Of a stretch of 64,000 bases of DNA, positions 1 through 64,000 are shown piece after piece. Location of the stretch: the NCBI RefSeq assembly GCF_000349325.1, contig NC_020504.1, positions 2,576,053 through 2,640,052 of the forward strand. Reading direction: 5' to 3'. The stretch is from Streptomyces davaonensis JCM 4913. Lineage in GTDB: Bacteria; Actinomycetota; Actinomycetes; Streptomycetales; Streptomycetaceae. The notes under the pieces are model-generated. The model saw only the letters and a list, made by a program, of their open reading frames with translations, was not told the origin of the DNA and searched no databases. A program made the translations under genes and the position numbers. Within the stretch, counting starts at the first letter, position 1. Each line of letters opens with the position of its first letter.

Positions 1-1
1 G

Positions 2-268
2 GAAGCCTCCCCCGACGACCACGCGTCCGGTTCCCGTCCGCTGCGCCGCCGCGTCCGCGGTGCCACCCTGCGCACCGCCGAGGACACCGGCGCCCACCAG
101 ATGCTGCGCCAGGCCGCCCACCCCGCCGACGCCGACGCCGTACGGTCCGCGCTGGAGGAGTTCGAGGCGGGCGTGGAGCGGGCGCACCGCGTCAGCGACA
201 CCACACAACAGACCCCGATCCCCGAACAGCGGGACCAGAACAACCTCCCGGAAGGAGCGGAGCAGTGA
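2..268 (+). CDS. Conservon sensor kinase (CvnA-like), C-terminal end only
   Basis: Open reading frame running in from the left edge to a TGA, giving 89 residues of what must be a much longer protein. The visible part is a basic stretch (LRRRVRGATLR) followed by a low-complexity acidic and Gln-rich tail, as at the C-terminus of Streptomyces nitrate/sulfonate-sensing histidine kinases of conservons. No catalytic domain lies inside the window, so the identity rests on the tail and on the three following genes, which are the canonical conservon partners. Its stop codon overlaps the GTG start of the roadblock gene (GTGA), implying translational coupling and one operon. Confidence 0.7.
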   Translation, partial: EASPDDHASGSRPLRRRVRGATLRTAEDTGAHQMLRQAAHPADADAVRSALEEFEAGVERAHRVSDTTQQTPIPEQRDQNNLPEGAEQ

Positions 269-741
269 GTACGTCGACAGGTGCCACTCCGGCAGGAGCC
301 GCCACGCCGGCCGAGCTCCAGGCCGCCGCAGCCGACTTCACCTGGCTGCTGAATCGCTTCGCGACCGAGACCGCGGGCGTCGTCGACGCCATCGCCGTCT
401 CCTCCGACGGGCTGCTGATCGCGGTGTCCGAGCTGCGTGAGCACGCCGACTCCGAGCGGCTCGCCGCGATCGTCTCCGGCATCACCAGCCTGGCCGCCGG
501 GGCCTCCGGCAACTACGGCCTCGGTGGCCTGAACAAGGTCATCATCGACCTGGAGGGCGGGCATGTCCTGGTCTCCGCGATCGGCAGCGGGGCGGTGCTC
601 GGCGTGGTCACCGACAAGGAGGCCAAGCTCGGCAACATCGCCTACGAGATGACGCTGTTCGCCAACCGCGCCGGTGCCGCGCTCAACCCGCAGCTGGTGC
701 TGGAGCTGAAGAACAGCGTCGGCGCCGCGTCGGCCCGCTGA
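265..741 (+). CDS. cvnB: Roadblock/LC7-domain protein (CvnB-like)
   Basis: 158 residues with a single Roadblock/LC7 domain from about residue 22 to 140 (WLLNRFATETAGVVDAIAVS at its start, GNIAYEMTLFANRAG near its end). In conservons this protein acts with the membrane sensor kinase and the small GTPase CvnD as a membrane-associated switch, MglB-like in spirit. The GTG start at 265 overlaps the stop of the upstream kinase. It lies second in the operon A-B-C-D order, which is diagnostic. No signal peptide or membrane segment is seen, so it is a cytoplasmic partner. The family is secure; what this conservon senses is unknown. Confidence 0.92.
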   Translation: MSTSTGATPAGAATPAELQAAAADFTWLLNRFATETAGVVDAIAVSSDGLLIAVSELREHADSERLAAIVSGITSLAAGASGNYGLGGLNKVIIDLEGGHVLVSAIGSGAVLGVVTDKEAKLGNIAYEMTLFANRAGAALNPQLVLELKNSVGAASAR

Positions 742-783
742 CCGGTTCCACGCCGGTTCTCGAGAAGGACGGTTACGGACCCC

Positions 784-1200
784 ATGGCGGACGGCACCCC
801 ACCCCCGGGCCCCGACCCGGTCGGCCCCGCCCCCGCCGTACGGCCGTTCCTGGTCACCGCCGGCCGGGTGGCGCCCAGCGCGTCCGGCCGGACGATGCCC
901 GTCGAGACCCAGGTGGTGGCCACCGCCGAGGGGCTCGACTCGCTTGACCTGCTCTCCTTCGAGCAGCACGACATCGTTGCCGCGTGCCGGCAGCCGCAGT
1001 CCATCGCGGAGATCGCGGCCCGGCTGCGGCTGCACCTGAACGTCGTCCGGGTGCTCGCGGAGGATCTGCGGGCCGAGGGGCGGCTGACGGTGCATGTGCC
1101 GAACGCCGATGCCGTCCACGATTCATCCGTACTGCGAAGAGTGATCGATGGCCTGCGGGCCATCCCCGACTCCCGGGGGGTTCTCCGTGACACCGACTGA
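784..1200 (+). CDS. cvnC: DUF742 protein (CvnC-like)
   Basis: 138 residues. The Pro-rich N-terminus is followed by the DUF742 core, whose second half (about residues 62-105, HDIVAACRQPQSIAEIAARL) reads as a winged-helix-like segment. Third gene of the conservon, 42 nt after cvnB, with its end overlapping the start of the GTPase gene by 14 nt. DUF742 proteins are obligate conservon members. Their biochemical role is not settled; DNA- or protein-binding is an inference from the helix-turn-helix-like region. Confidence 0.92.
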   Translation: MADGTPPPGPDPVGPAPAVRPFLVTAGRVAPSASGRTMPVETQVVATAEGLDSLDLLSFEQHDIVAACRQPQSIAEIAARLRLHLNVVRVLAEDLRAEGRLTVHVPNADAVHDSSVLRRVIDGLRAIPDSRGVLRDTD

Positions 1201-1765
1201 ACCGGCCGCCGCCGTACGACCGCCGCTGCCGGTCAAGATGGTGATCGCGGGGGGTTTCGGCGTGGGCAAGACGACCGCGGTCGGCTCCATCTCCGAGATC
1301 GAACCGCTGACGACGGAGGCCGCGATCACGGAAGTCGCGGCGGGCGTCGACGACTTGACGCACACTCCGAGCAAGACGACCACCACCGTCGCCATGGACT
1401 TCGGGTGCATCACCATCGACCCGACGCTGAAGCTCTATCTGTTCGGTACGCCCGGACAGGAGCGGTTCGGGTTCATGTGGGACGACCTCGTCGAGGGCGC
1501 GGTGGGTGGGCTCGTCATCGTGGATACGCGCCGGCTGGACGACTGTTATGCGGCCGTCGACTACTTCGAGCACAAGGGGATCCCGTTCGCGGTCGCGGTG
1601 AACGCGTTCGACGGGAAGGTCGAGCATGAGATCGACGATGTGCGGTGGGCGCTGGATGTGAGTGACGGGGTGCCGGTCGTGGTGTTCGACGCGCGGGAAC
1701 GCGGCTCGGTGCGGGACGCGCTACTGATCGTCCTGGAGCAGGCGCTGGCCCGCACCGAAGCCTGA
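1187..1765 (+). CDS. cvnD: Small Ras-like ATP/GTP-binding protein (CvnD-like)
   Basis: 192 residues from GTG 1187. P-loop GGFGVGKTT at residues 22-30, switch-type motif TPGQERF replacing the usual DxxG, and NAFDG in the N/TKxD position. These features are typical of the CvnD/MglA-like GTPases of actinobacteria. I chose GTG 1187 (G-run just upstream, 14-nt overlap with cvnC) over the longer ATG at 1148, whose extra residues look like shifted cvnC coding sequence. It is the output GTPase of the conservon. The next gene is convergent with a 1-nt gap, so the conservon ends here. Confidence 0.92.
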   Translation: MTPTEPAAAVRPPLPVKMVIAGGFGVGKTTAVGSISEIEPLTTEAAITEVAAGVDDLTHTPSKTTTTVAMDFGCITIDPTLKLYLFGTPGQERFGFMWDDLVEGAVGGLVIVDTRRLDDCYAAVDYFEHKGIPFAVAVNAFDGKVEHEIDDVRWALDVSDGVPVVVFDARERGSVRDALLIVLEQALARTEA

Positions 1766-1766
1766 G

Positions 1767-2441
1767 CTAACCGACGTGCGCCCTGCGTACGCCACGGGAG
1801 ACCGTCAGTCTCGTCACCGCCCAGAACAGCGCCAGCGTCGCCAGCGCCATCGCCGCCACCAGCGTCGCTCCGCCCACCACCTTCTCGTAGTCCCGCTGGT
1901 ACAGGCCGTCCACGATGTAGCGGCCGAGGCCGCCGAAGCTGACGTACGCCGCGATCGTCGCCGTCGACACGATCTGGATCGCCGCTGAGCGCAGGCCGCT
2001 GAGGATCAGGGGGAGGGCGACGGGGAGTTCGACACGGAAGAGGACCTCCGGCTCGGCCATGCCCATGCCTCGGGCAGCGTCCACGGGGGCAGGGTCGACC
2101 GAGCGCATGGCCTCGTAGGTGGTGACGAGGATGGGCGGGATCGCCAGGACCACCAGCGGGATCATGACCGGTGCCATGCCCAGGCCCAGCAGCACAAACA
2201 TAAGGACCATCAGGCCGAAGCTGGGCAGTGCCCGGCCGGCCGTGGCGATCAGGGCCAGCGTGTTGCCGCCGCGGCCCGTGTGGCCGGTGAGCAGGCCGAC
2301 CGGGAGACCGATGGCGGCGGCTATGCCGAGTGCCATCAGGGTGTAGCCGATGTGCTCGGCGACCCGCGTGGGGATGCCGTCGTAGCCCTGCCAGTGCGCG
2401 CTGTCGCTGAAGAAGGCGTCGATGTAATTGAGGATGTTCAT
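1767..2441 (-). CDS. Osmoprotectant-type ABC transporter permease (second permease)
   Basis: 224 residues from ATG 2441, which overlaps the stop of the preceding permease (ATGA). It has five to six hydrophobic segments and the BPD_transp_1 cytoplasmic loop EAMRSVDPAPVDAARGMGM contacting the ATPase. It belongs to the ProW/OpuCB/OpuCD family, which imports glycine betaine, choline, carnitine or related compatible solutes. A longer in-frame start at 2546 exists, but the 35 extra residues are shifted upstream coding sequence. It is the last gene of the operon. A substrate-binding protein would be expected next, but the strand is occupied by the convergent conservon. Confidence 0.87.
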   Translation of the reverse strand: MNILNYIDAFFSDSAHWQGYDGIPTRVAEHIGYTLMALGIAAAIGLPVGLLTGHTGRGGNTLALIATAGRALPSFGLMVLMFVLLGLGMAPVMIPLVVLAIPPILVTTYEAMRSVDPAPVDAARGMGMAEPEVLFRVELPVALPLILSGLRSAAIQIVSTATIAAYVSFGGLGRYIVDGLYQRDYEKVVGGATLVAAMALATLALFWAVTRLTVSRGVRRAHVG

Positions 2442-3088
2442 CGCGTGGCCTTCCGAGGCATCCACGGGGTGAGCAGCATGCGGATGACGATCAGCACCGC
2501 GTCGACCAGGATCGCGAGCACTGCCGTGCCCAGGACGGAAAGCCATATCAGGCGTTCCTGGTTGTAGATCATGCCGCTGTTGAGCAGGTTACCGAGGGCG
2601 CCCTGGTTGCCGATCAGCATGCCTACGCTGACCAGGGAGATACTCGACACGGACGCGATCCGCAGCCCGGCGATGATCGCGGGCACGGCGATCGGCAGCT
2701 GTACCTGGAGATAGCGGCGTACGGGGCCGAAGCCCATGGCCTTGGCAGCGGCCAGAGTCTCCTGCGGGACCGAGCGGACGCCGTCGACGATCGCCGGGAT
2801 GAGGACCACCAGGCTGTAGACGGCCAGCGGGATCATCACGGTGAGTTCGGACAGGCCCGTGTAGTCGATGAGGATCACGAAGAACGCGAGGGACGGGATC
2901 GCGTACAGAACTGTCGTCACCCACAGCACCGGCGGGTACAACCAGCGCAGCCGTACGCAGAGTTGAGCGATCGGCAGGGCCACCAGCAGTCCGGCGAGCA
3001 CCGGGAGCAGGGCCTCGCGCAGGTGGAGGCCGACCAGGCCGAGGTAGCTGTTCTGGAGGTCGCTCGGCATGTCGAAGAGCTCACTCAT
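2438..3088 (-). CDS. Osmoprotectant-type ABC transporter permease (first permease)
   Basis: 216 residues with about five to six membrane segments. The EAA-like loop VRSVPQETLAAAKAMGFGP is the ATPase-docking site and the family is ProW/OpuCB. Its start overlaps the ATPase stop (ATGA, 3085-3088) and its end overlaps the second permease, so the three genes are translationally coupled. Together with the ATPase it forms an OpuC-like importer of quaternary-ammonium osmoprotectants. Substrate specificity cannot be read here because the binding protein is not encoded alongside. Confidence 0.87.
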   Translation of the reverse strand: MSELFDMPSDLQNSYLGLVGLHLREALLPVLAGLLVALPIAQLCVRLRWLYPPVLWVTTVLYAIPSLAFFVILIDYTGLSELTVMIPLAVYSLVVLIPAIVDGVRSVPQETLAAAKAMGFGPVRRYLQVQLPIAVPAIIAGLRIASVSSISLVSVGMLIGNQGALGNLLNSGMIYNQERLIWLSVLGTAVLAILVDAVLIVIRMLLTPWMPRKATR

Positions 3089-4224
3089 CGCGCGACCTTC
3101 TCCGTCGTCGCGCCCTGCGCACTCTTGGCGTGGGCACCCCGGATCGCCTCGCCGATGGTCTGCTGCGAGACCACTCCGGCCGCTCGGCCCTCCCCGTCCA
3201 CCGCGACGGCCCAGCCGGTCGGCGAGAGTACGGCGCAGTCGAGGGCGGCTCGCAGGGAGTCGGTGCCCGGCACGAACGGACGCCCGTACGGGATGAGTTG
3301 CGCCGAGTCGATCGCGCCCGCGGTCAGGTCCTGCGGCTCGGCCCAGCCAAGGGGCTTGCCGTCCAGGTCCGTTACGAGGAGATAGGGGGCGTCGGCCGTG
3401 TCGCGGGCGGCGATCTGCTCGGCAGTGGCGTCGATCGCGGTGATCGGAGAGGTGAGCAGCTCCAGGCCCGCGGCGGGGAAGAAGGACAGTCGCCGGATGC
3501 CCCGGTCGGTGCCGAGGAAGTCCTCGACGAAGGAGTCGGCGGGGTTGGTCAGCAGCTCGGCGGGCGGGGCGAACTGGGCGAGCCGGCCGCCGGTGCGCAT
3601 CACCGCGACCATCGTGCCGAGCTTGACCGCCTCGTCGATGTCGTGCGTGACAAAGACGATGGTCTTGCCCAACTCGCCCTGGATACGCAGCAGTTCGTCC
3701 TGGAGTCCCTTGCGGACGATCGGGTCGACGGCGGAGAACGGCTCGTCCATCAGCAGGACCGGCGGATCGGCGGCGAGGGCACGGGCCACGCCGACGCGCT
3801 GCTGCTGTCCGCCGGAGAGCTGGTAGGGGTACCGCTTGGCGAGCGCCCCGTCGAGGCCGACCCGGTCCATCAACTCCCTGGCACGGGCCCGGGACTTCTC
3901 CTTGCCCCAGCCGAGCAGGCGGGGCACGGTGGCGATGTTGTCCAGGATGGTGCGGTGCTGGAAGAGACCGGCGTTCTGGATGACGTAACCCATCGACCGG
4001 CGCAGGGTGTTGACGGGCTGCTGCTGGATGTCCTTGCCGTCCAGGAGGATGGTGCCCTCACTGGGTTCGACCATCCGGTTGATCATGCGCAGGGTCGTCG
4101 TCTTGCCACAGCCCGAGGGGCCGACGAGGACGGTGATCGAGCGGTCGGGTATCTCCAGCGACAGCCGGTCGACCGCCACCGTGCCGTCCGGGTACCGCTT
4201 GGTGACTGAATCTATCCGTATCAA
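3085..4224 (-). CDS. Osmoprotectant ABC transporter ATPase with C-terminal CBS region
   Basis: 379 residues. Walker A GPSGCGKTT (35-43), signature LSGGQ (136-140), Walker B VLLMDE (156-161), switch His in FVTHDIDE (H194). The region after about residue 250 is CBS-like (FVPGTDSLRAALDCAVLSP onward), as in OpuCA/ProV ATPases, where CBS domains sense ionic strength. It energises import through the two downstream permeases. First gene of its operon, with an 85-nt gap upstream to a same-strand small gene. Confidence 0.9.
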   Translation of the reverse strand: MIRIDSVTKRYPDGTVAVDRLSLEIPDRSITVLVGPSGCGKTTTLRMINRMVEPSEGTILLDGKDIQQQPVNTLRRSMGYVIQNAGLFQHRTILDNIATVPRLLGWGKEKSRARARELMDRVGLDGALAKRYPYQLSGGQQQRVGVARALAADPPVLLMDEPFSAVDPIVRKGLQDELLRIQGELGKTIVFVTHDIDEAVKLGTMVAVMRTGGRLAQFAPPAELLTNPADSFVEDFLGTDRGIRRLSFFPAAGLELLTSPITAIDATAEQIAARDTADAPYLLVTDLDGKPLGWAEPQDLTAGAIDSAQLIPYGRPFVPGTDSLRAALDCAVLSPTGWAVAVDGEGRAAGVVSQQTIGEAIRGAHAKSAQGATTEKVAR

Positions 4225-4309
4225 AACGCCGAATACCCTTCGGGTCTGGCAGAAGTCGCCCGCTTCCGGCCGGGGTTGAGCAAGCCGTTGCGGGGAGAGT
4301 CTAGACCGC

Positions 4310-4609
4310 TCACCAGATCAGGACTTCGACCGTGCGGTCCGGGGAGCAGGTGAGGGTGGCGAGGTGGTCCAGGTTCTCCTTGACCAGGGCGCATTCGGCC
4401 AGGAACGCGGGTATCTCCTCGGGCGCGACCAGGTCGCCGACGACCAGGGCCGGGGAGTACCGGGCGCCGAGGGAGCGGATCGCCCGGGAGCCCCAGACCT
4501 TGGTGCGCCGGCTCTCCGGACCGGCCAGGTCCGGGACGCCCTCGGGGGTCGGCTGGATGTCGATGTTCCCGTCCGCCCGGACCAGGAAGATCTCCACAGT
4601 CAGACTCAT
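4310..4609 (-). CDS. Small protein of unknown function
   Basis: 99 residues, MSLTVEIFLVRADG at the start, with no recognisable domain, signal peptide or membrane segment. The sequence is mixed alpha/beta in appearance (alternating hydrophobic stretch at the N-terminus, helical AEEIPAFLAECALVKENL-like region later), so it reads as a small folded cytoplasmic protein. Codon third positions are strongly G/C as in neighbours, which supports real coding. It is divergent from the methyltransferase at 4707 across a 97-nt gap and upstream of, but not obviously coupled to, the osmoprotectant ATPase. I do not recognise the family. Confidence 0.65.
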   Translation of the reverse strand: MSLTVEIFLVRADGNIDIQPTPEGVPDLAGPESRRTKVWGSRAIRSLGARYSPALVVGDLVAPEEIPAFLAECALVKENLDHLATLTCSPDRTVEVLIW

Positions 4610-4706
4610 GACCGCAGTTCACCATGGTGGGCACGGCCGCAACGACCCGTTTTCGGTGGGCGCCGGGATGTCGGCCGAAGGCGTTCGCGTCCCGCATGGT
4701 GGAGTC

Positions 4707-5507
4707 ATGAGCGAGCAGCGGCGCTTCGACGTCTGGCAGGCGGGACCCGGCTACGAGCGGTACATGGGGCGGTGGAGCCGGAAGGTGGCCGAGCGGTTCA
4801 CCGGCCTGGAGGGGCACGCCGACGGGCTGCGCTGGCTGGATGTGGGGTGCGGCACGGGGGCGCTGTCGGCGGTGCTGACCGCCCGGTGCCGGCCGGCGGT
4901 GGTGCTGGGCTGCGACCGGTCCGCCGAGCTGGTCGCGACGGCCCGGGAGACGGCGCACGGTCCGGTGGGGTTCGCGGTGGCCGACGCGCGGGCGCTGCCG
5001 GTGCGCGACGGATCGTGGGACGTGGCGGTGAGCGGTCTGACGCTCAACTTCCTTCCCGAGCCCGCCGAAGGGGTCGCCGAGATGGCCCGCGCGGTGCGAC
5101 CCGGCGGGCAGGTCGCCGCGTACGTCTGGGACTACGCCGAGGGCATGGAGCTGCTGCGCCGGTTCTGGGACGCGGCCGCCGCGCTGGATCCGGCGGCGGC
5201 CGAACTGGACGAGGGGCGCCGGTTCCCGATGTGCAGACCGGACCCGCTGTACGCGCTGTGGACCGGGGCCGGTCTTGAGGACGTCCGGATCACCCCGGTC
5301 GTCGTCCCGACCGTCTTCACCGACCTCACCGACCTGTGGTCCCCGTTCCTCGCGGGCCAGGGCCCGGCCGCCGGCTATGTGACCGGCCTCCCGCCCGAGG
5401 ACCGGGACCGCCTGCGCACCGCACTCGCCGAGTCCCTCCCCGAGGAACCGGACGGCACGATCGCGCTGGCGGCCCGGGCCTGGACGGTCCGCGGGACGAA
5501 GCCCTGA
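4707..5507 (+). CDS. Class I SAM-dependent methyltransferase
   Basis: 266 residues from ATG 4707, preceded by a purine-rich GTGGAG. SAM-binding motif I is WLDVGCGTGAL (about 38-48), followed by the acidic end of strand 2 (GCDRSAE) and the post-motif ADARALPV. This is the Methyltransf_11/25 fold, related to UbiE-type enzymes. The acceptor substrate is unknown and no biosynthetic partner is adjacent. The upstream 97 nt separates it from a divergent small gene. The frame is open for 375 nt further upstream, but those residues are the antisense of that gene. Confidence 0.85.
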   Translation: MSEQRRFDVWQAGPGYERYMGRWSRKVAERFTGLEGHADGLRWLDVGCGTGALSAVLTARCRPAVVLGCDRSAELVATARETAHGPVGFAVADARALPVRDGSWDVAVSGLTLNFLPEPAEGVAEMARAVRPGGQVAAYVWDYAEGMELLRRFWDAAAALDPAAAELDEGRRFPMCRPDPLYALWTGAGLEDVRITPVVVPTVFTDLTDLWSPFLAGQGPAAGYVTGLPPEDRDRLRTALAESLPEEPDGTIALAARAWTVRGTKP

Positions 5508-5527
5508 TCAAGCCCTGAGCGCCGACG

Positions 5528-6250
5528 CTACGCCGCCACCGGCACCCCCTCCGTCCGCAGCACCCTCCGCTCCGCGTCCACCGCGAACACCTGGCAGCCG
5601 GGACGGGCGGACGCCCAGGCGATTCCCTCCGTGCCCATCGCGAAGGCGGCGGTCGCCGTGCTGTCGGCCTCGGTCAGGGTGGCGGCGATGACGGTGACGC
5701 TGAGCAGGCCGGTCGCCGGGCGTCCGGTGCGGCCGTCGAGGATGTGCGCGCCCCGCTCGTAGTGCGCGGAGGTCGCCACTGCCCCGTCGGTGATCTCCAG
5801 CACCGTGCACAGCCGGTCGGCACGCTCGGTGTGCCGTACGCCCACCCGCCAGGGCCCGCCCGCGGCGACCACGTCACCGCCGGCGTTGAGACAGAACCGC
5901 TCCACCCCGGCCGCCCGCAGCAGCTCCGCCGCCCGCTGCACGGCCCAGCCCTTGACCACCGCGCAGGGGTCGAGGCCCCGGCCGGGCAGCCGTACGTCGA
6001 AGGCGCCGCCGGTGGCGACCCGGTACTCCTCGCACAGGGCGAGGACCTCGGCGAGGTCGGCGCTGACCTCGCAAGGGCCGATCTCGCCCCGGTCGAGGCG
6101 GGACACTTCGCTGCCGGGCTTGAACGGGCTGAACCGTTCGTCGACCTCGCGCAGCCAGGCGAAGACGGCGTCCACGGCGCTACCGGGGACCTGCTCGTCG
6201 TCCACCCGGAGCGAGACCGGGAACCCCATCACGTGCTCGACGCGCCGCAC
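5528..6250 (-). CDS. apbE: FAD:protein FMN transferase (ApbE family)
   Basis: 240 residues, somewhat short for ApbE because it lacks the usual lipoprotein signal. Motifs: GFPVSLRVDD at the start, PCAVVKGWAVQRA (flavin pocket), DGRTGRPA, and the metal-binding ADSTATAAFAMG near the C-terminus. ApbE transfers FMN from FAD to a Thr in the (S/T)GAT motif of partner proteins. Such a partner, with SGAT, is the adjacent upstream gene (1-nt gap), so enzyme and substrate are co-encoded. Without a visible signal peptide it may act in the cytoplasm before export, or its start may be mis-set; I could not find a better one. Confidence 0.93.
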   Translation of the reverse strand: MRRVEHVMGFPVSLRVDDEQVPGSAVDAVFAWLREVDERFSPFKPGSEVSRLDRGEIGPCEVSADLAEVLALCEEYRVATGGAFDVRLPGRGLDPCAVVKGWAVQRAAELLRAAGVERFCLNAGGDVVAAGGPWRVGVRHTERADRLCTVLEITDGAVATSAHYERGAHILDGRTGRPATGLLSVTVIAATLTEADSTATAAFAMGTEGIAWASARPGCQVFAVDAERRVLRTEGVPVAA

Positions 6251-6251
6251 C

Positions 6252-6668
6252 TCAGGCGCCCTGCTGGTCGAGGGCGGCCTGGAGGGACTCCTTGTAGCCG
6301 TCGCTGGTGATGGTGGCGCCGGACACCGTGTCGATGTCCGCGCTCTGCGCTTCGAGGGTCTCCTCGATCAGGGTCGGGACGGCCGCCGTGGTCTGCGGAT
6401 GGTTCGGCTGCTGGAGCATCCGGACGGAGGCGATCTCGTCGCCGTCGAAGGTCACCTCGACCTGCACGGCGCCCTTCTCGGTGTTCACCACCGGGCCCTC
6501 GACGACCAAAGCGGAGCTGCCGGACGTGGAGGAGGGGGTCGCGGAAGGGGACGGCGCGACACTCTCCGTCGTGGACGGTGCGGACGTGGTGTCCGTCGAG
6601 GGCGCGTAGCGCCACAGCGGGACCAGACCGACGGCGGTCAGGACCAGGACGGGTATGGCTCGCTTCAC
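6252..6668 (-). CDS. Exported FMN-binding domain protein
   Basis: 138 residues. Residues 1-20 form an N-terminal hydrophobic segment with a Lys-Arg start (signal peptide or membrane anchor). About 30 residues of Ser/Thr/Pro linker follow, then an FMN_bind domain (about 55-138) with SGAT at 116-119, the site of covalent flavinylation. Flavinylated proteins of this kind carry electrons outside the membrane. It sits between apbE and a ferric-reductase-like membrane protein in one operon (1-nt and 13-nt gaps), so the three probably make one electron-transfer chain. The terminal acceptor is not evident. Confidence 0.92.
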   Translation of the reverse strand: MKRAIPVLVLTAVGLVPLWRYAPSTDTTSAPSTTESVAPSPSATPSSTSGSSALVVEGPVVNTEKGAVQVEVTFDGDEIASVRMLQQPNHPQTTAAVPTLIEETLEAQSADIDTVSGATITSDGYKESLQAALDQQGA

Positions 6669-6681
6669 GGTGTCGTCCCTC

Positions 6682-8022
6682 TCATCCCGCCAGGCTGAAA
6701 CGCTCGAAGTGGATCTGCGGCTTGGGCACGTCCAGTGCGCGCAGGCTGCCCAGGACCGCGTTCATCATCGGGGGCGGCCCGCACAGGAAGACGTCCCGCT
6801 CGGCGATGTCCGGCACCATCCGGATCAGCTCGGCCGGGGCCAGCCGGTCCGGCGCCACCGGGCCGGTGACCAGATGCAGTTCGGCGCCCTTGGCGTGGGC
6901 CAGCTCGCGCAGTTCGTCGTAGAGGACCGCGTCCCGGTCACTGGCCACCCGGTAGATGACCACGGCGTGGCCCGCCAGCTCCTCCAGCAGCGCCCGGATC
7001 GGGGTGACGCCCACGCCACCGGCGATGAGCAGGGACTCCGGCCGGGTGCGGTGCAGGGCGGTGAAGGCGCCGTAGGGGCCCTCGGCGAAGACGCGGGTGC
7101 CGGGCTCGAGGTGGCGCAGGGCGGCGCTGCCGTCGCCCGCCGCCTTGGCGGTGAGGCGCAGGCCGCGGCCGTCGGGGGCGGCGGACAGGGAGAACGGGTT
7201 CGCCTGCCACCAGCGGTCCTTGGTCAGGAACCGCCACAGGAAGAACTGCCCGGCGCGGGCGGGCAGCCGGTCGAGGTCCCGGCCGGTGATGTGGATGGAG
7301 ACCACGTTGTCCGACTCGGGCACGACCGCCGAGACACGCAGCTGGTGGCGCCAGTTCCGCCACAGCGGCAGCACGAGCCGGCCCACCAGTACCGAGCCGA
7401 GGGCGACGCCCCACAGCGCGTACCAGTAGGCGGTGGCGGCGGAGGAGGCGGTGAAGGTCGTACCGACCGCGACCTGGTGGGTGAAGGCCAGCACCACCGC
7501 GAGGTAGGTGTACAGATGGATGAAGTGCCAGGTCTCGTACGCCAGCCTGCGCCGGGCGAACCGGCCGGAGACCGCGCCGACCACGAGGATGATCACCAGT
7601 GCGGCGACGGCCCGCAGCACGCCCTCGACGGTCTCGGCGAGGTCGACGAGCTGGTTGACCGGGTCGAGGCCGGAGGAGTCGGCGTAGCCGAAGGTGATGA
7701 AGACGGCGTGCGCCAGCAGCGTCCACAGGATGCCGAAGCCGGTCCAGCGGTGCCAGGAGGTCAGCCGGTCCATGCCGATCCGCCGGTCCAGCCACGGCAG
7801 CCGGGCCACCAGCAGCAGCTGGAACGCCATGAGCAGGGCGCCGTAGAGACCGGCGAGGCGGCCGAGGACGAGCAGCGCGTTGGAGGCGCCGAAGCCGACG
7901 TCGACGAAGAAGTAGGTCACCACGGCCGCGTTCGCGGCCAGCACGGCGTACAGGCCGGTGCCGGCCACCACCCTCGGGCGCATCGCCGTGGGGGGCGCGG
8001 GGGGCGATTGGACGGTCGTCAC
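6682..8022 (-). CDS. Ferric-reductase-like transmembrane FAD/NAD(P)-binding oxidoreductase
   Basis: 446 residues. The first about 210 residues hold six membrane segments with paired His (SWHRWTGFG, AHAVF, ETWHFIHLYTYL), as in ferric reductase/NOX heme-b domains. They are followed by an FAD-binding segment (RAGQFFLWRFL), a nucleotide-binding glycine-rich motif (LLIAGGVGVTPIRALLEEL) and a C-terminal FLCGPPPMM. It would move electrons from NAD(P)H across the membrane, probably to the flavinylated protein downstream. It is divergent from a two-component system across 157 nt. Metal or quinone reductase activity is inferred, not shown. Confidence 0.9.
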   Translation of the reverse strand: MTTVQSPPAPPTAMRPRVVAGTGLYAVLAANAAVVTYFFVDVGFGASNALLVLGRLAGLYGALLMAFQLLLVARLPWLDRRIGMDRLTSWHRWTGFGILWTLLAHAVFITFGYADSSGLDPVNQLVDLAETVEGVLRAVAALVIILVVGAVSGRFARRRLAYETWHFIHLYTYLAVVLAFTHQVAVGTTFTASSAATAYWYALWGVALGSVLVGRLVLPLWRNWRHQLRVSAVVPESDNVVSIHITGRDLDRLPARAGQFFLWRFLTKDRWWQANPFSLSAAPDGRGLRLTAKAAGDGSAALRHLEPGTRVFAEGPYGAFTALHRTRPESLLIAGGVGVTPIRALLEELAGHAVVIYRVASDRDAVLYDELRELAHAKGAELHLVTGPVAPDRLAPAELIRMVPDIAERDVFLCGPPPMMNAVLGSLRALDVPKPQIHFERFSLAG

Positions 8023-8179
8023 GGGTGGCAGCTCCTCATGGGGGTCCGGGGCCGGGGTACTGAGCTTGGCCGCAAGAAGCTGTCGATCCGCTGTCGCCGA
8101 TCTTTCAAGTGCTTATCGATCTGTCCGGGAGCCGGGATCGGGCTGTGGCGGCGGGGGGCGGGTGACGCACTATGAGCGG
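8023..8179. promoter_or_regulatory. Divergent intergenic region: reductase operon / two-component system
   Basis: 157 nt separating the leftward reductase-FMN protein-ApbE operon from the rightward response regulator and kinase. Both promoters and the likely target site of the regulator must lie here. I see no long palindrome or strong consensus promoter; the stretch AAGTGCTTATCGAT is the most AT-rich part. Confidence 0.5.
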
Positions 8180-8869
8180 GTGGAAAAAGTACGACTGCTC
8201 GTCGTGGACGACGACCCGCCGATCGCCGATCTCGTCGCGACGGTCGCCCGGTACGAGGGCTGGGAAGCGGTCACGGCGAACTCCGGTGAGGAGGCGCTGC
8301 GCCGCGCCGCCGAGTTCCGGCCGGACATCGTCGTGCTCGACCTGATGCTCCCGGACGTGGACGGCTTCGGTGTGCTGGACCGGCTGCGCCGCTCCGGGAC
8401 GATGGTGCCGGTGGTGTTCCTCACCGCGCGCGACGGCGTCGCGGACCGGGTGGCGGGGCTGACCCGGGGCGGCGACGACTACCTGGTCAAGCCGTTCGCG
8501 GTGGAGGAGCTGATGGCCCGGCTGCGGACCGTGCTGCGGCGCAGCGCCGGGCCCGGCTTCCAGCGCTCGGTGCTGCGGGTCGGCGATCTGACGATGGACG
8601 AGGACACCCGCGAGGTCCACCGCGGCGAGAAGCTCCTCACCCTCACACCCACCGAGTACGAGGTCCTGCGCTACCTCATGCGCAAGTCGCCGACCGTGCA
8701 GACCAAGGCGCAGATCCTCGACCATGTCTGGGAGTACGGCTTCGGCGGCCGCTCCAACGTCGTCGAGCTGGTCGTCAGCCGGCTGCGCCGCAAGCTCGAC
8801 GACACCGGCCCGGCGATGATCCACACCGTGCGGGGCTTCGGCTACGTCATCCGGCAGGCGGCGGAGTGA
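8180..8869 (+). CDS. OmpR-family response regulator
   Basis: 229 residues from GTG 8180. Receiver domain with the acidic pair in LLVVDDDPP, phospho-acceptor D54 in VVLDLMLP and conserved Lys in YLVKPF. A C-terminal OmpR winged helix follows (LTPTEYEVLRYLMRKSPTVQ, VVELVVSRLRRKLDD, HTVRGFGYVIR). A start at GTG 8162 is equally in frame; neither has an ideal ribosome-binding site. It overlaps the kinase start (GTGA at 8866). Its divergent neighbour is the reductase operon, the most likely target, which would make this a redox- or metal-responsive system. Confidence 0.92.
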   Translation: MEKVRLLVVDDDPPIADLVATVARYEGWEAVTANSGEEALRRAAEFRPDIVVLDLMLPDVDGFGVLDRLRRSGTMVPVVFLTARDGVADRVAGLTRGGDDYLVKPFAVEELMARLRTVLRRSAGPGFQRSVLRVGDLTMDEDTREVHRGEKLLTLTPTEYEVLRYLMRKSPTVQTKAQILDHVWEYGFGGRSNVVELVVSRLRRKLDDTGPAMIHTVRGFGYVIRQAAE

Positions 8870-10305
8870 CAACGCGGCTGCGGCGGGCGTACGGCAGGCT
8901 GCGGCTCGGGACCCGGCTCGCGCTGGGGCTCGGGGCGCTGTCGCTGGTGGTGTTCGCGGTCGTCGGCACCGCGCTGACGACGTACATGCGCGACTATCTG
9001 TCGGCCCAGCTGGACACGCAGCTGGCGCAGGCGCAGGTCGCCCAGTCCAAGAGCATCGCGGACTACGGCACGCTGTCCGGGAAGAAGTACTACCGCTGGT
9101 ACTACGCCGTGTACGACGTCTCCGACGGCGCGCCCGAGCTGCGCGAGCCCGAGACGGACACCGATCTGCCCAAGGACGTCGACGACTTCACCGCGGTGGC
9201 GCAGGCGCGGGTCGACACCGGCGAGGAGGTGCTGCGCACCGAGCACCTCAAGGACACGGGCCTGTACCGGCTGCGGGCCTGCGAGGTGGAGCCCGGGGTG
9301 GTGCTGGTCAGCGCGGCGCCCATGGACGACATCGAGGACACCGTCACCGAGCTGGTCACCATCCAGGCCGTGACCTTCGGCCTCGCGCTGCTGGCCCTGG
9401 TGGTGGCCGGGCGCGCGATGCTGCGGCGGGGGCTGAAGCCGCTGAGCGACATGGCCCACACCGCGCGCGGCATCACCTCGCACGATCTGACGGACTCGGC
9501 GCGGCTGCCGGTGCGGCACGCGGCGCGCGGCGGCGGGCCCGAGGTGGAGGAGCTGCGGACCGCGTTCAACACGATGCTGGAGCACATCGACGAGTCCCTC
9601 GCGGTGCGCACGGAAGCCGAGCAACGGCTGCGCCGGTTCGTCGCGGACGCCTCGCACGAGCTGCGCACCCCGCTGATGTCGGTACGCGGCTACGCGGACC
9701 TCTTCCAGTACGCGGCCGCCAACGCCCCCGAGGAACGCGACAAGCACCTGGCGCGGCTGCGCGCGGAGGCCGCCCGGATGGGCTTCCTGCTGGACGACCT
9801 GCTGCTGCTCGCCCGGCTGGACGCGGCGGAGGTGGAGACCCCGCTGCGACCGCGCGAGACCGACCTGGTGGAGCTGGTCCAGGAGGCCGCGGACGCCTTC
9901 CGCGCGAGCCATGCCGACCATCCGCTGACGGTGGCACCGGGTCCCGCGGCGCTCCCCGCCCATGTGGACCCGCAGCGGGTCCGGCAGGTGCTGGACAACC
10001 TCCTCACCAACGCGGCGGTGCACACGCCGCCCGGCACGGAGGTCTCGGTCGCGGTGTCGGTCGAGCACGGGCTCGCCCGTGTCCGGGTCGCCGACGCGGG
10101 GCCCGGTATCCCGCCCGCCGACCGGGAACGCGTCTTCGATCGCTTCTACCGCGTCGACAAGGCCCGCAGCCGCGACCGCGGCGGCAGCGGTCTGGGCCTG
10201 GCCGTGGCGACCTCCCTGATCCGGGCGCACGGCGGCACGATCGACGTGACCAGCGAACCGGGCTCGACGGTGTTCACGGTGTCGATCCCGGTGGCCTCGG
10301 TCTAG
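8866..10305 (+). CDS. Membrane sensor histidine kinase
   Basis: 479 residues. Membrane segment about 15-40, an extracytoplasmic sensor region about 41-160, second membrane segment about 163-185, HAMP, HisKA with phospho-acceptor H264 in DASHELRTPL, then HATPase with N box (LDNLLTNAAVH) and G boxes (DAGPGIPPADRERVF, GGSGLGLAVA). It phosphorylates the co-encoded regulator. The sensor region is rich in Asp/Glu/Lys and has two paired Tyr/Trp clusters (KYYRWYY) but no recognised ligand domain. Convergent with the barstar-like gene, 4-nt overlap. Confidence 0.93.
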   Translation: MTTRLRRAYGRLRLGTRLALGLGALSLVVFAVVGTALTTYMRDYLSAQLDTQLAQAQVAQSKSIADYGTLSGKKYYRWYYAVYDVSDGAPELREPETDTDLPKDVDDFTAVAQARVDTGEEVLRTEHLKDTGLYRLRACEVEPGVVLVSAAPMDDIEDTVTELVTIQAVTFGLALLALVVAGRAMLRRGLKPLSDMAHTARGITSHDLTDSARLPVRHAARGGGPEVEELRTAFNTMLEHIDESLAVRTEAEQRLRRFVADASHELRTPLMSVRGYADLFQYAAANAPEERDKHLARLRAEAARMGFLLDDLLLLARLDAAEVETPLRPRETDLVELVQEAADAFRASHADHPLTVAPGPAALPAHVDPQRVRQVLDNLLTNAAVHTPPGTEVSVAVSVEHGLARVRVADAGPGIPPADRERVFDRFYRVDKARSRDRGGSGLGLAVATSLIRAHGGTIDVTSEPGSTVFTVSIPVASV

Positions 10306-10835
10306 CCTCGCCGCTTCGCGTCGGACCACTCGGCGTCGTTCCAGTCGACCGGCATCGCGCCGACCGGCTCGAACTCGATGTCCGGGTCGTCGCTCTGGAC
10401 CAGGCACAGGATGCGGTGCCCGAACAGGGCCGCGCTGCGCGCACGGTCGGCGAGGATGTCCAGCAGGCTCTGGGCCGCGTCGGGTTCGGCCCGGCGGAAG
10501 CGGTCGTAGCCGGTGAAGGCGAGGACGAGTCCGGTGGCGTCGCGGGTGGTGCCGTACTCGTAGGACTCGACGTCGCGCAGGCAGTCGTTGAGGGCGTCGA
10601 GGTTCTTGCCGTAGTAGTCGGGGAACTCGAGCGCGGCAGCGATGTCCCGGTGCATGTCCGCGGCGGCGGCCCACCGGCCCGCGTCCAGCTCGACGACTCG
10701 GTAGCCGTCCTCACGCAGTCGCCCGACGGCCTCGTCCAGCAGGCTCCGCCGCCAGTACAGGGTGATGAAGGAGTTGATCATCAGCCGGAGGCCGAGGTCC
10801 TCGGAGAGGTCGGCGTCGGGGTCGAAGGCAGCCAT
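10302..10835 (-). CDS. Barstar-family protein
   Basis: 177 residues. The barstar signature FPDYYGKNLDALNDCLRD lies at 71-88, with the usual preceding beta-strand/helix region and an acidic C-terminus. Barstars inhibit barnase-type ribonucleases by plugging the active site. No ribonuclease or contact-dependent toxin gene is beside it, so it may be an orphan immunity protein or a barstar-fold protein with another job. At 177 residues it is about twice barstar's own length; the extra residues are mostly N-terminal and C-terminal extensions. Confidence 0.85.
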   Translation of the reverse strand: MAAFDPDADLSEDLGLRLMINSFITLYWRRSLLDEAVGRLREDGYRVVELDAGRWAAAADMHRDIAAALEFPDYYGKNLDALNDCLRDVESYEYGTTRDATGLVLAFTGYDRFRRAEPDAAQSLLDILADRARSAALFGHRILCLVQSDDPDIEFEPVGAMPVDWNDAEWSDAKRRG

Positions 10836-10910
10836 GCGCGCACCCTATCCGGATCTTACGGACCCATGACATGGCGGCCGTCGAGCCACCGCAAACCCCG
10901 GTCGCCGCCC

Positions 10911-10916
10911 TAGCGT
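10911..10916 (+). promoter_or_regulatory. Probable -10 element of a leaderless promoter (epimerase gene)
   Basis: TAGCGT ends 6 nt before the ATG at 10923, with no ribosome-binding site between. The spacing places transcription start at or next to the A of the ATG, as in leaderless Streptomyces mRNAs. The same arrangement recurs before the genes at 13834 and 17555. Confidence 0.5.
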
Positions 10917-10922
10917 GGGCCC

Positions 10923-11912
10923 ATGCGTGTACTGGTCACCGGCGGTGCCGGGTTCATCGGGTCCCAGGTCGTGACGGCGCTGGCGGCCTGCGGCCACGAG
11001 CCCGTCGTGTACGACGTCCGGGCCGACCCGGCGTCGGACGTACGGGATCCGGACGCCGTGCGCCGGGCCCTGACCGGTGTGGACGCGGTGTGCCACCAGG
11101 CGGCGATGGTCGGGCTCGGCACCGGCTTCACGGACGCGCCGGAGTACGTCTCCCGCAACGACCTCGGCACCGCCGTCCTGCTCGCCGGGATGGCGGAGGC
11201 GGGGGTACGGCGTCTCGTCCTCGCCGGGTCGATGGTGGTGTACGGCGAGGGCCGCTACGGCTGCGCCCGGCACGGTGTCGTCCGACCGGGCCCGCGTGCC
11301 GTCGCCGACCTGGACGCCGGGCGCTTCGAGCCGCGCTGCCCGGAGTGCGGGGACGCATTGGCGCCGGGGCTGGTCGGCGAGGACGCCCCGGTCGATCCGC
11401 GGAACGTGTACGCCACGACCAAGCTCGCCCAGGAGCATCTGGCCGCTTCCTGGGCCCGGGTGACGGACAGTCAGGCGGTGTCGCTGCGCTACCACAACGT
11501 GTACGGGCCGGGCATGCCCCGCGACACCCCCTATGCCGGGGTCGCCTCCTTCTTCCGGTCCGCGCTCGCCCGTGGCGAGGCCCCGCGCGTCTTCGAGGAC
11601 GGCTGCCAGCGACGGGACTTCGTGCACGTACGGGATGTGGCGGCGGCCAACCTGGCGGCTCTGGAGGCGACTTCGCCCGCGGGGGCGCTGGTGGCCTACA
11701 ACACCGGCAGCGGGGATCCGCACACCGTCGGCGACATGGCCCGTGCGCTGGCGGCGGCCCATGGCGGGCCCGAGCCGATGGTGACCGGGGAGTACCGGCT
11801 GGGGGACGTACGGCACATCACCGCCGACTCCTCGCGGCTGCGGGCCGAGTTGGGGTGGCGGGCGGAGGTCGGCTTCGAGGACGGGATGCGGGAGTTCGCG
11901 GCGGCCGGATAG
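10923..11912 (+). CDS. NAD-dependent sugar epimerase/dehydratase with Cys-rich insertion
   Basis: 329 residues, extended SDR family. Dinucleotide-binding TGGAGFIG (6-13), catalytic Y163-x3-K167 (YATTK), Ser in LAGSMVVYG. Between the active-site Ser and Tyr there is an insertion with GCARHG (C114, H117) and CPECG (C139, C142), possibly a small zinc site, unusual for GalE-type enzymes. Substrate is presumably a nucleotide sugar. Apparent leaderless start. It is convergent with the kinase gene (6-nt gap) and lies beside glycosyltransferases, which fits surface glycan or glycolipid synthesis. Confidence 0.85.
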   Translation: MRVLVTGGAGFIGSQVVTALAACGHEPVVYDVRADPASDVRDPDAVRRALTGVDAVCHQAAMVGLGTGFTDAPEYVSRNDLGTAVLLAGMAEAGVRRLVLAGSMVVYGEGRYGCARHGVVRPGPRAVADLDAGRFEPRCPECGDALAPGLVGEDAPVDPRNVYATTKLAQEHLAASWARVTDSQAVSLRYHNVYGPGMPRDTPYAGVASFFRSALARGEAPRVFEDGCQRRDFVHVRDVAAANLAALEATSPAGALVAYNTGSGDPHTVGDMARALAAAHGGPEPMVTGEYRLGDVRHITADSSRLRAELGWRAEVGFEDGMREFAAAG

Positions 11913-11918
11913 CGGGGC

Positions 11919-13031
11919 TCAGCCCTCGGCCGCCGGGAGCGTCACCTCGAAGCGGCAGCCGCCGGGGATGTTCCGTACGGTGGCCCGGCCCTGGTGGGCC
12001 TCGACGATGCCCCGGACGATGGCGAGGCCGAGGCCCGCGCCCGCCGGCGGGGTCCGGGCGTCGGTGCCGCGCCAGCCGGTGTCGAAGACGCGCGGCAGGT
12101 CCTCCTCCGGGATGCCTCCGCAGCCGTCCGTCACCGACAGCACCACGCCGTCGGGGACACGTTCGGCGGCGACGGCGACCGTGCCGTCGGACGGGGTCCG
12201 CCGGATCGCGTTGACCAGGAGGTTGCCGAGGACCCGGCTCATCTCCTTGCCGTCCACCTCGACCGGCACCGCTGCCACTCCGTCGCCGACGAGCCGCACC
12301 CCGTGCTCCCTCGCGAGCGGGTCCGCGCCCGCGAGGGCGTCGCCGACCAGGTCGTACAGCGAGATCCTGGTGGGCGTCAGGGCCAGGGCGCCCGCGTGGA
12401 TGCGGGAGAGTTCGAAGAGGTCGCCGACCATGTCGTTGAGGCGCTCGACCTCGGTGCGGATCTGCTTCAGATAGCGGTCGGGGTCGGCGGCGACCCCGTC
12501 CTCCAGGGCCTCGGACATGGCGCGCAGCCCGGCCAGCGGGGTGCGCAGATCGTGGGAGATCCAGGCGACGAGTTCCCGGCGGGAGGACTCCAGGGCGCGT
12601 TCCCGCTCCCGGGACGCGGTGAGGCGGGCGCTGGTGGCCTCCAACTCCCGGCTCAGTGCGGCCAGTTCGGCGGTGGCGGGGCCGTCGGGGGAGGTGAAGG
12701 CGCCGCCGTCGCCGAAGGAGCGGGCGGCCAGGGCGAGGGCGCGGCTGCGGGCGACGACCCAGCGGCCCAGCAGGAGGGCGGTGGCCAGGGAGACCACGGC
12801 GGCCATGGCGACGACCAGGGTGACGACCTTCAGGTCGTGCTCGGACAGGAACATCGCCCAGGCGACCACGAGGGTGCCCGCGAGCATCGCGGTGACGGCG
12901 ACGGCGGCGACCACCGCGAGGTGCACGGCGAGCGAACGGCGCCGGACCAGCCGCAGCACGCCCGCCCCGAGCACACCGGCGGTGGCGGCGCCGAGGAAGG
13001 CGCAGAGGGCGATGAGAAAGGTGTCCCGCAC
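11919..13031 (-). CDS. Membrane sensor histidine kinase
   Basis: 370 residues from GTG 13031. Two long hydrophobic stretches in the first about 105 residues leave very little extracellular sequence, so sensing may occur within the membrane. Then HAMP-like linker, HisKA ([19 protein letters not shown]), HATPase with N box ([12 protein letters not shown]), G1 ([15 protein letters not shown]) and G2 ([11 protein letters not shown]). It follows its response regulator by 2 nt. The pair lies between a sugar epimerase and glycosyltransferases and is divergent from the latter, so these are candidate targets. Confidence 0.92.
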
Positions 13032-13033
13032 GG

Positions 13034-13720
<687 letters not shown>

Positions 13721-13820
13721 GCCGCCAGCCTCGCACCACGCGCGCGCGAGTGCGCCGGTCCCCCTGCTGACGTCCTCGTTTCGTAAGGAGCCGATGACCG
13801 ATACGCACCTTTTGCGCTCG

Positions 13821-13826
13821 TAGGGT
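13821..13826 (+). promoter_or_regulatory. Probable -10 element (GT2 gene)
   Basis: TAGGGT lies 7 nt upstream of GTG 13834. It overlaps the alternative GTG at 13825, which is why I prefer 13834 as the real, probably leaderless, start. Same layout as at 10911 and 17543. Confidence 0.4.
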
Positions 13827-13833
13827 GAACGGC

Positions 13834-14532
13834 GTGACCTCCTCTTCCGCTTCAGTTCCGGACCCGGCGTCGGTGGACGTCGTCCTCCCCTGTCTCGACG
13901 AGGCCGAGGCGCTGCCGTGGGTGCTGGAGCGCATCCCGCCGGGCTGGCGCGCGCTCGTCGTCGACAACGGCTCAACGGACGGCTCGGCGGCCGTCGCCCG
14001 GTCGCTCGGCGCGACCGTGGTGCGCGAGGAGCGGCGCGGGTTCGGCGCCGCCTGCCACGCGGGGCTCACCGCCGCCACAGCCGACGTGGTGTGCTTCTGC
14101 GACTGCGACGCCTCCCTCGACCCGTCCGACCTGGTGCCGTTCGTGGAGCGGATCCGCGCAGGCGAGTCGGACCTGGTGCTGGGCCGGCGCCGCCCGCAGT
14201 CCCGCGGCGCCTGGCCGCCGCACGCCCGAGCCGGAAACCTGGCGCTCTCCCGCCTCCTCCGCCGCCGCACCGGCCTGCGCCTGCACGACCTCGGCCCGCT
14301 GCGAGCCGCCCGCCGTGAACCGCTGCTCGCCCTCGGCCTCACCGACCGGCGCAGCGGCTACCCGCTCCAGATGGTGGTGCGGGCCGCGGACGCGGGCTGG
14401 CGGATCGCCGAGTACGACGTCCCCTATCGGCCGCGGACCGGCACCTCCAAGGTGACGGGCACCTGGCGGGGGACCTGGCGGGCGGTGCGGGACATGAGCC
14501 GGGTGCTGGCGGAGCGGGGGGCGCACGCGTGA
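13834..14532 (+). CDS. Family 2 glycosyltransferase (polyprenyl-phosphate sugar synthase-like)
   Basis: 232 residues. GT-A fold motifs: VDVVLPCLDEAEALPWVLE, nucleotide-binding VVDNGSTDGS, and the metal-binding CDCDASLDP. There is no C-terminal membrane segment, so it is a compact soluble or peripheral GT2 like DPM1-type enzymes that load a sugar onto a lipid phosphate. Its stop overlaps the next start (GTGA). Followed by a TIGR04282-type protein and a methyltransferase in one operon. The sugar is unknown. Confidence 0.85.
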   Translation: MTSSSASVPDPASVDVVLPCLDEAEALPWVLERIPPGWRALVVDNGSTDGSAAVARSLGATVVREERRGFGAACHAGLTAATADVVCFCDCDASLDPSDLVPFVERIRAGESDLVLGRRRPQSRGAWPPHARAGNLALSRLLRRRTGLRLHDLGPLRAARREPLLALGLTDRRSGYPLQMVVRAADAGWRIAEYDVPYRPRTGTSKVTGTWRGTWRAVRDMSRVLAERGAHA

Positions 14533-15140
14533 CGACACTCCTGGTGATCGCCAAGGAACCCCGGCCCGGTCGGGTGAAGACCCGGCTGACCCCGCCGTTC
14601 ATGCCCGAGGAGGCGGCTGCGCTGGCCGAGGCCGCGCTCGCGGACACGCTGGACGTGGTGGCCCGGACGCCCGCGCGGCGCCGGGTCCTGGTGCTGGACG
14701 GGGCGCCGGGTCCCTGGCTGCCACCCGGCTTCGAGGTCGTCGCGCAGTGCGCGGGCGGCCTCGATGAGCGCTTGGCCCACGCCTTCGCGGGCTGTACGGG
14801 CCCGGCCCTGCTCATCGGCATGGACACCCCGCAGGTGACGCCGGAGCTGCTGACCGCCGATTTCACCGACTGCGACGCGTACTTCGGCCCGGCACGGGAC
14901 GGCGGCTTCTGGGCCCTGGGTCTGGCCGAACCCGACCCGGCGCTGCTGCGCGGCGTCCCGATGTCGACCCCGCACACCGGCGCCGCCCAGCGGGCCCGGC
15001 TGGCGGGGCTGCGGGTGCGGGACCTGCCGGTGCTGCGGGACGTGGACACGGCCGAGGACGCGCGGGCGGTGGCGAAGGAGGCGCCGGAGGGCCGGTTCGC
15101 GGGGCTGTTGGAGCGGTTCACGGCGGTGGGGCCCCGATGA
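14529..15140 (+). CDS. TIGR04282/DUF2064-family glycosyltransferase-like protein
   Basis: 203 residues. Typical start VIAKEPRPGRVKTRLTPP, then LIGMDTPQVTPELL and a FGPARDGGFWALGL motif, all hallmarks of the arsenosugar-biosynthesis-like nucleotidyl/glycosyl transferase family (TIGR04282). Members usually sit next to a GT2, as here (GTGA overlap upstream, GATGA overlap downstream). The reaction is not experimentally settled in this context; a nucleotide-sugar function is the family-based inference. Confidence 0.85.
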   Translation: MTTLLVIAKEPRPGRVKTRLTPPFMPEEAAALAEAALADTLDVVARTPARRRVLVLDGAPGPWLPPGFEVVAQCAGGLDERLAHAFAGCTGPALLIGMDTPQVTPELLTADFTDCDAYFGPARDGGFWALGLAEPDPALLRGVPMSTPHTGAAQRARLAGLRVRDLPVLRDVDTAEDARAVAKEAPEGRFAGLLERFTAVGPR

Positions 15141-15898
15141 TTCCCCGGCCGCGCTCCGTCGCCCCGCCCACCTGGTCCGCCGACCCCTACACCCACGCCC
15201 TGCACACGGGCCAGGGTCCCCTCTTCCTGCGCCGGGCCGACGGCTGGCTGCTGCCGCTGGACGTGGAGCGGTGGTGCGCGGCGGCGGACGCGGCGGATCT
15301 GGAGGTGCTGCGGCGGTGCGAGGGCGCCGTGCTGGACGTGGGCTGCGGGCCGGGGCGGCTGGTGGCGGCGCTGGGGGCGCAGGGGCGCCGGGTGCTCGGC
15401 ATCGACGTCAGCGAGGCCGCGGTGGCGCGCACCGTGCGACTCGGCGGGCAGGCCTTGCGCCGCTCCGTCTTCGAACCGCTGCCCGCGGAGGGCCGCTGGG
15501 GCACCGCCCTGCTGATCGACGGCAACGTCGGCATCGGCGGCGACCCGGGCGCACTGCTCGACCGGATGACCCAACTGCTGTGCCCCGGCGGGCTGTTGAT
15601 CGTGGAGACGGTGCCGGGGCTCGACCTCGACGAGCGGGTCCTGGTGGATGTCACCGACGCGCACGGCGCGGCCGGCGCCCCCTTCCCGTGGGCGCGTCTC
15701 GGCACGCCCGCCCTGCTGCGCCGCGCCGAGCGCGCCGGGTGGCGTGCCGTGGGTCAGTGGGCGGTCGGCGGCCGGTCCTTCGCCACCCTGCGCAGCCGTA
15801 GGACGAAGAGGACCGCGGAGCCGCCGAACAGCAGGGCCGTGAGCAGCAGCCAGCGGGCGAGGAAGCCGTCCGGGGACAGCCCGGTCACCGAGCCGTAG
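15137..15898 (+). CDS. Class I SAM-dependent methyltransferase
   Basis: 253 residues. Motif I is VLDVGCGPGRLVAALGAQG, followed by GIDVSEAAVA and the methylase-type acceptor strand ALLIDGNVGIGG. It is third in the operon after GT2 and TIGR04282. The domain ends about at GRSFATLR; the last about 45 residues (RSRRTKRTAEPP onward) are low-complexity and lie entirely within the 145-nt overlap with the convergent membrane-protein gene, so the natural stop may have been lost by mutation. It may methylate a sugar or lipid made by its neighbours. Confidence 0.82.
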   Translation: MIPRPRSVAPPTWSADPYTHALHTGQGPLFLRRADGWLLPLDVERWCAAADAADLEVLRRCEGAVLDVGCGPGRLVAALGAQGRRVLGIDVSEAAVARTVRLGGQALRRSVFEPLPAEGRWGTALLIDGNVGIGGDPGALLDRMTQLLCPGGLLIVETVPGLDLDERVLVDVTDAHGAAGAPFPWARLGTPALLRRAERAGWRAVGQWAVGGRSFATLRSRRTKRTAEPPNSRAVSSSQRARKPSGDSPVTEP

Positions 15899-16200
15899 CG
15901 GTCCGACACCCGCCCGGTGATCAGCGGGAACCAGACGAGCAGCAGCAGACCGGAGAGGGCGGCCGGGACCCGGACGTACATCACGCGACGTCGTCCCGCC
16001 GCCGCCCCGAGCGCCCGGTCCGCCGCCGAGTACAGCGGCAGCAGCACCAGGTCGTGCAGGACCGCCGCGCCCACGAACCACAGCGCGATCTCGAACCAGT
16101 CCCCGTCCAGCAGCCGTACGCCCGCATACCCGGCGAGCGCGAACGAGCAGGCGAGGAGCAGCAGTTGGAGCGGGCTGCCGAGCGGAAGCGTCGGTCGCAT
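15754..16200 (-). CDS. Small integral membrane protein of unknown function
   Basis: 148 residues from ATG 16200, overlapping the stop of the upstream molybdopterin gene (TGATG). Four hydrophobic segments (LLLLACSFALAGYAGV, ALWFVGAAVLHDLVLLPLY, LSGLLLLVWFPLI, WLLLTALLFGGSAVLFVLR) with a basic C-terminus. An HD pair (AAVLHDLVLLP) lies in the second segment. No named domain recognised. Co-transcription with the molybdopterin-cytochrome protein suggests a membrane helper. Its 3' end runs 145 nt into the convergent methyltransferase gene. Confidence 0.75.
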   Translation of the reverse strand: MRPTLPLGSPLQLLLLACSFALAGYAGVRLLDGDWFEIALWFVGAAVLHDLVLLPLYSAADRALGAAAGRRRVMYVRVPAALSGLLLLVWFPLITGRVSDRYGSVTGLSPDGFLARWLLLTALLFGGSAVLFVLRLRRVAKDRPPTAH

Positions 16201-17441
16201 CACAGGTCTCCGAAGGTCATCCGGGCCACCCACTTGGTGTTGAGGACTCCGGGTGCGGCGGGCACGATGACCCGCGCCGGGTGGCCGTGGTCGGGGGAAA
16301 GGTCCTCGCCGTTGACGGACAGGGCGAGCAGGGAGCGCGGGTCGGCGACCTGGTTGGCGCGCAGGGCGGCCCGGCGGAAGGCGCCGCGCTGCTGAAGGGA
16401 CTCCACGAAGACGTCCGGTGGATCGTCGTACCCGACGAGCGCGGCGAGGTCCCGCAGCCGTACGCCGCGCCACCACTGGTCGGAGGTCGACCAGCCCTCC
16501 ACGCAGGCGATCGGCAACGCGGCGCTGTGCTGCGGCAGGCGGAGCAGCTCGGCGCGGGAGAGCCGGACGGTTCCGGTGCGGCCGGTGACGACCAGCCGCC
16601 AGGCCTCGTCGCCGGTGTCCGCCGGGCGGATGCCCGCGTAGGCCGCCGTCTTGTTGATCTGGAAGCCGTTCGGTCCGTCGCCGGAGTCGGCGGGCCCGTG
16701 CGGGGCGAGGACGGCCGTCCAGCGCAGTCCGTCGAAGTTCTGCCCGACGCTGGTGGCGAACAGCAGCAGCGAGCCACCCCCGACGAACCACAGGGCGCCG
16801 CGCCGGGACACGGTCGGCTCGGCGGGTTCGGTGGGGACGAGGTCGTTCCTCTCCTCCCTGATCTGCCGCAGATTGCGCAGCGCCAGGGGCAACTTGAGCA
16901 CCACGTGCGCGAGGAACGCCGCGAAGAACACCCACGCCCCGTAGAAGTGCAGCGGGTAGAAGGAGCCCGGGAAGATGTAGTCCAGCTGGACGTTGAGCAC
17001 CCCGGTCACGAACTCGAACAGCGCGCCGCCGACCAGGAGCAGCAGTGAGAGCCGCTCCAGGGCGTGGGCGAGGGAGCGGGCGGGCGGCAGCGTGAACAGC
17101 CGCGGTACGACCGACCAGAGCTTGGCCAGCAGCACGGGGATCAGCGTGATGCCGAGGGTGACATGGACGCCCTGGTTGAGCCGGTACAGCCAGTGCGGAT
17201 CGGTCGGCCAGGAGAACAGATAGAAGCCGAGGATCCCCTTGTCCGGCGTCTTGTCGTTCACCGGCGACAGATCCGGGTTGTAGGCCGCGTACGACACCAG
17301 GCCGGTCAGGAACAGCACCGTGATCCCGCCGAGCAGCACCACGCCGAGCACCGAGGTGAGCCAGGGGCCGCGCAGCGGGCTGCGCCAGAAGCCGGGTGAG
17401 AAGGGAGACCGTTCCAGGGAACGCTCGATGGACCTTTTCAT
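16200..17441 (-). CDS. Membrane-bound molybdopterin-dependent oxidoreductase (sulfite-oxidase-like)
   Basis: 413 residues from ATG 17441. The N-terminal half has five or so membrane segments with His residues (GVHVTLGIT, FYPLHFYGAW, AFLAHVVLKL), like a cytochrome-b561/DUF4405 anchor. The C-terminal half (about 255-413) is an oxidoreductase molybdopterin domain: INKTAAYAGI, RLSRAELLRLP, the likely Mo-ligand Cys in LPIACVEGWS, and HPARVIVPAAPG. It lies outside or at the membrane and transfers electrons through the heme anchor. Substrate unknown. Divergent from the GT-C-like gene at 17555. Confidence 0.88.
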   Translation of the reverse strand: MKRSIERSLERSPFSPGFWRSPLRGPWLTSVLGVVLLGGITVLFLTGLVSYAAYNPDLSPVNDKTPDKGILGFYLFSWPTDPHWLYRLNQGVHVTLGITLIPVLLAKLWSVVPRLFTLPPARSLAHALERLSLLLLVGGALFEFVTGVLNVQLDYIFPGSFYPLHFYGAWVFFAAFLAHVVLKLPLALRNLRQIREERNDLVPTEPAEPTVSRRGALWFVGGGSLLLFATSVGQNFDGLRWTAVLAPHGPADSGDGPNGFQINKTAAYAGIRPADTGDEAWRLVVTGRTGTVRLSRAELLRLPQHSAALPIACVEGWSTSDQWWRGVRLRDLAALVGYDDPPDVFVESLQQRGAFRRAALRANQVADPRSLLALSVNGEDLSPDHGHPARVIVPAAPGVLNTKWVARMTFGDL

Positions 17442-17554
17442 GCCCCGACCGTAGGCCGGGAGCGGGTGCCGGAAGGCGTCACGAACCATGACGAAACTCT
17501 GACGTCGCCGCCTGTCAGCCGTCCGGTCCAGGGTCCGCGCCCTAGCGTGCTGAC
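17442..17554. promoter_or_regulatory. Divergent promoter region with TAGCGT -10 and inverted repeat
   Basis: 113 nt between the molybdopterin gene and the GT-C-like gene. TAGCGT at 17543-17548 is 6 nt before GTG 17555, implying a leaderless start. CGTCA and TGACG arms at 17477-17493 with a 7-nt spacer form a short inverted repeat that could bind a regulator of either gene. Confidence 0.45.
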
Positions 17555-18883
17555 GTGACCCGCGAACCTACCCGCGACCTGCGCCGCGATCTGTACGCCG
17601 CCCTGGCCGCCGCGCTGCTCCTCGCGCTCGCCGCCGTGGTCGGCACCGCGATCGAGCACCGTGACGGCACCCTCTTCGTCGACTGGCCACCACTGCTGGC
17701 CGACTGGGGCCCGCACACCGGCCCCGGCACCCCGGCGGCGGTCGTCGTCGCGGTCGCGGTGGTGGCGTACGGCCCCGCGCTGGCCGCCCGACTGCCCTGG
17801 CGCGGGCTGCTGTTCACGGTGTGGGGCACGGGCACGGCGTGGATCTTCTCGCTGGCGCTGGTCGACGGCTGGCACCGCGGAATCGCCCGCCGCCTGACGA
17901 CCCGGTACGAATACCTCCAGGTCATCGACCGCTTCCAGGACATCCCGGCCACCTTGCGGGACTTCACCGGGCACATCCTGATCGGCACCCCGGACCACTG
18001 GCCCGCGCATATCGCGGGCCATCCCCCGGCGGCCACGCTCACCTTCGTGTACCTGGACCGGATCGGCCTGGGCGGCGGCGCCTGGGCCGGCGTGTGGTGC
18101 ATCGTCACCGGCGCCACGGCCGCCGTCGCGATCCTCGTCACCGTCCGCACCCTGGCCGACGAGCAACTCGCCCGCCGCGCCGCGCCGTTCCTGGCCCTGG
18201 CACCGGGCGCGGTGTGGCTGGGCGCCTCCGCCGACGCCTGGTTCGCGGCGGTGGCCACCTGGGCGGTGGCCCTGCTCGCACTGGCGGTCACGGGCCGGCG
18301 ACCGCGCCTGACCGCCTCCGCCTCCGGCCTCCTGTTCGGCCTGACGGTGTATCTGTCCTACGGCCTCACCCTCTACGTCGTGCTCGCGGCGGCGGTGCTG
18401 TTCCTGGGCTCGGAGCGGCTACGGCCGCTGCTCTTCGCCGGGGCCGGATTCCTGGTGGTGCCCCTGGTCCTCACCGGGCTCGGCTTCTACTGGTGGGAGG
18501 CGTACGACCTGTTGGTCACCCGGTACGACCAGGGCGCCGGGGGCACCCGGCCGCAGTCCTACTGGGTGTGGGCCAACCTCGCCTGCCAGGTACTGGTGGT
18601 GGGGCTGGCGACGGCGGCGGGCCTGCGGCGGACCGGAGTGGCACTGCTGCGCGGCGGGAGCACGGCCGCTTTCCGGCTCGCGGTGCTGGTGGCGGCCGCG
18701 CTCACCGCGATGCTCGTCGCCGATCTGTCGGGGATGAGCAAGGCGGAGACCGAGCGGATCTGGCTGCCGTTCGCGCTGTGGCTGCTGTCGTCGTGCGCGT
18801 TCCTGACCGGCCGGCGCGGCTGGCTCGCCGTACAGGCGGTGCTCGCGCTGCTCGTCAACCACCTGCTGTGGACGGGCTGGTGA
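17555..18883 (+). CDS. Polytopic membrane protein, probable GT-C-type glycosyltransferase
   Basis: 442 residues, ten or more membrane segments. The long first extracytoplasmic loop contains acidic and aromatic residues (WPPLLADWGPHTGP; RFQDIPATLRDF; PDHWPAHIAGHPPAA), the pattern of polyprenyl-phosphate-dependent GT-C enzymes. Later FYWWEAYDLL and MSKAETERIWLPF are reminiscent of actinobacterial GT-C proteins. With the GT2 and TIGR04282 genes nearby, the set resembles the mycobacterial Rv0539-Rv0541c neighbourhood (methylthioxylose transfer), an analogy from memory. Activity unproven. Confidence 0.75.
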   Translation: MTREPTRDLRRDLYAALAAALLLALAAVVGTAIEHRDGTLFVDWPPLLADWGPHTGPGTPAAVVVAVAVVAYGPALAARLPWRGLLFTVWGTGTAWIFSLALVDGWHRGIARRLTTRYEYLQVIDRFQDIPATLRDFTGHILIGTPDHWPAHIAGHPPAATLTFVYLDRIGLGGGAWAGVWCIVTGATAAVAILVTVRTLADEQLARRAAPFLALAPGAVWLGASADAWFAAVATWAVALLALAVTGRRPRLTASASGLLFGLTVYLSYGLTLYVVLAAAVLFLGSERLRPLLFAGAGFLVVPLVLTGLGFYWWEAYDLLVTRYDQGAGGTRPQSYWVWANLACQVLVVGLATAAGLRRTGVALLRGGSTAAFRLAVLVAAALTAMLVADLSGMSKAETERIWLPFALWLLSSCAFLTGRRGWLAVQAVLALLVNHLLWTGW

Positions 18884-18906
18884 TCGGGGCAGGGCTGTTC
18901 GGTCGG

Positions 18907-21603
18907 TCAGGGCAGGGGCTGCTCGGTCCAGATGACCTTGCCCTGGGGGGTGTAGCGGGTGCCCCAGCGCTCGGTGAGCTGGGCGACGAGGAAGAGCCCG
19001 CGGCCGCCCTCGTCCTCGGACCGGGCCCGGCGCAGCCGCGGTGAGGTGCCGCTGCCATCGGAGACCTCGCAGATCAGGGCGCGGTCCCGGAGCAGCCGGA
19101 GCTGGACGGGGCCGGTGGCGTACCGGATGGCGTTGGTGAAGAGTTCGCTGGCGACCAGCTCGGTGGTGAAGGCGAGTTCGTCCAGGCCCCAGGCGGCGAG
19201 CTGCCCGGTCACCGCGGCGCGGGCGCGGGAGACGACCGACGGGTCGCTCGGCAGGTCCCACTGGGCGACCCGGTCGGGCCCGAGGACATGGGTGCGGGCG
19301 ACCAGCAGCGCCACGTCGTCGCCGGGGCGGGCCGGGAGCAGGGCGTCGAGGACGGCCTCGCAGGTGTCCTCGGGGGCCCGGCCCGGGTGGGCGAGGACGG
19401 CACGGAGCCGTTCGAGTCCGGTGTCGATGTCCCGGTGCCGGTCCTCGACGAGTCCATCGGTGTAGAGCACCAGCTGGCTGCCCTCGGCCAGTTCCAGCTC
19501 CGCCGTCTCGAAGGGCATGCCGCCGAGGCCGAGCGGCGGCCCTGAGGGCAGGTCGACGAAGTCCACCGAGCCGTCGGGGGCGACGACCGCGGGCAGGGGG
19601 TGCCCGGCGCGGGTGAGGGTGCAGCGCCGGGACACCGGGTCGTAGACGGCGAACAGACAGGTGGCGCCGATGCTCCAGCTCTCGGAGGGCGCGTTCTCCA
19701 CCGCCCAGCCCTCGCCCCGGTCAAGGCGCCCCACCAGATCGTCGAGATGGGTGAGGACGTCGTCCGGGGGCAGGTCCAGGGCGCAGAAGTTGTGCACGGC
19801 CGTCCGCAGCCGGCCCATCGTGGCGGCGGCGTGCAGCCCGTGCCCGACGACGTCCCCGACGACCAGGGCCACCCGGGCGCCGGAGAGCGGGATGACGTCG
19901 AACCAGTCACCGCCGACCGCGGCCTGCGCGGGCAGATAGCGGTAGGCGACCTCGACGGCGCGCTGCTCGGAGCGGCCCCGGGGCAGCAGACTGCGCTGGA
20001 GGGCGAGGGCGGTGTTGTGCTCGCGGGTGAAGCGGCGGGCGTTGTCGACGCACATCGCGGCCCGGCCGCCCAGTTCCTGGGCGAGGGAGAGATCGTCGCC
20101 CTCGAAGGGCTCGGGGTTGGCGCAACGATAGAAGCTGACCACGCCGAGAGTGGCGCCGCGCGCCCGCAGCGGCACGGTGATCAGGGAGTGCGTCCCGGCC
20201 GCGAGCACCCGCTCCAGCCGTACCGGATCCTGCGCGAACCAGCCGCCCGCCTCGGACAGCACCGGCTCCAGGACCGCCCGGCCGCTCTCCAGACTGCGGG
20301 CCTGCGGGGTGGTGGCGACATAGGAGACGCCGTCGCCGACGTGGTACAGCCGCGGCTCGTCGTTGCGGCTGCGCAGGGCGACCCGGCGCAGCGGGGCGTC
20401 GGGGCCGAACGGCTCGGGCTCCTCGCCGTTGAGGACGGCGTCGGGCAGGTCCACGGCGGCGAAGTCGGCGAACCGGGGGACGACGACCTCGGCGAGTTCC
20501 TCGGCGGTGCGGGTGACATCGAGGGTGGCGCCGATCCGCACCCCGGCCTCGTGCAGCAATTCCAGCCTCCGGCGAGCCAGTACGGCGAGCCGTCCGACCC
20601 CGGGTTCCCCGACGAGCACCACGCGTCCGCCGGGCCCGTCGGCGGCGGGCGCGGTCACGGCGTGCGGGGCGAGCAGGGTGGGCGGGGGCGCCGGCCGGGT
20701 GAGGGCGACGGTGCGCGGCCCGCCGAGGACGCGGGCCTCGACGACGGCTCCGCTCTCCCCGGTCGCGCCCACGACCGTACGGCGCAGCAGGGTGGCGATC
20801 CTGCCGCCGGCCAGGGTCACCTCGTCGAGGGTGCGGTCGGGAGAGGCGAGCAGTGCCTCGGCGCGCTCGCGCAGCACGGCGAGGTCGATCCGGCCGAGTC
20901 CGGCGCTGCCGTCCTGGTCCGGGCCCGGCTCCCGTCCGGCCCCGCGGTAGGCCGCCAGCAGCGCCCGCTCCCGCTCGGTGGCCTGGTCCCGCAGCCGGGC
21001 CTCGATGGCCCGTGCGGCCTCCCGCACCAGCCGGATCATGACCGGGTCGCTCTGGTCACGCAGGCAGGTCAGGTCCAGGACGGCCTCGATCCGCCCGCTG
21101 AACGGGTCCCGGACGGGGGCGCCGACGCAGGCGAAGGGCTGGAGACAGTCGGCGAAGTGCTCGCGGCCGACGACCTGGACGAGCCCGCGCTCGATCAGCG
21201 CGGTGCCGATGCCGTTGGTGCCCGCCGCCTCCTCCGAGACGTCGAAGCCGGGGGCGAAGCTCACCGCGTCGAGCCGTTCGAGCAGGTTCCGGCCGCCGCC
21301 GAGCCGCTGCACCATCCACCCCTGTCCGTCGCAGAGCGCGATGGCCGTGCCCAGGTCGGCGAGGGAGTCGGCGAGCTTGTCCAGGACCGGTCCGGCGGCG
21401 AGCGTGAACCGCTCGTCCAGCGCCACGTCCGGCTCGTAGGGGATGTAGAGCCGGTCCGGATCGAGCCCCGCGGACCGGCATCTCTTCCAGGAGGCCAGCA
21501 CCGGATCCCGGACGTCCGAGTCGACGCGGGCTCCGGCGAGGAATCGTTCGTGGGCATCGACGAGTCCGCCGATGTCGTCCCAGGCGACGGACAACGGCCT
21601 CAC
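18907..21603 (-). CDS. Multidomain GAF/SpoIIE-type PP2C phosphatase with kinase-like ATPase domain
   Basis: 898 residues. The N-terminal about 210 residues resemble the sensory part of AcoR-type activators (GFDVSEEAAGTNGIGTALIE, then REHFADCLQPFACVGAPVRDP). An ANTAR-less linker and a GAF (about 340-530) follow, then SpoIIE/PP2C (about 545-760; GGDWFDVIPL, VVGDVVGHGL, LYTDGLVEDRH) and an anti-sigma-type HATPase (SELFTNAIRYA, GGRGLFLVAQL). It likely controls a sigma/anti-sigma switch in response to a small ligand. GTG 21603 chosen; TTG 21612 is the alternative. Only about 40 nt downstream of the ABC operon on the same strand. Confidence 0.9.
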   Translation of the reverse strand: MRPLSVAWDDIGGLVDAHERFLAGARVDSDVRDPVLASWKRCRSAGLDPDRLYIPYEPDVALDERFTLAAGPVLDKLADSLADLGTAIALCDGQGWMVQRLGGGRNLLERLDAVSFAPGFDVSEEAAGTNGIGTALIERGLVQVVGREHFADCLQPFACVGAPVRDPFSGRIEAVLDLTCLRDQSDPVMIRLVREAARAIEARLRDQATERERALLAAYRGAGREPGPDQDGSAGLGRIDLAVLRERAEALLASPDRTLDEVTLAGGRIATLLRRTVVGATGESGAVVEARVLGGPRTVALTRPAPPPTLLAPHAVTAPAADGPGGRVVLVGEPGVGRLAVLARRRLELLHEAGVRIGATLDVTRTAEELAEVVVPRFADFAAVDLPDAVLNGEEPEPFGPDAPLRRVALRSRNDEPRLYHVGDGVSYVATTPQARSLESGRAVLEPVLSEAGGWFAQDPVRLERVLAAGTHSLITVPLRARGATLGVVSFYRCANPEPFEGDDLSLAQELGGRAAMCVDNARRFTREHNTALALQRSLLPRGRSEQRAVEVAYRYLPAQAAVGGDWFDVIPLSGARVALVVGDVVGHGLHAAATMGRLRTAVHNFCALDLPPDDVLTHLDDLVGRLDRGEGWAVENAPSESWSIGATCLFAVYDPVSRRCTLTRAGHPLPAVVAPDGSVDFVDLPSGPPLGLGGMPFETAELELAEGSQLVLYTDGLVEDRHRDIDTGLERLRAVLAHPGRAPEDTCEAVLDALLPARPGDDVALLVARTHVLGPDRVAQWDLPSDPSVVSRARAAVTGQLAAWGLDELAFTTELVASELFTNAIRYATGPVQLRLLRDRALICEVSDGSGTSPRLRRARSEDEGGRGLFLVAQLTERWGTRYTPQGKVIWTEQPLP

Positions 21604-21632
21604 TTCCCTCAAGGAACTTCACCCTAGACCCA

Positions 21633-21650
21633 TTGTGACCCACATCACAA
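21633..21650. promoter_or_regulatory. CRP/FNR-like palindrome upstream of the SpoIIE phosphatase gene
   Basis: TTGTGA, six bases, TCACAA: a perfect inverted repeat that includes the classical TGTGA-N6-TCACA. It ends 30 nt before GTG 21603 (about 20 nt before the TTG) and overlaps the stop codon of the upstream ABC gene. A CRP/FNR-family regulator is the natural candidate; its location near the start would fit repression or a short leader. Confidence 0.55.
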
Positions 21651-23114
21651 CAATCCGTGAGCGGGGCCCATCGCCCCCTCCAGCACCCGTTCCGCCGGAC
21701 CCTGCTCGACGACCTTCCCCGCCTCCAGCACGGCGACGCGCTGCGCGAGGCGGGCGGTCTGCGGGTCATGCGTGATCAGTACGAGGGACAGGTCGCCGCG
21801 GCCGGAGAGCAGCCCTGCGAGCAGGTCGAGCAGACCGCGTCGGGCGACGCTGTCGAGACCCGAGGTGATCTCGTCGCACACCAGCACCCGGGGCCGGGCG
21901 AGCAGGGCACGGGCGAGCGCGGCGCGCTGAAGCTCGCCGCCGGAGAGCGCACCGGGGCGGCGGTGCGCGAGGTCTCCACTGAGGCCGAGCCTTTCGAGCG
22001 CCCCCAGGGCCTCGGCCCGTGCCGCGGGCCCGTCGGTGCCACGCAGGCGGACGGCGGTGCGGGCGACCTGGTCCAGCACCGGCCGGTGCTCGTCGAAGGC
22101 GGCGCGGGCGTCCTGGAAGACGTACTGGACGGCGGCGAGCCGGGTCCGGTCCCGGCGGCGCAGGTTGCGCGGGAGCGCCGCGCCGTCGAGCAGGATCTCG
22201 CCGTCGTGGTCGCGGTGCAGTCCCGCGAGGCAGCGGCCGAGGGTGGTCTTGCCGCTGCCCGAACGCCCCACGACGGCGAGGCACTCGCCTGCGTGGAGGG
22301 TGAGGCGGGGCACGTGCAACACGGCGGTGCGGCCGTGTACGGCGGTCAGGTTCCGCACCTCCAGGACGGACGGCCCCTCGGCGGGATCTGCCTGTGTCGT
22401 CATGGGCGCGGCGTCGGCTTCGAGCAGTTGTCGAGTCCACTCGTGGCGGGGCGCCTGCCACAGCCGTTCGGGGGGTCCGGACTCCACGACCCGGCCCGCG
22501 CGCATCACCAGTACCTCGTCGGCGAGGGCGCGCACCACGTCGAGATCGTGGCTGAGCAGGACGACCGCGATTCCGCGCGCCGCGACCGCCGCGAAGCGCT
22601 CGACGATGCGGCTCTTGGTCGACGGGTCCTGTCCGGTGGTGGGTTCGTCGGCGACGACGACGCGGGCGCCGAGCAGCAGGGCCTGGGCGACCACGAGGCG
22701 CTGCTGCTGACCGCCGGAGAGCTGGTGCGGATAGCGGCGCAACAGGGCATCGCCGTCCGGGAGTTGGGCGTCGGCGAGGGCGCGCCGCACATGGGAGCGG
22801 TCGCGGCCGTGGGCGCGGGCGATGTCGTGCAGCAGGGCGCCGACCCGGCGCGCGGGGTTGAGGACGGCGGCGGGGTGCTGGGGGATGTAGCCCACGGGTC
22901 CGCCGTCCGGCGCGCGCACCTCGCCGGTGACCCGGGCGCCCGACGGGTACTCCCCCAGCAGCGCGAGACCGGTCGTGGTCTTGCCGCTGCCGGAGGCGCC
23001 GACCAGGGCGGTCACCCTGCCGGGCGCCACCCGCAGGTTCACTCCGTCCACGATCGCGCGGCCGGCGATCTCGACGCGCAGGTCGCGGATCTCGGCGACC
23101 AGGTCAGGGCTCAC
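21645..23114 (-). CDS. Fused Dpp/Nik-type ABC ATPase (two nucleotide-binding domains)
   Basis: 489 residues from GTG 23114, GTGA overlap with the permease. First domain: Walker A GASGSGKTT, signature LSGGQQQR, Walker B VVVADEPTTG. Second domain: GRSGSGKTT, LSGGELQR, VLVCDEITSGLD. It thus replaces the separate DppD and DppF-type ATPases of oligopeptide, nickel or opine-metallophore importers. It energises the two upstream permeases with the lipoprotein at 24903. Final gene of the ten-gene operon. Confidence 0.9.
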   Translation of the reverse strand: MSPDLVAEIRDLRVEIAGRAIVDGVNLRVAPGRVTALVGASGSGKTTTGLALLGEYPSGARVTGEVRAPDGGPVGYIPQHPAAVLNPARRVGALLHDIARAHGRDRSHVRRALADAQLPDGDALLRRYPHQLSGGQQQRLVVAQALLLGARVVVADEPTTGQDPSTKSRIVERFAAVAARGIAVVLLSHDLDVVRALADEVLVMRAGRVVESGPPERLWQAPRHEWTRQLLEADAAPMTTQADPAEGPSVLEVRNLTAVHGRTAVLHVPRLTLHAGECLAVVGRSGSGKTTLGRCLAGLHRDHDGEILLDGAALPRNLRRRDRTRLAAVQYVFQDARAAFDEHRPVLDQVARTAVRLRGTDGPAARAEALGALERLGLSGDLAHRRPGALSGGELQRAALARALLARPRVLVCDEITSGLDSVARRGLLDLLAGLLSGRGDLSLVLITHDPQTARLAQRVAVLEAGKVVEQGPAERVLEGAMGPAHGLL

Positions 23115-23950
23115 GAGTCGGGCCGCCCCTTCTTCTCCGGCGAGGGCTTCTCCTGCGAGGGCTTCTCCTGCGAGGGCTTCTCCAGCGCCGCGTCGAAGAG
23201 CAGGTTGGTGCCCGTCGTCAGCGCCACGATCAGCAGCGCGGGCACCACGACGGCCCACGGCTGGACGAACAGTCCGGTGCGGTTGCGGTCGACCATGACG
23301 GCCCAGTCGGCGGCGTCCGGCGCCACCCCGACACCGAGGAAGGCGGCCGTGGAGACCAGGTACAGCACACCCGTCAGCCGGACCCCGGCGTCGGCGCCGA
23401 GCGTGCGCAGGGCGGAGCGGCCGACATAGCCGACGGCGACGCGCCACCGGCTCTCGCCCTGCATGCGCAGCGCCTCGACCGCGGGCCGGGCCGCCGCCCC
23501 GGCCGCCGCCGCGCGCACGATCCGCGCCGCGTCCGGCACATTGACCAGCGCGACGAGCAGCGCGAGCCCCACCGCTCCGGGCGCGAACACCGAGGCCGCC
23601 AAGAGGATCAGCAGCAGCGACGGCACGGCGAGCAGTACGTCGAGGGGCCGCATCAACAGCTCTTCCAGCCACCGCAGTCGGGTGAGCGCGGCGATCAACC
23701 CGACCGGTACGGCGACCAGATAGGCGAGGCCGGTCGCGGCGATCGCGGTCACCACGACCGTACGGCCGCCGTGCAGCACCTGCCGCCACACGTCCCGGCC
23801 GACGAAGTCGGTACCGAGCCAGTGCCCGTCGCCGAGCGCGAAGGACACGGCCCTGGGGCCGGGGTCACCGGCGAACAGCGGGCCGAGGAGGGCGAGTCCG
23901 AGGGGTACGGCGACGACGGCGACGCCGAGTCCGAGACGGCGCCGGGTCAT
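23111..23950 (-). CDS. Dpp/Nik-type ABC permease (DppC-like) with repetitive charged tail
   Basis: 279 residues from ATG 23950 (ATGA overlap upstream). Short N-terminal segment, then LGTDFVGRDVWRQVLHGGR, the hallmark of DppC/NikC permeases, six membrane segments and an EAA loop (PAVEALRMQGESRWRV). The C-terminus is a tandem EKPSQ repeat tail encoded by 15-bp repeats, absent from typical family members. It forms the channel with the DppB-like partner. Confidence 0.9.
   Translation of the reverse strand: MTRRRLGLGVAVVAVPLGLALLGPLFAGDPGPRAVSFALGDGHWLGTDFVGRDVWRQVLHGGRTVVVTAIAATGLAYLVAVPVGLIAALTRLRWLEELLMRPLDVLLAVPSLLLILLAASVFAPGAVGLALLVALVNVPDAARIVRAAAAGAAARPAVEALRMQGESRWRVAVGYVGRSALRTLGADAGVRLTGVLYLVSTAAFLGVGVAPDAADWAVMVDRNRTGLFVQPWAVVVPALLIVALTTGTNLLFDAALEKPSQEKPSQEKPSPEKKGRPDS
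23126..23185 (-). repeat. 15-bp tandem repeats in permease C-terminus
   Basis: Three near-identical 15-bp units (23141-23155, 23156-23170, 23171-23185; plus-strand unit CGAGGGCTTCTCCTG) and one degenerate unit (23126-23140). They keep the reading frame and add a Gln-Glu-Lys-Pro-Ser repeat to the permease. Copy number could vary by slippage between strains. Confidence 0.85.
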
Positions 23951-24906
23951 GCGGCCACCTCCGCCCGCGGGGTCAGCCGGTGCGCGATCAGGTCGGCGCC
24001 CAGGTTGAGTACGACGGTCAGCACCCCGAACACCACCGCGAGCCCCTGCACGACGGGGACGTCGCGTTCGGCGACGGCGTTGAGCAGGACGGTGCCGAGT
24101 CCGGGGATCACGAACAGGGCCTCCACGACGATGACTCCGCACAGCAGCCAGTCCACCGTGCGGGCGAGCTGCTGTACGGCGGGGGCGGCGGCGTTGGGCA
24201 GGGCGTGCAGCCAGCGGATCCGGCGCTCGGGGACGCCGTGGCGGCGGGCGTGGGCGGTGTACGGCGCGGCGAGGGCGTCGATCATTCCGGCCCTGACCAG
24301 TCGGCTGAGCGAGCACACCGGGCGGGAGAGCAGCACCAGGACGGGCAGGACGAGGGCGGCCGGATGGCCGAGCAGATCGGTGCCGTAGCCCACGGCGGTC
24401 GGCGGCAGCCACGCCAGTTTCAGCGCGAACACCGTCACCAGCAGCACGCCCAGTGCGAACTCCGGGACCGCGTAGACGGCGAGCGTGACGGAGCTGATCA
24501 GACGGTCGGCCGGGCGGCCCTCGTGGCGGGCGGCGAGGACGCCCAGGCCGAAGCCGGTGGGGATGAGCAGGGTGAGGGTGAGGGTGGCGAGCAGGAGGGT
24601 CGGTCCGAAGGCGTCTGTCAGGTACTGGGTCACCGGGCGGCCGGAGGTGAGGGAGGTGCCCAGGTCGCCGTGGAGGAGGCCCGCCGCCCAGTCCGCGAAA
24701 CGCTCATGGGCGGGGCGGTCCAGGTTGAGAGACTCTCTGATCGCTTTGATCCGCGCGGGGTCGGGCTGATCTCCGGCGAGGGCTACGGCCGCGTCGCCCG
24801 GCAACGCCTCGGTGAGCCCGAAGATCAGCAGCACCACGGCAACGGTCTGAGCGGCCCCGAGGAGGAGCCGCCGGGCGACGAAGGAGCGCAGTCCACTCGA
24901 AGTCAC
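23947..24906 (-). CDS. Dpp/Nik-type ABC permease (DppB-like)
   Basis: 319 residues from GTG 24906, whose GTGA overlaps the stop of the binding-protein gene; a GTG at 24915 is also possible. Typical DppB start (VARRLLLGAAQTVAVVLLIFGL), a periplasmic-type loop LPGDAAVALAGDQPDPARI, six membrane segments and the ATPase-docking loop (YTAHARRHGVPERRIRWLHALPN). Part of the complete importer in the metallophore-like operon. Confidence 0.9.
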   Translation of the reverse strand: MTSSGLRSFVARRLLLGAAQTVAVVLLIFGLTEALPGDAAVALAGDQPDPARIKAIRESLNLDRPAHERFADWAAGLLHGDLGTSLTSGRPVTQYLTDAFGPTLLLATLTLTLLIPTGFGLGVLAARHEGRPADRLISSVTLAVYAVPEFALGVLLVTVFALKLAWLPPTAVGYGTDLLGHPAALVLPVLVLLSRPVCSLSRLVRAGMIDALAAPYTAHARRHGVPERRIRWLHALPNAAAPAVQQLARTVDWLLCGVIVVEALFVIPGLGTVLLNAVAERDVPVVQGLAVVFGVLTVVLNLGADLIAHRLTPRAEVAA

Positions 24907-26456
24907 GCCAGCCACACCGTGTCGAAGCGGGCCCAGTCGAGGGTGTTGGCGGGCGCGTCGGTGTCAACCCCCTTCACATTCCTCGCCGTTCCGATGATCC
25001 AGTCCGCGAACCCCCAGATCAGGAAGCCGCCCTCCGCGTACAGCCGACGCTGCATCCGCTCGTAGACCGCCGCCCGCTCCCCCGTGTCCCGTGTCGACTG
25101 GGCCTGCTGATACAGGGCGTCGAAGTCCTTGTGGCGCCAGTGGGTCGCGTTGGTGGTGGAGTCGGTGAGGAGGCGCTGGGAGATGTGGGCCTCGATGGGC
25201 ATCGCGCCGGAGCGGTAGCAGGACAGGGTGCCGGAGTCGAGGATGTCGCTCCAGTAGGAGTCCTTGCTGCCCATGCGGACGTCGATCGTGACGCCTGCCT
25301 TCGCCGCCTGGTCGCGGAAGATTCCGGCGGCCTCGGTGAATCCGGCGGCGACGGCGGAGGTGTCGAGGGTGACCTTGAGCTTCTCGGCGCCGGCCCGCTT
25401 GAGCAGCGACTTGGCCCGGTCGAGGTCCTGTTCGCGCTGGGGCAGGGAGTCGGCGTAGTACTGGTACCCCTTGCCGAACAGGTCGTTGCCGATCTGGCCC
25501 GCGCCGGACAGGGCGCCGTCGACGAGTTCCTGCCGGTCGGCGATGAGGAAGAACGCCTCGCGGACCCGGCGGTCGTCGAAGGGTGCCCGGTCGGTCTTCA
25601 TGCAGAACGCCTGCATGGCGCTGCCCCGCAGCCGCACGATCTCGATCTGCCCCTTGCCCTCGTGGGCGCGGGCGGTGGTGGGGTTCAGCTCGTGGGCGTA
25701 CTCGACCTGTCCGCCGAGGAGGGCGTTGACGCGGGCGGACTCCTCGTTGGCGACGACGATTTCGAGCTCGTCGAGGTGGGGAGCGCCCTCCCAGTAATCC
25801 TCGTAGCGGCGGAACACCGCCGACCGGCCGGGCGCGAAGGAGACGAACCGGAACGGGCCCGACCCGATCGGCCGATGATCGAAGTCGGTGGCGCCCTCGG
25901 GCACGATGTAGGCGCCGAACGCGGCCAGGATGTTGGGGAATTCGGCCGTCGGGCGCTTCAGGACGAACTCGATGCCACGCTCCCCGGTGGCCCGGCTGGC
26001 GTCGAGGTCGATGGGCTCCAGGGACGCCTTGGCCCGGAACGCCTGCTCGGGGTCGGTGATGCGGCGGTAGCTGTGCAGGACGTCGGCTGCGGTGACCGGC
26101 TTGCCGTTGTGGAAGGTGGCTTGACGGAGGGTCACCTGCCAGCGGTCCAGGGTCTTGTTGGGCTCCCACTTCTCCGCGAGGCGGGGCTGGGCGGAGAGGT
26201 CGGCGCCGTAGTCGGCGAGCTTGTCGTAGAGGGCCTTGGCGCGGGCGACGTCGGCGAAGAGGTTCGCCAGATGCGGGTCGAGGGTCTCGCTCGCGCCGCC
26301 CCCGGCGAAGGCGGCGCGCAGTCGGCCGCCCCGCTTGGTGGTCCTGGACTGATCGTCGGTGCTGCTGCCGCAGCCCACTACGGCCATGGCGGCGGCCCCG
26401 GTCGTGGCGGCGAGGAAGCCGCGTCGGCGCAGGCCGGGGAAACGTTCGTCGTGCAT
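24903..26456 (-). CDS. Substrate-binding lipoprotein of a Dpp/Nik-type ABC importer
   Basis: 517 residues, SBP_bac_5 family. Signal: twin-Arg-like RRRGFLAATTG, hydrophobic stretch, then lipobox VVGCGSS, so it is probably exported and lipid-anchored. Family motifs: LRAAFAGGGASETLDPHL, NGKPVTAADVLHSYRRI, IGSGPFRFV, RRVREAFFLIADRQELV. Members bind peptides, nickel or metallophores; binding residues cannot be predicted here. ATG 26456 has GAGGA 6 nt upstream and lies 79 nt inside the end of the methyltransferase gene. Confidence 0.9.
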   Translation of the reverse strand: MHDERFPGLRRRGFLAATTGAAAMAVVGCGSSTDDQSRTTKRGGRLRAAFAGGGASETLDPHLANLFADVARAKALYDKLADYGADLSAQPRLAEKWEPNKTLDRWQVTLRQATFHNGKPVTAADVLHSYRRITDPEQAFRAKASLEPIDLDASRATGERGIEFVLKRPTAEFPNILAAFGAYIVPEGATDFDHRPIGSGPFRFVSFAPGRSAVFRRYEDYWEGAPHLDELEIVVANEESARVNALLGGQVEYAHELNPTTARAHEGKGQIEIVRLRGSAMQAFCMKTDRAPFDDRRVREAFFLIADRQELVDGALSGAGQIGNDLFGKGYQYYADSLPQREQDLDRAKSLLKRAGAEKLKVTLDTSAVAAGFTEAAGIFRDQAAKAGVTIDVRMGSKDSYWSDILDSGTLSCYRSGAMPIEAHISQRLLTDSTTNATHWRHKDFDALYQQAQSTRDTGERAAVYERMQRRLYAEGGFLIWGFADWIIGTARNVKGVDTDAPANTLDWARFDTVWLA

Positions 26457-27271
26457 GTCTGTCCTCGGGATCTCTGGGGTGTCCAGGCGGTGCGAAGGCG
26501 GGCGACCAGATGCAGCCGGTCGGCGTCGGCCGACGTGCCGGGCAACTGGCCCTCCCGCCAAGGGGGTTCGGTGCGCGGGCCGGGCCCGTCGTGGAGTTCG
26601 AGCACGTCGAAGCCGTGCGCGGTGAGGAAGTGCCGCAGCTCCTGCGGGAACAGCAGCCGCCAGGCGGAGTGCTGTGTGGCAGGTCGCGCCCCGTCGTCCG
26701 TGGTCCATACCCGGGTACGGCGCAGGAGTTGGGCGGTGCGGTCGACGGACAGGGTGGTCGTGGACCGGTACTCGGTGCCCTCCCAGGCGAAGGCGGTCTC
26801 GACGGGCCGGTCGAGCAGGTCGGTACGGCCCAGGAAGTACGCCCCGTTGCGCAGCTCCGCGACCAGCAGCCCGCCCCAGGTCAGGGTGCGGCGGCAGGAG
26901 GCGAGGAAGCCGTCGAGCTGGGCGTTGGTGTGGCAGTACAGCAGGGCGCTGTCCAGGCAGAGGACGGCGTCGTGGGCGGCCCGGCCGAAGTCGAAGCCGT
27001 GCAGGTCGGCTTGGAGGTACGTGGGCCCGGGGTGGTGGCTTCGGGCGTGCGCGAGCATGGTCTCGGAGCGGTCGGCGCCGGTGACGGTACGGCCCGCGGC
27101 ACTGAGGTGGGCGGCGTCCCGGCCGGTGCCGCAGCCCATGTCCAGGACGCGCGGCCCGGCGCCGTGGCGGCGCAGACAGTCCTCGGCCCAGCGTCCGGCG
27201 AGCCGCTCGACGTCGGGGAAGCGGGCCTCGTACAGGGCCGGTTGGTCGGTGAGCAGGTTGCGGCCGGTCAT
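26378..27271 (-). CDS. Class I SAM-dependent methyltransferase of the metallophore-like operon
   Basis: 297 residues from ATG 27271 (ATGA overlap with the MFS gene). Motif I is VLDMGCGTGRDAAHLSAAG, then GADRSETMLAHA and CLDSALLYC. Likely N- or O-methylates the operon product or an intermediate. The catalytic domain appears to end near HLVARLR; the last about 35 residues (AWTPQRSRGQT onward) are low-complexity and coincide with the overlap into the lipoprotein gene. Placed between exporter and importer genes, it is clearly part of the operon, but its substrate is unknown. Confidence 0.85.
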   Translation of the reverse strand: MTGRNLLTDQPALYEARFPDVERLAGRWAEDCLRRHGAGPRVLDMGCGTGRDAAHLSAAGRTVTGADRSETMLAHARSHHPGPTYLQADLHGFDFGRAAHDAVLCLDSALLYCHTNAQLDGFLASCRRTLTWGGLLVAELRNGAYFLGRTDLLDRPVETAFAWEGTEYRSTTTLSVDRTAQLLRRTRVWTTDDGARPATQHSAWRLLFPQELRHFLTAHGFDVLELHDGPGPRTEPPWREGQLPGTSADADRLHLVARLRTAWTPQRSRGQTCTTNVSPACADAASSPPRPGPPPWP

Positions 27272-28464
27272 ACGAGGCTCCGCTCCACGGCAGCGCGCGG
27301 CAGCGCCCCGCGCCGGTGCAGCCGGACCATCCCGCCCGCCGAGGCGAGGCCGACAACGGCACAGCAGATCCAGGGCAGTTGCCCGCCGCTGTCCATGGCC
27401 CATCCGATGCCGGCGCTGCCTGTCGCGGCCGCGATCCCGGAGACGACGTAGAAGACACCGAAGTAGGTGCCGGTCAGCTCGGGGCGGCCGAAGCGGGGGA
27501 TGAGTTCCATGACGAACGGGGAGGCGATCATGAGGCCGAGGTACAGGAGCAGGGTGCCGAGCAGGACGGTGAGCGGGCTGTTGAACAGGGGCGGCAGGAA
27601 GGCCAGTCCCATCACCGCCAGCCCTGCCGCGATCCAACGGGAGCTGTCGCCACGGGACTTGAGGCCGCGGGTGATCCGCAGCTGAAGGGCGAGGTTGGCG
27701 ATGGTCCCGACGAGGAAGACCAGGCCCGCCGCCCCGTCCCAGCCGGTGGCCTGCCGGGCGCCCTCCGGGAGCAGCAGGTACAGCTGGTTCTCCAGGGTGA
27801 ACATGCCGACCATGGCCAGGGCGAAGGCCAGGAAGTCCCGGTTGCCGAGGACCTCGCGCCAGTCGCCGAGGACGCCGCTGCCGCTCGGCTCGGTCTTCCG
27901 CGCGGGCAGTACGAGGGCCTGCGCCACGGTGAGCACCGCGAAGATACCGGCGGCGGTCAGCGCGGAGGTCCGGAAGTCGACGAGGAGCAGGGCGCTGCCC
28001 AGCAGCGGTCCGATCAGCGCGCCGGTCGTGGCGAACACGTTGAACAGCGCGAACGCCTCCGCCTGGCGCCCGCCCGCCTCCTGGGCGAGATAGGCCCGGA
28101 CGGCCGGGTTGAACAGGGCCCCCGCGAGTCCGCTGAGCACGGACGCGGCGAGCAGCACGGCGAGCGAGTCACCGAGCGCGAACAGTCCGAACCCGACGGT
28201 CCGCAGGGCGCATCCGGCGATGATGACGCCCCGCGCGCCGAGCCGGTCGGAGGCCGAGCCGCCGATGAGGAACAGCCCCTGCTGGCTGAGGTTGCGCACC
28301 CCGAGGACCACTCCGACGACGGCCGCCGACAGGCCCAGGTCGTCGGTGAGGTGGGTGGCCAGGTAGGGGACGAGGAGGTAGAAGCCGGTGTTGACGCCGA
28401 GCTGGTTGACCAGCAACAGGCGTACGGCGAAGGGGAACCGGCGTATCTCATGCCAGGTCTTCAC
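27268..28464 (-). CDS. MFS transporter, probable exporter
   Basis: 398 residues, twelve hydrophobic segments. Motif A-like sequence GGSASDRLGARGVI between segments 2 and 3 and a long central loop. Resembles MdtH-type drug exporters, the same general class as CntE/CntE-like exporters of opine metallophores. Start ATG 28464 overlaps the epimerase end by 17 nt. In an operon containing biosynthetic enzymes and an ABC importer, it is the obvious candidate for secreting the product. Confidence 0.87.
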   Translation of the reverse strand: MKTWHEIRRFPFAVRLLLVNQLGVNTGFYLLVPYLATHLTDDLGLSAAVVGVVLGVRNLSQQGLFLIGGSASDRLGARGVIIAGCALRTVGFGLFALGDSLAVLLAASVLSGLAGALFNPAVRAYLAQEAGGRQAEAFALFNVFATTGALIGPLLGSALLLVDFRTSALTAAGIFAVLTVAQALVLPARKTEPSGSGVLGDWREVLGNRDFLAFALAMVGMFTLENQLYLLLPEGARQATGWDGAAGLVFLVGTIANLALQLRITRGLKSRGDSSRWIAAGLAVMGLAFLPPLFNSPLTVLLGTLLLYLGLMIASPFVMELIPRFGRPELTGTYFGVFYVVSGIAAATGSAGIGWAMDSGGQLPWICCAVVGLASAGGMVRLHRRGALPRAAVERSLV

Positions 28465-29488
28465 AGGTCACCCCCAGCCCCGGTCGCCCGCTCGCGCGGA
28501 CGAAGCCGTCGCCGCCTCCGATGCCGGTCCACGGGTCGTGGGCGAGCAGCAGATGGCCGTCGAGGTCGGTCCAGCGGGCCCGTTCCGCGAGGTGCACGGC
28601 GGGCGCGAGCCCGAGGCTGCTGGCGGTGAGGCAGCCGAGCATCAGTTCCGTGCCGCTGCCTTCGAGGGCGTCGGCGATCCGCAGGGCCGCGTGGACGCCG
28701 CCGCACTTGGCGAGCTTGACGTTGACGCCCTGCACCCGCCCGGCGAGGCGGCGGGCGTCGTCCAGGGCGACGGCGTCCTCGTCGGCGATGACGGGCAGCG
28801 GCGACTTCTCGGCGAGGGCGCCGAGCGCCTCGGGGTCGCCGGGGGCGAGGGGCTGTTCCACAGCCTCGACGCCGAGGTCGGCGTAGCGCGGGAGCAGGGC
28901 GGCGGCCTGGGTCGGGGTCCAGGCACCGTTGGGGTCGAGGAGCAGCCGGACGCCCGGTGCCGCGTCGCGGATGACCCGTACGCGCTCGATGTCGTCCTCG
29001 GGATCGGGGGCGCCCGCTTTGGCCTTGATGACCGCGAACCCCCTCGCGGCGAGTCGGCGGGCCTCGGCGGCGGCGCGCATCGGCGCGGTGATGCCGATGG
29101 TCCGCGCGGTGGCGGCCACGGGGGTCGCCGTGGCGCCGAGGAGACGGTGGACGGGAACCCCGGCGCGCTTGCCGACCAGGTCCAGCAGCGCGGACTCCGC
29201 GGCGGCCGTGACCGCCGCAGGAGTGTCGACATGCGCCAACTCCCCTTCCCGCAGCGCCTCCAGAGCGCTCTCCGGGTCGGCGAACCGGCTCAACTCCAGG
29301 CCGCCGAGCAGCCGCCGCAGAGTGTCGGCGTCGAGGGCGTAGTACACGCTGCTGACGGCCTCGCCGTGGCCGGACAGGCCCTCGTGCTCGACGGTCAGCC
29401 ACACGGCGTCGCGGGCGGACATGGTGGAACGGGAGATGCGCAACGGCTCGGCGAGGTGGAGCCGTACGGTGCGCAGGTGGGACTTCAC
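28448..29488 (-). CDS. Enolase-superfamily dipeptide epimerase
   Basis: 346 residues from GTG 29488 (GTGA overlap upstream). Mandelate racemase/muconate-type: catalytic K155-x-K157 (VIKAKAG), metal ligands D185 (LLLDPNGAW), E211 (AVEQPL) and D236 (IADEDAV), second catalytic K258 (VNVKLAK), and the substrate-recognition DPWTGIGGGDG near the C-terminus typical of L-Ala-D/L-Glu epimerases. All active-site residues are present. It would invert an alpha-carbon in a dipeptide. In this operon it may set stereochemistry of the ATP-grasp product rather than recycle murein peptides. Confidence 0.9.
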   Translation of the reverse strand: MKSHLRTVRLHLAEPLRISRSTMSARDAVWLTVEHEGLSGHGEAVSSVYYALDADTLRRLLGGLELSRFADPESALEALREGELAHVDTPAAVTAAAESALLDLVGKRAGVPVHRLLGATATPVAATARTIGITAPMRAAAEARRLAARGFAVIKAKAGAPDPEDDIERVRVIRDAAPGVRLLLDPNGAWTPTQAAALLPRYADLGVEAVEQPLAPGDPEALGALAEKSPLPVIADEDAVALDDARRLAGRVQGVNVKLAKCGGVHAALRIADALEGSGTELMLGCLTASSLGLAPAVHLAERARWTDLDGHLLLAHDPWTGIGGGDGFVRASGRPGLGVTCEDLA

Positions 29489-30555
29489 CGGATGCCTTTC
29501 AAGGGGTCGACGACCCGGGTGCAGCGCGCCCAGCCGGTGGCCTCGGCCGCGTACGGGTGGGGTATCTCCACGGGCCGGGTGGCCGCGCCGGCCGGGTCGA
29601 GGCCGTGGGCGGCGGCGAAGTCGTCGTCGTAGACGGTGCCGAGGTAGCGGTGCGGGCCGTCGGGGAAGACGGTGGCGACGACCGCGCCGGGGTGGACGCG
29701 AGCGGCCCAGGCGGCGACCCGGGCGGCGGCGCCGGTGCTCCAGCCGCCGCTGACGAAGCTGCCGCGGGCGAGCCGCCGGCAGCTGTCGACGGCCTCGGCG
29801 GGCCCGACCCAGTGCACCTCGTCGAAGGCGTCGTAGGCGACGTTGCGCGGGTGGATGCTGCTGCCGAGGCCGCGCATCAGGCGGGGTCCGGCGGGCTGGC
29901 CGAAGATGGTGGAGCGGGTGGCGTCGACGCCGATGAGCCTGAGGTGGGGCCAGTGGCGGCGCAGGGGGCCGATCAGGCCCGCGCTGTGCCCTCCGGTGCC
30001 GACGCTGCACACCAGGATGTCCAGATGGTCGAGCTGGGTACCGAGTTCGGCGGCGAGGGAGGCGTACCCGGCGGTGTTGTCGGGGTTGTTGTACTGGTCC
30101 GGCCAGTAGGCGCCGGGGAGTTCGGCGAGCAGCTCACGCAGCCGGGCGAGCCGTGCGGCCTGCCAGCCGCCCTGTGCGGCGGGGCGGTCGGCGAGTTCCA
30201 GGCGGACGCCGTGGGCGCGCAGCAACTGGCGCATGGACGGCTCCAGTTCACTGTCGCCGACCAGCACGATCGGATGCCCGAGCGCCTGCCCGGCGAAGGC
30301 GAGCCCGATGCCGAGGGTGCCGGAGGTGGACTCCACCACGGGAGCGCCGGGCACCAGTTCACCGCGCTCCCGGGCACCGAGCAGCATCGACACCGCGGCC
30401 CGCGCCTTCATACCGCCCGCGGCGAGCCCTTCCAGCTTGGCCCAGAACCCGGGGTGGGCGCCCGGCAGCCCGGTGGTGATCCGCACGACGGGCGTACGGC
30501 CGACCAGATCGAGCAACTCCCGCCGCGCGGCGGGTCGTACGGCGGTCGCGGTCAT
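29485..30555 (-). CDS. PLP-dependent cysteine-synthase-family enzyme (fold type II)
   Basis: 356 residues from ATG 30555 (ATGA). PLP-binding Lys K50 in GGMKAR, substrate loop STSGT (76-80), phosphate-binding GTGGH (186-190, usual GTGGT). These are CysK/SbnA features, but SVKDR is altered to GMKAR and the protein is about 40 residues longer than CysK. Family members condense an activated Ser/Cys with amines or amino acids (for example SbnA in staphyloferrin B). No SbnB-like dehydrogenase is in the operon, so diaminopropionate formation is not assured. Confidence 0.87.
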   Translation of the reverse strand: MTATAVRPAARRELLDLVGRTPVVRITTGLPGAHPGFWAKLEGLAAGGMKARAAVSMLLGARERGELVPGAPVVESTSGTLGIGLAFAGQALGHPIVLVGDSELEPSMRQLLRAHGVRLELADRPAAQGGWQAARLARLRELLAELPGAYWPDQYNNPDNTAGYASLAAELGTQLDHLDILVCSVGTGGHSAGLIGPLRRHWPHLRLIGVDATRSTIFGQPAGPRLMRGLGSSIHPRNVAYDAFDEVHWVGPAEAVDSCRRLARGSFVSGGWSTGAAARVAAWAARVHPGAVVATVFPDGPHRYLGTVYDDDFAAAHGLDPAGAATRPVEIPHPYAAEATGWARCTRVVDPLKGIR

Positions 30556-31364
30556 CGTCGGCCTCCGTCGCAGCGGTACCGGTGGACCACGCCGGGTCCG
30601 CCGTCGAGCCAGAAGAAGGGGTACGGTTCCGCGCACACCGCGCTCACCCCGTGCCCGAGGAACCGGGGCAGCACCGCGCTGCCGGTCTGCGCGAACATGA
30701 CCAGCTTCTTGCCGTGCCGCAGCGCGTGCTCCCGCAGCGGCTCGAAGGTGCCGTTGCCCAGCGTCATCCCGGAGACCAGCAGCGCGTCACAGGCGTCGGC
30801 GGCGCCGAGCGCGTCCCGGGTGACCTCCTCGCCCCATTCGGTCCTGCCGCCCTTCAGATCGCACGGGACATAGTCGAGGCCGCGCGAACGCAGCTCCGCC
30901 AGCAGGGAGTTGACGACGCCGACGACGAGCACCGTGGCCCCGGCGGGCAGGTCGAGCAGCTCGACGACGGCCCGTGCGCGGGCCCGGGACTTCACCAGCG
31001 ACGAGCCGGTCGGCAGCGGGACGCTCTCGGCGCCGCTCGCCCGGGTGTGCGGGGCGGTGTGCATCAGGTAGGCGTCGAGCGCGGCCACCCGCACCGGCTC
31101 CAGCGGATGCTCCAGCAGCCGGGCGAGGTCGGCGCCGACACAGTCGTCGAGGGCGCTGTCGGGCAGCGCGCCGGGTTCGACGGCGCAGGAGCCGACGGCC
31201 TCGGCGAGGCGCAGGCTGAGCACCTCGTTGCGGTAGCCGGTGCCCCGCCCGTCGTGCCGTGCGGCCTGCCGGGTGGTGAAGGCGACAGCGATCCGCAGCG
31301 CCGCCGGATCGGGCCCGAGGGCGCCCTCCCGGACCTGGTCGAGGAGTTGGGCGTACGACGTCAT
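30552..31364 (-). CDS. DUF4213/DUF364 (putative heavy-metal-chelation) protein
   Basis: 270 residues from ATG 31364 (ATGA with the ATP-grasp gene). N-terminal enolase-N-like region, then Rossmann-like half with SLVKSRARARAVVELLD, TVLVVGVVNSLL, DALLVSGMTLGNGTFEPL and the Tyr/Trp-rich end. The C-terminal half matches PF04016, named for its association with metal chelation. Biochemical activity is unknown in the family. Its company (ligase, PLP enzyme, transporters, Fur-like box) supports a metal-related role. Confidence 0.83.
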   Translation of the reverse strand: MTSYAQLLDQVREGALGPDPAALRIAVAFTTRQAARHDGRGTGYRNEVLSLRLAEAVGSCAVEPGALPDSALDDCVGADLARLLEHPLEPVRVAALDAYLMHTAPHTRASGAESVPLPTGSSLVKSRARARAVVELLDLPAGATVLVVGVVNSLLAELRSRGLDYVPCDLKGGRTEWGEEVTRDALGAADACDALLVSGMTLGNGTFEPLREHALRHGKKLVMFAQTGSAVLPRFLGHGVSAVCAEPYPFFWLDGGPGVVHRYRCDGGRR

Positions 31365-32617
31365 CGGACGACCAGCTCCGCCCGCAGCCCGGCCAGCAGC
31401 CCTTCGACCCGGTCCCGCGCGCCGAGCCCGCCGGGGTCGCCCGCCATGACATGGCCGAGGTATTCGTTGTTGCTGCCCGCCGCCTTCACGGCCCGGCCGG
31501 GCTCGGCGAGCTGGACCTCCAGCACGCCTTCCGCCGCGGCGGCTTCGCGGCCGTCCAGCGCTTCGAGGGTGCCGTCCCGCTCCGGTACGAGGAAGCCGAT
31601 GGCGGCGCTGCGCAGTCCGGTGTCGGCGGGCCGCAGGTCGGGGGCGTTGCCGAGGGCGACGTCCACACAGGCGGCGGCGAGGTCGATGCCGGTGACATGG
31701 CGGACCAGTTCGGTGATGCGGTTGCCGGCGGGCCGGGGGTTGACCTCGACGACGCGTGGTCCGGCGGTGGTGAGCTTGATCTCGGTGTGCGCGACGACTC
31801 CGTCGGTCAGGCCGAGCGCCCGGAGCGCGTCCACCGCGGTCCGCCGTACCGCTTCGGTGTCGGCGGGGGTGAGCGCGGCGGGGAACATATGGCCGGTCTC
31901 GATGAAGGCGGGCGCGCCGCCGACGCTCTTGTCGGTGACTCCGACGACGTGCACGGCACCGCCGTGGGAGACGGTCTCGACGCTGACCTCGGGGCCGCCG
32001 AGCAGCTCTTCGAGGAGGACGAGGGGGACTCGTTCCTGCCCACGCGCGTTGACCGGGAAGCCGTGCAGCGCGCGTACGGCCTCGGCGAGCTGTGTCTCGT
32101 CGTCGACCCGCCGCACATACATCCCCGCGCACAGGTCGACCGGCTTGACGACCAGCGGGTAGCCGATCTCCCGGGCGGCGCGGGCGAGTTCGGGCCACTC
32201 CTCGTGGACGGCGAAGCGCGGCTGGGGCAGTCCGGCGGCGGCGAGGGCCCGGCGGGTGGCGTCCTTGCGGCAGGCGGCCGCGACCGCCTCGGGGCCCGGG
32301 CCCGGCAGTCCCAGCCGTCCGGCGAGCCGGGCGGCCGTGGGGAGGTAGTAGTCGCAGGACGTGACCACCCCGTCGAAGCCCAGCACACCGTGCAGTCGCT
32401 CGACCTCGGTCGGCAGGGCCTCGGTGTCATTGGTGTCGGTGGTGATCACATGGCGGGCGCCGAGCAGCGGGTGCGCGGTCCCCTCGGGCGCCGAGCGCAG
32501 GTAGTGGTGCAAGTCCCGGGTGAGGAACGTGAACTCGTGCCCGCCCTCCCGGATCGCGCGCGGCAGCAGCCTGCTCATCGAGCCGACCCAGCTCTCGACC
32601 ACCAGCAGATGACCCAC
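31361..32617 (-). CDS. ATP-grasp carboxylate-amine ligase, first gene of the metallophore-like operon
   Basis: 418 residues from GTG 32617, preceded by GGGGAG. ATP-grasp domain about 110-310: CRKDATRRALAAAGLPQP, lysine in YPLVVKPVD, VVEVNPRPAGNRIT (metal/ATP site). L-amino-acid ligase-like, related to enzymes that join two amino acids or an amino acid and another carboxylate. It would make the peptide-like bond of the product. Nearest upstream feature is the Fur/Zur-like palindrome 55 nt away. Downstream gene overlaps by 4 nt. Confidence 0.88.
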   Translation of the reverse strand: MGHLLVVESWVGSMSRLLPRAIREGGHEFTFLTRDLHHYLRSAPEGTAHPLLGARHVITTDTNDTEALPTEVERLHGVLGFDGVVTSCDYYLPTAARLAGRLGLPGPGPEAVAAACRKDATRRALAAAGLPQPRFAVHEEWPELARAAREIGYPLVVKPVDLCAGMYVRRVDDETQLAEAVRALHGFPVNARGQERVPLVLLEELLGGPEVSVETVSHGGAVHVVGVTDKSVGGAPAFIETGHMFPAALTPADTEAVRRTAVDALRALGLTDGVVAHTEIKLTTAGPRVVEVNPRPAGNRITELVRHVTGIDLAAACVDVALGNAPDLRPADTGLRSAAIGFLVPERDGTLEALDGREAAAAEGVLEVQLAEPGRAVKAAGSNNEYLGHVMAGDPGGLGARDRVEGLLAGLRAELVVR

Positions 32618-32671
32618 AACTCCCCTTTTCGCAGTGCGTAGTGCGGACGGACGCGGCTCGCACACGTTAAC

Positions 32672-32692
32672 TGATAATGAATCCCATTGTCA
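32672..32692. promoter_or_regulatory. Fur/Zur-like operator
   Basis: 21-bp imperfect palindrome: TGATAATG, 5-nt spacer AATCC, CATTGTCA (one mismatch between the 8-nt arms). It is strikingly AT-rich against its surroundings. It sits in the divergent gap, 55 nt upstream of the ATP-grasp start and 120 nt before the DUF4142 gene. Arm sequence resembles actinobacterial Zur boxes more than the DmdR/IdeR iron box. Which Fur-family protein binds is unknown. Confidence 0.6.
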
Positions 32693-32811
32693 TCTAGGGG
32701 GTGTGATGCAGGACACGGGGGATGGGTGGGAAGTTTTTCCCGCTCCGATGATTGTTTCGACGGGCGCGCCCGTATCTCCTGTTGTCCGAGCCGTTTGCCT
32801 CAGGAGGTCCG

Positions 32812-33564
32812 ATGCGCTTGTCGCGCAGCACGGCGGGAACCGTCTTCGTCGGCGGCGCCCTGGTGCTCACCCTCTCCGCACTCGCCTACCCGGCGCTGCT
32901 CGGAGTGGAGAAAACCTCGTCCGACACGTCCCGCATCATCGCCAACACCCGCTACGGGCCGTTGACCGAGGCGGACCGTGACTTCGTGGTGAAGGTGCGC
33001 GCGGCCGGACTGTGGGAGTACCCGCTCGGCGAGATGGCGATGGAGCGCGGCACCACCGCGGCGATGAAGGAGGCGGGCGCGCATCTCATCGTCGGCCACT
33101 CGGGCCTCGACGAGCTGTGCCGCAAGATCGCGCCCGAGCTCGGGATCACCCTGCCCAACCAGGCGAGCCCCCAGCAGCAGCAGTTCGTGGCGACCGTGGA
33201 CTCCAAGAGCGGCAGGGAGTTCGACTCCACCGCGGTGACCATCATGCGCGTGACCCACGGCCAGATCTTCCCGACCGTCGCCAAGATCCGCGCCAGCACC
33301 CAGAACACGCTGGTGCGGCAGCTCGCCGACCTGGCCAACGACACCGTCCTGGACCACATCACCGTGCTGGAGAAGACCGGTCTGGTCAATCAGGAGCAGG
33401 TCAACTTCCAGCAGACCACGCCGCCGAAGCTGCCCAACGACCAGCTCACCCCGCCTCCGCCGCAGCCCGGCGCCCCGGTCCTCGTCCTCAAGCCCCGGCC
33501 GGACCTGAACATCAACACCGCGTCGCCCAAGCCGAATCCGAGCCCGAGCGGCACGATCGGCTGA
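32812..33564 (+). CDS. Exported DUF4142-family protein
   Basis: 250 residues from ATG 32812 with a perfect AGGAGG 5 nt upstream. N-terminal signal (RLSRSTAGTVFVGGALVLTLSA), DUF4142 ferritin-like helical region about 45-190 (LTEADRDFVVKVRAAGLWEY, GHSGLDELCRKIAPELGI), and a Pro-rich tail. DUF4142 proteins are exported four-helix proteins of unknown role. The Fur/Zur-like site upstream could also control this gene. Confidence 0.85.
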   Translation: MRLSRSTAGTVFVGGALVLTLSALAYPALLGVEKTSSDTSRIIANTRYGPLTEADRDFVVKVRAAGLWEYPLGEMAMERGTTAAMKEAGAHLIVGHSGLDELCRKIAPELGITLPNQASPQQQQFVATVDSKSGREFDSTAVTIMRVTHGQIFPTVAKIRASTQNTLVRQLADLANDTVLDHITVLEKTGLVNQEQVNFQQTTPPKLPNDQLTPPPPQPGAPVLVLKPRPDLNINTASPKPNPSPSGTIG

Positions 33565-33571
33565 GCGCGAC

Positions 33572-34633
33572 TCACAGAGGTTTCGCCGGCCAGTCCAGCA
33601 GCCGGGCGCCGATCACCGCGGTCTGGAGGGTGTACCGCTGGACCGGGTCGGCCGGGTCGGCGCCGGTGAGCTGGCGGACCCGGTCGAGGCGGTAGGTCAG
33701 CGCACGGACGCTGAGCGACAGCCGGCGGGCCGCCTCCGCGGCCACGCAGCCGGAGTCGAAGTAGGCGGTGAGCGTGTCCAGCAGCGGCCGGGCGCCGCCG
33801 CGGGCCCGGCCCAGCGGGCCGAGGACAGTGGCCACCAGGTCGGCCATGGCCTGCCGGTCCCGGGTGAGCACGGGGTAGACCAGCAGCTCGGAGGCGTGCA
33901 GCACCGGCTCCGTCAGCTCCAGGCGCTCGGCGAGGTCCAGCGCGTTCAGCGCCTCCTCGTAGGACTGCACGACGCCGAGCGGGCCGGGGTGCGCGCGGCC
34001 GACCGCCACCTGACCGCCGTCGGTGGCGGCGTGGGCGTGCTTGGCGAAGTGGGCGAGCACCTCGCCCTGATCGCCGGGGGCGATGCAGACCAGCCGTCCG
34101 TCCTTGGTGGTGAGCAGGATGCTGCGGTCCCCGAACCGGGCGATCAGCGCCCGCTCCACCTCGCGCGGGACGGGGTCGCCGTCGTCGTAGGCGGTCCGGC
34201 CGCGGGCCACCGCGACGGCGTGCGCGTGCGAGAGGCGCAGCCCGTACCGCTCCGCGCGCTGCGCCAGCAGGCCCAGGTCGCTGCGGCCGTACAGCAGATC
34301 GTCGATGAACTCCCGGCGGGCGGCCTCCTCCTGCCGTACGGCGTCCCGCTGGGCGCGCTCGTACCCCTCGGCGAAGGCGTCGACCGCCTGTGCGGTCGCG
34401 GCCAGCACGGCGTCCACGGAGACTCCGGTGCCGGTGGGCCAGTGGGTGCGAGTCTCGGCCAGGTGCGCGGCGACGAGGGCCCTGAGCCCGAGCCCGGCCT
34501 CGGCGGCCCGCTCGCCCAGGGACCGGCGGGAGTCCCGCTCCGCGCGGGTGAGGCGGCGGCCGGTGGCGGAGGCGTCGGCGAGGATGCCGGAGTAGCCCGC
34601 GAGGTACTCCTCGAATCCGTCCGGCCCCGCCAT
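33572..34633 (-). CDS. PucR-family transcriptional regulator
   Basis: 353 residues. N-terminal about 110 residues are a RsbRD-like helical region, followed by a GGDEF-like degenerate middle and the C-terminal PucR helix-turn-helix (LLDTLTAYFDSGCVAAEAARRLSLSVRALTYRLDRV, split across about 290-335). The family regulates diverse catabolic and morphological genes. Effector unknown. No obvious operon partner; it is convergent with DUF4142. Confidence 0.87.
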   Translation of the reverse strand: MAGPDGFEEYLAGYSGILADASATGRRLTRAERDSRRSLGERAAEAGLGLRALVAAHLAETRTHWPTGTGVSVDAVLAATAQAVDAFAEGYERAQRDAVRQEEAARREFIDDLLYGRSDLGLLAQRAERYGLRLSHAHAVAVARGRTAYDDGDPVPREVERALIARFGDRSILLTTKDGRLVCIAPGDQGEVLAHFAKHAHAATDGGQVAVGRAHPGPLGVVQSYEEALNALDLAERLELTEPVLHASELLVYPVLTRDRQAMADLVATVLGPLGRARGGARPLLDTLTAYFDSGCVAAEAARRLSLSVRALTYRLDRVRQLTGADPADPVQRYTLQTAVIGARLLDWPAKPL

Positions 34634-34763
34634 GCCCGCTCCCCGCCCCTTGTCACGACGCTGTGCAGCGGCGTGTGCTTACGTCGTTTTCTGACGTCTT
34701 TCTATCGCATGGCGCGCGCGGAGGGTACGGGAAGGACGGGGCCGGTGGCGGAGTGCGCCGAGG

Positions 34764-35345
34764 TCAGCCGGTCTTCCAGCCGTTGCGGGTGTCGATCCGC
34801 TCCCATTCGACGGCCCACTGCGCGAGACGTCGGCGCTCCATCAGCTGCCGGACGACCCAGACCGTGCCGAGGACGGTCCCGGCGGCGCACATCGCGGCCA
34901 GGGTGCCGCCCGAGACGGCGTGCAGGGTGATCTCGCCGGCACTCAACGGCTCGGCCGTGATCTGGTCGCGGCCGTCGGTCCAGACCCGGATCGTGGCCCC
35001 GGCCTTGGTCTTCGGCGCGACGCGCGCGTCGTCGGTGTGGGTCTGTCCGTCGGGGCCGGTCCAGCGCACCTTGGCCCACACCCGGTAGTCGGCCGGCACC
35101 CGGGCGGGCGTCTTGCCGTCCGTGTCGTCCACCAGCACCGCCGTCACCTGGCGGCTCCGGGTGCGCTGCTCCTCGGCGGCCCGCTCCACCGCGCCGACCG
35201 CGACCAGGCCCGCCACGACCCCGCCCACCAGGGCGAGCACCCATCCGGCGAGCACCACCCAGGCCTCGACGAGATCGCAGCGCCGCCTCAGCGGGCTGCG
35301 CCGCCACCGCCACATCCGTACGTGTTCGGACCGCGCTTCAGCCAT
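34764..35345 (-). CDS. Rv1733c-family integral membrane protein
   Basis: 193 residues from ATG 35345. Characteristic start WRWRRSPLRRRCDLVEAWVVL, membrane segment about 24-50, an extracytoplasmic beta-rich domain (VLVDDTDGKTP, YRVWAKVRWTGPDGQTHTDDAR) and a second membrane segment about 145-165 with a basic C-terminus. Actinobacterial family of unknown function, named from a mycobacterial dormancy antigen. Confidence 0.87.
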   Translation of the reverse strand: MAEARSEHVRMWRWRRSPLRRRCDLVEAWVVLAGWVLALVGGVVAGLVAVGAVERAAEEQRTRSRQVTAVLVDDTDGKTPARVPADYRVWAKVRWTGPDGQTHTDDARVAPKTKAGATIRVWTDGRDQITAEPLSAGEITLHAVSGGTLAAMCAAGTVLGTVWVVRQLMERRRLAQWAVEWERIDTRNGWKTG

Positions 35346-35538
35346 CAGCCGACACCCCCTGGAGAGCACCGACAGCACAGTCCCAGTGTGCTCCTGTCCT
35401 CCGGATGTCGCCCTCGTCGCGCTCCCGACCGTCTTCGTCAACGCTTGAACCGATGTGGCCGAAAATCGACTGTCCTGGGGACGCGTACTGTCCAAGCGGC
35501 GTGCGGTGAAAGTCAGTTCGCCTAAGTTGGGCACCACC

Positions 35539-35569
35539 TGATCACCCCCTGATCACCACCAGCTGATCA
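35539..35569. repeat. Three TGATCA palindromes in the leader of the DUF574 gene
   Basis: TGATCA at 35539-35544, 35550-35555 and 35564-35569, the first two within CTGATCACC. They lie 27-57 nt upstream of GTG 35596, in a 250-nt gap that otherwise shows no obvious gene. Spacing of 11 and 14 nt is close to one helical turn, so a regulator could bind; this is speculative. Confidence 0.45.
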
Positions 35570-35595
35570 ACGAAGCCACAGCAGGAGGCCGCACC

Positions 35596-36414
35596 GTGTC
35601 GGACGTCGATCCCCAGATACGCGCGTCGATGGAGATACGCGCCCGCATCGACACGACGAAGCCGCACTCGGCGCGCTTCTGGAACTACTTCGTCGGCGGC
35701 AAGGACAACTACGAGGTCGACCGCGAGATCGGCGACCACATCAAGGAGATCTTCCCCGGACTGGTCGACGTGGCCGTCACCAGCAGGCACTTCCTGGGCC
35801 GGGCCGTCCGTCACCTCGCCGTCGAGCAGGGCATCCGGCAGTTCCTGGACATCGGCACCGGTCTGCCCACCGCCGACAACACCCATGAGGTCGCCCAGCG
35901 CGTCGCGCCGGACGCGCGGATCGTCTACGTCGACAACGACCCGATCGTGCTGGCCCACGCCAACGCCCTGCTCACCAGCACCCCGGAGGGCAAGACCGCC
36001 TATCTGGACGCCGACCTGTACGACCCGAAGTCGGTGCTGGAGGCCGCGGCGGAGACCCTGGACCTGTCCCAGCCGGTCGCGCTGATGATCCTCAACACCC
36101 TGGGCCACGTCGCCGAGCACGCCGCGGCCCGCGACCTGGTGCAGCAGCTGATGGCGGGCCTGCCGTCGGGCAGCTACCTGGTGATCAGCGACTCCACCGC
36201 CACCAGCGAGGGCATGATCGCCGCGTCGGAGGCCTACAACGCGAGCGGCGCGGTGCCCTACTACGTGCGCAGCGTCGAGGAGATCGGCGCCTTCTTCGAC
36301 GGCCTCGACCTGGTGGAGCCCGGGGTCGTCCAGGTCACCGAGTGGCGCCCGGACGGTACCGGCCCGCAGGGCGTCGCCGTGGACGCCTATTGCGCAGTGG
36401 GCCGCAAGGCCTGA
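35596..36414 (+). CDS. DUF574 SAM-dependent methyltransferase
   Basis: 272 residues. DUF574 hallmarks: SARFWNYFVGGKDNYEVDREI, FLDIGTGLPTADNTHEVAQR, YVDNDPIVLAHANALL. This family is expanded in Streptomyces; substrates unknown. GTG start with GGAGG about 8 nt upstream. Followed by a strong hairpin terminator, so monocistronic. Confidence 0.92.
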   Translation: MSDVDPQIRASMEIRARIDTTKPHSARFWNYFVGGKDNYEVDREIGDHIKEIFPGLVDVAVTSRHFLGRAVRHLAVEQGIRQFLDIGTGLPTADNTHEVAQRVAPDARIVYVDNDPIVLAHANALLTSTPEGKTAYLDADLYDPKSVLEAAAETLDLSQPVALMILNTLGHVAEHAAARDLVQQLMAGLPSGSYLVISDSTATSEGMIAASEAYNASGAVPYYVRSVEEIGAFFDGLDLVEPGVVQVTEWRPDGTGPQGVAVDAYCAVGRKA

Positions 36415-36434
36415 TCACCCGCATTCACTGCTGA

Positions 36435-36468
36435 GGGGGGCCGTTCCACAGGCACGGGACGGCCCCCC
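36435..36468 (+). terminator. Hairpin terminator after the DUF574 gene
   Basis: GGGGGGCCGT (36435-36444) pairs with ACGGCCCCCC (36459-36468), a 10-bp GC stem with a further partial pairing in the 14-nt loop. No U-tract, as usual for Streptomyces. The remaining about 200 nt to 36668 show no gene that I can support. Confidence 0.75.
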
Positions 36469-36667
36469 GATCACGCCCGGAATCGGCCCATCGCCCCCCG
36501 AACGAGGCCGTGACCCACGTCCCGGACCCGTTTCTTCGGTGGGCCGTCGGTTTCCGGACTCCGCGACGTCACATCCAGCGGGCACCTTTCGCTCGTCCCC
36601 ACTGCTCGCCCTGTGATTCCGTCCGCCCTGCGCCGCGAGGGCGTGACGCGGAAGGACGACGTGCCCC

Positions 36668-37687
36668 ATGTCCCTTCTCCCGCTCCCCGCCCCCGCTCCG
36701 GCCGCCCCGCTCCCCACCACGGCCGCCGCCCCTACTCGGCGCTACTCCCCCTCCCTCGCCCGCATCGCCCGCCATGTACTGACCGTCCTGCCGCTGCTGC
36801 TGATCGGCGTCTGGGTGGCGGCCGACTGGCGCGGCGTGTACGACGGTGCCGCCCGGCTCGCCGCCGCCGATCCCTGGTGGCTGCTGGCCGGGGTCGCCTT
36901 CACCTGTCTGACCTGGGTGGCCGCCGCCGTGGTCCGGCAGGGGGCGATCCCCGAGCGACTGCCGCCCCTGCCGCTGCTCGCCTCACAGTTCGCCGCGGGC
37001 GCCGCGAACCATGTCCTCCCGGCGAGCCTCGGCGCCCATGCGGTGACCCTGCGGTTCCTCCAGGGCCAGGGCATACCGCTGCCCCGGGCGGCCGCCTCGC
37101 TCGCCCTGTACTCGCTGGTCAAACCGGTGGCGAAGACGTTCGTCCTGCTCGGTCTGCTGGTGGCCGCGCCGGGGCTGATCCGGCTGGAAGGACTCGTCCC
37201 GGACGGCGGGACGCTGCTGCTCATCGCCGTGGGAGTGACGGCCGTGCTCGGCACCCTGGGCCTGGTGCTGGCCCTCGTGGGGCCGATGCGCCGCGGCTGT
37301 GCCGGGTTCCTGCGGACCGCGCTCACCGACGCCCGGCTGCTGCACACCCGGCCGAGCCGGGTGCTGGCGCTGTGGGGCGGGGCGGCCGTCACCCCGCTGC
37401 TCCAGGCGGGCGTGGTCGCCTCGGTCGGGGCCTCGCTGGGGCTGCCGCTGTCGTGGGCGCAGATGCTGTTCGCGTTCCTCGCCGCCAGTACCGCCGTCGG
37501 GGCGGTGCCCGCGCCGGGCGGTATCGGCCCGGTGGACGCGGCGCTGGTGTTCACACTGGTCGCCCTCGGCGCCACGCTGGGACCGGCGACGGCGACCGTG
37601 ATCGGTTATCGCGTGCTGACGGTGTGGCTGCCGCTGGTGCCGGGGGTGCTGGTGCTGTCGGCGCTGGTGCATCGCAAGATCCTCTGA
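36668..37687 (+). CDS. YbhN/UPF0104-family flippase-like membrane protein
   Basis: 339 residues with about eight membrane segments. Family motifs: ANHVLPASLGAHAVTLRFL, RAAASLALYSLVKPV, and AVPAPGGIGPVDAALVFTL near the C-terminus. These lysylphosphatidylglycerol-synthase TM-region proteins move lipids or polyprenyl-linked glycans. Pro/Ala-rich cytoplasmic N-terminus. Its stop lies inside a 16-bp palindrome serving the next gene. Confidence 0.85.
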   Translation: MSLLPLPAPAPAAPLPTTAAAPTRRYSPSLARIARHVLTVLPLLLIGVWVAADWRGVYDGAARLAAADPWWLLAGVAFTCLTWVAAAVVRQGAIPERLPPLPLLASQFAAGAANHVLPASLGAHAVTLRFLQGQGIPLPRAAASLALYSLVKPVAKTFVLLGLLVAAPGLIRLEGLVPDGGTLLLIAVGVTAVLGTLGLVLALVGPMRRGCAGFLRTALTDARLLHTRPSRVLALWGGAAVTPLLQAGVVASVGASLGLPLSWAQMLFAFLAASTAVGAVPAPGGIGPVDAALVFTLVALGATLGPATATVIGYRVLTVWLPLVPGVLVLSALVHRKIL

Positions 37688-37700
37688 GTACGCGTACTCA
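37685..37700. promoter_or_regulatory. Perfect 16-bp palindrome upstream of the lipoprotein gene
   Basis: TGAGTACGCGTACTCA, perfectly self-complementary, beginning at the stop codon of the flippase gene and ending 22 nt before the putative -10. It overlaps the -35 position, which fits a repressor or activator operator. I cannot assign the regulator. Confidence 0.6.
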
Positions 37701-37722
37701 TCCGGGACGCGCGCACGCCGGG

Positions 37723-37728
37723 CACAAT
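37723..37728 (+). promoter_or_regulatory. Probable -10 element (lipoprotein gene)
   Basis: CACAAT ends 6 nt before ATG 37735, giving a leaderless-type arrangement. Confidence 0.45.
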
Positions 37729-37734
37729 CGCCGC

Positions 37735-38292
37735 ATGCCCACCTCAACTCCCGTCCGGCGCACGCGTCTTGCCGCGACCGGTCTCGCCCTGGCCGGCGCT
37801 CTGGCCCTGACCGGCTGCGGTGACCTGCGGCCCGCCGAGCTGCCTGACGGCGCCGCCCCGCGCTCGCCGGGCGCGTCCCCGTACGTGGAGCCGGGGGCCG
37901 GTGAGGGCGCGCCGCACTACAACGAGAACAACGCCCACCGGCAGCCCCGCGACATGTCGTCGGCGCACGAGCAGGACGCCCAGCGGGAGGTCGAGCGCAT
38001 CGAGCCGGTGCTCAAGAGGCTGTGGAAGCAAGGGAAGTGGGATCCCGACTCGGTGCGGGCGGCGCTGCTCGGGCTGGGCTATGAGGAGGGGGAGGAAGGG
38101 GGCTTGGCCGTCGAGGCGATGCGTTCGCGGTACCAGGACGGTGAGTACGTCGTCCCGGAGGGCGCCATGATCGGGTTGCGGGTCCATCGCGACGCCTGTG
38201 TCACGGCGTTCGTCCAGAAGTCCAACTACGGCGTGCAGGCCAACGGGCCGTACCTGGAGACGGGTTGCATGACACCGCCGGTCGGGCACTGA
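37735..38292 (+). CDS. Lipoprotein of unknown function
   Basis: 185 residues from ATG 37735. Signal with RRTRLAATGLALAGALALTGCG, lipobox LTGC. Then an Asn/His/Pro linker and a conserved-looking domain about 75-185 (VERIEPVLKRLWKQGKWDP, IGLRVHRDACVTAFVQK, a Cys near the C-terminus). No named domain. Exported and membrane-anchored; function unknown. Longer in-frame upstream sequence is shadow of the flippase gene. Confidence 0.82.
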   Translation: MPTSTPVRRTRLAATGLALAGALALTGCGDLRPAELPDGAAPRSPGASPYVEPGAGEGAPHYNENNAHRQPRDMSSAHEQDAQREVERIEPVLKRLWKQGKWDPDSVRAALLGLGYEEGEEGGLAVEAMRSRYQDGEYVVPEGAMIGLRVHRDACVTAFVQKSNYGVQANGPYLETGCMTPPVGH

Positions 38293-38305
38293 GGCCCGGA
38301 GCCGG

Positions 38306-39511
38306 TCAGCGGTGGTGGAGACGGGCGGCCAGGACCGCGACGTCGTCCTCGGCGTGCCGGGCGTCCAGCCGGGCGAGCGCGATGTCGAGGACGTCCTGGA
38401 CGCCGGTGGCCGAGGAGAAGCCGACCCGGGCGAGCCGGTCCAGGGAGTGGTCGATGTCCTCACCGCGGCGCTCCACGAGTCCGTCGGTGAAGAGCATCAG
38501 CGCCTGGGAGGGGTCGAGCGGGTAGGTGGCGGCCTGGTAGCCGCCGAGCCCGGTGCCCAGGGGCGGGCCGACCGGCACCGGGAGCAGGGAGACCCGGCCC
38601 GTTCCGTCGATCACGGCGGGCGGGAGGTGCCCGGCGCTGGCCAGGGTGACCTGTGCGCGCACGGGGTCCACGCGGGCGATGAGGCAGGTGGCCGGGCGCC
38701 GCTCTGGCTCCGCCGAGGCGAGGTCGTCGAGCTGGCGCAGCACGCGGTGCGGCGGCAGGTCGGCGGAGGCGATGTAGCGCAGGGCGGAGCGGTAGGCGGT
38801 CATGTCGACGGCGGCGTCCAGGCCGTGCCCCATGACATCGCCGACGACGAGCAGCGTACGGCCGAAGTGCAGCCGTACGGTCTCGCACCAGTCGCCGCCG
38901 ACCAGGGCGCTCTTTCCGACGGGCAGATAGCGGATGGCGACGTCGAGATTGGGGTGCGGGCGGCCGGGCTCGGCGAGCAGGGCCCGCTGGAGCTTGCCGA
39001 CGATACTGGCGACCGCGTCGTGCTCCCGGGCGTGCCGGATCTCGGCGGCGGCCCGCTCGGCCAGGAACGTGACGAGCTCCTCTTCCGCCTGGCTGAAAGG
39101 CGCCCCCTCCCGGGAGCAGACGAGCAGGCCGTAGCGGTGATCGTGGACGGCGACCGGCACGCACAGGGCGGGCCGGGAGCCGCCGGAGGTGAGGCGTACG
39201 GCCGCCTTGCGGGTGATCTCGCCGACCCAGCGGGCGTCGGGGAGCATCGCGGGGTTGCCGCAGACGGCCTCGTACTCGGCGCCCGGCTCGCCCGGCGACC
39301 GCAGCACCGCCGCGGCGGCCCCCACCTGCGCGGCGGCCTCCCGGGTCAGCTCCGCGCGGGTGGTGTCCTCGTCCAGGGTCGTGCCGATCCGGGCGGCGGC
39401 CGCGCGCAGGGCGCTCAGCGGGGAGCCCCCGGCACCCCACGGGGCCGATCCGGCGGCGTCGGCCTGATCGGCCGTCGCCTGACTCTGAAAGGACTCGAAC
39501 GATCGCGCCAC
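38306..39511 (-). CDS. GAF-SpoIIE (PP2C) phosphatase
   Basis: 401 residues. GAF about 33-165 (TLDEDTTRAELTREAAAQVG, RPALCVPVAVHDHRYGLL), then PP2C/SpoIIE about 170-400 with GGDWCETVRL, VVGDVMGHGLDAAV, TDGLVERRGE and EDDVAVLAARL (metal ligands). Such phosphatases act on anti-sigma-factor antagonists. GTG start. Convergent with the lipoprotein gene (13 nt). Confidence 0.9.
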   Translation of the reverse strand: MARSFESFQSQATADQADAAGSAPWGAGGSPLSALRAAAARIGTTLDEDTTRAELTREAAAQVGAAAAVLRSPGEPGAEYEAVCGNPAMLPDARWVGEITRKAAVRLTSGGSRPALCVPVAVHDHRYGLLVCSREGAPFSQAEEELVTFLAERAAAEIRHAREHDAVASIVGKLQRALLAEPGRPHPNLDVAIRYLPVGKSALVGGDWCETVRLHFGRTLLVVGDVMGHGLDAAVDMTAYRSALRYIASADLPPHRVLRQLDDLASAEPERRPATCLIARVDPVRAQVTLASAGHLPPAVIDGTGRVSLLPVPVGPPLGTGLGGYQAATYPLDPSQALMLFTDGLVERRGEDIDHSLDRLARVGFSSATGVQDVLDIALARLDARHAEDDVAVLAARLHHR

Positions 39512-39616
39512 AACTACAACACTAAAAGCACGCCGAACCGGAACAGGTAACGGCCAGGTTTCCTCATTTCGAACGCCTGTACGTTCAAGGGTGTCGGGAC
39601 GGCCGGGCGCGGCTCC

Positions 39617-40807
39617 CTACTTCGCCGCCGCCACGGGGTCGGCGGCGGGCGTGGTCCAGCGGATCCGGGTCGCGCACAGGGACACGGCCAGGGCGGAGGC
39701 CGCGACGACGGCCATGCCCCACACCAGGCTGGTGGCACCGGCGACGAAGCCGATGAGGGCCGGTCCCGCCAGCAGCCCCGTGGTGCCCATCGCCGCGACC
39801 AGTGCCAGGGCCTCCGGGCCCCGCGCGGCGGCGGCGACGTAGACGCACGGGGTGACGGCCGCGACCCCGAGGCCGACGCAGGCGAAACCGAGCAGGGTGG
39901 GCAGCACCCCGCCGGCCAGCAGGGCGAGGGCGAGTCCGGTGCCCGCGAGGGCGCTGCCGAGGCGGACGATCAGGGCGTCGCCCCAGCGTTCGCGCCAGCC
40001 GTCGGCCATGAGCCGCGCCAGCACCATCACGACCGAGACGACGGCGATGCCCATCGGCACCAGATGCTCCGGCGCCTCGACGACGTCCTTGAGATAGAGC
40101 GCCGACCAGTCGTTCATGGCGCCCTCGGTCACGGTGCCGAAGGCCATGGCGCAGCCCATCCACAGCGTCAGCGCCGAGGGCAGGGCGAGTCCTCGGCGGC
40201 GCTGCTTCTTCTTCGCCTCCTGCGGCTGGGACTCCTCGTCGGTCAGCAAGCGGGGCTGGGCGTAGGCGAGAAGGAGCACCAGCAGGACGGTGGCCACCGT
40301 GAAGTGGGCGGTGACGGCGGATGTCACGAGGTTCATGCCGGAGGCCAGGAGCGCGGCGGCGAGGGAGCCCGCGCTGAAGGTGGCGTGCAGCTGGGACATG
40401 GCGGTGCGCCGGTAGCGGGCCTCCAGCGCGGCCCCCTGGGCGTTCATGGCGACGTTGAGGCAGCCGACGGCGACTCCGTCCAGGCAGATGACCAGCAGCG
40501 CGACCGGGTAGTTCGGCGCCGCGGACAGTGCCATCAGCAGCGCCCCGAGGCAGAGGGCGGAGACGAAGGCGAGGCGCCGCGAGCCGAGTCGGCGCATCAG
40601 CACCGCGACCAGTGGGAAGGAGGCGGCGGCACCCGCGCCGCAGGCCATGAGGAGCAGGCCCAGCTCCTCCTCGGTCAGGTCGAGCCGGGTCTTGAGCGCG
40701 GGGAGCCGGGCGGCCCAGGTGGCGTACTGGAAGCCGAGGAGACAGAAGAGTGCCGCTATCGCCGACTGGGCGCGGCGGAACTCACCAGGGACGCGGAACA
40801 CGGTCAT
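39617..40807 (-). CDS. MFS transporter
   Basis: 396 residues from ATG 40807, twelve hydrophobic segments. Start FQYATWAARLPALKTRLDLTEEELG and loop LMRRLGSRRLAF identify the MFS group related to YbjJ/sugar or drug efflux. A basic and Gln-rich central loop (ESQPQEAKKKQRRRG) separates the halves. Start overlaps the GNAT gene by 26 nt, so it is the last gene of the dioxygenase-DUF6271-decarboxylase-GNAT operon, probably exporting its product or giving resistance. Confidence 0.87.
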   Translation of the reverse strand: MTVFRVPGEFRRAQSAIAALFCLLGFQYATWAARLPALKTRLDLTEEELGLLLMACGAGAAASFPLVAVLMRRLGSRRLAFVSALCLGALLMALSAAPNYPVALLVICLDGVAVGCLNVAMNAQGAALEARYRRTAMSQLHATFSAGSLAAALLASGMNLVTSAVTAHFTVATVLLVLLLAYAQPRLLTDEESQPQEAKKKQRRRGLALPSALTLWMGCAMAFGTVTEGAMNDWSALYLKDVVEAPEHLVPMGIAVVSVVMVLARLMADGWRERWGDALIVRLGSALAGTGLALALLAGGVLPTLLGFACVGLGVAAVTPCVYVAAAARGPEALALVAAMGTTGLLAGPALIGFVAGATSLVWGMAVVAASALAVSLCATRIRWTTPAADPVAAAK

Positions 40808-41348
40808 CAGCCTGCTTTCTGCGCATCGTTGCTTCGGCACCCGCGTGAGCGTCGCGGAGTGCCGTCGACATGTAGACCGCGTTGTCGCCGTAGCTCGCGG
40901 GGAGTTCGACCTCGCGGTGGGTCAGATAGCCGTGGGCCGCCCAGAAGGTCTCCATCCCGCCGACCGCGACCAGCGAGATCCGCCGGTAGCGCTGGGCTCC
41001 GGCCGTGGCGGTGAGCCGGTGCAGCAGCCGGCTGCCAAGACCTCGGCCGCGCAGCGGCTCGGCCACGACCAGGTCGTGCAGATGGAGGTTGGGCGAGCGG
41101 AAGACGGTCCGCTCCGGGCGGCTGAGATCGGGGTAGCGGAACGCCGGGTAGGGCAACGCGAGGACGTAGCCCGCGAGTTGCCCGTCGAGGTGCAGGACGA
41201 GACAGGTGCTGGGCGAGGCCCGGCCGCGCGATTCCAGCGCGGCCCGGCCCTCCAGCAGGGAGCTGTCCCGGTAGGCGGTGGCTTCGAGGGCCGCCACACC
41301 GGGCCAGTCGGCGGCGGCGACGGCCCGGATGCGCAGGTGGTGGTCCAT
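40782..41348 (-). CDS. GNAT-family N-acetyltransferase
   Basis: 188 residues. Acetyl-CoA site LHDLVVAEPLRGRGLGSRLLHRL (pyrophosphate-binding R-G-x-G), preceded by VLHLDGQLAGYVLAL, followed by ISLVAVGGMETFWAAHGY. Acylates a small-molecule amine. 4 nt downstream of the decarboxylase, so it may acetylate the amine that enzyme makes, either as a biosynthetic or a protective step. Confidence 0.88.
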   Translation of the reverse strand: MDHHLRIRAVAAADWPGVAALEATAYRDSSLLEGRAALESRGRASPSTCLVLHLDGQLAGYVLALPYPAFRYPDLSRPERTVFRSPNLHLHDLVVAEPLRGRGLGSRLLHRLTATAGAQRYRRISLVAVGGMETFWAAHGYLTHREVELPASYGDNAVYMSTALRDAHAGAEATMRRKQADDRVPRPW

Positions 41349-41352
41349 CGGC

Positions 41353-42531
41353 TCAGGTCCCTCCGCGGGTCGCGCTGTGCGGCAGGGGGCGGAAGCCGTT
41401 GAAGCCCTGGGTCAGATAGCTGATGGCGTACGCCCCGGCGGACAGCACCCAGACCGGGTCGCCCGAGGCCACCCCTGCGGGCACCCGCACCCGGGGGTGC
41501 CCGCTCGGGTAGGCGTCGTCACTGTCGCAGGTGGGACCGGCGACGACGGCGGGCACGTACTCGGCGCTGTGCGTGGGGAAGACCAGGCGGTAGCCCAACT
41601 GGTCCATCTCGTACAGGCCGTTGAACTTCCCGCAACTCAAGTAGAGCCAGCGCGCGAGCGTGCCGTCCGGCTGCCGTCGCTCGGTCAGCCGGGACACGTG
41701 CGCCCTGATCGCACCGTGGTCGGCGACCAGGTGCCGGCCCGGCTCCATGACCACCGCCAGGGGTGCCGGGGAGAGGTCCCTGAGCCGCTCGACGCCCTCG
41801 CGGATCACCACGAAGATCTTGTCCAGCGGGGGTTCGAGCACGCTGCCCCGCCGGTCCACGTAGCCGAGCGCGGGCAGTCCGCCGCCGAGGTTGACGTGGT
41901 CCGGCACGATGCCGCGCCGGTGCAGCGCCGTCAGCACCTCGGCCAGCGAGTCGAAGGCGGACCGCCAGGCGGCGGTGGTCATCTGCTGCGAGCCGACGTG
42001 CAGGGAGAGCCCGGCCGGGGTCAGACCCGCCGCCCCCGCGGCCTGAAGCACCTGTACGGCGTCCTGCCCCGAGCAGCCGAACTTCCGGCTCAGCCCCCAC
42101 AGGGCGCCCTGCCCATCGGTGGCCAGTCGGCAGAACACCCGGGAGCCGGGGGCGTGTTCGGCGATCGCCGTGACGTCCGCCAGGCTGTCGGTGGCGAAGT
42201 CACGGATGCCGAGCCGGTGGGCCTCGGCGATGTCGGTGTCGGACTTGACGGTGTTGCCGTAGTGGATCCGGTCCACGGGCACCCCGGTCCGCAGCGCCGA
42301 CGCGATCTCGCCGGGGCTGGCCGCGTCGAAGCCCGCGCCCCGGTCGGCGAGGCAGGTCAGCACCTCGTCGACCGGGCACGCCTTGACGGCGAAACGGACG
42401 TCGAGGCCGGGCAACTCCCGCACCAGTTCGTCGTATTGGGCCTCGATGCCCACGAGGTCGTACACGACCCGGTCGTCGCTGGCGGCGGCCAGAGCCGCGC
42501 GCAGCCGGGGGCTCAGCCGCTGCCCGCTCAC
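41353..42531 (-). CDS. PLP-dependent decarboxylase, fold type III (DAP/ornithine-like)
   Basis: 392 residues from GTG 42531 (GTGA overlap). Alanine-racemase-like barrel with PLP Lys K50 (RFAVKACP), HYGNTVKSD, SLHVGSQ, NLGGGLP, EPGRHLVAD; C-terminal catalytic Cys in GPTCDSDD. The specificity helix reads REGVERLRDL, not clearly that of any one substrate. It would decarboxylate a diamino acid or related amino acid. Context: a small biosynthetic operon. Confidence 0.88.
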   Translation of the reverse strand: MSGQRLSPRLRAALAAASDDRVVYDLVGIEAQYDELVRELPGLDVRFAVKACPVDEVLTCLADRGAGFDAASPGEIASALRTGVPVDRIHYGNTVKSDTDIAEAHRLGIRDFATDSLADVTAIAEHAPGSRVFCRLATDGQGALWGLSRKFGCSGQDAVQVLQAAGAAGLTPAGLSLHVGSQQMTTAAWRSAFDSLAEVLTALHRRGIVPDHVNLGGGLPALGYVDRRGSVLEPPLDKIFVVIREGVERLRDLSPAPLAVVMEPGRHLVADHGAIRAHVSRLTERRQPDGTLARWLYLSCGKFNGLYEMDQLGYRLVFPTHSAEYVPAVVAGPTCDSDDAYPSGHPRVRVPAGVASGDPVWVLSAGAYAISYLTQGFNGFRPLPHSATRGGT

Positions 42532-43847
42532 GGGGTCGCCCCCGCAAGTCCGGTGTCCCGGCTCGCCCCCACGAGGGGCGCCCAGGCCTCGGTCAGCAGT
42601 GCGAAGTCCTCGATGTCCTGCCGGGCCTCGTCGAGCAACCGCTCGCGGCGCGGCAGCAGCGCCTCGGCGAACTCGGTGTATCTGCCGCCCAGTTGACGAT
42701 AGGCATCGTCGACCCGGTCCAGGCGCCACTCGTTCTCGGTCCGGTCGAGTCCGGTGCTCTCCCGCAGGAGAGCGGCGACCGCGTCGGCGCGGATCTCCTG
42801 GCGGTGGTCGAGGAGAGTGGCTCCGGCCGCGGCCATCCGGTCGTAGACGAAGTTGAAGTAGAGCATGGACAGCAGGAACTTCACGAAGCGTGTCTGGTAG
42901 GCGGCGAACCCGGTGTCCGTGCGCCGTTCCGGGGTGTGGAAGTTCTCGATGTGGCGGTTGTGCAGGACGCCGGGGAGGGTGGCGTCGTGCACCAGGTGGA
43001 TGTGGAAGTAGTCGCTGCCGATCGTGTTCCGGGCCGGCGGCAGCGGCATCCGCTCGTACACCCGGTGCTCGAAGCCGATGTTGCACATGTCCACCCGCAT
43101 CGGGTCGACCAGCGCCAGCCGCGTGACGTCCTCGGTGTACGGGGCGGTTCCGGCGCCGGTGAAGGACTCCGCGACCAGCGCTCGCTTCTGCTCCTCGGTC
43201 CAGTGGCCGGGCGCCCACAGGCTGACGACGTCGTCATAGACGTCCGGGTCGAGCCGACGCATCTCGGCTATGTCCACGGAGAGTTCGCCGATGAAGGAGC
43301 CGCCCACCATCGACACGGGCAGTCCGCCGTAAGCCGGATCCAGGTCCGTGTCCGACACCTCGGCCGCGACCTCGACGGCGCGCCTGCCCAGTGCGGTCAG
43401 TTCGGGATGGACGGGGAAGACCGGGGCGCCGTCCTTGGTCTGGTAACGGGAGTCCGAGTCGCGGCGGTGCACCGAGCGGCAGCCGAGGGCGGCGGCGATC
43501 AGGAAGGCACGGTTGGTGCAGGCGCCGTAGGAGACCTCGGGCGGGAGCATCAGGTCGAGCATCAGGTCCGGCTTGGGGACGCGGGCGCGGTCGATGACGG
43601 TGCGCAGGAAGTCCCGCTGCCGGGTCTCGTCGAGGTGGTGGACGGTGATGTGCGGGTGCGGGGCGAGTGCGGCGACGGTCCGCGCGTGCTCGGCGAAGGT
43701 CGGTTCGTCGCAGGAGTCGAGGATCAGCAGGTGCACCTCGACGCCGAAGTGCCGGACCGCGTAGGCCGCTTCGGCGCCGATCGCCGAGATCATCGGGGAG
43801 CAGGCCCGGTTGGTGGGCAGGACCAGGCAGACGCGGTGCCGGTTCAC
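42528..43847 (-). CDS. DUF6271-like protein, glycosyltransferase-like fold
   Basis: 439 residues. N-terminus VCLVLPTNRACSPMISAIGAE, then CRSVHRRDSDSRYQ (a DxD-like motif) and VDPMRVDMCNIGFEHRVYERMP. The opening strands and DSD motif suggest a GT-A-like nucleotide-sugar fold; I relate it to DUF6271 from memory. No experimental function known to me. Coupled to both neighbours (overlaps of 4 nt), so it is integral to the operon. Confidence 0.65.
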   Translation of the reverse strand: MNRHRVCLVLPTNRACSPMISAIGAEAAYAVRHFGVEVHLLILDSCDEPTFAEHARTVAALAPHPHITVHHLDETRQRDFLRTVIDRARVPKPDLMLDLMLPPEVSYGACTNRAFLIAAALGCRSVHRRDSDSRYQTKDGAPVFPVHPELTALGRRAVEVAAEVSDTDLDPAYGGLPVSMVGGSFIGELSVDIAEMRRLDPDVYDDVVSLWAPGHWTEEQKRALVAESFTGAGTAPYTEDVTRLALVDPMRVDMCNIGFEHRVYERMPLPPARNTIGSDYFHIHLVHDATLPGVLHNRHIENFHTPERRTDTGFAAYQTRFVKFLLSMLYFNFVYDRMAAAGATLLDHRQEIRADAVAALLRESTGLDRTENEWRLDRVDDAYRQLGGRYTEFAEALLPRRERLLDEARQDIEDFALLTEAWAPLVGASRDTGLAGATP

Positions 43848-44860
43848 TGCGCGCCCCAGGAGTCCAGGCCCAGCACCTTGCGGCCCAAGCCGGTCAGTTC
43901 GGCGGCGCCGTAGCGGAGGGATTCGTGCCGGGCGGCGTCGCCGAGCAGGGTGCCGTTCCAGTCGGGGGTGCTGAGGGTGCGCCAGGAGTCGATCCGCGAG
44001 CGCCTCAGCTCTTCGTGTTCCTCCAGCGCGGGCATCATCGAGAGGTACTGGACCGCGCGGGCGCCGCTGCCGGAGTTGGGGGCCACGCCGTGCGCCAGCA
44101 GCCCGTTGAAGATCAGCAGATCACCGGCGTGGAGGTCGGGCCGCACCAGGGGGAACTCCCTGCGGTCGACGGCGGGCCGGATGGGATCGCGCCCCTCCGG
44201 CTGCTCCACCCGCCACCGGTCGAACTGCCGGAACAGCTCCGGGCAGCACTGGAACCCGCCCAGTTCGGGCTCGGTGTCGTTGAGCGCGATGATGCCCTGG
44301 ACGCGCTGGGGCAGCACCTCCAGTGTGGTGTCGACGTCCCAGTGGAGCTCGATGTCGAAGCCCTGCTCGGTGGGTTCGATCAGGGAGCGCGAACGGTTCT
44401 TGATGTTGGGCGGGTTGAGGTTCAGCCGGTCCAGGGTGGTCCACAGCTCCTCGCAGTCCCAGATGTCGACGAACGCGTCGTGGACCCGATGATTCTGGCG
44501 GCTGTCCCAGATGAGCTGGTGGTGGTACGCCTCGACGAAGCCGTAGACGAACAGGTCGCGGTCCAGGTCGGAGCGGAACTCCCGTTCCTCGTACCAGGTT
44601 TCGGGGCGCTCGGGGTCGAGGCCCTGGAAGTCCCAGGCGAACTCCAGCAAGGCGCTCGCGGCTTCGGGGGAGATCGCCTCACGGACGACGACATAGCCGT
44701 ACGTCTGCCAGAAGGCGAAGTCCTCCTCGGAGAGCACGCGCAGGGGGTGGGACTTCTCGATTCGACGCAGGGGGGTGGGGGTGAGGTAGGTCTCGCCGTC
44801 GGCGCTGAAGTACGGGCGGTTCGATGCCGCGCGGTGCAGACGCTGGTCAGGGATGGGCAT
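43844..44860 (-). CDS. Fe(II)/2-oxoglutarate-dependent dioxygenase (phytanoyl-CoA hydroxylase family)
   Basis: 338 residues. Iron ligands H173-x-D175 (ELHWDVDTT) and H257 (GLLAHGVAP), 2-oxoglutarate Arg R268 (GARAVQY). Probably hydroxylates an amino acid or small metabolite. First gene of the leftward operon, divergent from the GntR gene; the dre-like palindrome is 46 nt upstream. Complete active-site set, so likely catalytic. Confidence 0.88.
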   Translation of the reverse strand: MPIPDQRLHRAASNRPYFSADGETYLTPTPLRRIEKSHPLRVLSEEDFAFWQTYGYVVVREAISPEAASALLEFAWDFQGLDPERPETWYEEREFRSDLDRDLFVYGFVEAYHHQLIWDSRQNHRVHDAFVDIWDCEELWTTLDRLNLNPPNIKNRSRSLIEPTEQGFDIELHWDVDTTLEVLPQRVQGIIALNDTEPELGGFQCCPELFRQFDRWRVEQPEGRDPIRPAVDRREFPLVRPDLHAGDLLIFNGLLAHGVAPNSGSGARAVQYLSMMPALEEHEELRRSRIDSWRTLSTPDWNGTLLGDAARHESLRYGAAELTGLGRKVLGLDSWGAQ

Positions 44861-44905
44861 GGCTGGTGCTCCAGGCTCGTTTGCGCTGTGGCCGAATGGC
44901 CGAGT

Positions 44906-44921
44906 ATTGGACTAGACCAAG
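44906..44921. promoter_or_regulatory. DasR/GntR-type operator (dre-like)
   Basis: ATTGGACTAGACCAAG: near-palindrome TTGG-N6-CCAA, agreeing at 12 of 16 positions with the DasR consensus ACTGGTCTAGACCACT. In the divergent gap between the dioxygenase operon and the GntR gene, immediately upstream of the AGGAGG of GntR. Autoregulation by the adjacent HutC-type GntR, or control by DasR, are both possible. Confidence 0.6.
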
Positions 44922-44974
44922 GAGGGGTATCGGGGGCTATAACGGAGTCCGCCGAGCGGCCGGAAGGCAGGAGC

Positions 44975-45634
44975 ATGACCACCGATGCCGGTGCGCGAGC
45001 GCCCAAGTACTACCGCGTCAAAGAGCAGTTGCTGGAGTTGACGCGGACCTTGGGGCCCGACGCGCCGATCCCGGCGGAGCGGTCGCTGGCAGTCGCGCTG
45101 CGCACCTCGCGCACCACCGTCCGGAGGGCCCTGCGCGAACTCGCGGGCGAGGGCCGCCTCGACCGGGTGCACGGCAAGGGCACGTTCGTGGCACGTCCGA
45201 AGGTGTACGGGACCCTGCGCCTCGACTCGTGCGCCGAGGATCTGCGGGCCCAGGGAGTCGAACCCGGCGAGCGGACACTGGACGTCGGCCGGGTCGCCGC
45301 GGACGGGAAGCTGTCGGGGCTGCTCGGCGTCGGCGTCGGCGAACCCGTGCTGCGCGTCGAGCGGTTACTGCTGGCCGACGGCGAGCCACTGGCGATCGAG
45401 ACGACGCACCGCAACCCCGGGGCGGGGCGCGCGACGGAGGGCGAGGTGACCGTCGAGACCACGCTGGCGACCCCGTACGAGGCCGCACTGCTGCACACCG
45501 ACGTGGGCCAGCCGATGCTGCTGGTGACCCGGCACTCGCGCACCGCGGACGGCGAGCCGGTGGACCGGGTCCGCTCGGTGTACCGCGGCGCCCGCTACCG
45601 GTTCGTGACAACGTTGCTTCGGGCGACGGACTAG
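44975..45634 (+). CDS. GntR-family (HutC subfamily) regulator with a TTA codon
   Basis: 219 residues from ATG 44975. N-terminal winged helix (YRVKEQLLELTRTLGPDAPIP, LRTSRTTVRRALRELAGEGRL, VHGKGTFVARP) and a UTRA effector domain about 80-215. Codon 131 is TTA (45365-45367), so full translation should need the bldA leucyl-tRNA, tying expression to development. A dre-like site lies in its promoter. Effector unknown; sugar phosphates bind UTRA domains of DasR relatives. Confidence 0.9.
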   Translation: MTTDAGARAPKYYRVKEQLLELTRTLGPDAPIPAERSLAVALRTSRTTVRRALRELAGEGRLDRVHGKGTFVARPKVYGTLRLDSCAEDLRAQGVEPGERTLDVGRVAADGKLSGLLGVGVGEPVLRVERLLLADGEPLAIETTHRNPGAGRATEGEVTVETTLATPYEAALLHTDVGQPMLLVTRHSRTADGEPVDRVRSVYRGARYRFVTTLLRATD

Positions 45635-45648
45635 AGCCGGTGCGGCCG

Positions 45649-45676
45649 GGCCCGTCGTCCACCCGAAGGACGGGCC
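45649..45676. terminator. Bidirectional hairpin between GntR and HIT genes
   Basis: GGCCCGTC (45649-45656) pairs with GACGGGCC (45669-45676), 8-bp GC stem, 12-nt loop, between convergent genes. No U-tract. The rest of the 131-nt gap shows nothing else. Confidence 0.6.
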
Positions 45677-45765
45677 GCGCGGCGGCGGAGGTGCCTCCCG
45701 CGCGGGCCTGGCGCGACCGGTTCTCGGCAACGCCCGCGCTGCGGGCGGCAGTGGTCGGACGATCC

Positions 45766-46197
45766 TTAGCGGAGGGCATCCGCGCTCCCCTCCCCCAGGA
45801 TGCGGCGGCGGGTCCTCGCCAGCGCCTCCGGGTCGGCGCGGTCCACGTACCAGGGGCGGTTCAGACGGTCGGAGTCCTCCCGCGGGACCAGGTGGACGTG
45901 CAGGTGGAAGACGTCCTGCCAGCCCGCGGGGCGGTTCGCCTGGAACAGGGTCAGGCCGTCGGGCGTCAGTACGTCGTCGAGGACCGCGGCCATGCGGTGG
46001 ACGGTGCGCATCACCGCCGCCGCGTCGTCCTCGGAGATCTCCCAGATGTCCCCCGCGTGCGCGCGGGGGATGACGAGGGTGTGGCCCTCCATCACGGCCG
46101 TGTTGTCGAGGAAGGCCACGGTCCGCTCGTCCTCGAAGAGGATCTCCGCGTGCAGCCGGCCCGCCACGATGTCGCAGAACACGCACTCGGACGCCAT
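45766..46197 (-). CDS. HIT-family hydrolase
   Basis: 143 residues. CVFCDIVAGRL at the start (a C-x2-C zinc-type pair) and HIT triad VFHLHVHLVP. HIT proteins hydrolyse or transfer nucleotidyl groups (AMP-amine, dinucleotides). Last gene of the nine-gene operon, 1 nt after cutC. It might remove an AMP- or nucleotide-linked group formed in the pathway, which is inference. Confidence 0.9.
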   Translation of the reverse strand: MASECVFCDIVAGRLHAEILFEDERTVAFLDNTAVMEGHTLVIPRAHAGDIWEISEDDAAAVMRTVHRMAAVLDDVLTPDGLTLFQANRPAGWQDVFHLHVHLVPREDSDRLNRPWYVDRADPEALARTRRRILGEGSADALR

Positions 46198-46198
46198 G

Positions 46199-46906
46199 TC
46201 AGCCCCCGTCCTTGCGGGCGGCGGCGGCGATCAGCTCGCGCCAGCGGCGCACCGCGGCCGGGTCGACCGGGCTGTCCCAGCCCCGGTGCCGCACCGAGGT
46301 GCCGACGTGGAAGGCGTCGACGCCCCGGGCGCGCAGCGCGGGCACGTGCTCGGCGCCGAGTCCCCCGCCCGCCATGACGGCCACGGTGTGGCCCGGCCGG
46401 CCCTGGCGGTCCGCCTCCGCGAGCAGGGTGGGCAGACCGTCTGCGACACCGGCGACGCTGCCCGCGGTCAGCAGGGTGTCCAGGCCGGGCAGTCCTTCGA
46501 TGGCGTACCGCAGCGCCGTCCGGTCGGCCGCGTGGTCCACGGCCCGGTGGAACGTCCAGCGGCCGCCCGGCACCGCGTCGAGCAGGGCGCGGACGGCGGG
46601 CAGGTCCGGTGCGCCGTCCGCGGTGAGGAAGCCGAGGACGAACTCCTCGGCGCCCGCCGCCCGCAGCGCCGCGGCGGCGGCGCGCAGGGCGTCGAGGTCG
46701 GCGACCTGGAAGCCGCCCTTGTCGCGCAGCATGACCCGGATCGGCACGGTGACGGCGTCCCGGGTGCGGACGAACTCCGCGAGCTCGGGGGTCATTCCGT
46801 CGGCGTCCATGTCGGCCGCCAGCTCCAGCCGGTGGGCGCCGCCCGCGACGGCCGCGCGCGCCTCCTCGGCGGAGGTGACGACGACTTCGAGGATCGCCTC
46901 GCCCAT
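46199..46906 (-). CDS. cutC: CutC-family protein
   Basis: 235 residues, TIM-barrel. Family motifs: LEVVVTSAEEARAAVAGGAHRLEL, DMDADGMTPELAE, FHRAVDH, GLDTLLTAGS, VMAGGGLGAEHV. CutC was named for copper homeostasis, but its true activity is unclear. Here it lies in an apparent biosynthetic operon, 3 nt after the HAD gene, so a role as a pathway enzyme should be considered. Confidence 0.9.
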   Translation of the reverse strand: MGEAILEVVVTSAEEARAAVAGGAHRLELAADMDADGMTPELAEFVRTRDAVTVPIRVMLRDKGGFQVADLDALRAAAAALRAAGAEEFVLGFLTADGAPDLPAVRALLDAVPGGRWTFHRAVDHAADRTALRYAIEGLPGLDTLLTAGSVAGVADGLPTLLAEADRQGRPGHTVAVMAGGGLGAEHVPALRARGVDAFHVGTSVRHRGWDSPVDPAAVRRWRELIAAAARKDGG

Positions 46907-46909
46907 GGC

Positions 46910-47578
46910 TCAGACCTCCGTCCGGGGCGCGGCGGCCGTCGCGGGGGTCTGCGGCGGCCAGGTCATCCCGGTGAGATCGGGGACGATCAGATCGGCCGCG
47001 GCCAGCGCCTCGGCGGACTGGGTGGAGGTGATCGCCACACAGTCGGCACCGGCGCTCTTCGCCGCGGCGACCCCGGCCGGGGCGTCCTCGAAGACCACGA
47101 CGTCGCCGGGCGCCACCCCCAGCGCCGCACAGCACTTGAGGCAGCCCTCCGGATCGGGCTTGCCGCGGCTCACGTCGTCGGAGGTGATCAGCACGTCGAA
47201 GAGGTCCAGCGCGCCGACCGCGCCGAGTTCGTGCCGGGCATAGGCGCGGGTGCCCGAGGTCACCAGACCGAGGGGGACGCCCGACTCCTTGAGCCGAACG
47301 AGGAGTTCGAGGGCGCCGGGGATGGCGCCGACCGGGGGCATGTCGGGGAGGGCCGTGTAGGCGAGGGCCTCGGCGAAGAGCTCCTCCACGGTGTGTCCGG
47401 GGAAGCGGGGCAGATGGTCGAGCAGCGCCTCGCGAGGGGGCCGCCCGGCGAAGCCCCGGATGGTGGCCTCGTCGTGCGGGACATCGTGGTTGCGGAAGAG
47501 CCGCGACCACGCCTCATGACTGCGGGGCTCGGTGTCGATCAGGGTGCCGTCGAGGTCGAACAGCGCGGCGGTGTACAT
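46910..47578 (-). CDS. HAD-superfamily phosphatase (beta-phosphoglucomutase-like)
   Basis: 222 residues from ATG 47578. Motif I FDLDGTLIDTEP, motif II VTSGTRAYA, Lys in RGKPDPEGCL, motif IV VVFEDAPAGV. Cap domain of the beta-PGM class. It dephosphorylates or isomerises a sugar phosphate. 26 nt after the glycosyltransferase. Confidence 0.9.
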   Translation of the reverse strand: MYTAALFDLDGTLIDTEPRSHEAWSRLFRNHDVPHDEATIRGFAGRPPREALLDHLPRFPGHTVEELFAEALAYTALPDMPPVGAIPGALELLVRLKESGVPLGLVTSGTRAYARHELGAVGALDLFDVLITSDDVSRGKPDPEGCLKCCAALGVAPGDVVVFEDAPAGVAAAKSAGADCVAITSTQSAEALAAADLIVPDLTGMTWPPQTPATAAAPRTEV

Positions 47579-47604
47579 GTCGGTTCCTTCGGACGGTCGG
47601 TGGC

Positions 47605-48702
47605 TCACCGCACCTGGGCGGAGAGGGCGGCAAGGTCGCGTGCGGTCCTGGAGAGCGGAAAGCGCGCCGCGTTGCGGAATCCGGACCGGCGCAGGCCCTC
47701 CAGCGCGCCGGGGTCGTCCCGCAGCCCGGTCAGCTCGGCCGGCGCCCGCTGAGGATCGGCGAGGAGATCGAGGGGCAGCGCCGAGTCGCCCAGCGCGTCC
47801 CGCAGCCCCGGCACCGGCTGATAGGCCACCGGCAGCCCGCAGGCCTGCGCCTCCACGGCCACCAGACCGAACGCCTCCAGCTTCGCGGACGGCACCACAA
47901 GCAGATCGTGCTCGGCGAACGCGGCCCACAGCTCCCGGCGGCTCAGCCACCCCAGATGCCGTACGGCCGACAGGTCCCGTTCCCTGGCCAGCCGCCGGAA
48001 CTCGGCCACCGGCGCGGCCATGCTGAGCCGCACACCCGGTACCCCCGAGAGCGCGGCGACCAGTTCGGCGGCGCCCTTCTCCGCGGTGAGGCGGCCGGCG
48101 TAGAGGACCCGGAGCGGCCCGCCGCCCCGGGGAGTGCGTACGGGTGGTTCGGCCAGCAGGGCGTCGGGGATGCCCCAGGGGATGTGGACGATCCGGCCGC
48201 TGTCCGTCTCCGGGGCCACTCGGCGCAGTTGGTCGGCCATCCCGGCGGTCGGCACCACCAGGGAGCGGGCCGCCTCGACCGCCTCCCGCAGCACCGCGCC
48301 CTGGGTCTCGTACTCGGCGGCGAACAGCAGGTCCGTGCCGTGCACCAGACCGATGGCGGGCTGCTTGGGGTAGCCCCGCAGCAGCGCCGGGGTGGCGCCG
48401 AAGGCGAGGTGCTGGAGGTGGACGACGTCCTGCTCGGTGTGCGGGAAGCGGGCGGTGACCGCGTCCGTGAGCCGGTCGACGTAGGCCCAGAAGCCCTCGC
48501 CGCTGAGCTGTTTGCCGGGGACGTCCAGCAGGGCGAGGGTGCTCTCGTCCGGCGGTGGGGAGCCGTCTTCCGGAACCAGCATGAACGCGCTCGCCTTCAG
48601 CGGGCCGTCCGGGTCCAGATACAGGTCCTTGAGCAGTTCGACGCTGCCGCCCGGACTGCCCCAGGGCAGATCGAGTCCGGTCAGTGTCCGGGGTGCGCTC
48701 AC
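47605..48702 (-). CDS. Family 4 glycosyltransferase
   Basis: 365 residues from GTG 48702 (GTGA overlap with the deaminase paralogue). GT-B: N-terminal DLPWGSPGGSVELL, C-terminal VLYAGRLTAEKGAAEL and EAFGLVAVEAQACGLPV. Inverting/retaining class GT4 (retaining). Part of the same operon as P450, methyltransferase and N-oxygenase, so likely glycosylates a small molecule. Confidence 0.88.
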   Translation of the reverse strand: MSAPRTLTGLDLPWGSPGGSVELLKDLYLDPDGPLKASAFMLVPEDGSPPPDESTLALLDVPGKQLSGEGFWAYVDRLTDAVTARFPHTEQDVVHLQHLAFGATPALLRGYPKQPAIGLVHGTDLLFAAEYETQGAVLREAVEAARSLVVPTAGMADQLRRVAPETDSGRIVHIPWGIPDALLAEPPVRTPRGGGPLRVLYAGRLTAEKGAAELVAALSGVPGVRLSMAAPVAEFRRLARERDLSAVRHLGWLSRRELWAAFAEHDLLVVPSAKLEAFGLVAVEAQACGLPVAYQPVPGLRDALGDSALPLDLLADPQRAPAELTGLRDDPGALEGLRRSGFRNAARFPLSRTARDLAALSAQVR

Positions 48703-49226
48703 CGCAGCTCCTCGTACAGCCGCGAGATGTCGATCCCGCTGGTCCGGGTGTACTTGCGGCCCAGGTTCTGGTAGCTGGACATCGCGCCCTCGGCGACCAG
48801 GAACACGATCTTCCCGAAGGGCATGCGGGGATAGACCCGCACCGGCCGCGCCACCCGGATCTCCAGGGTCCAGCGGATGGCGTGGCCCACGTGTCCGAGC
48901 GGGGCGGAGACATGGACCCAGACGCCGAGCGCGCCGAGGCTGCGGTCGCCGTTGATCATCTGGGCGTAGCGCTCGGAGTGGGTGCGCTCATGGGTGACGC
49001 CGAGATAGAGCCGGCCCGGCCGCAGCACCATGCCCTCGGGCGGGATGACGTGCTCGGTGACACGGGTCGCGGCGGCGGCGTCCAGTTCGTCGCCCTCGCA
49101 GACCCGGATGCGGTTGCCGAGGTGCCAGTCGTAGGCGTTGGGCGAGATCCGCTCCGGATCGAAGGGCTCGATGACGATGTCGCCGCGTTCCACGGCGGTG
49201 GCGATGGCCTCACGGGTCAGGATCAT
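48699..49226 (-). CDS. dCTP-deaminase-like paralogue A (keeps catalytic Glu, lacks Ser/Arg)
   Basis: 175 residues, dUTPase/Dcd fold. Ungapped alignment with E. coli Dcd: active-site Glu138 is present as E122 (WTLEIRV), but Ser111 is R95 and Arg115 is A99 (GDRSLGALG). Thus unable to form a normal Dcd site alone. It is adjacent to paralogue B with the opposite losses. Start ATG 49226 overlaps paralogue B stop (ATGA). The operon suggests a nucleotide-derived natural product or a recruited fold. Confidence 0.87.
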   Translation of the reverse strand: MILTREAIATAVERGDIVIEPFDPERISPNAYDWHLGNRIRVCEGDELDAAAATRVTEHVIPPEGMVLRPGRLYLGVTHERTHSERYAQMINGDRSLGALGVWVHVSAPLGHVGHAIRWTLEIRVARPVRVYPRMPFGKIVFLVAEGAMSSYQNLGRKYTRTSGIDISRLYEELR

Positions 49227-49753
49227 GTCGTCGGCACCGCCACGTCCTTCCAGTAGCGGGACTCCTGGGGGCCCGCCGAGGACTGGTACTTGCCGCGGTA
49301 GAGGTCGACCTCGCCGAGCGACACGAAGAACATGATCTGGCCGATCTTCATCCCCGGGTACACCCGCAGCGGCTGGACCGGGGACAGCATCAGCGTCCAC
49401 TGGCCGTGGAAGCCGATGTCGCCGATGGGCGCCGTGATCTCCACGAACAGCCCGAGCCGGCCGACCGAGGACCGCCCGAAGAGCAGTGGCACGTACTGGT
49501 CGGAGCCGACCTGTTCCACGGTGTGCCCGAGATAGAGCTGGTCGGGCCTGAGGACATAGCCGTCCTCCCCGATGATGATCTCCCGGGTGGCGTTGGGCCG
49601 GTAGGGGTCGATGACGTCGTCGGTGTAGGTCAGCAGCCTGTCGCCGAGGCAGACGTTGTAGCTGTTGGGGTTCACCTGGGCCGGGTTGAACGGCGAGATG
49701 ACGATCCGGCCGTCGCTCGCGGCCTCGGTGATCTCGGGGCCGGTGAGGATCAT
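49223..49753 (-). CDS. dCTP-deaminase-like paralogue B (keeps Ser/Arg, lacks catalytic Glu)
   Basis: 176 residues, same fold. Motif 2 is intact, GRSSVGRLG with S95 and R99 (E. coli Ser111, Arg115). The catalytic Glu position is M122 (WTLMLSPV). The two paralogues align without gaps through this region and are otherwise similar (MILT start; RPxxLYLG; VYPxM). Overlaps both neighbours by 4 nt. In the dUTPase/Dcd family motif 2 and motif 3 of one active site come from different subunits, so A and B could build a composite site. Confidence 0.87.
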   Translation of the reverse strand: MILTGPEITEAASDGRIVISPFNPAQVNPNSYNVCLGDRLLTYTDDVIDPYRPNATREIIIGEDGYVLRPDQLYLGHTVEQVGSDQYVPLLFGRSSVGRLGLFVEITAPIGDIGFHGQWTLMLSPVQPLRVYPGMKIGQIMFFVSLGEVDLYRGKYQSSAGPQESRYWKDVAVPTT

Positions 49754-50772
49754 GCGGCCCTCCCCGTGGCGCCCGCGGCGCCCTCGAAGTCGAAGTCCAC
49801 CCGGTCCGCCACGTCCAGTTCGCGCAGCATGCGCAGGATCCCGGAGAAGTCGGTGACGAGCAGCTCCGCCTGGCCGCCGCGGGAGTCCTCGATGATGTCC
49901 CGGGCCTTGGGGATGCCGGCGAACCGAAGGACCTTCAGCCACCAGTCGAAGTCCTCGGCGCAGAAGGCGTTGATCCCGGCGGGCAGCGACGCCACGAAGA
50001 AGTCCTGTTGCCGCCGCGAGAGGTTGACGAAGACGTCCTTCATCACCTCGACCATGACCGGGCCGTGCGCCGACTCGTCGCGGGCGTGCAGCCTCGCGAT
50101 CGTGGAGTGCAGCGGCTGCACGGTGGTGTCCCGGGCCATCAGGTCGAGGAAGGCGTTCACGCTCACCTCGCCGACCGTGGTCCACAGCAGCAGGAGCAGA
50201 TCCGACTCCCAAGCCTCGGCGCAGGCGTCCTGCGCCTGGTACAGCAGCCGGTTGGTGACGGGGTGCCCGCAGTCGGGCTCGGCGGTGATCCCCCGGGCCT
50301 CCCGGGTGCGCTGCATGCCGAGCATGTGCATGTACGTGTGCCACACCTCGTCGATGTGGGACTGCCGCACGATCTCTTTCACCTCGAACCGGTCCACCCC
50401 GGGGTACACGGCATGGCCGAGCTTCTCGAAGGTGGGGTTGACGACGAACTCCTCGGCGGCCACGACGCGTTCGTTGTACGCGATCCAGCCCAGGGTGTTC
50501 ACCGTGCGCCGCTTGTCCTCCGGGGCGTCCCGGAAGTCGGGGTGCTCGCCGAACGGCATCAGCGCGACGGGGTAGTCGAGCAGTTCGGGGTCGTACTCCC
50601 CGGCTCCGGTGACCTTGTCCATGTCCGTGCGCACGGTGGCCCGGCGGGGCCAGGCCGCCGCCAGCCGGCGGAGCGTGCCGGGGCCGACCTGGCCGGTGGC
50701 TTCCTCGATGGTTCCCAACTCTTGCGTTCCTCCGTTGTCTTGCCGCGTCACTCGGCGGTCCTGCCGCGTCAT
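49750..50772 (-). CDS. AurF-like diiron N-oxygenase
   Basis: 340 residues from ATG 50772 (ATGA overlap). Complete carboxylate-bridged diiron set: E107/E108 (AAEEFV), E142-x2-H145 (DEVWH), E202 (VGEVSV), H229-x3-E233-x2-H236 (HARDESAH). AurF oxidises arylamines to nitroarenes; relatives make N-hydroxy or N-oxide groups. Nearby starts at GTG 50751 and TTG in GAGTTGGG also exist. Predicts a nitro, nitroso or hydroxylamine step in the pathway. Confidence 0.88.
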   Translation of the reverse strand: MTRQDRRVTRQDNGGTQELGTIEEATGQVGPGTLRRLAAAWPRRATVRTDMDKVTGAGEYDPELLDYPVALMPFGEHPDFRDAPEDKRRTVNTLGWIAYNERVVAAEEFVVNPTFEKLGHAVYPGVDRFEVKEIVRQSHIDEVWHTYMHMLGMQRTREARGITAEPDCGHPVTNRLLYQAQDACAEAWESDLLLLLWTTVGEVSVNAFLDLMARDTTVQPLHSTIARLHARDESAHGPVMVEVMKDVFVNLSRRQQDFFVASLPAGINAFCAEDFDWWLKVLRFAGIPKARDIIEDSRGGQAELLVTDFSGILRMLRELDVADRVDFDFEGAAGATGRAA

Positions 50773-51815
50773 CGGGCCGGTCCGGCGGTGGGGCGGGCCT
50801 CGATGACCCGGTAACCGCTGAAGCCGAGCGGCGCGCCGATCTCGGTGAGCTCCAGGCCGGCGGCGTCGAGGAGTTCGGTGAACTCCCGCTCGGTGCGCTC
50901 CCGGCCGTGGGTCAGGACCATCAGGTTGAGGTCGCTGACGGTGAGGAAGGGGTCGGTCGTGGTGTCCGCGACGGGCGGTGCGACGACCTCGACGATCAGC
51001 ACCCGGGCCGTGTCCGCCATGACCCGGCGGCAGTTGCGCAGGATCGCCACACAGCGCTCGTCGTCCCAGTCGTGCAGCACGCTCTTGATCACATAGCGGT
51101 CGCCGCCCTCGGGTACGGCGGCGAGAAAGTCCTGGGCCACGAGTTCGCACCGGTCCGCGACGCCCGCGGCGGCGAGCGTCGTGGGGGCTCCGGCCACGCC
51201 CACCGGGGTGTCGACCAGGACCCCGCGCAGCTGGGGGTGGTGTCCGAGCACTCCGGCGAGCAGGGCGCCGTTGCCGCCGCCGACGTCCACGACGGTCTTG
51301 ACGTCGGCGAAGTCGTAGGACCGCGCCAGCGCCTGGGCCTCCGCGCCGCCGCTGACCGCCATCGCGGCGTGGAACTCCGCGCCCAGCTCCGGATCGGCCG
51401 CGAACAGGTCGAAGACCGAGCCTCCGGTGACCGATTCCACGGACGGCCGTCCGGTGCGCAGGCACTCGGTGAACCGTCCCCAGGAGGCCCAGACGGCCTC
51501 GCTGAAGTAGGGCATCAGCATGGGGCGGACGGAGCCGGGCACGTCGGAGCGGAGCGGTTCGCCGGCCGGTGCCAGCCGGAAGCCGTCCTCGCCCCGCTGT
51601 TCCACCACGCCGAGGGTGGCCAGGCCCCGCAGCAGCCTGCGCAGGGCCGGGGCCCGGGTTCCGGTGCGCTCGGCCAACTCCTCGGTGGTCAGGGGCTGTT
51701 CGGCGAGCAGGTCGGGGAGCCGCAGCCGGGCCGCGGCGTGGATCATCTGGGCGGGTATGAAACCGAAGGCGAGGCGGTAGAGGTTGGCTGCCGCCATCGG
51801 GTCGATCATGGTCAC
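50769..51815 (-). CDS. SAM-dependent O-methyltransferase (acetylserotonin OMT-like)
   Basis: 348 residues from GTG 51815, GTGA overlap with the P450; ATG 51809 is the alternative. N-terminal dimerisation winged helix (ELAERTGTRAPALRRLLRGL), SAM motif TVVDVGGGNGALLAGVL, catalytic His in KSVLHDWDDERC. Typical of polyketide and aromatic tailoring. Confidence 0.9.
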   Translation of the reverse strand: MTMIDPMAAANLYRLAFGFIPAQMIHAAARLRLPDLLAEQPLTTEELAERTGTRAPALRRLLRGLATLGVVEQRGEDGFRLAPAGEPLRSDVPGSVRPMLMPYFSEAVWASWGRFTECLRTGRPSVESVTGGSVFDLFAADPELGAEFHAAMAVSGGAEAQALARSYDFADVKTVVDVGGGNGALLAGVLGHHPQLRGVLVDTPVGVAGAPTTLAAAGVADRCELVAQDFLAAVPEGGDRYVIKSVLHDWDDERCVAILRNCRRVMADTARVLIVEVVAPPVADTTTDPFLTVSDLNLMVLTHGRERTEREFTELLDAAGLELTEIGAPLGFSGYRVIEARPTAGPAR

Positions 51816-53053
51816 GTGCCACTCGTTTCCGGACGAACAGGATCGAAAGAGACGGGAAGTGCGGTCAGTCCGCACAGGATGCTGATCTGGCGCCAGCGCA
51901 ACTCATCGGGCGGGATGGCCAGTTGAAGGCCGTCGCAGCGGCCGAGCAGCGCTCCGAGTGCCGTCGCGGCGAGCATCCGGGCCAGCGGCGCGCCGAGGCA
52001 GTAGTGGATGCCGTGCCCGAAGGCCAGATGGGGGTTGGGGTCGCGCCGGACGTCCAGGGTGTCGGAGTCCCGGAAGGCCTCAGGGTCCCGATTGGCCAGG
52101 GACAGCCCGATGTTGACGACCGAGCCGCGGGGGATCACCGTCCCGCCGATGACAACGTCGTCTACCGCCACGCGCAGCGAGGACTGCCCCGCGGAACCTT
52201 CGTACCGCAGCAGTTCCTCCACGGCGGAGGCCAGCAGCGTCGGGTCCTCGCGCACCATGACGAGCTGGTCCGGGTGGAGCAGCAGGGTGAGCAGTCCGTT
52301 GCCGATCAGATTGGTGGTCGTCTCATGCCCGGCGACCAGCAACAGCACGGCCAGGCCGATGAGTTCGTCGTCGTCGAGGCTGCTGTCGCGTTCCTGCGCC
52401 ACGATGAGGGCGCTGAGCAGATCGGGCTGCTCGTCGGGCGCCAGGTCCGGTCGTACGGCGGCGCGCTTGGCGGCGACAAGCCGGGTGAAGTAGGCGCGCA
52501 GGCGGCGCGAGCGCTCCTCGCGGGTGCGGGGTCCGGCGGCGGTGGACAGGGTGCGCGCGGCCCAGGTGCGGAAGGTCTCCCGGTCCCGGGTGGGCACCCC
52601 GAGCAGCTCGCAGATGATCAGCACGGGCAGCGGGAAGGCGAGGTCGGCGATGATGTCCGCCCGCCCGGTGGGCGCGATGGCGTCGAGGAGTTCACCGGTG
52701 ACGGACTCGGCCCTCGGCGCCAGCGCGTTGATCCGGCGGCGGGTGAAGCCGTGCGAGACGAGTCCGCGCAGCCGGGTGTGGTGCGGCGGGTCGTTGTTGG
52801 CCATCGGGGAGTAGGCGTTCGCGGTGTCGACCGCGTGGCCGAGACGTCGCGGGTCGTTGGAGAGCCCGGGGTCGCGCAGGGCCTGGCGGGCCTCGGCGTA
52901 CCGGGAGATCAGCCAGTACGTGAAGCCGCTCTCCTCCCGCACCAGGCGGACCGGTGGTTCGGCGCGCATCCGCAGGTGGACCGCGTCCGGTTCCGTGAGC
53001 AGCCGATACGGGCTGAAATCGAGCAACGGTTCGAGTTCCGGCTGAGTCTGCAC
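51812..53053 (-). CDS. Cytochrome P450
   Basis: 413 residues, class I bacterial P450. I-helix AGHETT (241-246), ExxR E280-R283, heme loop FGHGIHYCLG with ligand C352. No ferredoxin gene beside it. First gene of a nine-gene operon; divergent from the LuxR regulator, with a dre-like site in the 283-nt gap. Presumably hydroxylates the scaffold. Confidence 0.93.
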   Translation of the reverse strand: MQTQPELEPLLDFSPYRLLTEPDAVHLRMRAEPPVRLVREESGFTYWLISRYAEARQALRDPGLSNDPRRLGHAVDTANAYSPMANNDPPHHTRLRGLVSHGFTRRRINALAPRAESVTGELLDAIAPTGRADIIADLAFPLPVLIICELLGVPTRDRETFRTWAARTLSTAAGPRTREERSRRLRAYFTRLVAAKRAAVRPDLAPDEQPDLLSALIVAQERDSSLDDDELIGLAVLLLVAGHETTTNLIGNGLLTLLLHPDQLVMVREDPTLLASAVEELLRYEGSAGQSSLRVAVDDVVIGGTVIPRGSVVNIGLSLANRDPEAFRDSDTLDVRRDPNPHLAFGHGIHYCLGAPLARMLAATALGALLGRCDGLQLAIPPDELRWRQISILCGLTALPVSFDPVRPETSGT

Positions 53054-53255
53054 CTTTTCCCCCTGAGCCGACCGACCCGATCACCCTCGCACCGTGGCCG
53101 GAAGGTGTCGTCCGTCCCTGGACCGGATTTGCTTCTCAGACTGGAGGTTGAGGCTCCGACTCCGACTCCACCGGCCGTCACCTGGGGCGACGAAGCCGGG
53201 CTCGGATGTCGCTAGATCTTTGCGGCGACCTATCAGTAGTCTGCAAGACGAGACG

Positions 53256-53271
53256 AGTGGTCCAGACCATC
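53256..53271. promoter_or_regulatory. DasR/GntR-type operator (dre-like)
   Basis: AGTGGTCCAGACCATC: arms TGGTC and GACCA around CA, 12 of 16 positions matching the DasR consensus. In the 283-nt divergent gap, 66 nt upstream of the LuxR start. The gap otherwise holds no gene I can support. Same type as 44906. Confidence 0.6.
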
Positions 53272-53336
53272 GGTCGTGGCCGTTTCCCGTGTGTCTGTCT
53301 TCGGGATTCATGCACTCATGGGGGTTATTTCACAGC

Positions 53337-54032
53337 ATGACGAACACAACTGGGGCTGACTGTATACGGGTCCTGATCTGCGACCCGCGCCATCTGATGC
53401 GAGCGGGGATGGTCAGCGTCCTGGAGAGAGAACCGGACATCAGCGTGGTGGGCGAAGCCCTCGACGGCCGGGAGATGCTCGCCGCGGTGCAGAGCCTGCG
53501 CCCGCATGTCGCACTCATCAACCACGACGCCGACGCCGTGGACGGCATCGCCATGGCCCGCAGTCTGCGGAGAATGGCCCCGGACAACGCGCCGGGCGTC
53601 CTCATGCTCAGCTCCCGCACCGAGCAGGCGGAGCTGCTGTCGGCGCTGAAGGGCGGGGTGCGCGGCTTACTTCCGGGCAACTGCGATCCGCGGACCCTGC
53701 CCGCCGCCATCCGTGACATCGCCGGCGGCGCGATGGTCCTGAAGTCGCCGAACGCCGTGCAGCTGATCGGCAGACTGCTCAACCGCTCGCCCGAGGTGTC
53801 CGCCTCCGCCGGCTCCGGGCAGCTCGCGCTGCTCACCACCCGGGAGCGCGATGTGCTCTCACTCGTCGCGAACGGCCACTCCAACCTGGTGATCGCCAAG
53901 ATGCTGTCGCTGAGCGAGGCGACGGTCAAATCGCACCTCTATCACCTGTGCCAGAAGCTCGGCCTGCGCGATCGCACCCAGGCCGTGATCCTCGCGTACG
54001 AGACGGGTCTGGTCCGCCCCTGCGCGGCCTGA
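53337..54032 (+). CDS. LuxR-type pseudo-response regulator with a TTA codon
   Basis: 231 residues from ATG 53337. Receiver fold but degenerate: acidic pair is C15-D16, phospho-acceptor position is N62 (LINHDADAVDG), conserved Lys position is G114. So not activated by phosphorylation; like RedZ/JadR1-type atypical regulators it may sense a ligand. C-terminal LuxR helix-turn-helix about 164-208 (TTRERDVLSLVANGHSN). Codon 111 is TTA (53667-53669), implying bldA dependence. Likely pathway-specific regulator of the flanking operons. Confidence 0.9.
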   Translation: MTNTTGADCIRVLICDPRHLMRAGMVSVLEREPDISVVGEALDGREMLAAVQSLRPHVALINHDADAVDGIAMARSLRRMAPDNAPGVLMLSSRTEQAELLSALKGGVRGLLPGNCDPRTLPAAIRDIAGGAMVLKSPNAVQLIGRLLNRSPEVSASAGSGQLALLTTRERDVLSLVANGHSNLVIAKMLSLSEATVKSHLYHLCQKLGLRDRTQAVILAYETGLVRPCAA

Positions 54033-54040
54033 TCGCACCC

Positions 54041-54087
54041 CTGAGGGCGGTACCGGCGGCCGCGACCACCGCCGGCACCGCCCTCAG
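54041..54087. terminator. Long bidirectional hairpin between LuxR and FAD-oxidoreductase genes
   Basis: 19-nt arms (54041-54059 and 54069-54087) pair at 18 of 19 positions around a 9-nt loop; left arm begins CTGAGGGCGG, right arm ends CCGCCCTCAG. It overlaps the last codons and stop of the oxidoreductase gene (54084-54086). Terminates both convergent transcripts. Confidence 0.8.
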
Positions 54088-55256
54088 CCCACGGCCGGAA
54101 GCAGTTCGGCCGCGTCGACATGGCTCACCGCCACCGACAGGAAGGCGCTCGCGGATGCCTGATCGCTCGCTATCCATCGGGTGAACTCCAGCCGCTGCTC
54201 GGTCACTTCGAGTTGTGCGGTGTCCAGTGCGGTCCGGTAGCGCGGCTCCATCAGCCGGCGGTGGCCCCCGGCGTAGCGGTCCAGCGCGGCCGCCAGAACC
54301 CGGTCGTCGTGCAGTCCGGCGCCGACCGACTCGGCCAGCAGCGCCGCCTGTTCGAAGGCGTCGCTGATGCCCGTCCCGGTGATGGAGTCCTTGTGGCATC
54401 CGGCGTCCCCGACCAGGACCCAGCCAGGACCCGTGACCGTACGGAGGTGGTTGAGCTGGCTGCCGGTGCCCCGCAGCCGCTCCACCCGCCGTGCCGACAG
54501 GGCGCGTTCGGCCAGTTCGGGGGCGGTGGTCCGGATGGCCTCCCGATAGGCGCGGTCCGCGTCCCGCCGGACGTCGGCGAACTCCGACTGGGGGAAGTAG
54601 GCGGCCACCAGGGTCAGTTCGTCATGGGTGCCGACCACGCCGATGAGCCGTCCGGTCCGCTCGTACACCTCGAACTGTGCGGGCAGCCCTTCCCAGTAGC
54701 CATAGTAGACACAGGTGCGCGGCGCGTCCTGCCGCTGCACCGCCGCCCCGCACAGGCCCGCCAGCGTCGAGCGCATCCCGTCGGCGCCCACCACGAGACG
54801 GGCCCGCACCTCGCTCTCGCCCCGGCCGGTCCCACAGCGCACCCCGGTCACCCGGTCGCCCTCAGTGAGCACTCCGGTGACGGCGCACCCCTGCCGGAAC
54901 TCGGCCCCGGCCGCCACGGCCGCATCGATCAGCATGCTGTCCAGCACGTACCGGCGCGGCGCGTACACCGCATCGATGCCCTCCTCCACGGGGACCGGCC
55001 CGGCGAGCCGGACGTCCTGGAGCGCGTAGGAGATCCGGCGCACCGGCGGACACCCGGTCGCCACCAGCCGGTCCAGCAGCCCCCAGCGCCTGAGCAGCCG
55101 CAGTCCGGGCCGGTGGATGTGCTGGGTGGAGAGGGTGTCGCTGGGGAAGGCCGCCCGGTCCAGCAGCAGGACCCGGTACCCGGCCCGCGCGAACAGCAGC
55201 GCGGTCGAGGCACCGGCACTGCGCGCACCGGCCACCACCACGTCGTAGGACTCCAT
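54084..55256 (-). CDS. FAD-dependent oxidoreductase (halogenase/monooxygenase class)
   Basis: 390 residues. FAD-binding VVVAGARSAGASTALLFARAG, DG motif VVGADGMRSTL, GD motif VLVGDAGCHKDSITGTGI. PHBH/geranylgeranyl-reductase class A flavoprotein fold. No WxWxIP halogenase motif, so halogenation is unlikely. Last gene of the TOMM operon, 21 nt after SagB1. Tailoring oxidation of the product is inferred. Confidence 0.88.
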   Translation of the reverse strand: MESYDVVVAGARSAGASTALLFARAGYRVLLLDRAAFPSDTLSTQHIHRPGLRLLRRWGLLDRLVATGCPPVRRISYALQDVRLAGPVPVEEGIDAVYAPRRYVLDSMLIDAAVAAGAEFRQGCAVTGVLTEGDRVTGVRCGTGRGESEVRARLVVGADGMRSTLAGLCGAAVQRQDAPRTCVYYGYWEGLPAQFEVYERTGRLIGVVGTHDELTLVAAYFPQSEFADVRRDADRAYREAIRTTAPELAERALSARRVERLRGTGSQLNHLRTVTGPGWVLVGDAGCHKDSITGTGISDAFEQAALLAESVGAGLHDDRVLAAALDRYAGGHRRLMEPRYRTALDTAQLEVTEQRLEFTRWIASDQASASAFLSVAVSHVDAAELLPAVG

Positions 55257-55277
55257 GAGTTGAGTGCATCCTCCTGT

Positions 55278-56789
55278 TCAGAAACCGGCTCGCAGGGGCA
55301 GGTGCGGATCCGTGCGGTCCGGTGCGCGCGGGCCCACGGTCACCAGCACCAGCGGCTGGAGCGGGCCCGGGGTCAGTCCGAGAGCGGAGCGCAGGCGCTC
55401 CGGGTCGAAGTCGCAGTGCACATGGCTCTCCAGACCGGCGGCCGCGGCGGCCAGCGCGATCCGCTGCGCCGCGGCACCGGCCGCGATGTTCTGCGCCCGG
55501 TACCAGCGGTCCCCGTGGCGCTCGACCCCGGTGCACGGATCGCCGCAGGGCGCCAGGACCGCGGTGGCGGTGCGGCATTCGTCGGCCAGCATGGGGCTCT
55601 TGGCCGCGGCGAGCACGTCCGGTACGGCGTCGGCCCGCCGGGTGCCGATCAGCGCGTGGGCCACGGCGTCGTAGAGGTAGGCGCCGGTCTCCACCTCGGG
55701 GATCCGCTGGACGACGCCGGCGAGTTGGACCGGGATCCCGGCGGCCACCGGTTCGCCCGCGGCGGGGAGCAGGGCGGCGAGCGTCCGCTCGGGCACCGGG
55801 GCCGGGCGGAATCCGTACGCCGTGCGGCGGCCCGGGAAGCCGTCCGTGAGGGCGGAGACGGCGGGGGGCAGGGGGTGGCGGGGGCCGTCGGGGAGCGGCC
55901 ATGAATTGGCCGTGGGGGCGCCGAAGTCCCCCGGTGCGGTGCGGTGGATGGCGGCGTGCAGGGCGGTGGCCTCGGCCAGGGCGGGCAGCTCGGTGATGGG
56001 CATGGGTTCGGGCCGGGCGGCGGGCACTTCGCCGTGCCAGCGCTCGCAGGGCAGTGCGGGCGGGGCGTCCGGCCGGTGCAGGGTGATCACCGCGAACACG
56101 CTCTCCGCGAAGGAGGCGAGGCCGAGGAGTTCGTCCAACGCACCGTCCTCGTAACGCAGATGGACGGTCGCCGTCAGCCCCGTCGCCTCGGCGGCGGCCA
56201 CCGCCTGCGCGGTCGCCACCCCGACGTCGAGGCTCTGGAGGCGGTAGCCGAAGACTCCGTACTTGGCCATGTTGCGCCACAGCACGCTACTCAGCAGCAG
56301 GACGAACTCCGGGCGCTGGGCCGGTGGTTCGGCGAGCAGGGGTGTGATCAGGTGCCGACCGTCGCCCTCGCGCAGGTTCTCCAGGCTGTGGTGGACGGGG
56401 TCGTAGTGGGAGAGCCCGGCGGGGAGGCCGTCCAGGGCGGGGTGGGCGAGGTAGAGCTCCACGGGATAGCGGGAGCCGGAGGCGGCGGCGGTGCGGCCGG
56501 GCGAGAGGAGCATCCGGCGGGCGGCGGGGCTGCCGAGGCCGAGCGGCATGATGCCGCTCATCCAGCGCATCCGGGTCAGGCCGCCCGCCCGGTGCAGCAG
56601 CCAGGACAGGCGCCGCAGCGGATCCGCGTCCCGAGGCTCCGGACGGTCCGGCAACGGCCGGCGGACCGCCGACGGGTAGCGCTTGTGGACCGGCGGAAGC
56701 CGGAGCGGATCGGCCGCGGGGAGCGCGTCCGGTGGCTGGTGGCCGGAGGCGAGGTACTCCAGGGCGGCGGAGGCGGTCGAGGTGGTCAT
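55278..56789 (-). CDS. SagB-type peptide dehydrogenase 1 (two nitroreductase-like halves)
   Basis: 503 residues from ATG 56789 (ATGA overlap with the small ORF). FMN nitroreductase-like SagB family: SGSRYPVELYLAH, LLLSSVLWRNMAKYGVFGYR, then a second degenerate half with VETGAYLYDAVAHAL and AGAAAQRIALAAAAAGLESH. Oxidises thiazolines/oxazolines to azoles in TOMM peptides. Pair with SagB2. Confidence 0.9.
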   Translation of the reverse strand: MTTSTASAALEYLASGHQPPDALPAADPLRLPPVHKRYPSAVRRPLPDRPEPRDADPLRRLSWLLHRAGGLTRMRWMSGIMPLGLGSPAARRMLLSPGRTAAASGSRYPVELYLAHPALDGLPAGLSHYDPVHHSLENLREGDGRHLITPLLAEPPAQRPEFVLLLSSVLWRNMAKYGVFGYRLQSLDVGVATAQAVAAAEATGLTATVHLRYEDGALDELLGLASFAESVFAVITLHRPDAPPALPCERWHGEVPAARPEPMPITELPALAEATALHAAIHRTAPGDFGAPTANSWPLPDGPRHPLPPAVSALTDGFPGRRTAYGFRPAPVPERTLAALLPAAGEPVAAGIPVQLAGVVQRIPEVETGAYLYDAVAHALIGTRRADAVPDVLAAAKSPMLADECRTATAVLAPCGDPCTGVERHGDRWYRAQNIAAGAAAQRIALAAAAAGLESHVHCDFDPERLRSALGLTPGPLQPLVLVTVGPRAPDRTDPHLPLRAGF

Positions 56790-56998
56790 GAAGCCTCCTG
56801 TGAGGGACGCGGGGCGGTCGAAGTGGTCACGCAACTCGCCCCGTCGCGACGCAAGGCGGCCGAAGAAGCCACACGGCCAGCCCCCTCGCGACCCAAGGCA
56901 GCCGAAACAGCCACACGGCCAGCCCCAACACGACCCCAGGCAGCCGAGGGTGACGCGTGGCCCGCCCCCTCGCGGCGCAAGGCAGTCAACGAGGTCAC
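56786..56998 (-). CDS. Small repetitive ORF coupled between the two SagB genes (candidate peptide)
   Basis: 70 codons. GTG 56998 overlaps the SagB2 stop (GTGA) and its stop overlaps SagB1 start (ATGA), exactly as real operon genes do here. It encodes four imperfect 14-15-residue units of the form SAAL-x-REGAGR-V-A, ending in SCVTTST, a cluster of residues that YcaO enzymes can cyclise. Against it: codon third positions are only about two-thirds G/C, well below neighbours, and the region could be a non-coding tandem repeat. No match to a known precursor leader. Not in the usual ORF call because of its size. Confidence 0.35.
   Translation of the reverse strand: MTSLTALRREGAGHASPSAAWGRVGAGRVAVSAALGREGAGRVASSAALRRDGASCVTTSTAPRPSQEAS
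56790..56994. repeat. Imperfect 42-45-bp tandem repeats between SagB genes
   Basis: About four degenerate units, recognisable by the plus-strand motif AAGGC(A/G)GCCGA followed by CCACACGGCCAGCCCC. The unit is a multiple of three throughout. The repeats fill the gap between the two dehydrogenase genes and underlie the peptide repeats of the small ORF. Confidence 0.75.
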
Positions 56999-58605
56999 GC
57001 GGCCCTCCAGTGCGGGACGGGCAGCAGGCAGCGCTCGTCGGCGCCGGGGGTGCCGAGCGCGATCTGGAAGACCGGCTCGTGGCCCGGCGGCAGGCGCAGG
57101 GCGCGGGCCAGCGGTCCGGCGGCGTACCCGTTGTGGATCCGCGCGGCCAGCCCGGCCCCGGCGCTCAGCACGCACAGCCGCTGCGCGACCACCCCCGCCT
57201 CGTGATGCAGCACCCTGAACCCCCGGTCACCGAAGGTTACTTGGGCCGGGCGAGCGGGCACCGACAGGAACACCACGGCGTTCACCGTCCGGTAGTCGAT
57301 GTTGGCCGCCTCCAGACCGAGGTCCATGGGCCGGGCGGGACCGAGGTGCCGCAACCCGTGCGGGGTCACCTCGTGCAATCCGTTCTCGACCCCCGTGAGG
57401 TCGACCGCCCACAGGTGGGCCGTGACGGGCGGCGCGGAACCCTCCGGCACGGCGTCCGAGGCATACGGCGCGAAGGCCGGCAGGACCGCGTCGAGCACGG
57501 CCTCGACCGGCACCGGCCGGGGCTTCGGGTGGAACGCCGGGGCACCCGAGGTACGCCGGCGCAGCAAGTCGGCGAGTTCTCCGGCCGGGACGGGCGCGGC
57601 GGTCGGGGGCTCCTCGTAAGGCAGCCGGGCGAAGGACTCGGTGTCGGTGAGCCGTGCGGCGGCATCCAGCTCGACGAGGTCCGCGAGCGCGCCGACGCCG
57701 GTGGCGGGAGGCGCCGGGCGGCCGACCGGAGGGAGCACCGACAACTCCGCCTCGGGGCCGGGAGAAGCCGGCCGGCCGACCCCAGGCGGCACCGACAACT
57801 CCGCCTCGGAGCACTGCCGTACGGCTTCCCCCCGCCCCGCGGACAGCGGCAGCACCGCCGCGACGCTCTCCTCCGGACGCGCGACACCGAGCAGCCGCTC
57901 CAGCACCCCGTCGAGGAACTGGTGCCGCAACTGCCCCCGTAGGCCGAGCGCGCCCGCGACCATCAGCGCGTTCCCGGCCACCAGACCCGTCTCCTGCGCG
58001 CACAGCCGGTAGGCGTAGGCGCCGTACCGGAAGGCCGTACGCCAGAAGACCGTGGACAGCAGCAGCGCGCCCACCGCGTCGTCGAGGTCCGTGCCGAGCG
58101 CCGCGCCGAGCAGGGCGCGGAAGTCCCCGGCCCGCAGCAGGACCAGTGTGTGGTGTGCCGGGTCGTAGGCGTAGACACCCGCGGGGAGTCCGTCGTGGCC
58201 CGGGGTCCACAGATAGGTCTCGACCGGCGCGAAGCAGCGGGCTGAGGGGACGGCGCGGTGGTAGGGCCAGCGGGCGGTGGGGCCGAACTCGGTGCGCAGG
58301 ACGCCGCAGGTGTAGTGGAGGAGCGCCGAGTGGAGGGCCGCGGTCGGCACGACCCGTCCCCCGGCACTCTCTCCGAGACCCCGGCTCAGCGGGCCGAGCG
58401 TCCGGGGCGGCGACGGCAGCGGATACCGGGGCAGCGAGCCGTGGCGGGTGAACCGCTCCGGTTCCCGCGGCCCGCCCTCCCGCCCTCCCGGCCCCTGCCC
58501 GATCAGGCCGGCGTAGTCGTGCAGGGAGCGGCGCCAGTACCGTGCGCCGGGCGGCTCGGGGGCCCGGTCGAGCCCTTCGATGGCGGTCATCCGCGCAGTC
58601 CTCAC
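56995..58605 (-). CDS. SagB-type peptide dehydrogenase 2
   Basis: 536 residues from GTG 58605 (GTGA overlap with YcaO). SagB family: YPLPSPPRTLGPLSRGLGES, ALHSALLHYTCGVLRTE, LLLSTVFWRTAFRYGAYAYR; second half with ANIDYRTVNAVVFLSV and VVAQRLCVLSAGAGLAARIH. Between halves is a Pro/Val repeat (AELSVPPGVGRPASPG, AELSVLPPVGRPAPP). Only distantly like SagB1, so the two may act as a heteromer or one may be structural. Confidence 0.88.
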   Translation of the reverse strand: MRTARMTAIEGLDRAPEPPGARYWRRSLHDYAGLIGQGPGGREGGPREPERFTRHGSLPRYPLPSPPRTLGPLSRGLGESAGGRVVPTAALHSALLHYTCGVLRTEFGPTARWPYHRAVPSARCFAPVETYLWTPGHDGLPAGVYAYDPAHHTLVLLRAGDFRALLGAALGTDLDDAVGALLLSTVFWRTAFRYGAYAYRLCAQETGLVAGNALMVAGALGLRGQLRHQFLDGVLERLLGVARPEESVAAVLPLSAGRGEAVRQCSEAELSVPPGVGRPASPGPEAELSVLPPVGRPAPPATGVGALADLVELDAAARLTDTESFARLPYEEPPTAAPVPAGELADLLRRRTSGAPAFHPKPRPVPVEAVLDAVLPAFAPYASDAVPEGSAPPVTAHLWAVDLTGVENGLHEVTPHGLRHLGPARPMDLGLEAANIDYRTVNAVVFLSVPARPAQVTFGDRGFRVLHHEAGVVAQRLCVLSAGAGLAARIHNGYAAGPLARALRLPPGHEPVFQIALGTPGADERCLLPVPHWRAA

Positions 58606-60599
58606 GGGAACGGGTGGGGGTGGGGGTTGATGTCCGCGGGCGTCAACTCACGGTCGCGGTAGCCGAGTTCGTACGGAACCCTCAGCAGCCGCGGGATTCC
58701 GTCGACCCGCCGGTTCTGATGCCCGAACGTCATCGGCAGGGTCCCCGGCACCATCACCTTGACGCAGGCGAAGCCGCCCGCCCGGTGTTCCGGGGTCGTC
58801 TGGTCCACGACCACGACATCCAGGCCCCGGTCCAGATAGCGGCGCAGCATCTCCTCCAGGTCCGCCCGCAGATCGGTGTGCGCGGGCCACCGCCACTGCT
58901 CCTCGAAGCTCGCGAACGGCCGTGCCTCGCGCTCCCCCAGCAGGAACTCGAACCGGTCGAAGGCGTCCTCATGGCTGTAGAGCACGGAGTGGTCGCCCAT
59001 CACCTTCACCTGGGACGGGTCGCGCACCATGCGCCCGGCGCGCTCCCGCTCCGCCGCGTCGTAGATCTTGGCGTGCTCCAGCAGATGCGCCATTTCGTGC
59101 AGGACGTTGACGACGGCCTTTTCGGCCAGCAGGGCGGAGCCGCCCGCGCACAGCACCCGTGGTCTGCCCGGGTCGCCGAGCGCGTCCAGGCCGACCGCCC
59201 AGAAGCACGGGACGCCCTGTTCCAGGGTGGCCGAGTAGAGCTGGACCTCGTACCCCGTCCGATGGCGCAGATGCTCGATCATCATGGGGATCGAGCGGTC
59301 CCGCGCGGAGCCCGGGTCGACGCGCGGGATCGGCATCCGTCCGTACCAGGTCATCAGGAAGGCGTCCCGCTCGGCCACCTCCAGCAGCCCGCACAGGACG
59401 GCCTCCTCCAGACAGCCGCCCATGGCGCAGCCGTTGGAGATCTCGTAGACGAAGCGCGGATCGTCGTGGCTGTGCGCCGCGTAGTAGGCGTAACGCTCCG
59501 GGACGAGCACCGGCTCGGCGCGGGCGAAGGACCAGCCCCACACCCAGGGCATCACCAGATCCTCGTGGTACCGGATGTAGGGGAAGCCGGGCAGGTCGTA
59601 GCGGTCATCGGGGTAGAGCCCGAAGAGGTGCGGGTCCAGGGCGCGTTCGCCGAGTTCCCGTCGGCTGGCGGTGACCGTGGTGCGCCGCCCCCGGGGCTGC
59701 TCCCCGCCGAACCGCTCCAGCGCCTCCAGCACGGCGGTGATCCGGGAGGTGCGGTAGTCGGTCGTACGGCCCCACCCGTGCTGGGAGCTGTTGCCGCGCA
59801 GAGAGCTGAGCGGGGCCACCGCGCGGGGCAGCGGCCCGCCGCGCTCGTCGTCCACGGACGGCACGACACCGGCCGCGCGGTCCACGTAGATGTCGTACAA
59901 CTCCCCCTCGCGCGCCACGACGTTCTGCACCCGGAAGACATCGGGCGCGGGCTTCGGGCGGGCGGCCGGGAGGATCCGCGCCGCCTCGGGGCCGTCGGGC
60001 GGCAGACCGCCGCAGTCCTCGCAGAGCGAGTACGGCAGATAGCGGTGGGAGCTGACGGCGAGCGAGGCCAGGTCGACGCGGACGAACCGGTCGTCGCGGC
60101 GGCGCCCCACGGCGACGTCCTCGGGCACACCTCTGCCGGACAGGCTCGCGTCGAGGAGGTCCACGGCGAGTTCGGCCGCCACGGCCGCCGCCGTCCGGGT
60201 GCGCAGGGGCGACAACTGGACGGCCAGGGCGGTGCCGTGGCGGGCGCGCAGCGTCTCGTGGTGCTGCCCCTTGTCGCGGGCGAGGCGGCGGCGCCAGTCG
60301 GCGCAGGTCGGGCAGGCGTCCCCGACCACGGGTCCGACGTGGATCGCGTCCGCCTCGGTGCGCAGCGGGATCCAGGGGACGCCGGCCGCCTCCGCGGCCT
60401 TGCGGAGGTCGCCGTAGCCGGTGGTGTCGGCGGTGTCCGAGGCGACGAGGACGGCCGCGCAGGAGCCGAGCGCGTCGGCGAGCGCGCCGCGGTCCGGCCG
60501 TACCAGCGGGAAGGTGCGGGCCAGGGCGGCGGCGGTGGCCCGGTCGAGGAGTTTGCCGTCGCCGAGCAGGGCGACCGGGCGGGTCGGGTGCTCACGCAT
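58602..60599 (-). CDS. YcaO cyclodehydratase with TOMM leader-binding region
   Basis: 665 residues from ATG 60599. N-terminal about 250 residues of TOMM precursor leader-binding/ocin-type region with a zinc-like C-P-T-C (GDACPTCADW) and SLCEDCGG; C-terminal YcaO (about 280-665: DYRTSRITAVLEALERFGGE, ISNGCAMGGCLEEAVLCGLLE, ending PHPHPFP with the Pro-rich C-terminus typical of azoline-forming YcaOs). Uses ATP to cyclise Cys/Ser/Thr to azolines. Core TOMM enzyme. Confidence 0.92.
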   Translation of the reverse strand: MREHPTRPVALLGDGKLLDRATAAALARTFPLVRPDRGALADALGSCAAVLVASDTADTTGYGDLRKAAEAAGVPWIPLRTEADAIHVGPVVGDACPTCADWRRRLARDKGQHHETLRARHGTALAVQLSPLRTRTAAAVAAELAVDLLDASLSGRGVPEDVAVGRRRDDRFVRVDLASLAVSSHRYLPYSLCEDCGGLPPDGPEAARILPAARPKPAPDVFRVQNVVAREGELYDIYVDRAAGVVPSVDDERGGPLPRAVAPLSSLRGNSSQHGWGRTTDYRTSRITAVLEALERFGGEQPRGRRTTVTASRRELGERALDPHLFGLYPDDRYDLPGFPYIRYHEDLVMPWVWGWSFARAEPVLVPERYAYYAAHSHDDPRFVYEISNGCAMGGCLEEAVLCGLLEVAERDAFLMTWYGRMPIPRVDPGSARDRSIPMMIEHLRHRTGYEVQLYSATLEQGVPCFWAVGLDALGDPGRPRVLCAGGSALLAEKAVVNVLHEMAHLLEHAKIYDAAERERAGRMVRDPSQVKVMGDHSVLYSHEDAFDRFEFLLGEREARPFASFEEQWRWPAHTDLRADLEEMLRRYLDRGLDVVVVDQTTPEHRAGGFACVKVMVPGTLPMTFGHQNRRVDGIPRLLRVPYELGYRDRELTPADINPHPHPFP

Positions 60600-62457
60600 C
60601 GAGCAGCACCACCCGGACGAGATGCGGCAGTACGGCGTGGACGGCCGGGTCCTGGTCCAGCGGTACGGCGACGGGTTCAAGTCCGTCGGTGCGCAGGGCC
60701 TCGACGAGCGCGCGGTGCCGCTGTCCGTCGGCGGCCTCGCCCGGGGCCCACAGGGAGACCCCGGGTGCGGGCGCGTACTCGTTCTGCTCGTGCGTGTGGG
60801 CCTGGTGGGCCAGCAGCAGGCGCCCGAGGCCGGATTCGGCGGCCTCGGCGGGGGTGAAGCCGACCCCGCGCTCGCTCGGCCCGGTCGCCTCGTCGCCGAG
60901 GCGGAAGAGGTAGGCGGTGACCCCGGCGGGAGCCCGGAGCGTGTACGCCGACAGTTCCTCGCCGGTGGTCAGCAGCAGATCGCGGAACCGGGCTGCGGCG
61001 GCAGTGAGTCGGAGCCCGTCGAGCGCCGTGCCCTGCGCCTCGGCCGACAGGAACGGCCCCCGCCTCAGATGGTCCAGCAGCGCCCGCTCCACGGCGTCGG
61101 CCCGTGTCGTCCCCGCGCCCGTTCCGGCGGGCAGCTGCCCGAACACCTCATCCGCCGGTACGTCCCTCGCCGTGCCGTCCGCCAGCGCGAACCCGGTCAC
61201 CGAGCCGTCCGCCGGCAGCGCGCCCGGCCGTACGGCGTGGGCGGCGAGCCCGTGCCGCAGCACGGCGTCCTGGGCCTGTGCGAAGTCGGCCCCCGCACCC
61301 CAGACCGGGAAGGACTCCCCGGGGCGCCCGGGGTCGGCGACGGCGACCCGGACGACCCGCAGCGGGAACTGCTCGTAGTGCGCCTCGGTCGGCGGGCCCA
61401 GCACACCGAGCCGCTCGTCGGTCAACGCGCTCACCCGCTCGGCGAGTTCGCCCTCGTCCGACGCGACCGGAGCCGCGGGGAGCCGGTGAACGGACGTCTG
61501 AAGTGTCTCCAGGTCGACCCGGACGACACCCGCCGACGACGCGTCTTCCTCCGCGACCCCGGTGACGGACTCGAAGGCGCGGAACACCAGGTGGTTGGCG
61601 ACGATGCCCGGGACGGGTCCGGTGAGGAAGTCGCTCCGCGCGTCCGCCGCCGGGCTGCCCAGCCGCCGCCACAGACTCCCCCAGCGCACCGCCGGACGGT
61701 CCGCCGCGCACACCGGGCCGATCCACGCCTCCTCGCCGAGGAGGGTCACGGGGATGAGCGTCCGCCCGAGCCGCACGCAGGCCAGATCGACCGCCGACAG
61801 CAGGCTGGGATCGACGCGATCGGCCGCGTACAGCACCAGGTCGGCTGCCTCCACCGCTCGTTGCAGCTCGGCCGCGTCCAGCGACCCGGCGTCCAGGGAC
61901 TGCTCCACGTCACGCTGCCGGGCCTCGGCCGCGAGTTCGTCGAGCCGCGCCCGCACCTGAGGTTCGCTGCCCGTGAGCCGTGCCGAGACCCGGGCCACGC
62001 CGGTGAGCAGCGCGCCCTCCACCGCGGCGGCGAGCACGGATCCCGATCCCAGGACCAGCAGCCGCGTCCGGCGGTACCGCTGGAACCGCAGCGCCGGCGA
62101 GGAGCGGAACGCCTCGACGAAGGCGATCTCGGCGGCGTACGCCTCCAACTCGCCCTCGGACAGGGCGTGTTCCTCGTCGTCGCCGACATCGCGGACCAGT
62201 CCGGCCTCGTGCAGCGCGCCGACCAGCCGCTCGACCATCTGCCGGGTCGCGGGCCGCATGCTCGCGGTGAGGTCGCCGACGCTGTGTCTGCCGTCCAGGT
62301 GCGGGGACAGCTTCTCCAGCCACGCGTAGGTCGAGGCGCCCTGGAAGGTGACGATGTCGCTGCCCTTGGTCAGCAGCACACCGTCCCCTTCGGGGGCGGG
62401 GGTGAAGAAAACGCCGGTTCTCATCCGCGGACGCATGGCCGCGATCGTGCTCTGCAT
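60592..62457 (-). CDS. E1-like TOMM partner protein (OcinThcE-like)
   Basis: 621 residues. ThiF/E1-type Rossmann start (RLLVLGSGSVLAAAVEGALL) and N-terminal winged-helix leader-binding region (TGVFFTPAPEGDGVLLTKGSD). Matches the putative thiazole-containing bacteriocin maturation family that partners YcaO and recognises the leader. Overlaps YcaO by 8 nt. No complete adenylation site noted, consistent with a docking role. Confidence 0.85.
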   Translation of the reverse strand: MQSTIAAMRPRMRTGVFFTPAPEGDGVLLTKGSDIVTFQGASTYAWLEKLSPHLDGRHSVGDLTASMRPATRQMVERLVGALHEAGLVRDVGDDEEHALSEGELEAYAAEIAFVEAFRSSPALRFQRYRRTRLLVLGSGSVLAAAVEGALLTGVARVSARLTGSEPQVRARLDELAAEARQRDVEQSLDAGSLDAAELQRAVEAADLVLYAADRVDPSLLSAVDLACVRLGRTLIPVTLLGEEAWIGPVCAADRPAVRWGSLWRRLGSPAADARSDFLTGPVPGIVANHLVFRAFESVTGVAEEDASSAGVVRVDLETLQTSVHRLPAAPVASDEGELAERVSALTDERLGVLGPPTEAHYEQFPLRVVRVAVADPGRPGESFPVWGAGADFAQAQDAVLRHGLAAHAVRPGALPADGSVTGFALADGTARDVPADEVFGQLPAGTGAGTTRADAVERALLDHLRRGPFLSAEAQGTALDGLRLTAAAARFRDLLLTTGEELSAYTLRAPAGVTAYLFRLGDEATGPSERGVGFTPAEAAESGLGRLLLAHQAHTHEQNEYAPAPGVSLWAPGEAADGQRHRALVEALRTDGLEPVAVPLDQDPAVHAVLPHLVRVVLLDA

Positions 62458-62564
62458 GGTGGAGGACTCCGCGTTCTGCTGGTCGGGCGTGCGCGCCCCG
62501 GGCGAGTCGTGAGGTCGATCGTGTCAGCGGGCCCCCGCCGCGGTCGTCCGTCGGCAGTCTGCAT
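62421..62564 (-). CDS. Possible 47-codon leader ORF before the E1-like gene
   Basis: ATG 62564 has GGAGG 5 nt upstream, the best ribosome-binding site in the 169-nt gap. It encodes 47 residues (MQTADGRPRRGPADTIDLTT at the start), Arg-rich, and runs 37 nt into the E1-like gene in another frame. Could be a leader peptide, a precursor or chance. Low confidence. Confidence 0.2.
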   Translation of the reverse strand: MQTADGRPRRGPADTIDLTTRPGRARPTSRTRSPPPCRARSRPCVRG

Positions 62565-62626
62565 TCCTGCCTCCGCCGAACGGACGCGGGCGGGCCCGGT
62601 CTCCCACTGGTGTGGGGGTCGTGGTC

Positions 62627-63766
62627 TCAGATCCGCTGGTGATGGCTGGTCAGTTTCTCCAGCACCGGGACGAGTTCCGCGGGCCCCGGAAGGCGGGCCA
62701 GCTCCTCGCGCCAGGCGGCCGCCCCCTCCCGGCAGTCCTCGAGTACCGACCGCAGGGCCGCCCGCAGCGACTCCGGGTCGGACTCCCGTCGGTCGAGGGC
62801 GACTCCGGCGCCCTTCCGGACGAGCTGTACGGCCGCCGCCTCCTCGCCCCACGTCGGCTCCGGCACGATCAGCTGGGGCACGCCCGCCGCCGCGGCCGAC
62901 GCGAACACCTCGGCACCTCCGTGGTGGACGACGGCGGAGCAGCTCGGCAGGAGCTGAACCAAGGGGACCGCGTCAGACGTGCCGACCACCTCGATGTCCA
63001 GCTCGCGGAGCGCTTCCGTGAATCCCTCCCCCGCCGCCCAGACCCTCGGCCGCAGCGGCCGGCCGCGCAACCGCTCCGGGACGGTCCCACCGCCGCCGTA
63101 CGGCACCCAGCGCACGTTCTCGTACCGGACCCCCGGCGCGGACAGGCGTATCCCGGGTGGCATCGGGTCCACGGTCCACTGGCCGAGGACCAGTTCCTCC
63201 GCGTAGGGCAGTCCGTAGGGTTCGAGGAGCTGCTGCATGGTCTCCTCCAGCGGCTCGGGGAAGTCCGGCGACTGGTCCTGGTAGCGCGCGGAACGCCCGC
63301 GCAGCCAGGCGATGTTGTCCCGTCCCCACAGCAGCCGGGCGTGGGCGGCGCCGCCGACCCGGGCGGCGACGGCGGCCGGCAGACAGAACGGGTCCCACAG
63401 CACCAGGTCGGAGCGCCAGCGGACGACGGTGCCGGTCAGTTCCTCCAGCAGCGGTCGCAGGGCCGCGAAGGCGCGGGTCGTCCGATACCACCGGGCGCCC
63501 CAGTCGGGGCACTCCCCCGTGCCGATGTGCAGCCCGCCTCCGGGGTGGTCGGCCAGGGCGGGGTTGCGGGTGAGGTCCGTGAGCGCGGCGAGGTCCTCGC
63601 CCTGTCCCACCGGGACGGCCGCGAGCCCTGCCTCGGTCACCTGGCGCACCAGGTCCGGGTGGGTGGCGACGCGCACCTCGTGGCCCGCGTTCTGGAGCGC
63701 CCAGGCCAGCGGGGCCACGGGGAAGGCACGGGCCGCGACGGGAAAGGCGGCGAACAGGACACGCAC
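62627..63766 (-). CDS. GT-B glycosyltransferase (natural-product type, GT1)
   Basis: 379 residues from GTG 63766. GT1/EryCIII-like: N-terminal FAAFPVAARAFPVAPLAWAL, nucleotide-binding HHGGAEVFASAAAAGVPQL, PEPTWGEEAAAVQLVRKGAG. Transfers a deoxysugar, most likely from dTDP-sugar, to the product. Followed downstream by TOMM genes and preceded by a dTDP-glucose 4,6-dehydratase. 3 nt gap to the latter. Confidence 0.9.
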   Translation of the reverse strand: MRVLFAAFPVAARAFPVAPLAWALQNAGHEVRVATHPDLVRQVTEAGLAAVPVGQGEDLAALTDLTRNPALADHPGGGLHIGTGECPDWGARWYRTTRAFAALRPLLEELTGTVVRWRSDLVLWDPFCLPAAVAARVGGAAHARLLWGRDNIAWLRGRSARYQDQSPDFPEPLEETMQQLLEPYGLPYAEELVLGQWTVDPMPPGIRLSAPGVRYENVRWVPYGGGGTVPERLRGRPLRPRVWAAGEGFTEALRELDIEVVGTSDAVPLVQLLPSCSAVVHHGGAEVFASAAAAGVPQLIVPEPTWGEEAAAVQLVRKGAGVALDRRESDPESLRAALRSVLEDCREGAAAWREELARLPGPAELVPVLEKLTSHHQRI

Positions 63767-63769
63767 GGG

Positions 63770-64000
63770 TCACTTCCTTCTTGCGGGGTGTTCGGTGAGC
63801 GGGCGGTACCAGTCGACGGTCTCCGGCAGGCCCCGCTCGAAGGGGACTCGGGGCCGGTGTCCGAGGCGCCGCAGCTTGCCGTCGTCGACGCTGTAGCGGC
63901 GATCGTGTCCCTTGCGGTCCTCGACCGGGCGCACCGCGTCCCAGTCGGCTCCGCAGGCGTCCAGGAGCCGCCCGGTCAGCTCACGGTTGGTGAGCTGGGT
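63770..64000 (-). CDS. dTDP-glucose 4,6-dehydratase, C-terminal part
   Basis: 77 codons visible; the gene continues beyond the right edge. The tail TNRELTGRLLDACGAD, VEDRKGHDRRYSVDDGKL and ERGLPETVDWYRPL is the conserved C-terminus of RfbB-type dehydratases. It makes dTDP-4-keto-6-deoxyglucose, precursor of deoxysugars. Implies more sugar genes outside the window. Confidence 0.9.
   Translation of the reverse strand, partial: TQLTNRELTGRLLDACGADWDAVRPVEDRKGHDRRYSVDDGKLRRLGHRPRVPFERGLPETVDWYRPLTEHPARRK

Follow-up and report, generated by a model that had tools for sequence, protein, structure and literature searches.

Why do two adjacent genes of the dCTP deaminase (Dcd) family stand side by side in Streptomyces davaonensis JCM 4913, when neither of them holds a full set of active-site residues? 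The preliminary description of this locus proposed that the two proteins form an obligate heteromer, each supplying what the other has lost. We consider this proposal in terms of the residues themselves, their occurrence in other genomes, the genes that surround the pair and the reaction that it may carry out. The window, here and below, is the whole stretch of 64,000 nucleotides that was analysed.

Two Dcd-family genes and their active-site residues

We named the two proteins alpha and beta, corresponding to paralogues A and B of the preliminary description. The open reading frames of the beta and alpha genes overlap by 4 bases. The features of the pair are the following:

48699..49226, minus strand: alpha, a Dcd-family protein of 175 aa that keeps E122, with R95, A99 and H112 replacing the motif-2 Ser/Arg and the Asp128 equivalent
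49223..49753, minus strand: beta, a Dcd-family protein of 176 aa in which S95, R99, D112 and the GKYQ arm are retained, with M122 replacing the Glu
48861..48863, minus strand: codon of alpha E122 (E. coli E138 position), invariant in 60/60 alphas
49469..49471, minus strand: codon of beta S95 (E. coli S111 position), invariant in 59/59 betas, one partial beta being excluded
49388..49390, minus strand: codon of beta M122, where the catalytic Glu is replaced; M or Q in 60/60 betas

Both proteins match the Pfam model DCD (PF22769, cut-off 27), alpha with 91.6 bits (6.9e-26) and beta with 144 bits (5.2e-42). With the NCBIfam model TIGR02274 (dCTP deaminase equivalog), beta scores 98.4 bits and alpha 66.6 bits, against a curated cut-off of 92.8. 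The dUTP nucleotidohydrolase model NF002598 (cut-off 130 bits) gives only 20.3 bits for beta and no match for alpha. The single-chain predicted folds have mean pLDDT values of 90.3 and 92.9, with DCD-DUT and Dcd as top structure matches, and the solved structures nearest to the two models are mostly bifunctional DCD-DUTs.

When aligned with HMMER to E. coli Dcd (1xs1), without gaps across the key region, alpha has R95 at S111, A99 at R115, H112 at D128, H115 at W131 and E122 at E138. As for beta, M122 falls on the mutated glutamate position of the E145Q variant 3gf0, and S95/R99 fall on the conserved Ser/Arg of 2qxx. At E. coli positions 111/115/128/138 the residues are R/A/H/E in alpha and S/R/D/M in beta, and the equivalents of Ser111, Arg115 and Glu138 never occur in one chain (R/A/E against S/R/M). 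The HMMER and structure-sequence alignments bear out the earlier reading of R95/A99/E122 in A and S95/R99/M122 in B. They add a fourth split position that it did not include, the Asp128 equivalent, which is H in alpha and D in beta.

Besides the pair, the same genome holds a housekeeping Dcd of the same superfamily with all four residues (L001), and a protein (L004) that, judging by its motifs, we take to be an ordinary trimeric dUTPase.

The residue partition in other genomes

A search with alpha over 394 genomes of the family, with up to 8 candidates scored per genome, found one or more pairs in at least 56 of them. Several genomes had been fetched twice, and removal of duplicates left 60 pairs. 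They fall into class I (40 pairs, the window type), class II (8 pairs, members about 7-10 kb apart) and class III (12 pairs, members adjacent).

The Glu is present and the Asp absent in all 60 alphas; in all 60 betas the Glu is the one residue missing, with Ser, Arg and Asp in place. Read at positions 111/115/128/138, class I alphas are RAHE (26), RSHE (12), RTHE (1) or HAHE (1), with SRDM in all 40 betas. Class II has RTHE in 8 alphas and SRDQ in 8 betas. In class III, alphas are SRNE (5), SRQE (4) or SRHE (3), and betas SRDQ (11) or SRDM (1). The alphas of this last class thus keep S, R and E without the Asp in 12/12 cases, and the split of motif 2 is incomplete there. No chain of any of the 60 pairs has S, R, D and E together.

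The preliminary description had suggested searching genomes for co-occurring pairs with the same swaps. Glu without Asp in alpha, against Ser, Arg and Asp without Glu in beta, is the partition in 60/60 deduplicated pairs and in 11/11 further pair loci, one of which (L132) has the same alpha core as L018. The partition is also present in three plasmid pairs, one plasmid each from Rhizobium etli, Nocardiopsis eucommiae and a Streptomyces, which are the pairs whose residues were read among 15 plasmid records with a match. The Rhizobium etli pair (L133), of class III type, has methyltransferase, NUDIX, metallophosphoesterase and HAD genes adjoining. The neighbourhood on a Rhizobium sullae plasmid (L136) is similar, L133 being the one of these two whose residues were read.

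Homologues found singly carry all four residues in 36/36 cases (35 distinct). These singles comprise 32 loci (Bacteroidota, Planctomycetota, Patescibacteria, Bacillota and others) and four canonical Streptomycetaceae Dcds; one weak aberrant match (L077) was excluded from the counts. They rule out a split that is general among Dcds, while the 60 pairs rule out a pair unique to this window. The partition of residues is beyond chance, and many gene clusters of antibiotic type have it.

In terms of conservation, 17 of 176 columns are invariant in the alphas (n=60), including A108 and W119-T120-L121-E122, with none inside motif-2 positions 94-99. In the betas that are long enough (n=59), 28 columns are invariant, including S95, R99, D112, G154-K155-Y156-Q157, P162, S165 and D170. 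Pairwise identity falls as low as 31% for alpha and 38% for beta, with alpha E122 and beta S95/R99 still invariant. Class III alphas, which have kept S and R, have lost the Lys and Gln of the arm. Across all classes, the surviving set is motif 2 and the arm in beta, and the hairpin and the Glu in alpha.

Regarding gene order, most pairs are translationally coupled. The class I beta stands 5' of alpha, and of the 39 pairs measured 36 overlap by 4 bases and 3 by 1 base. The order is reversed in class III, where half of the pairs (6/12) have a 4-base overlap. The distant class II members are uncoupled. Among the matches listed for the 394 genomes, every non-partial one with E < 1e-16 has a partner, that of G293 having an interrupted frame. 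In this genome one beta frame is interrupted beside an intact alpha (L022/L083), and there is a second, intact pair (L084).

Widespread occurrence of one member alone had been named at the outset as evidence that would speak against a heteromer. Only two alphas were without a beta within the stretch fetched, both of them partial (L120, L121), and widespread intact lone alphas are ruled out among the matches listed.

The host genome measures 9.56 Mb, and the closest named pair loci are from Streptomyces. An evenly drawn phylum sample of 396 genomes, searched at a threshold of 1e-22 that can miss class III, gave two genomes with the pair, one of them that of the window. The pair thus appears to be mainly one of Streptomycetaceae, and its occurrences outside them are scattered.

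As for origin, the ancestor would be one enzyme in which all four residues were present. Duplication would have been followed by loss of the Glu from beta and of the Asp from alpha, with further alpha losses of the motif-2 Ser/Arg in classes I and II and of the arm in class III. In a tree of 81 chosen rows, the 66 pair members (66/66) form one clade (100/99), in which all the alphas (98/89) and all the betas (93/82) each group together. This division speaks for one ancient duplication that the three cluster classes share by descent. The program attached a long-branch warning to the place in this tree where class I and class II alphas meet. A tree made without the motif and arm columns (111 columns) did not resolve the duplication, nor did it reject a single alpha clade (AU p 0.35), so the statement of a single duplication rests on the full 81-row tree.

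Gene surroundings of the pair

The genes around the pair in the window, apart from the more distant sets mentioned below, are:

45766..46197, minus strand: HIT-family protein; tblastn match in 10/10 of L035-L044 and 0/20 of L078-L097, and the family is present in four class III loci
46199..46906, minus strand: CutC-family protein; among the loci clustered, the family is otherwise only in L035-L037
46910..47578, minus strand: HAD-family hydrolase
47605..48702, minus strand: GT4 glycosyltransferase, with a 4-base overlap with alpha; tblastn match in 30/30 class I loci
49750..50751, minus strand: AurF-type diiron N-oxygenase-like protein, with a 4-base overlap with beta; accessory (window, L035-L037, L042, L044)
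50769..51815, minus strand: O-methyltransferase-like protein; accessory (window, L035-L037)
51812..53053, minus strand: cytochrome P450; accessory (window, L035-L037), with the same family in L115

The class I set searched with tblastn consists of 10 named loci (L035-L044) and 20 other loci (L078-L097). Neighbour families were mostly typed from one member, and GalU and PIG-L were assigned by reading sequences. The window and L035-L037 share the order AurF, beta, alpha, GT4, HAD, CutC, HIT. The operon in L078-L097 contains, in this order, a MurA-like transferase, a metallophosphoesterase, beta, alpha, GT4 and a beta-lactamase-family hydrolase; the MurA-like and metallophosphoesterase families are present in 20/20, and the GT4 and beta-lactamase-family hydrolase families were called in 19/20. 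In three of these 20 loci, a canonical four-residue dcd lies about 5.6-6.5 kb from the pair (L089 16966-17538, L096 16625-17197 and L097 16189-16761).

The pair had been placed in an AurF/P450/OMT/glycosyltransferase pathway. The glycosyltransferase part of this claim stands, as GT4 is the only gene common throughout the class I loci compared. The rest does not: AurF, OMT and P450 are accessory and were rejected as pathway-defining, with no tblastn match in L038-L041, L043 and L078-L097, and with their families absent from most other pair loci.

Class II betas carry a fused PPDK/PEP-synthase-like domain. In L098 and L103, the beta-type Dcd domain and the PPDK_N / PEP-utiliser domain make up one chain of about 835 aa. 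Neighbours in this class are HAD-like, phosphodiesterase-like and P-loop kinase-like genes, with a desaturase-like gene in some loci. Some class III loci have kinase-like, cytidine-deaminase-like, GalU-like and GT4 genes, and others have metallophosphoesterase, TauD-like, PIG-L-like, GT4, class II tRNA-synthetase-like and HIT genes. Five of them (L105, L107, L109, L116 and L117) share one gene family beside the pair, whose L116 member is cytidine-deaminase-like. HIT, NUDIX and metallophosphoesterase genes recur beside pairs, and in the loci compared the pair genes are mostly in operons with enzyme genes.

Further along the window, an azole-peptide-type set on the minus strand (54084-62457; FAD oxidoreductase, two SagB-like dehydrogenases, YcaO/SagD, ThiF-like) adjoins the P450, OMT, AurF and Dcd genes, and a large part of it is found again next to the pair in L035-L037. 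A search for a precursor peptide of these genes gave no convincing candidate. On the other side, also on the minus strand, PLP decarboxylase, DUF6271 and PhyH genes (41353-44860) recur in L035. With no match in L036 or L037, they may form a separate or variable region.

A candidate composite site and its chemistry

We take the S111/R115 region of Dcd to be motif II and the D128-E138 region to be motif III. The statement in the preliminary description that motifs 2 and 3 of one site come from different subunits agrees with the available text of two sources: in PMC12524310 a single site of a trimeric dUTPase draws its motif III and its motif II from different subunits, and PMC12088426 places Dcd sites between two protomers of the trimer. 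The shared homotrimeric core has three active sites in intersubunit clefts, according to the available part of PMC4827122.

Because motifs II and III of one dUTPase site come from different subunits, the best reading of the pair is that alpha and beta would form an obligate heteromer whose site would be composite and whose ancestor would be a trimeric dCTP deaminase or DCD-DUT. We give this reading a probability of about 65%. Indirect support comes from the complementary and fixed split, the pairing, the translational coupling of most pairs and the conservation in each partner of the half missing from the other; the class III alphas with S and R and the uncoupled class II genes stand against it. 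One kind of catalytic site would lie at the alpha/beta interface, with motif 2 (S95, R99) and the C-terminal arm (GKYQ) coming from beta, and the base-binding hairpin and the catalytic Glu (E122) from alpha. In the complete type of site, beta motif 2 would stand opposite the alpha Glu; the remaining interfaces would be without the Glu or, in classes I and II, without motif 2. D112 is kept in every beta, though the composite site does not need an Asp there, which suggests a second role for beta at other interfaces.

Early in a specialised-metabolite pathway, the heteromer would take a cytosine nucleotide as its substrate, probably CTP, a ribonucleotide, or an intermediate derived from CTP. Later steps would fall to phosphatases, to HIT or NUDIX proteins and to a glycosyltransferase or a methyltransferase. 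We infer CTP as the substrate, the order of the steps and the chemistry.

Among the clusters seen, an intact CTP synthase gene lies within the cluster only in L042 (class I) and in L103 and L104 (class II). The genomes of these three loci have 2 copies of CTP synthase, against 1 in four others searched, and the second copies are at L042 13854-15452, L103 1270-2961 and L104 1484-3151. Position 115 (Asp+3) is F in 35/36 single homologues, and H, A or S in 60/60 alphas. From the spacing, we infer that it corresponds to the hairpin tyrosine to which the deoxyribose selectivity of dUTPases is tied in the available text of PMC12524310. In class III betas the aromatic is lost too (S in 11/12), so the change is not specific to alpha there. 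A ribonucleotide substrate is suggested by the extra CTP synthase together with the aromatic lost at alpha position 115. The in-cluster CTP synthase could instead be a resistance copy. A short CTP synthase remnant was also seen in another cluster with a Dcd pair (L101 16761-17102), and a Cytophagia MAG has, close to a single Dcd homologue, a CTP synthase 47% identical to that of L042 (L072 8771-10375).

Deamination is one candidate for the reaction, and chemistry at phosphorus is the other. The invariant alpha Glu speaks for deamination; the class III cytidine-deaminase-like gene and the class II phosphotransfer genes speak for chemistry at phosphorus, and the former disfavours plain deamination as the task. 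A real heteromer, overlapping with the reading above, that carries out nucleotidyl transfer or pyrophosphohydrolysis on CTP and not base deamination is a serious possibility, if not one that we would bet on. The related dUTPase fold attacks the alpha phosphate. The PPDK/PEP-synthase-like fusion of class II beta points in this direction, as do the P-loop kinase-like, phosphodiesterase-like and HAD-like proteins of these operons, the recurrent HIT, NUDIX and metallophosphoesterase genes, and the cytidine-deaminase-like gene beside the L116 pair with its family in four more class III loci. However, dUTPases are not known to need the Dcd Glu, yet alpha has kept this Dcd-specific residue in every pair.

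Two separate homotrimers seem improbable. Here beta would be a nucleotide-binding or dUTPase-like phosphohydrolase protein using the S/R, the Asp and the arm, with alpha diverged to some other job. Trimeric dUTPases use a motif III Asp without the Dcd Glu, and the retention of D112 by every beta fits this, as does the predominance of bifunctional DCD-DUTs among the nearest solved structures. Matches to NF002598 exist for the window beta and for the fused L098 protein (34.4 bits), both weak and far below the cut-off. Nonetheless, the matches listed contain no intact alpha without a beta, the two exceptions being partial; alpha and beta conserve complementary halves, and such pairing in several otherwise different clusters is unexpected for two independent jobs.

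Lower still we rate a catalytically dead pair that only binds or sequesters nucleotide, for example in immunity, sensing or regulation: catalytic residues are gone from both alpha and beta, and a single E138A or E138Q change abolishes the activity of E. coli Dcd, but alpha E122 and beta S95 and R99 stay invariant down to the lowest identities, and the genes are mostly in operons with enzyme genes.

For the heteromer with a composite site, several known systems offer comparison. dCTP deaminase (EC 3.5.4.13) and DCD-DUT (1xs1 from E. coli, 2qxx from M. tuberculosis, 1ogh from M. jannaschii, 4xjc from B. halodurans) have the same fold and family as the pair, and each of the four residues is present in alpha or beta. 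Known Dcd enzymes are homotrimers or dimers of trimers (PMC12088426, in the part available), whereas the residues of the pair, as known here from sequence, are divided over two chains. The monomeric herpesvirus dUTPase (EBV type) has a duplicated dUTPase fold whose motif sets have decayed to one composite site, as given in the accessible portion of PMC12524310. Its copies are fused in one chain and form a dUTPase, unlike alpha and beta, which are two genes of the Dcd branch. Finally, the Agrobacterium Dcd 2r9q has 370 residues, about twice the usual Dcd length, and is one long chain against the two here; the comparison is one of length.

That no split Dcd had been described holds among the papers listed in the literature searched, none of which presented a split or heteromeric Dcd or described a Dcd pair in that way. 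Tandem Dcd genes, however, were already in print: phtJ and phtK of the phaseolotoxin cluster are adjacent and both named deoxycytidine triphosphate deaminase in the available text of PMC3927611, which also lists PPDK-like, desaturase-like, HAD and aminotransferase genes. In its gene names this cluster resembles the class II clusters. In the part of PMC11278893 available, phtJ and phtK are given no function.

A wider picture, in which a split Dcd family of Actinomycetota and Rhizobium plasmids has been retuned to CTP and opens nucleotide-derived natural-product pathways, the phaseolotoxin-like class included, by a reaction that is not plain dCTP deamination and with a complete site only in the heteromer, is put forward tentatively and is on balance unlikely as a whole. 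If true, genes recorded as dCTP deaminase or deoxycytidine triphosphate deaminase, and read as nucleotide housekeeping, would be paired subunits of a specialised enzyme. The pair could then guide genome mining for natural products based on nucleotides. It would also be a clean natural case of an oligomeric enzyme whose one active site is divided between paralogues. Lastly, the pair offers a testable way into phtJ and phtK.
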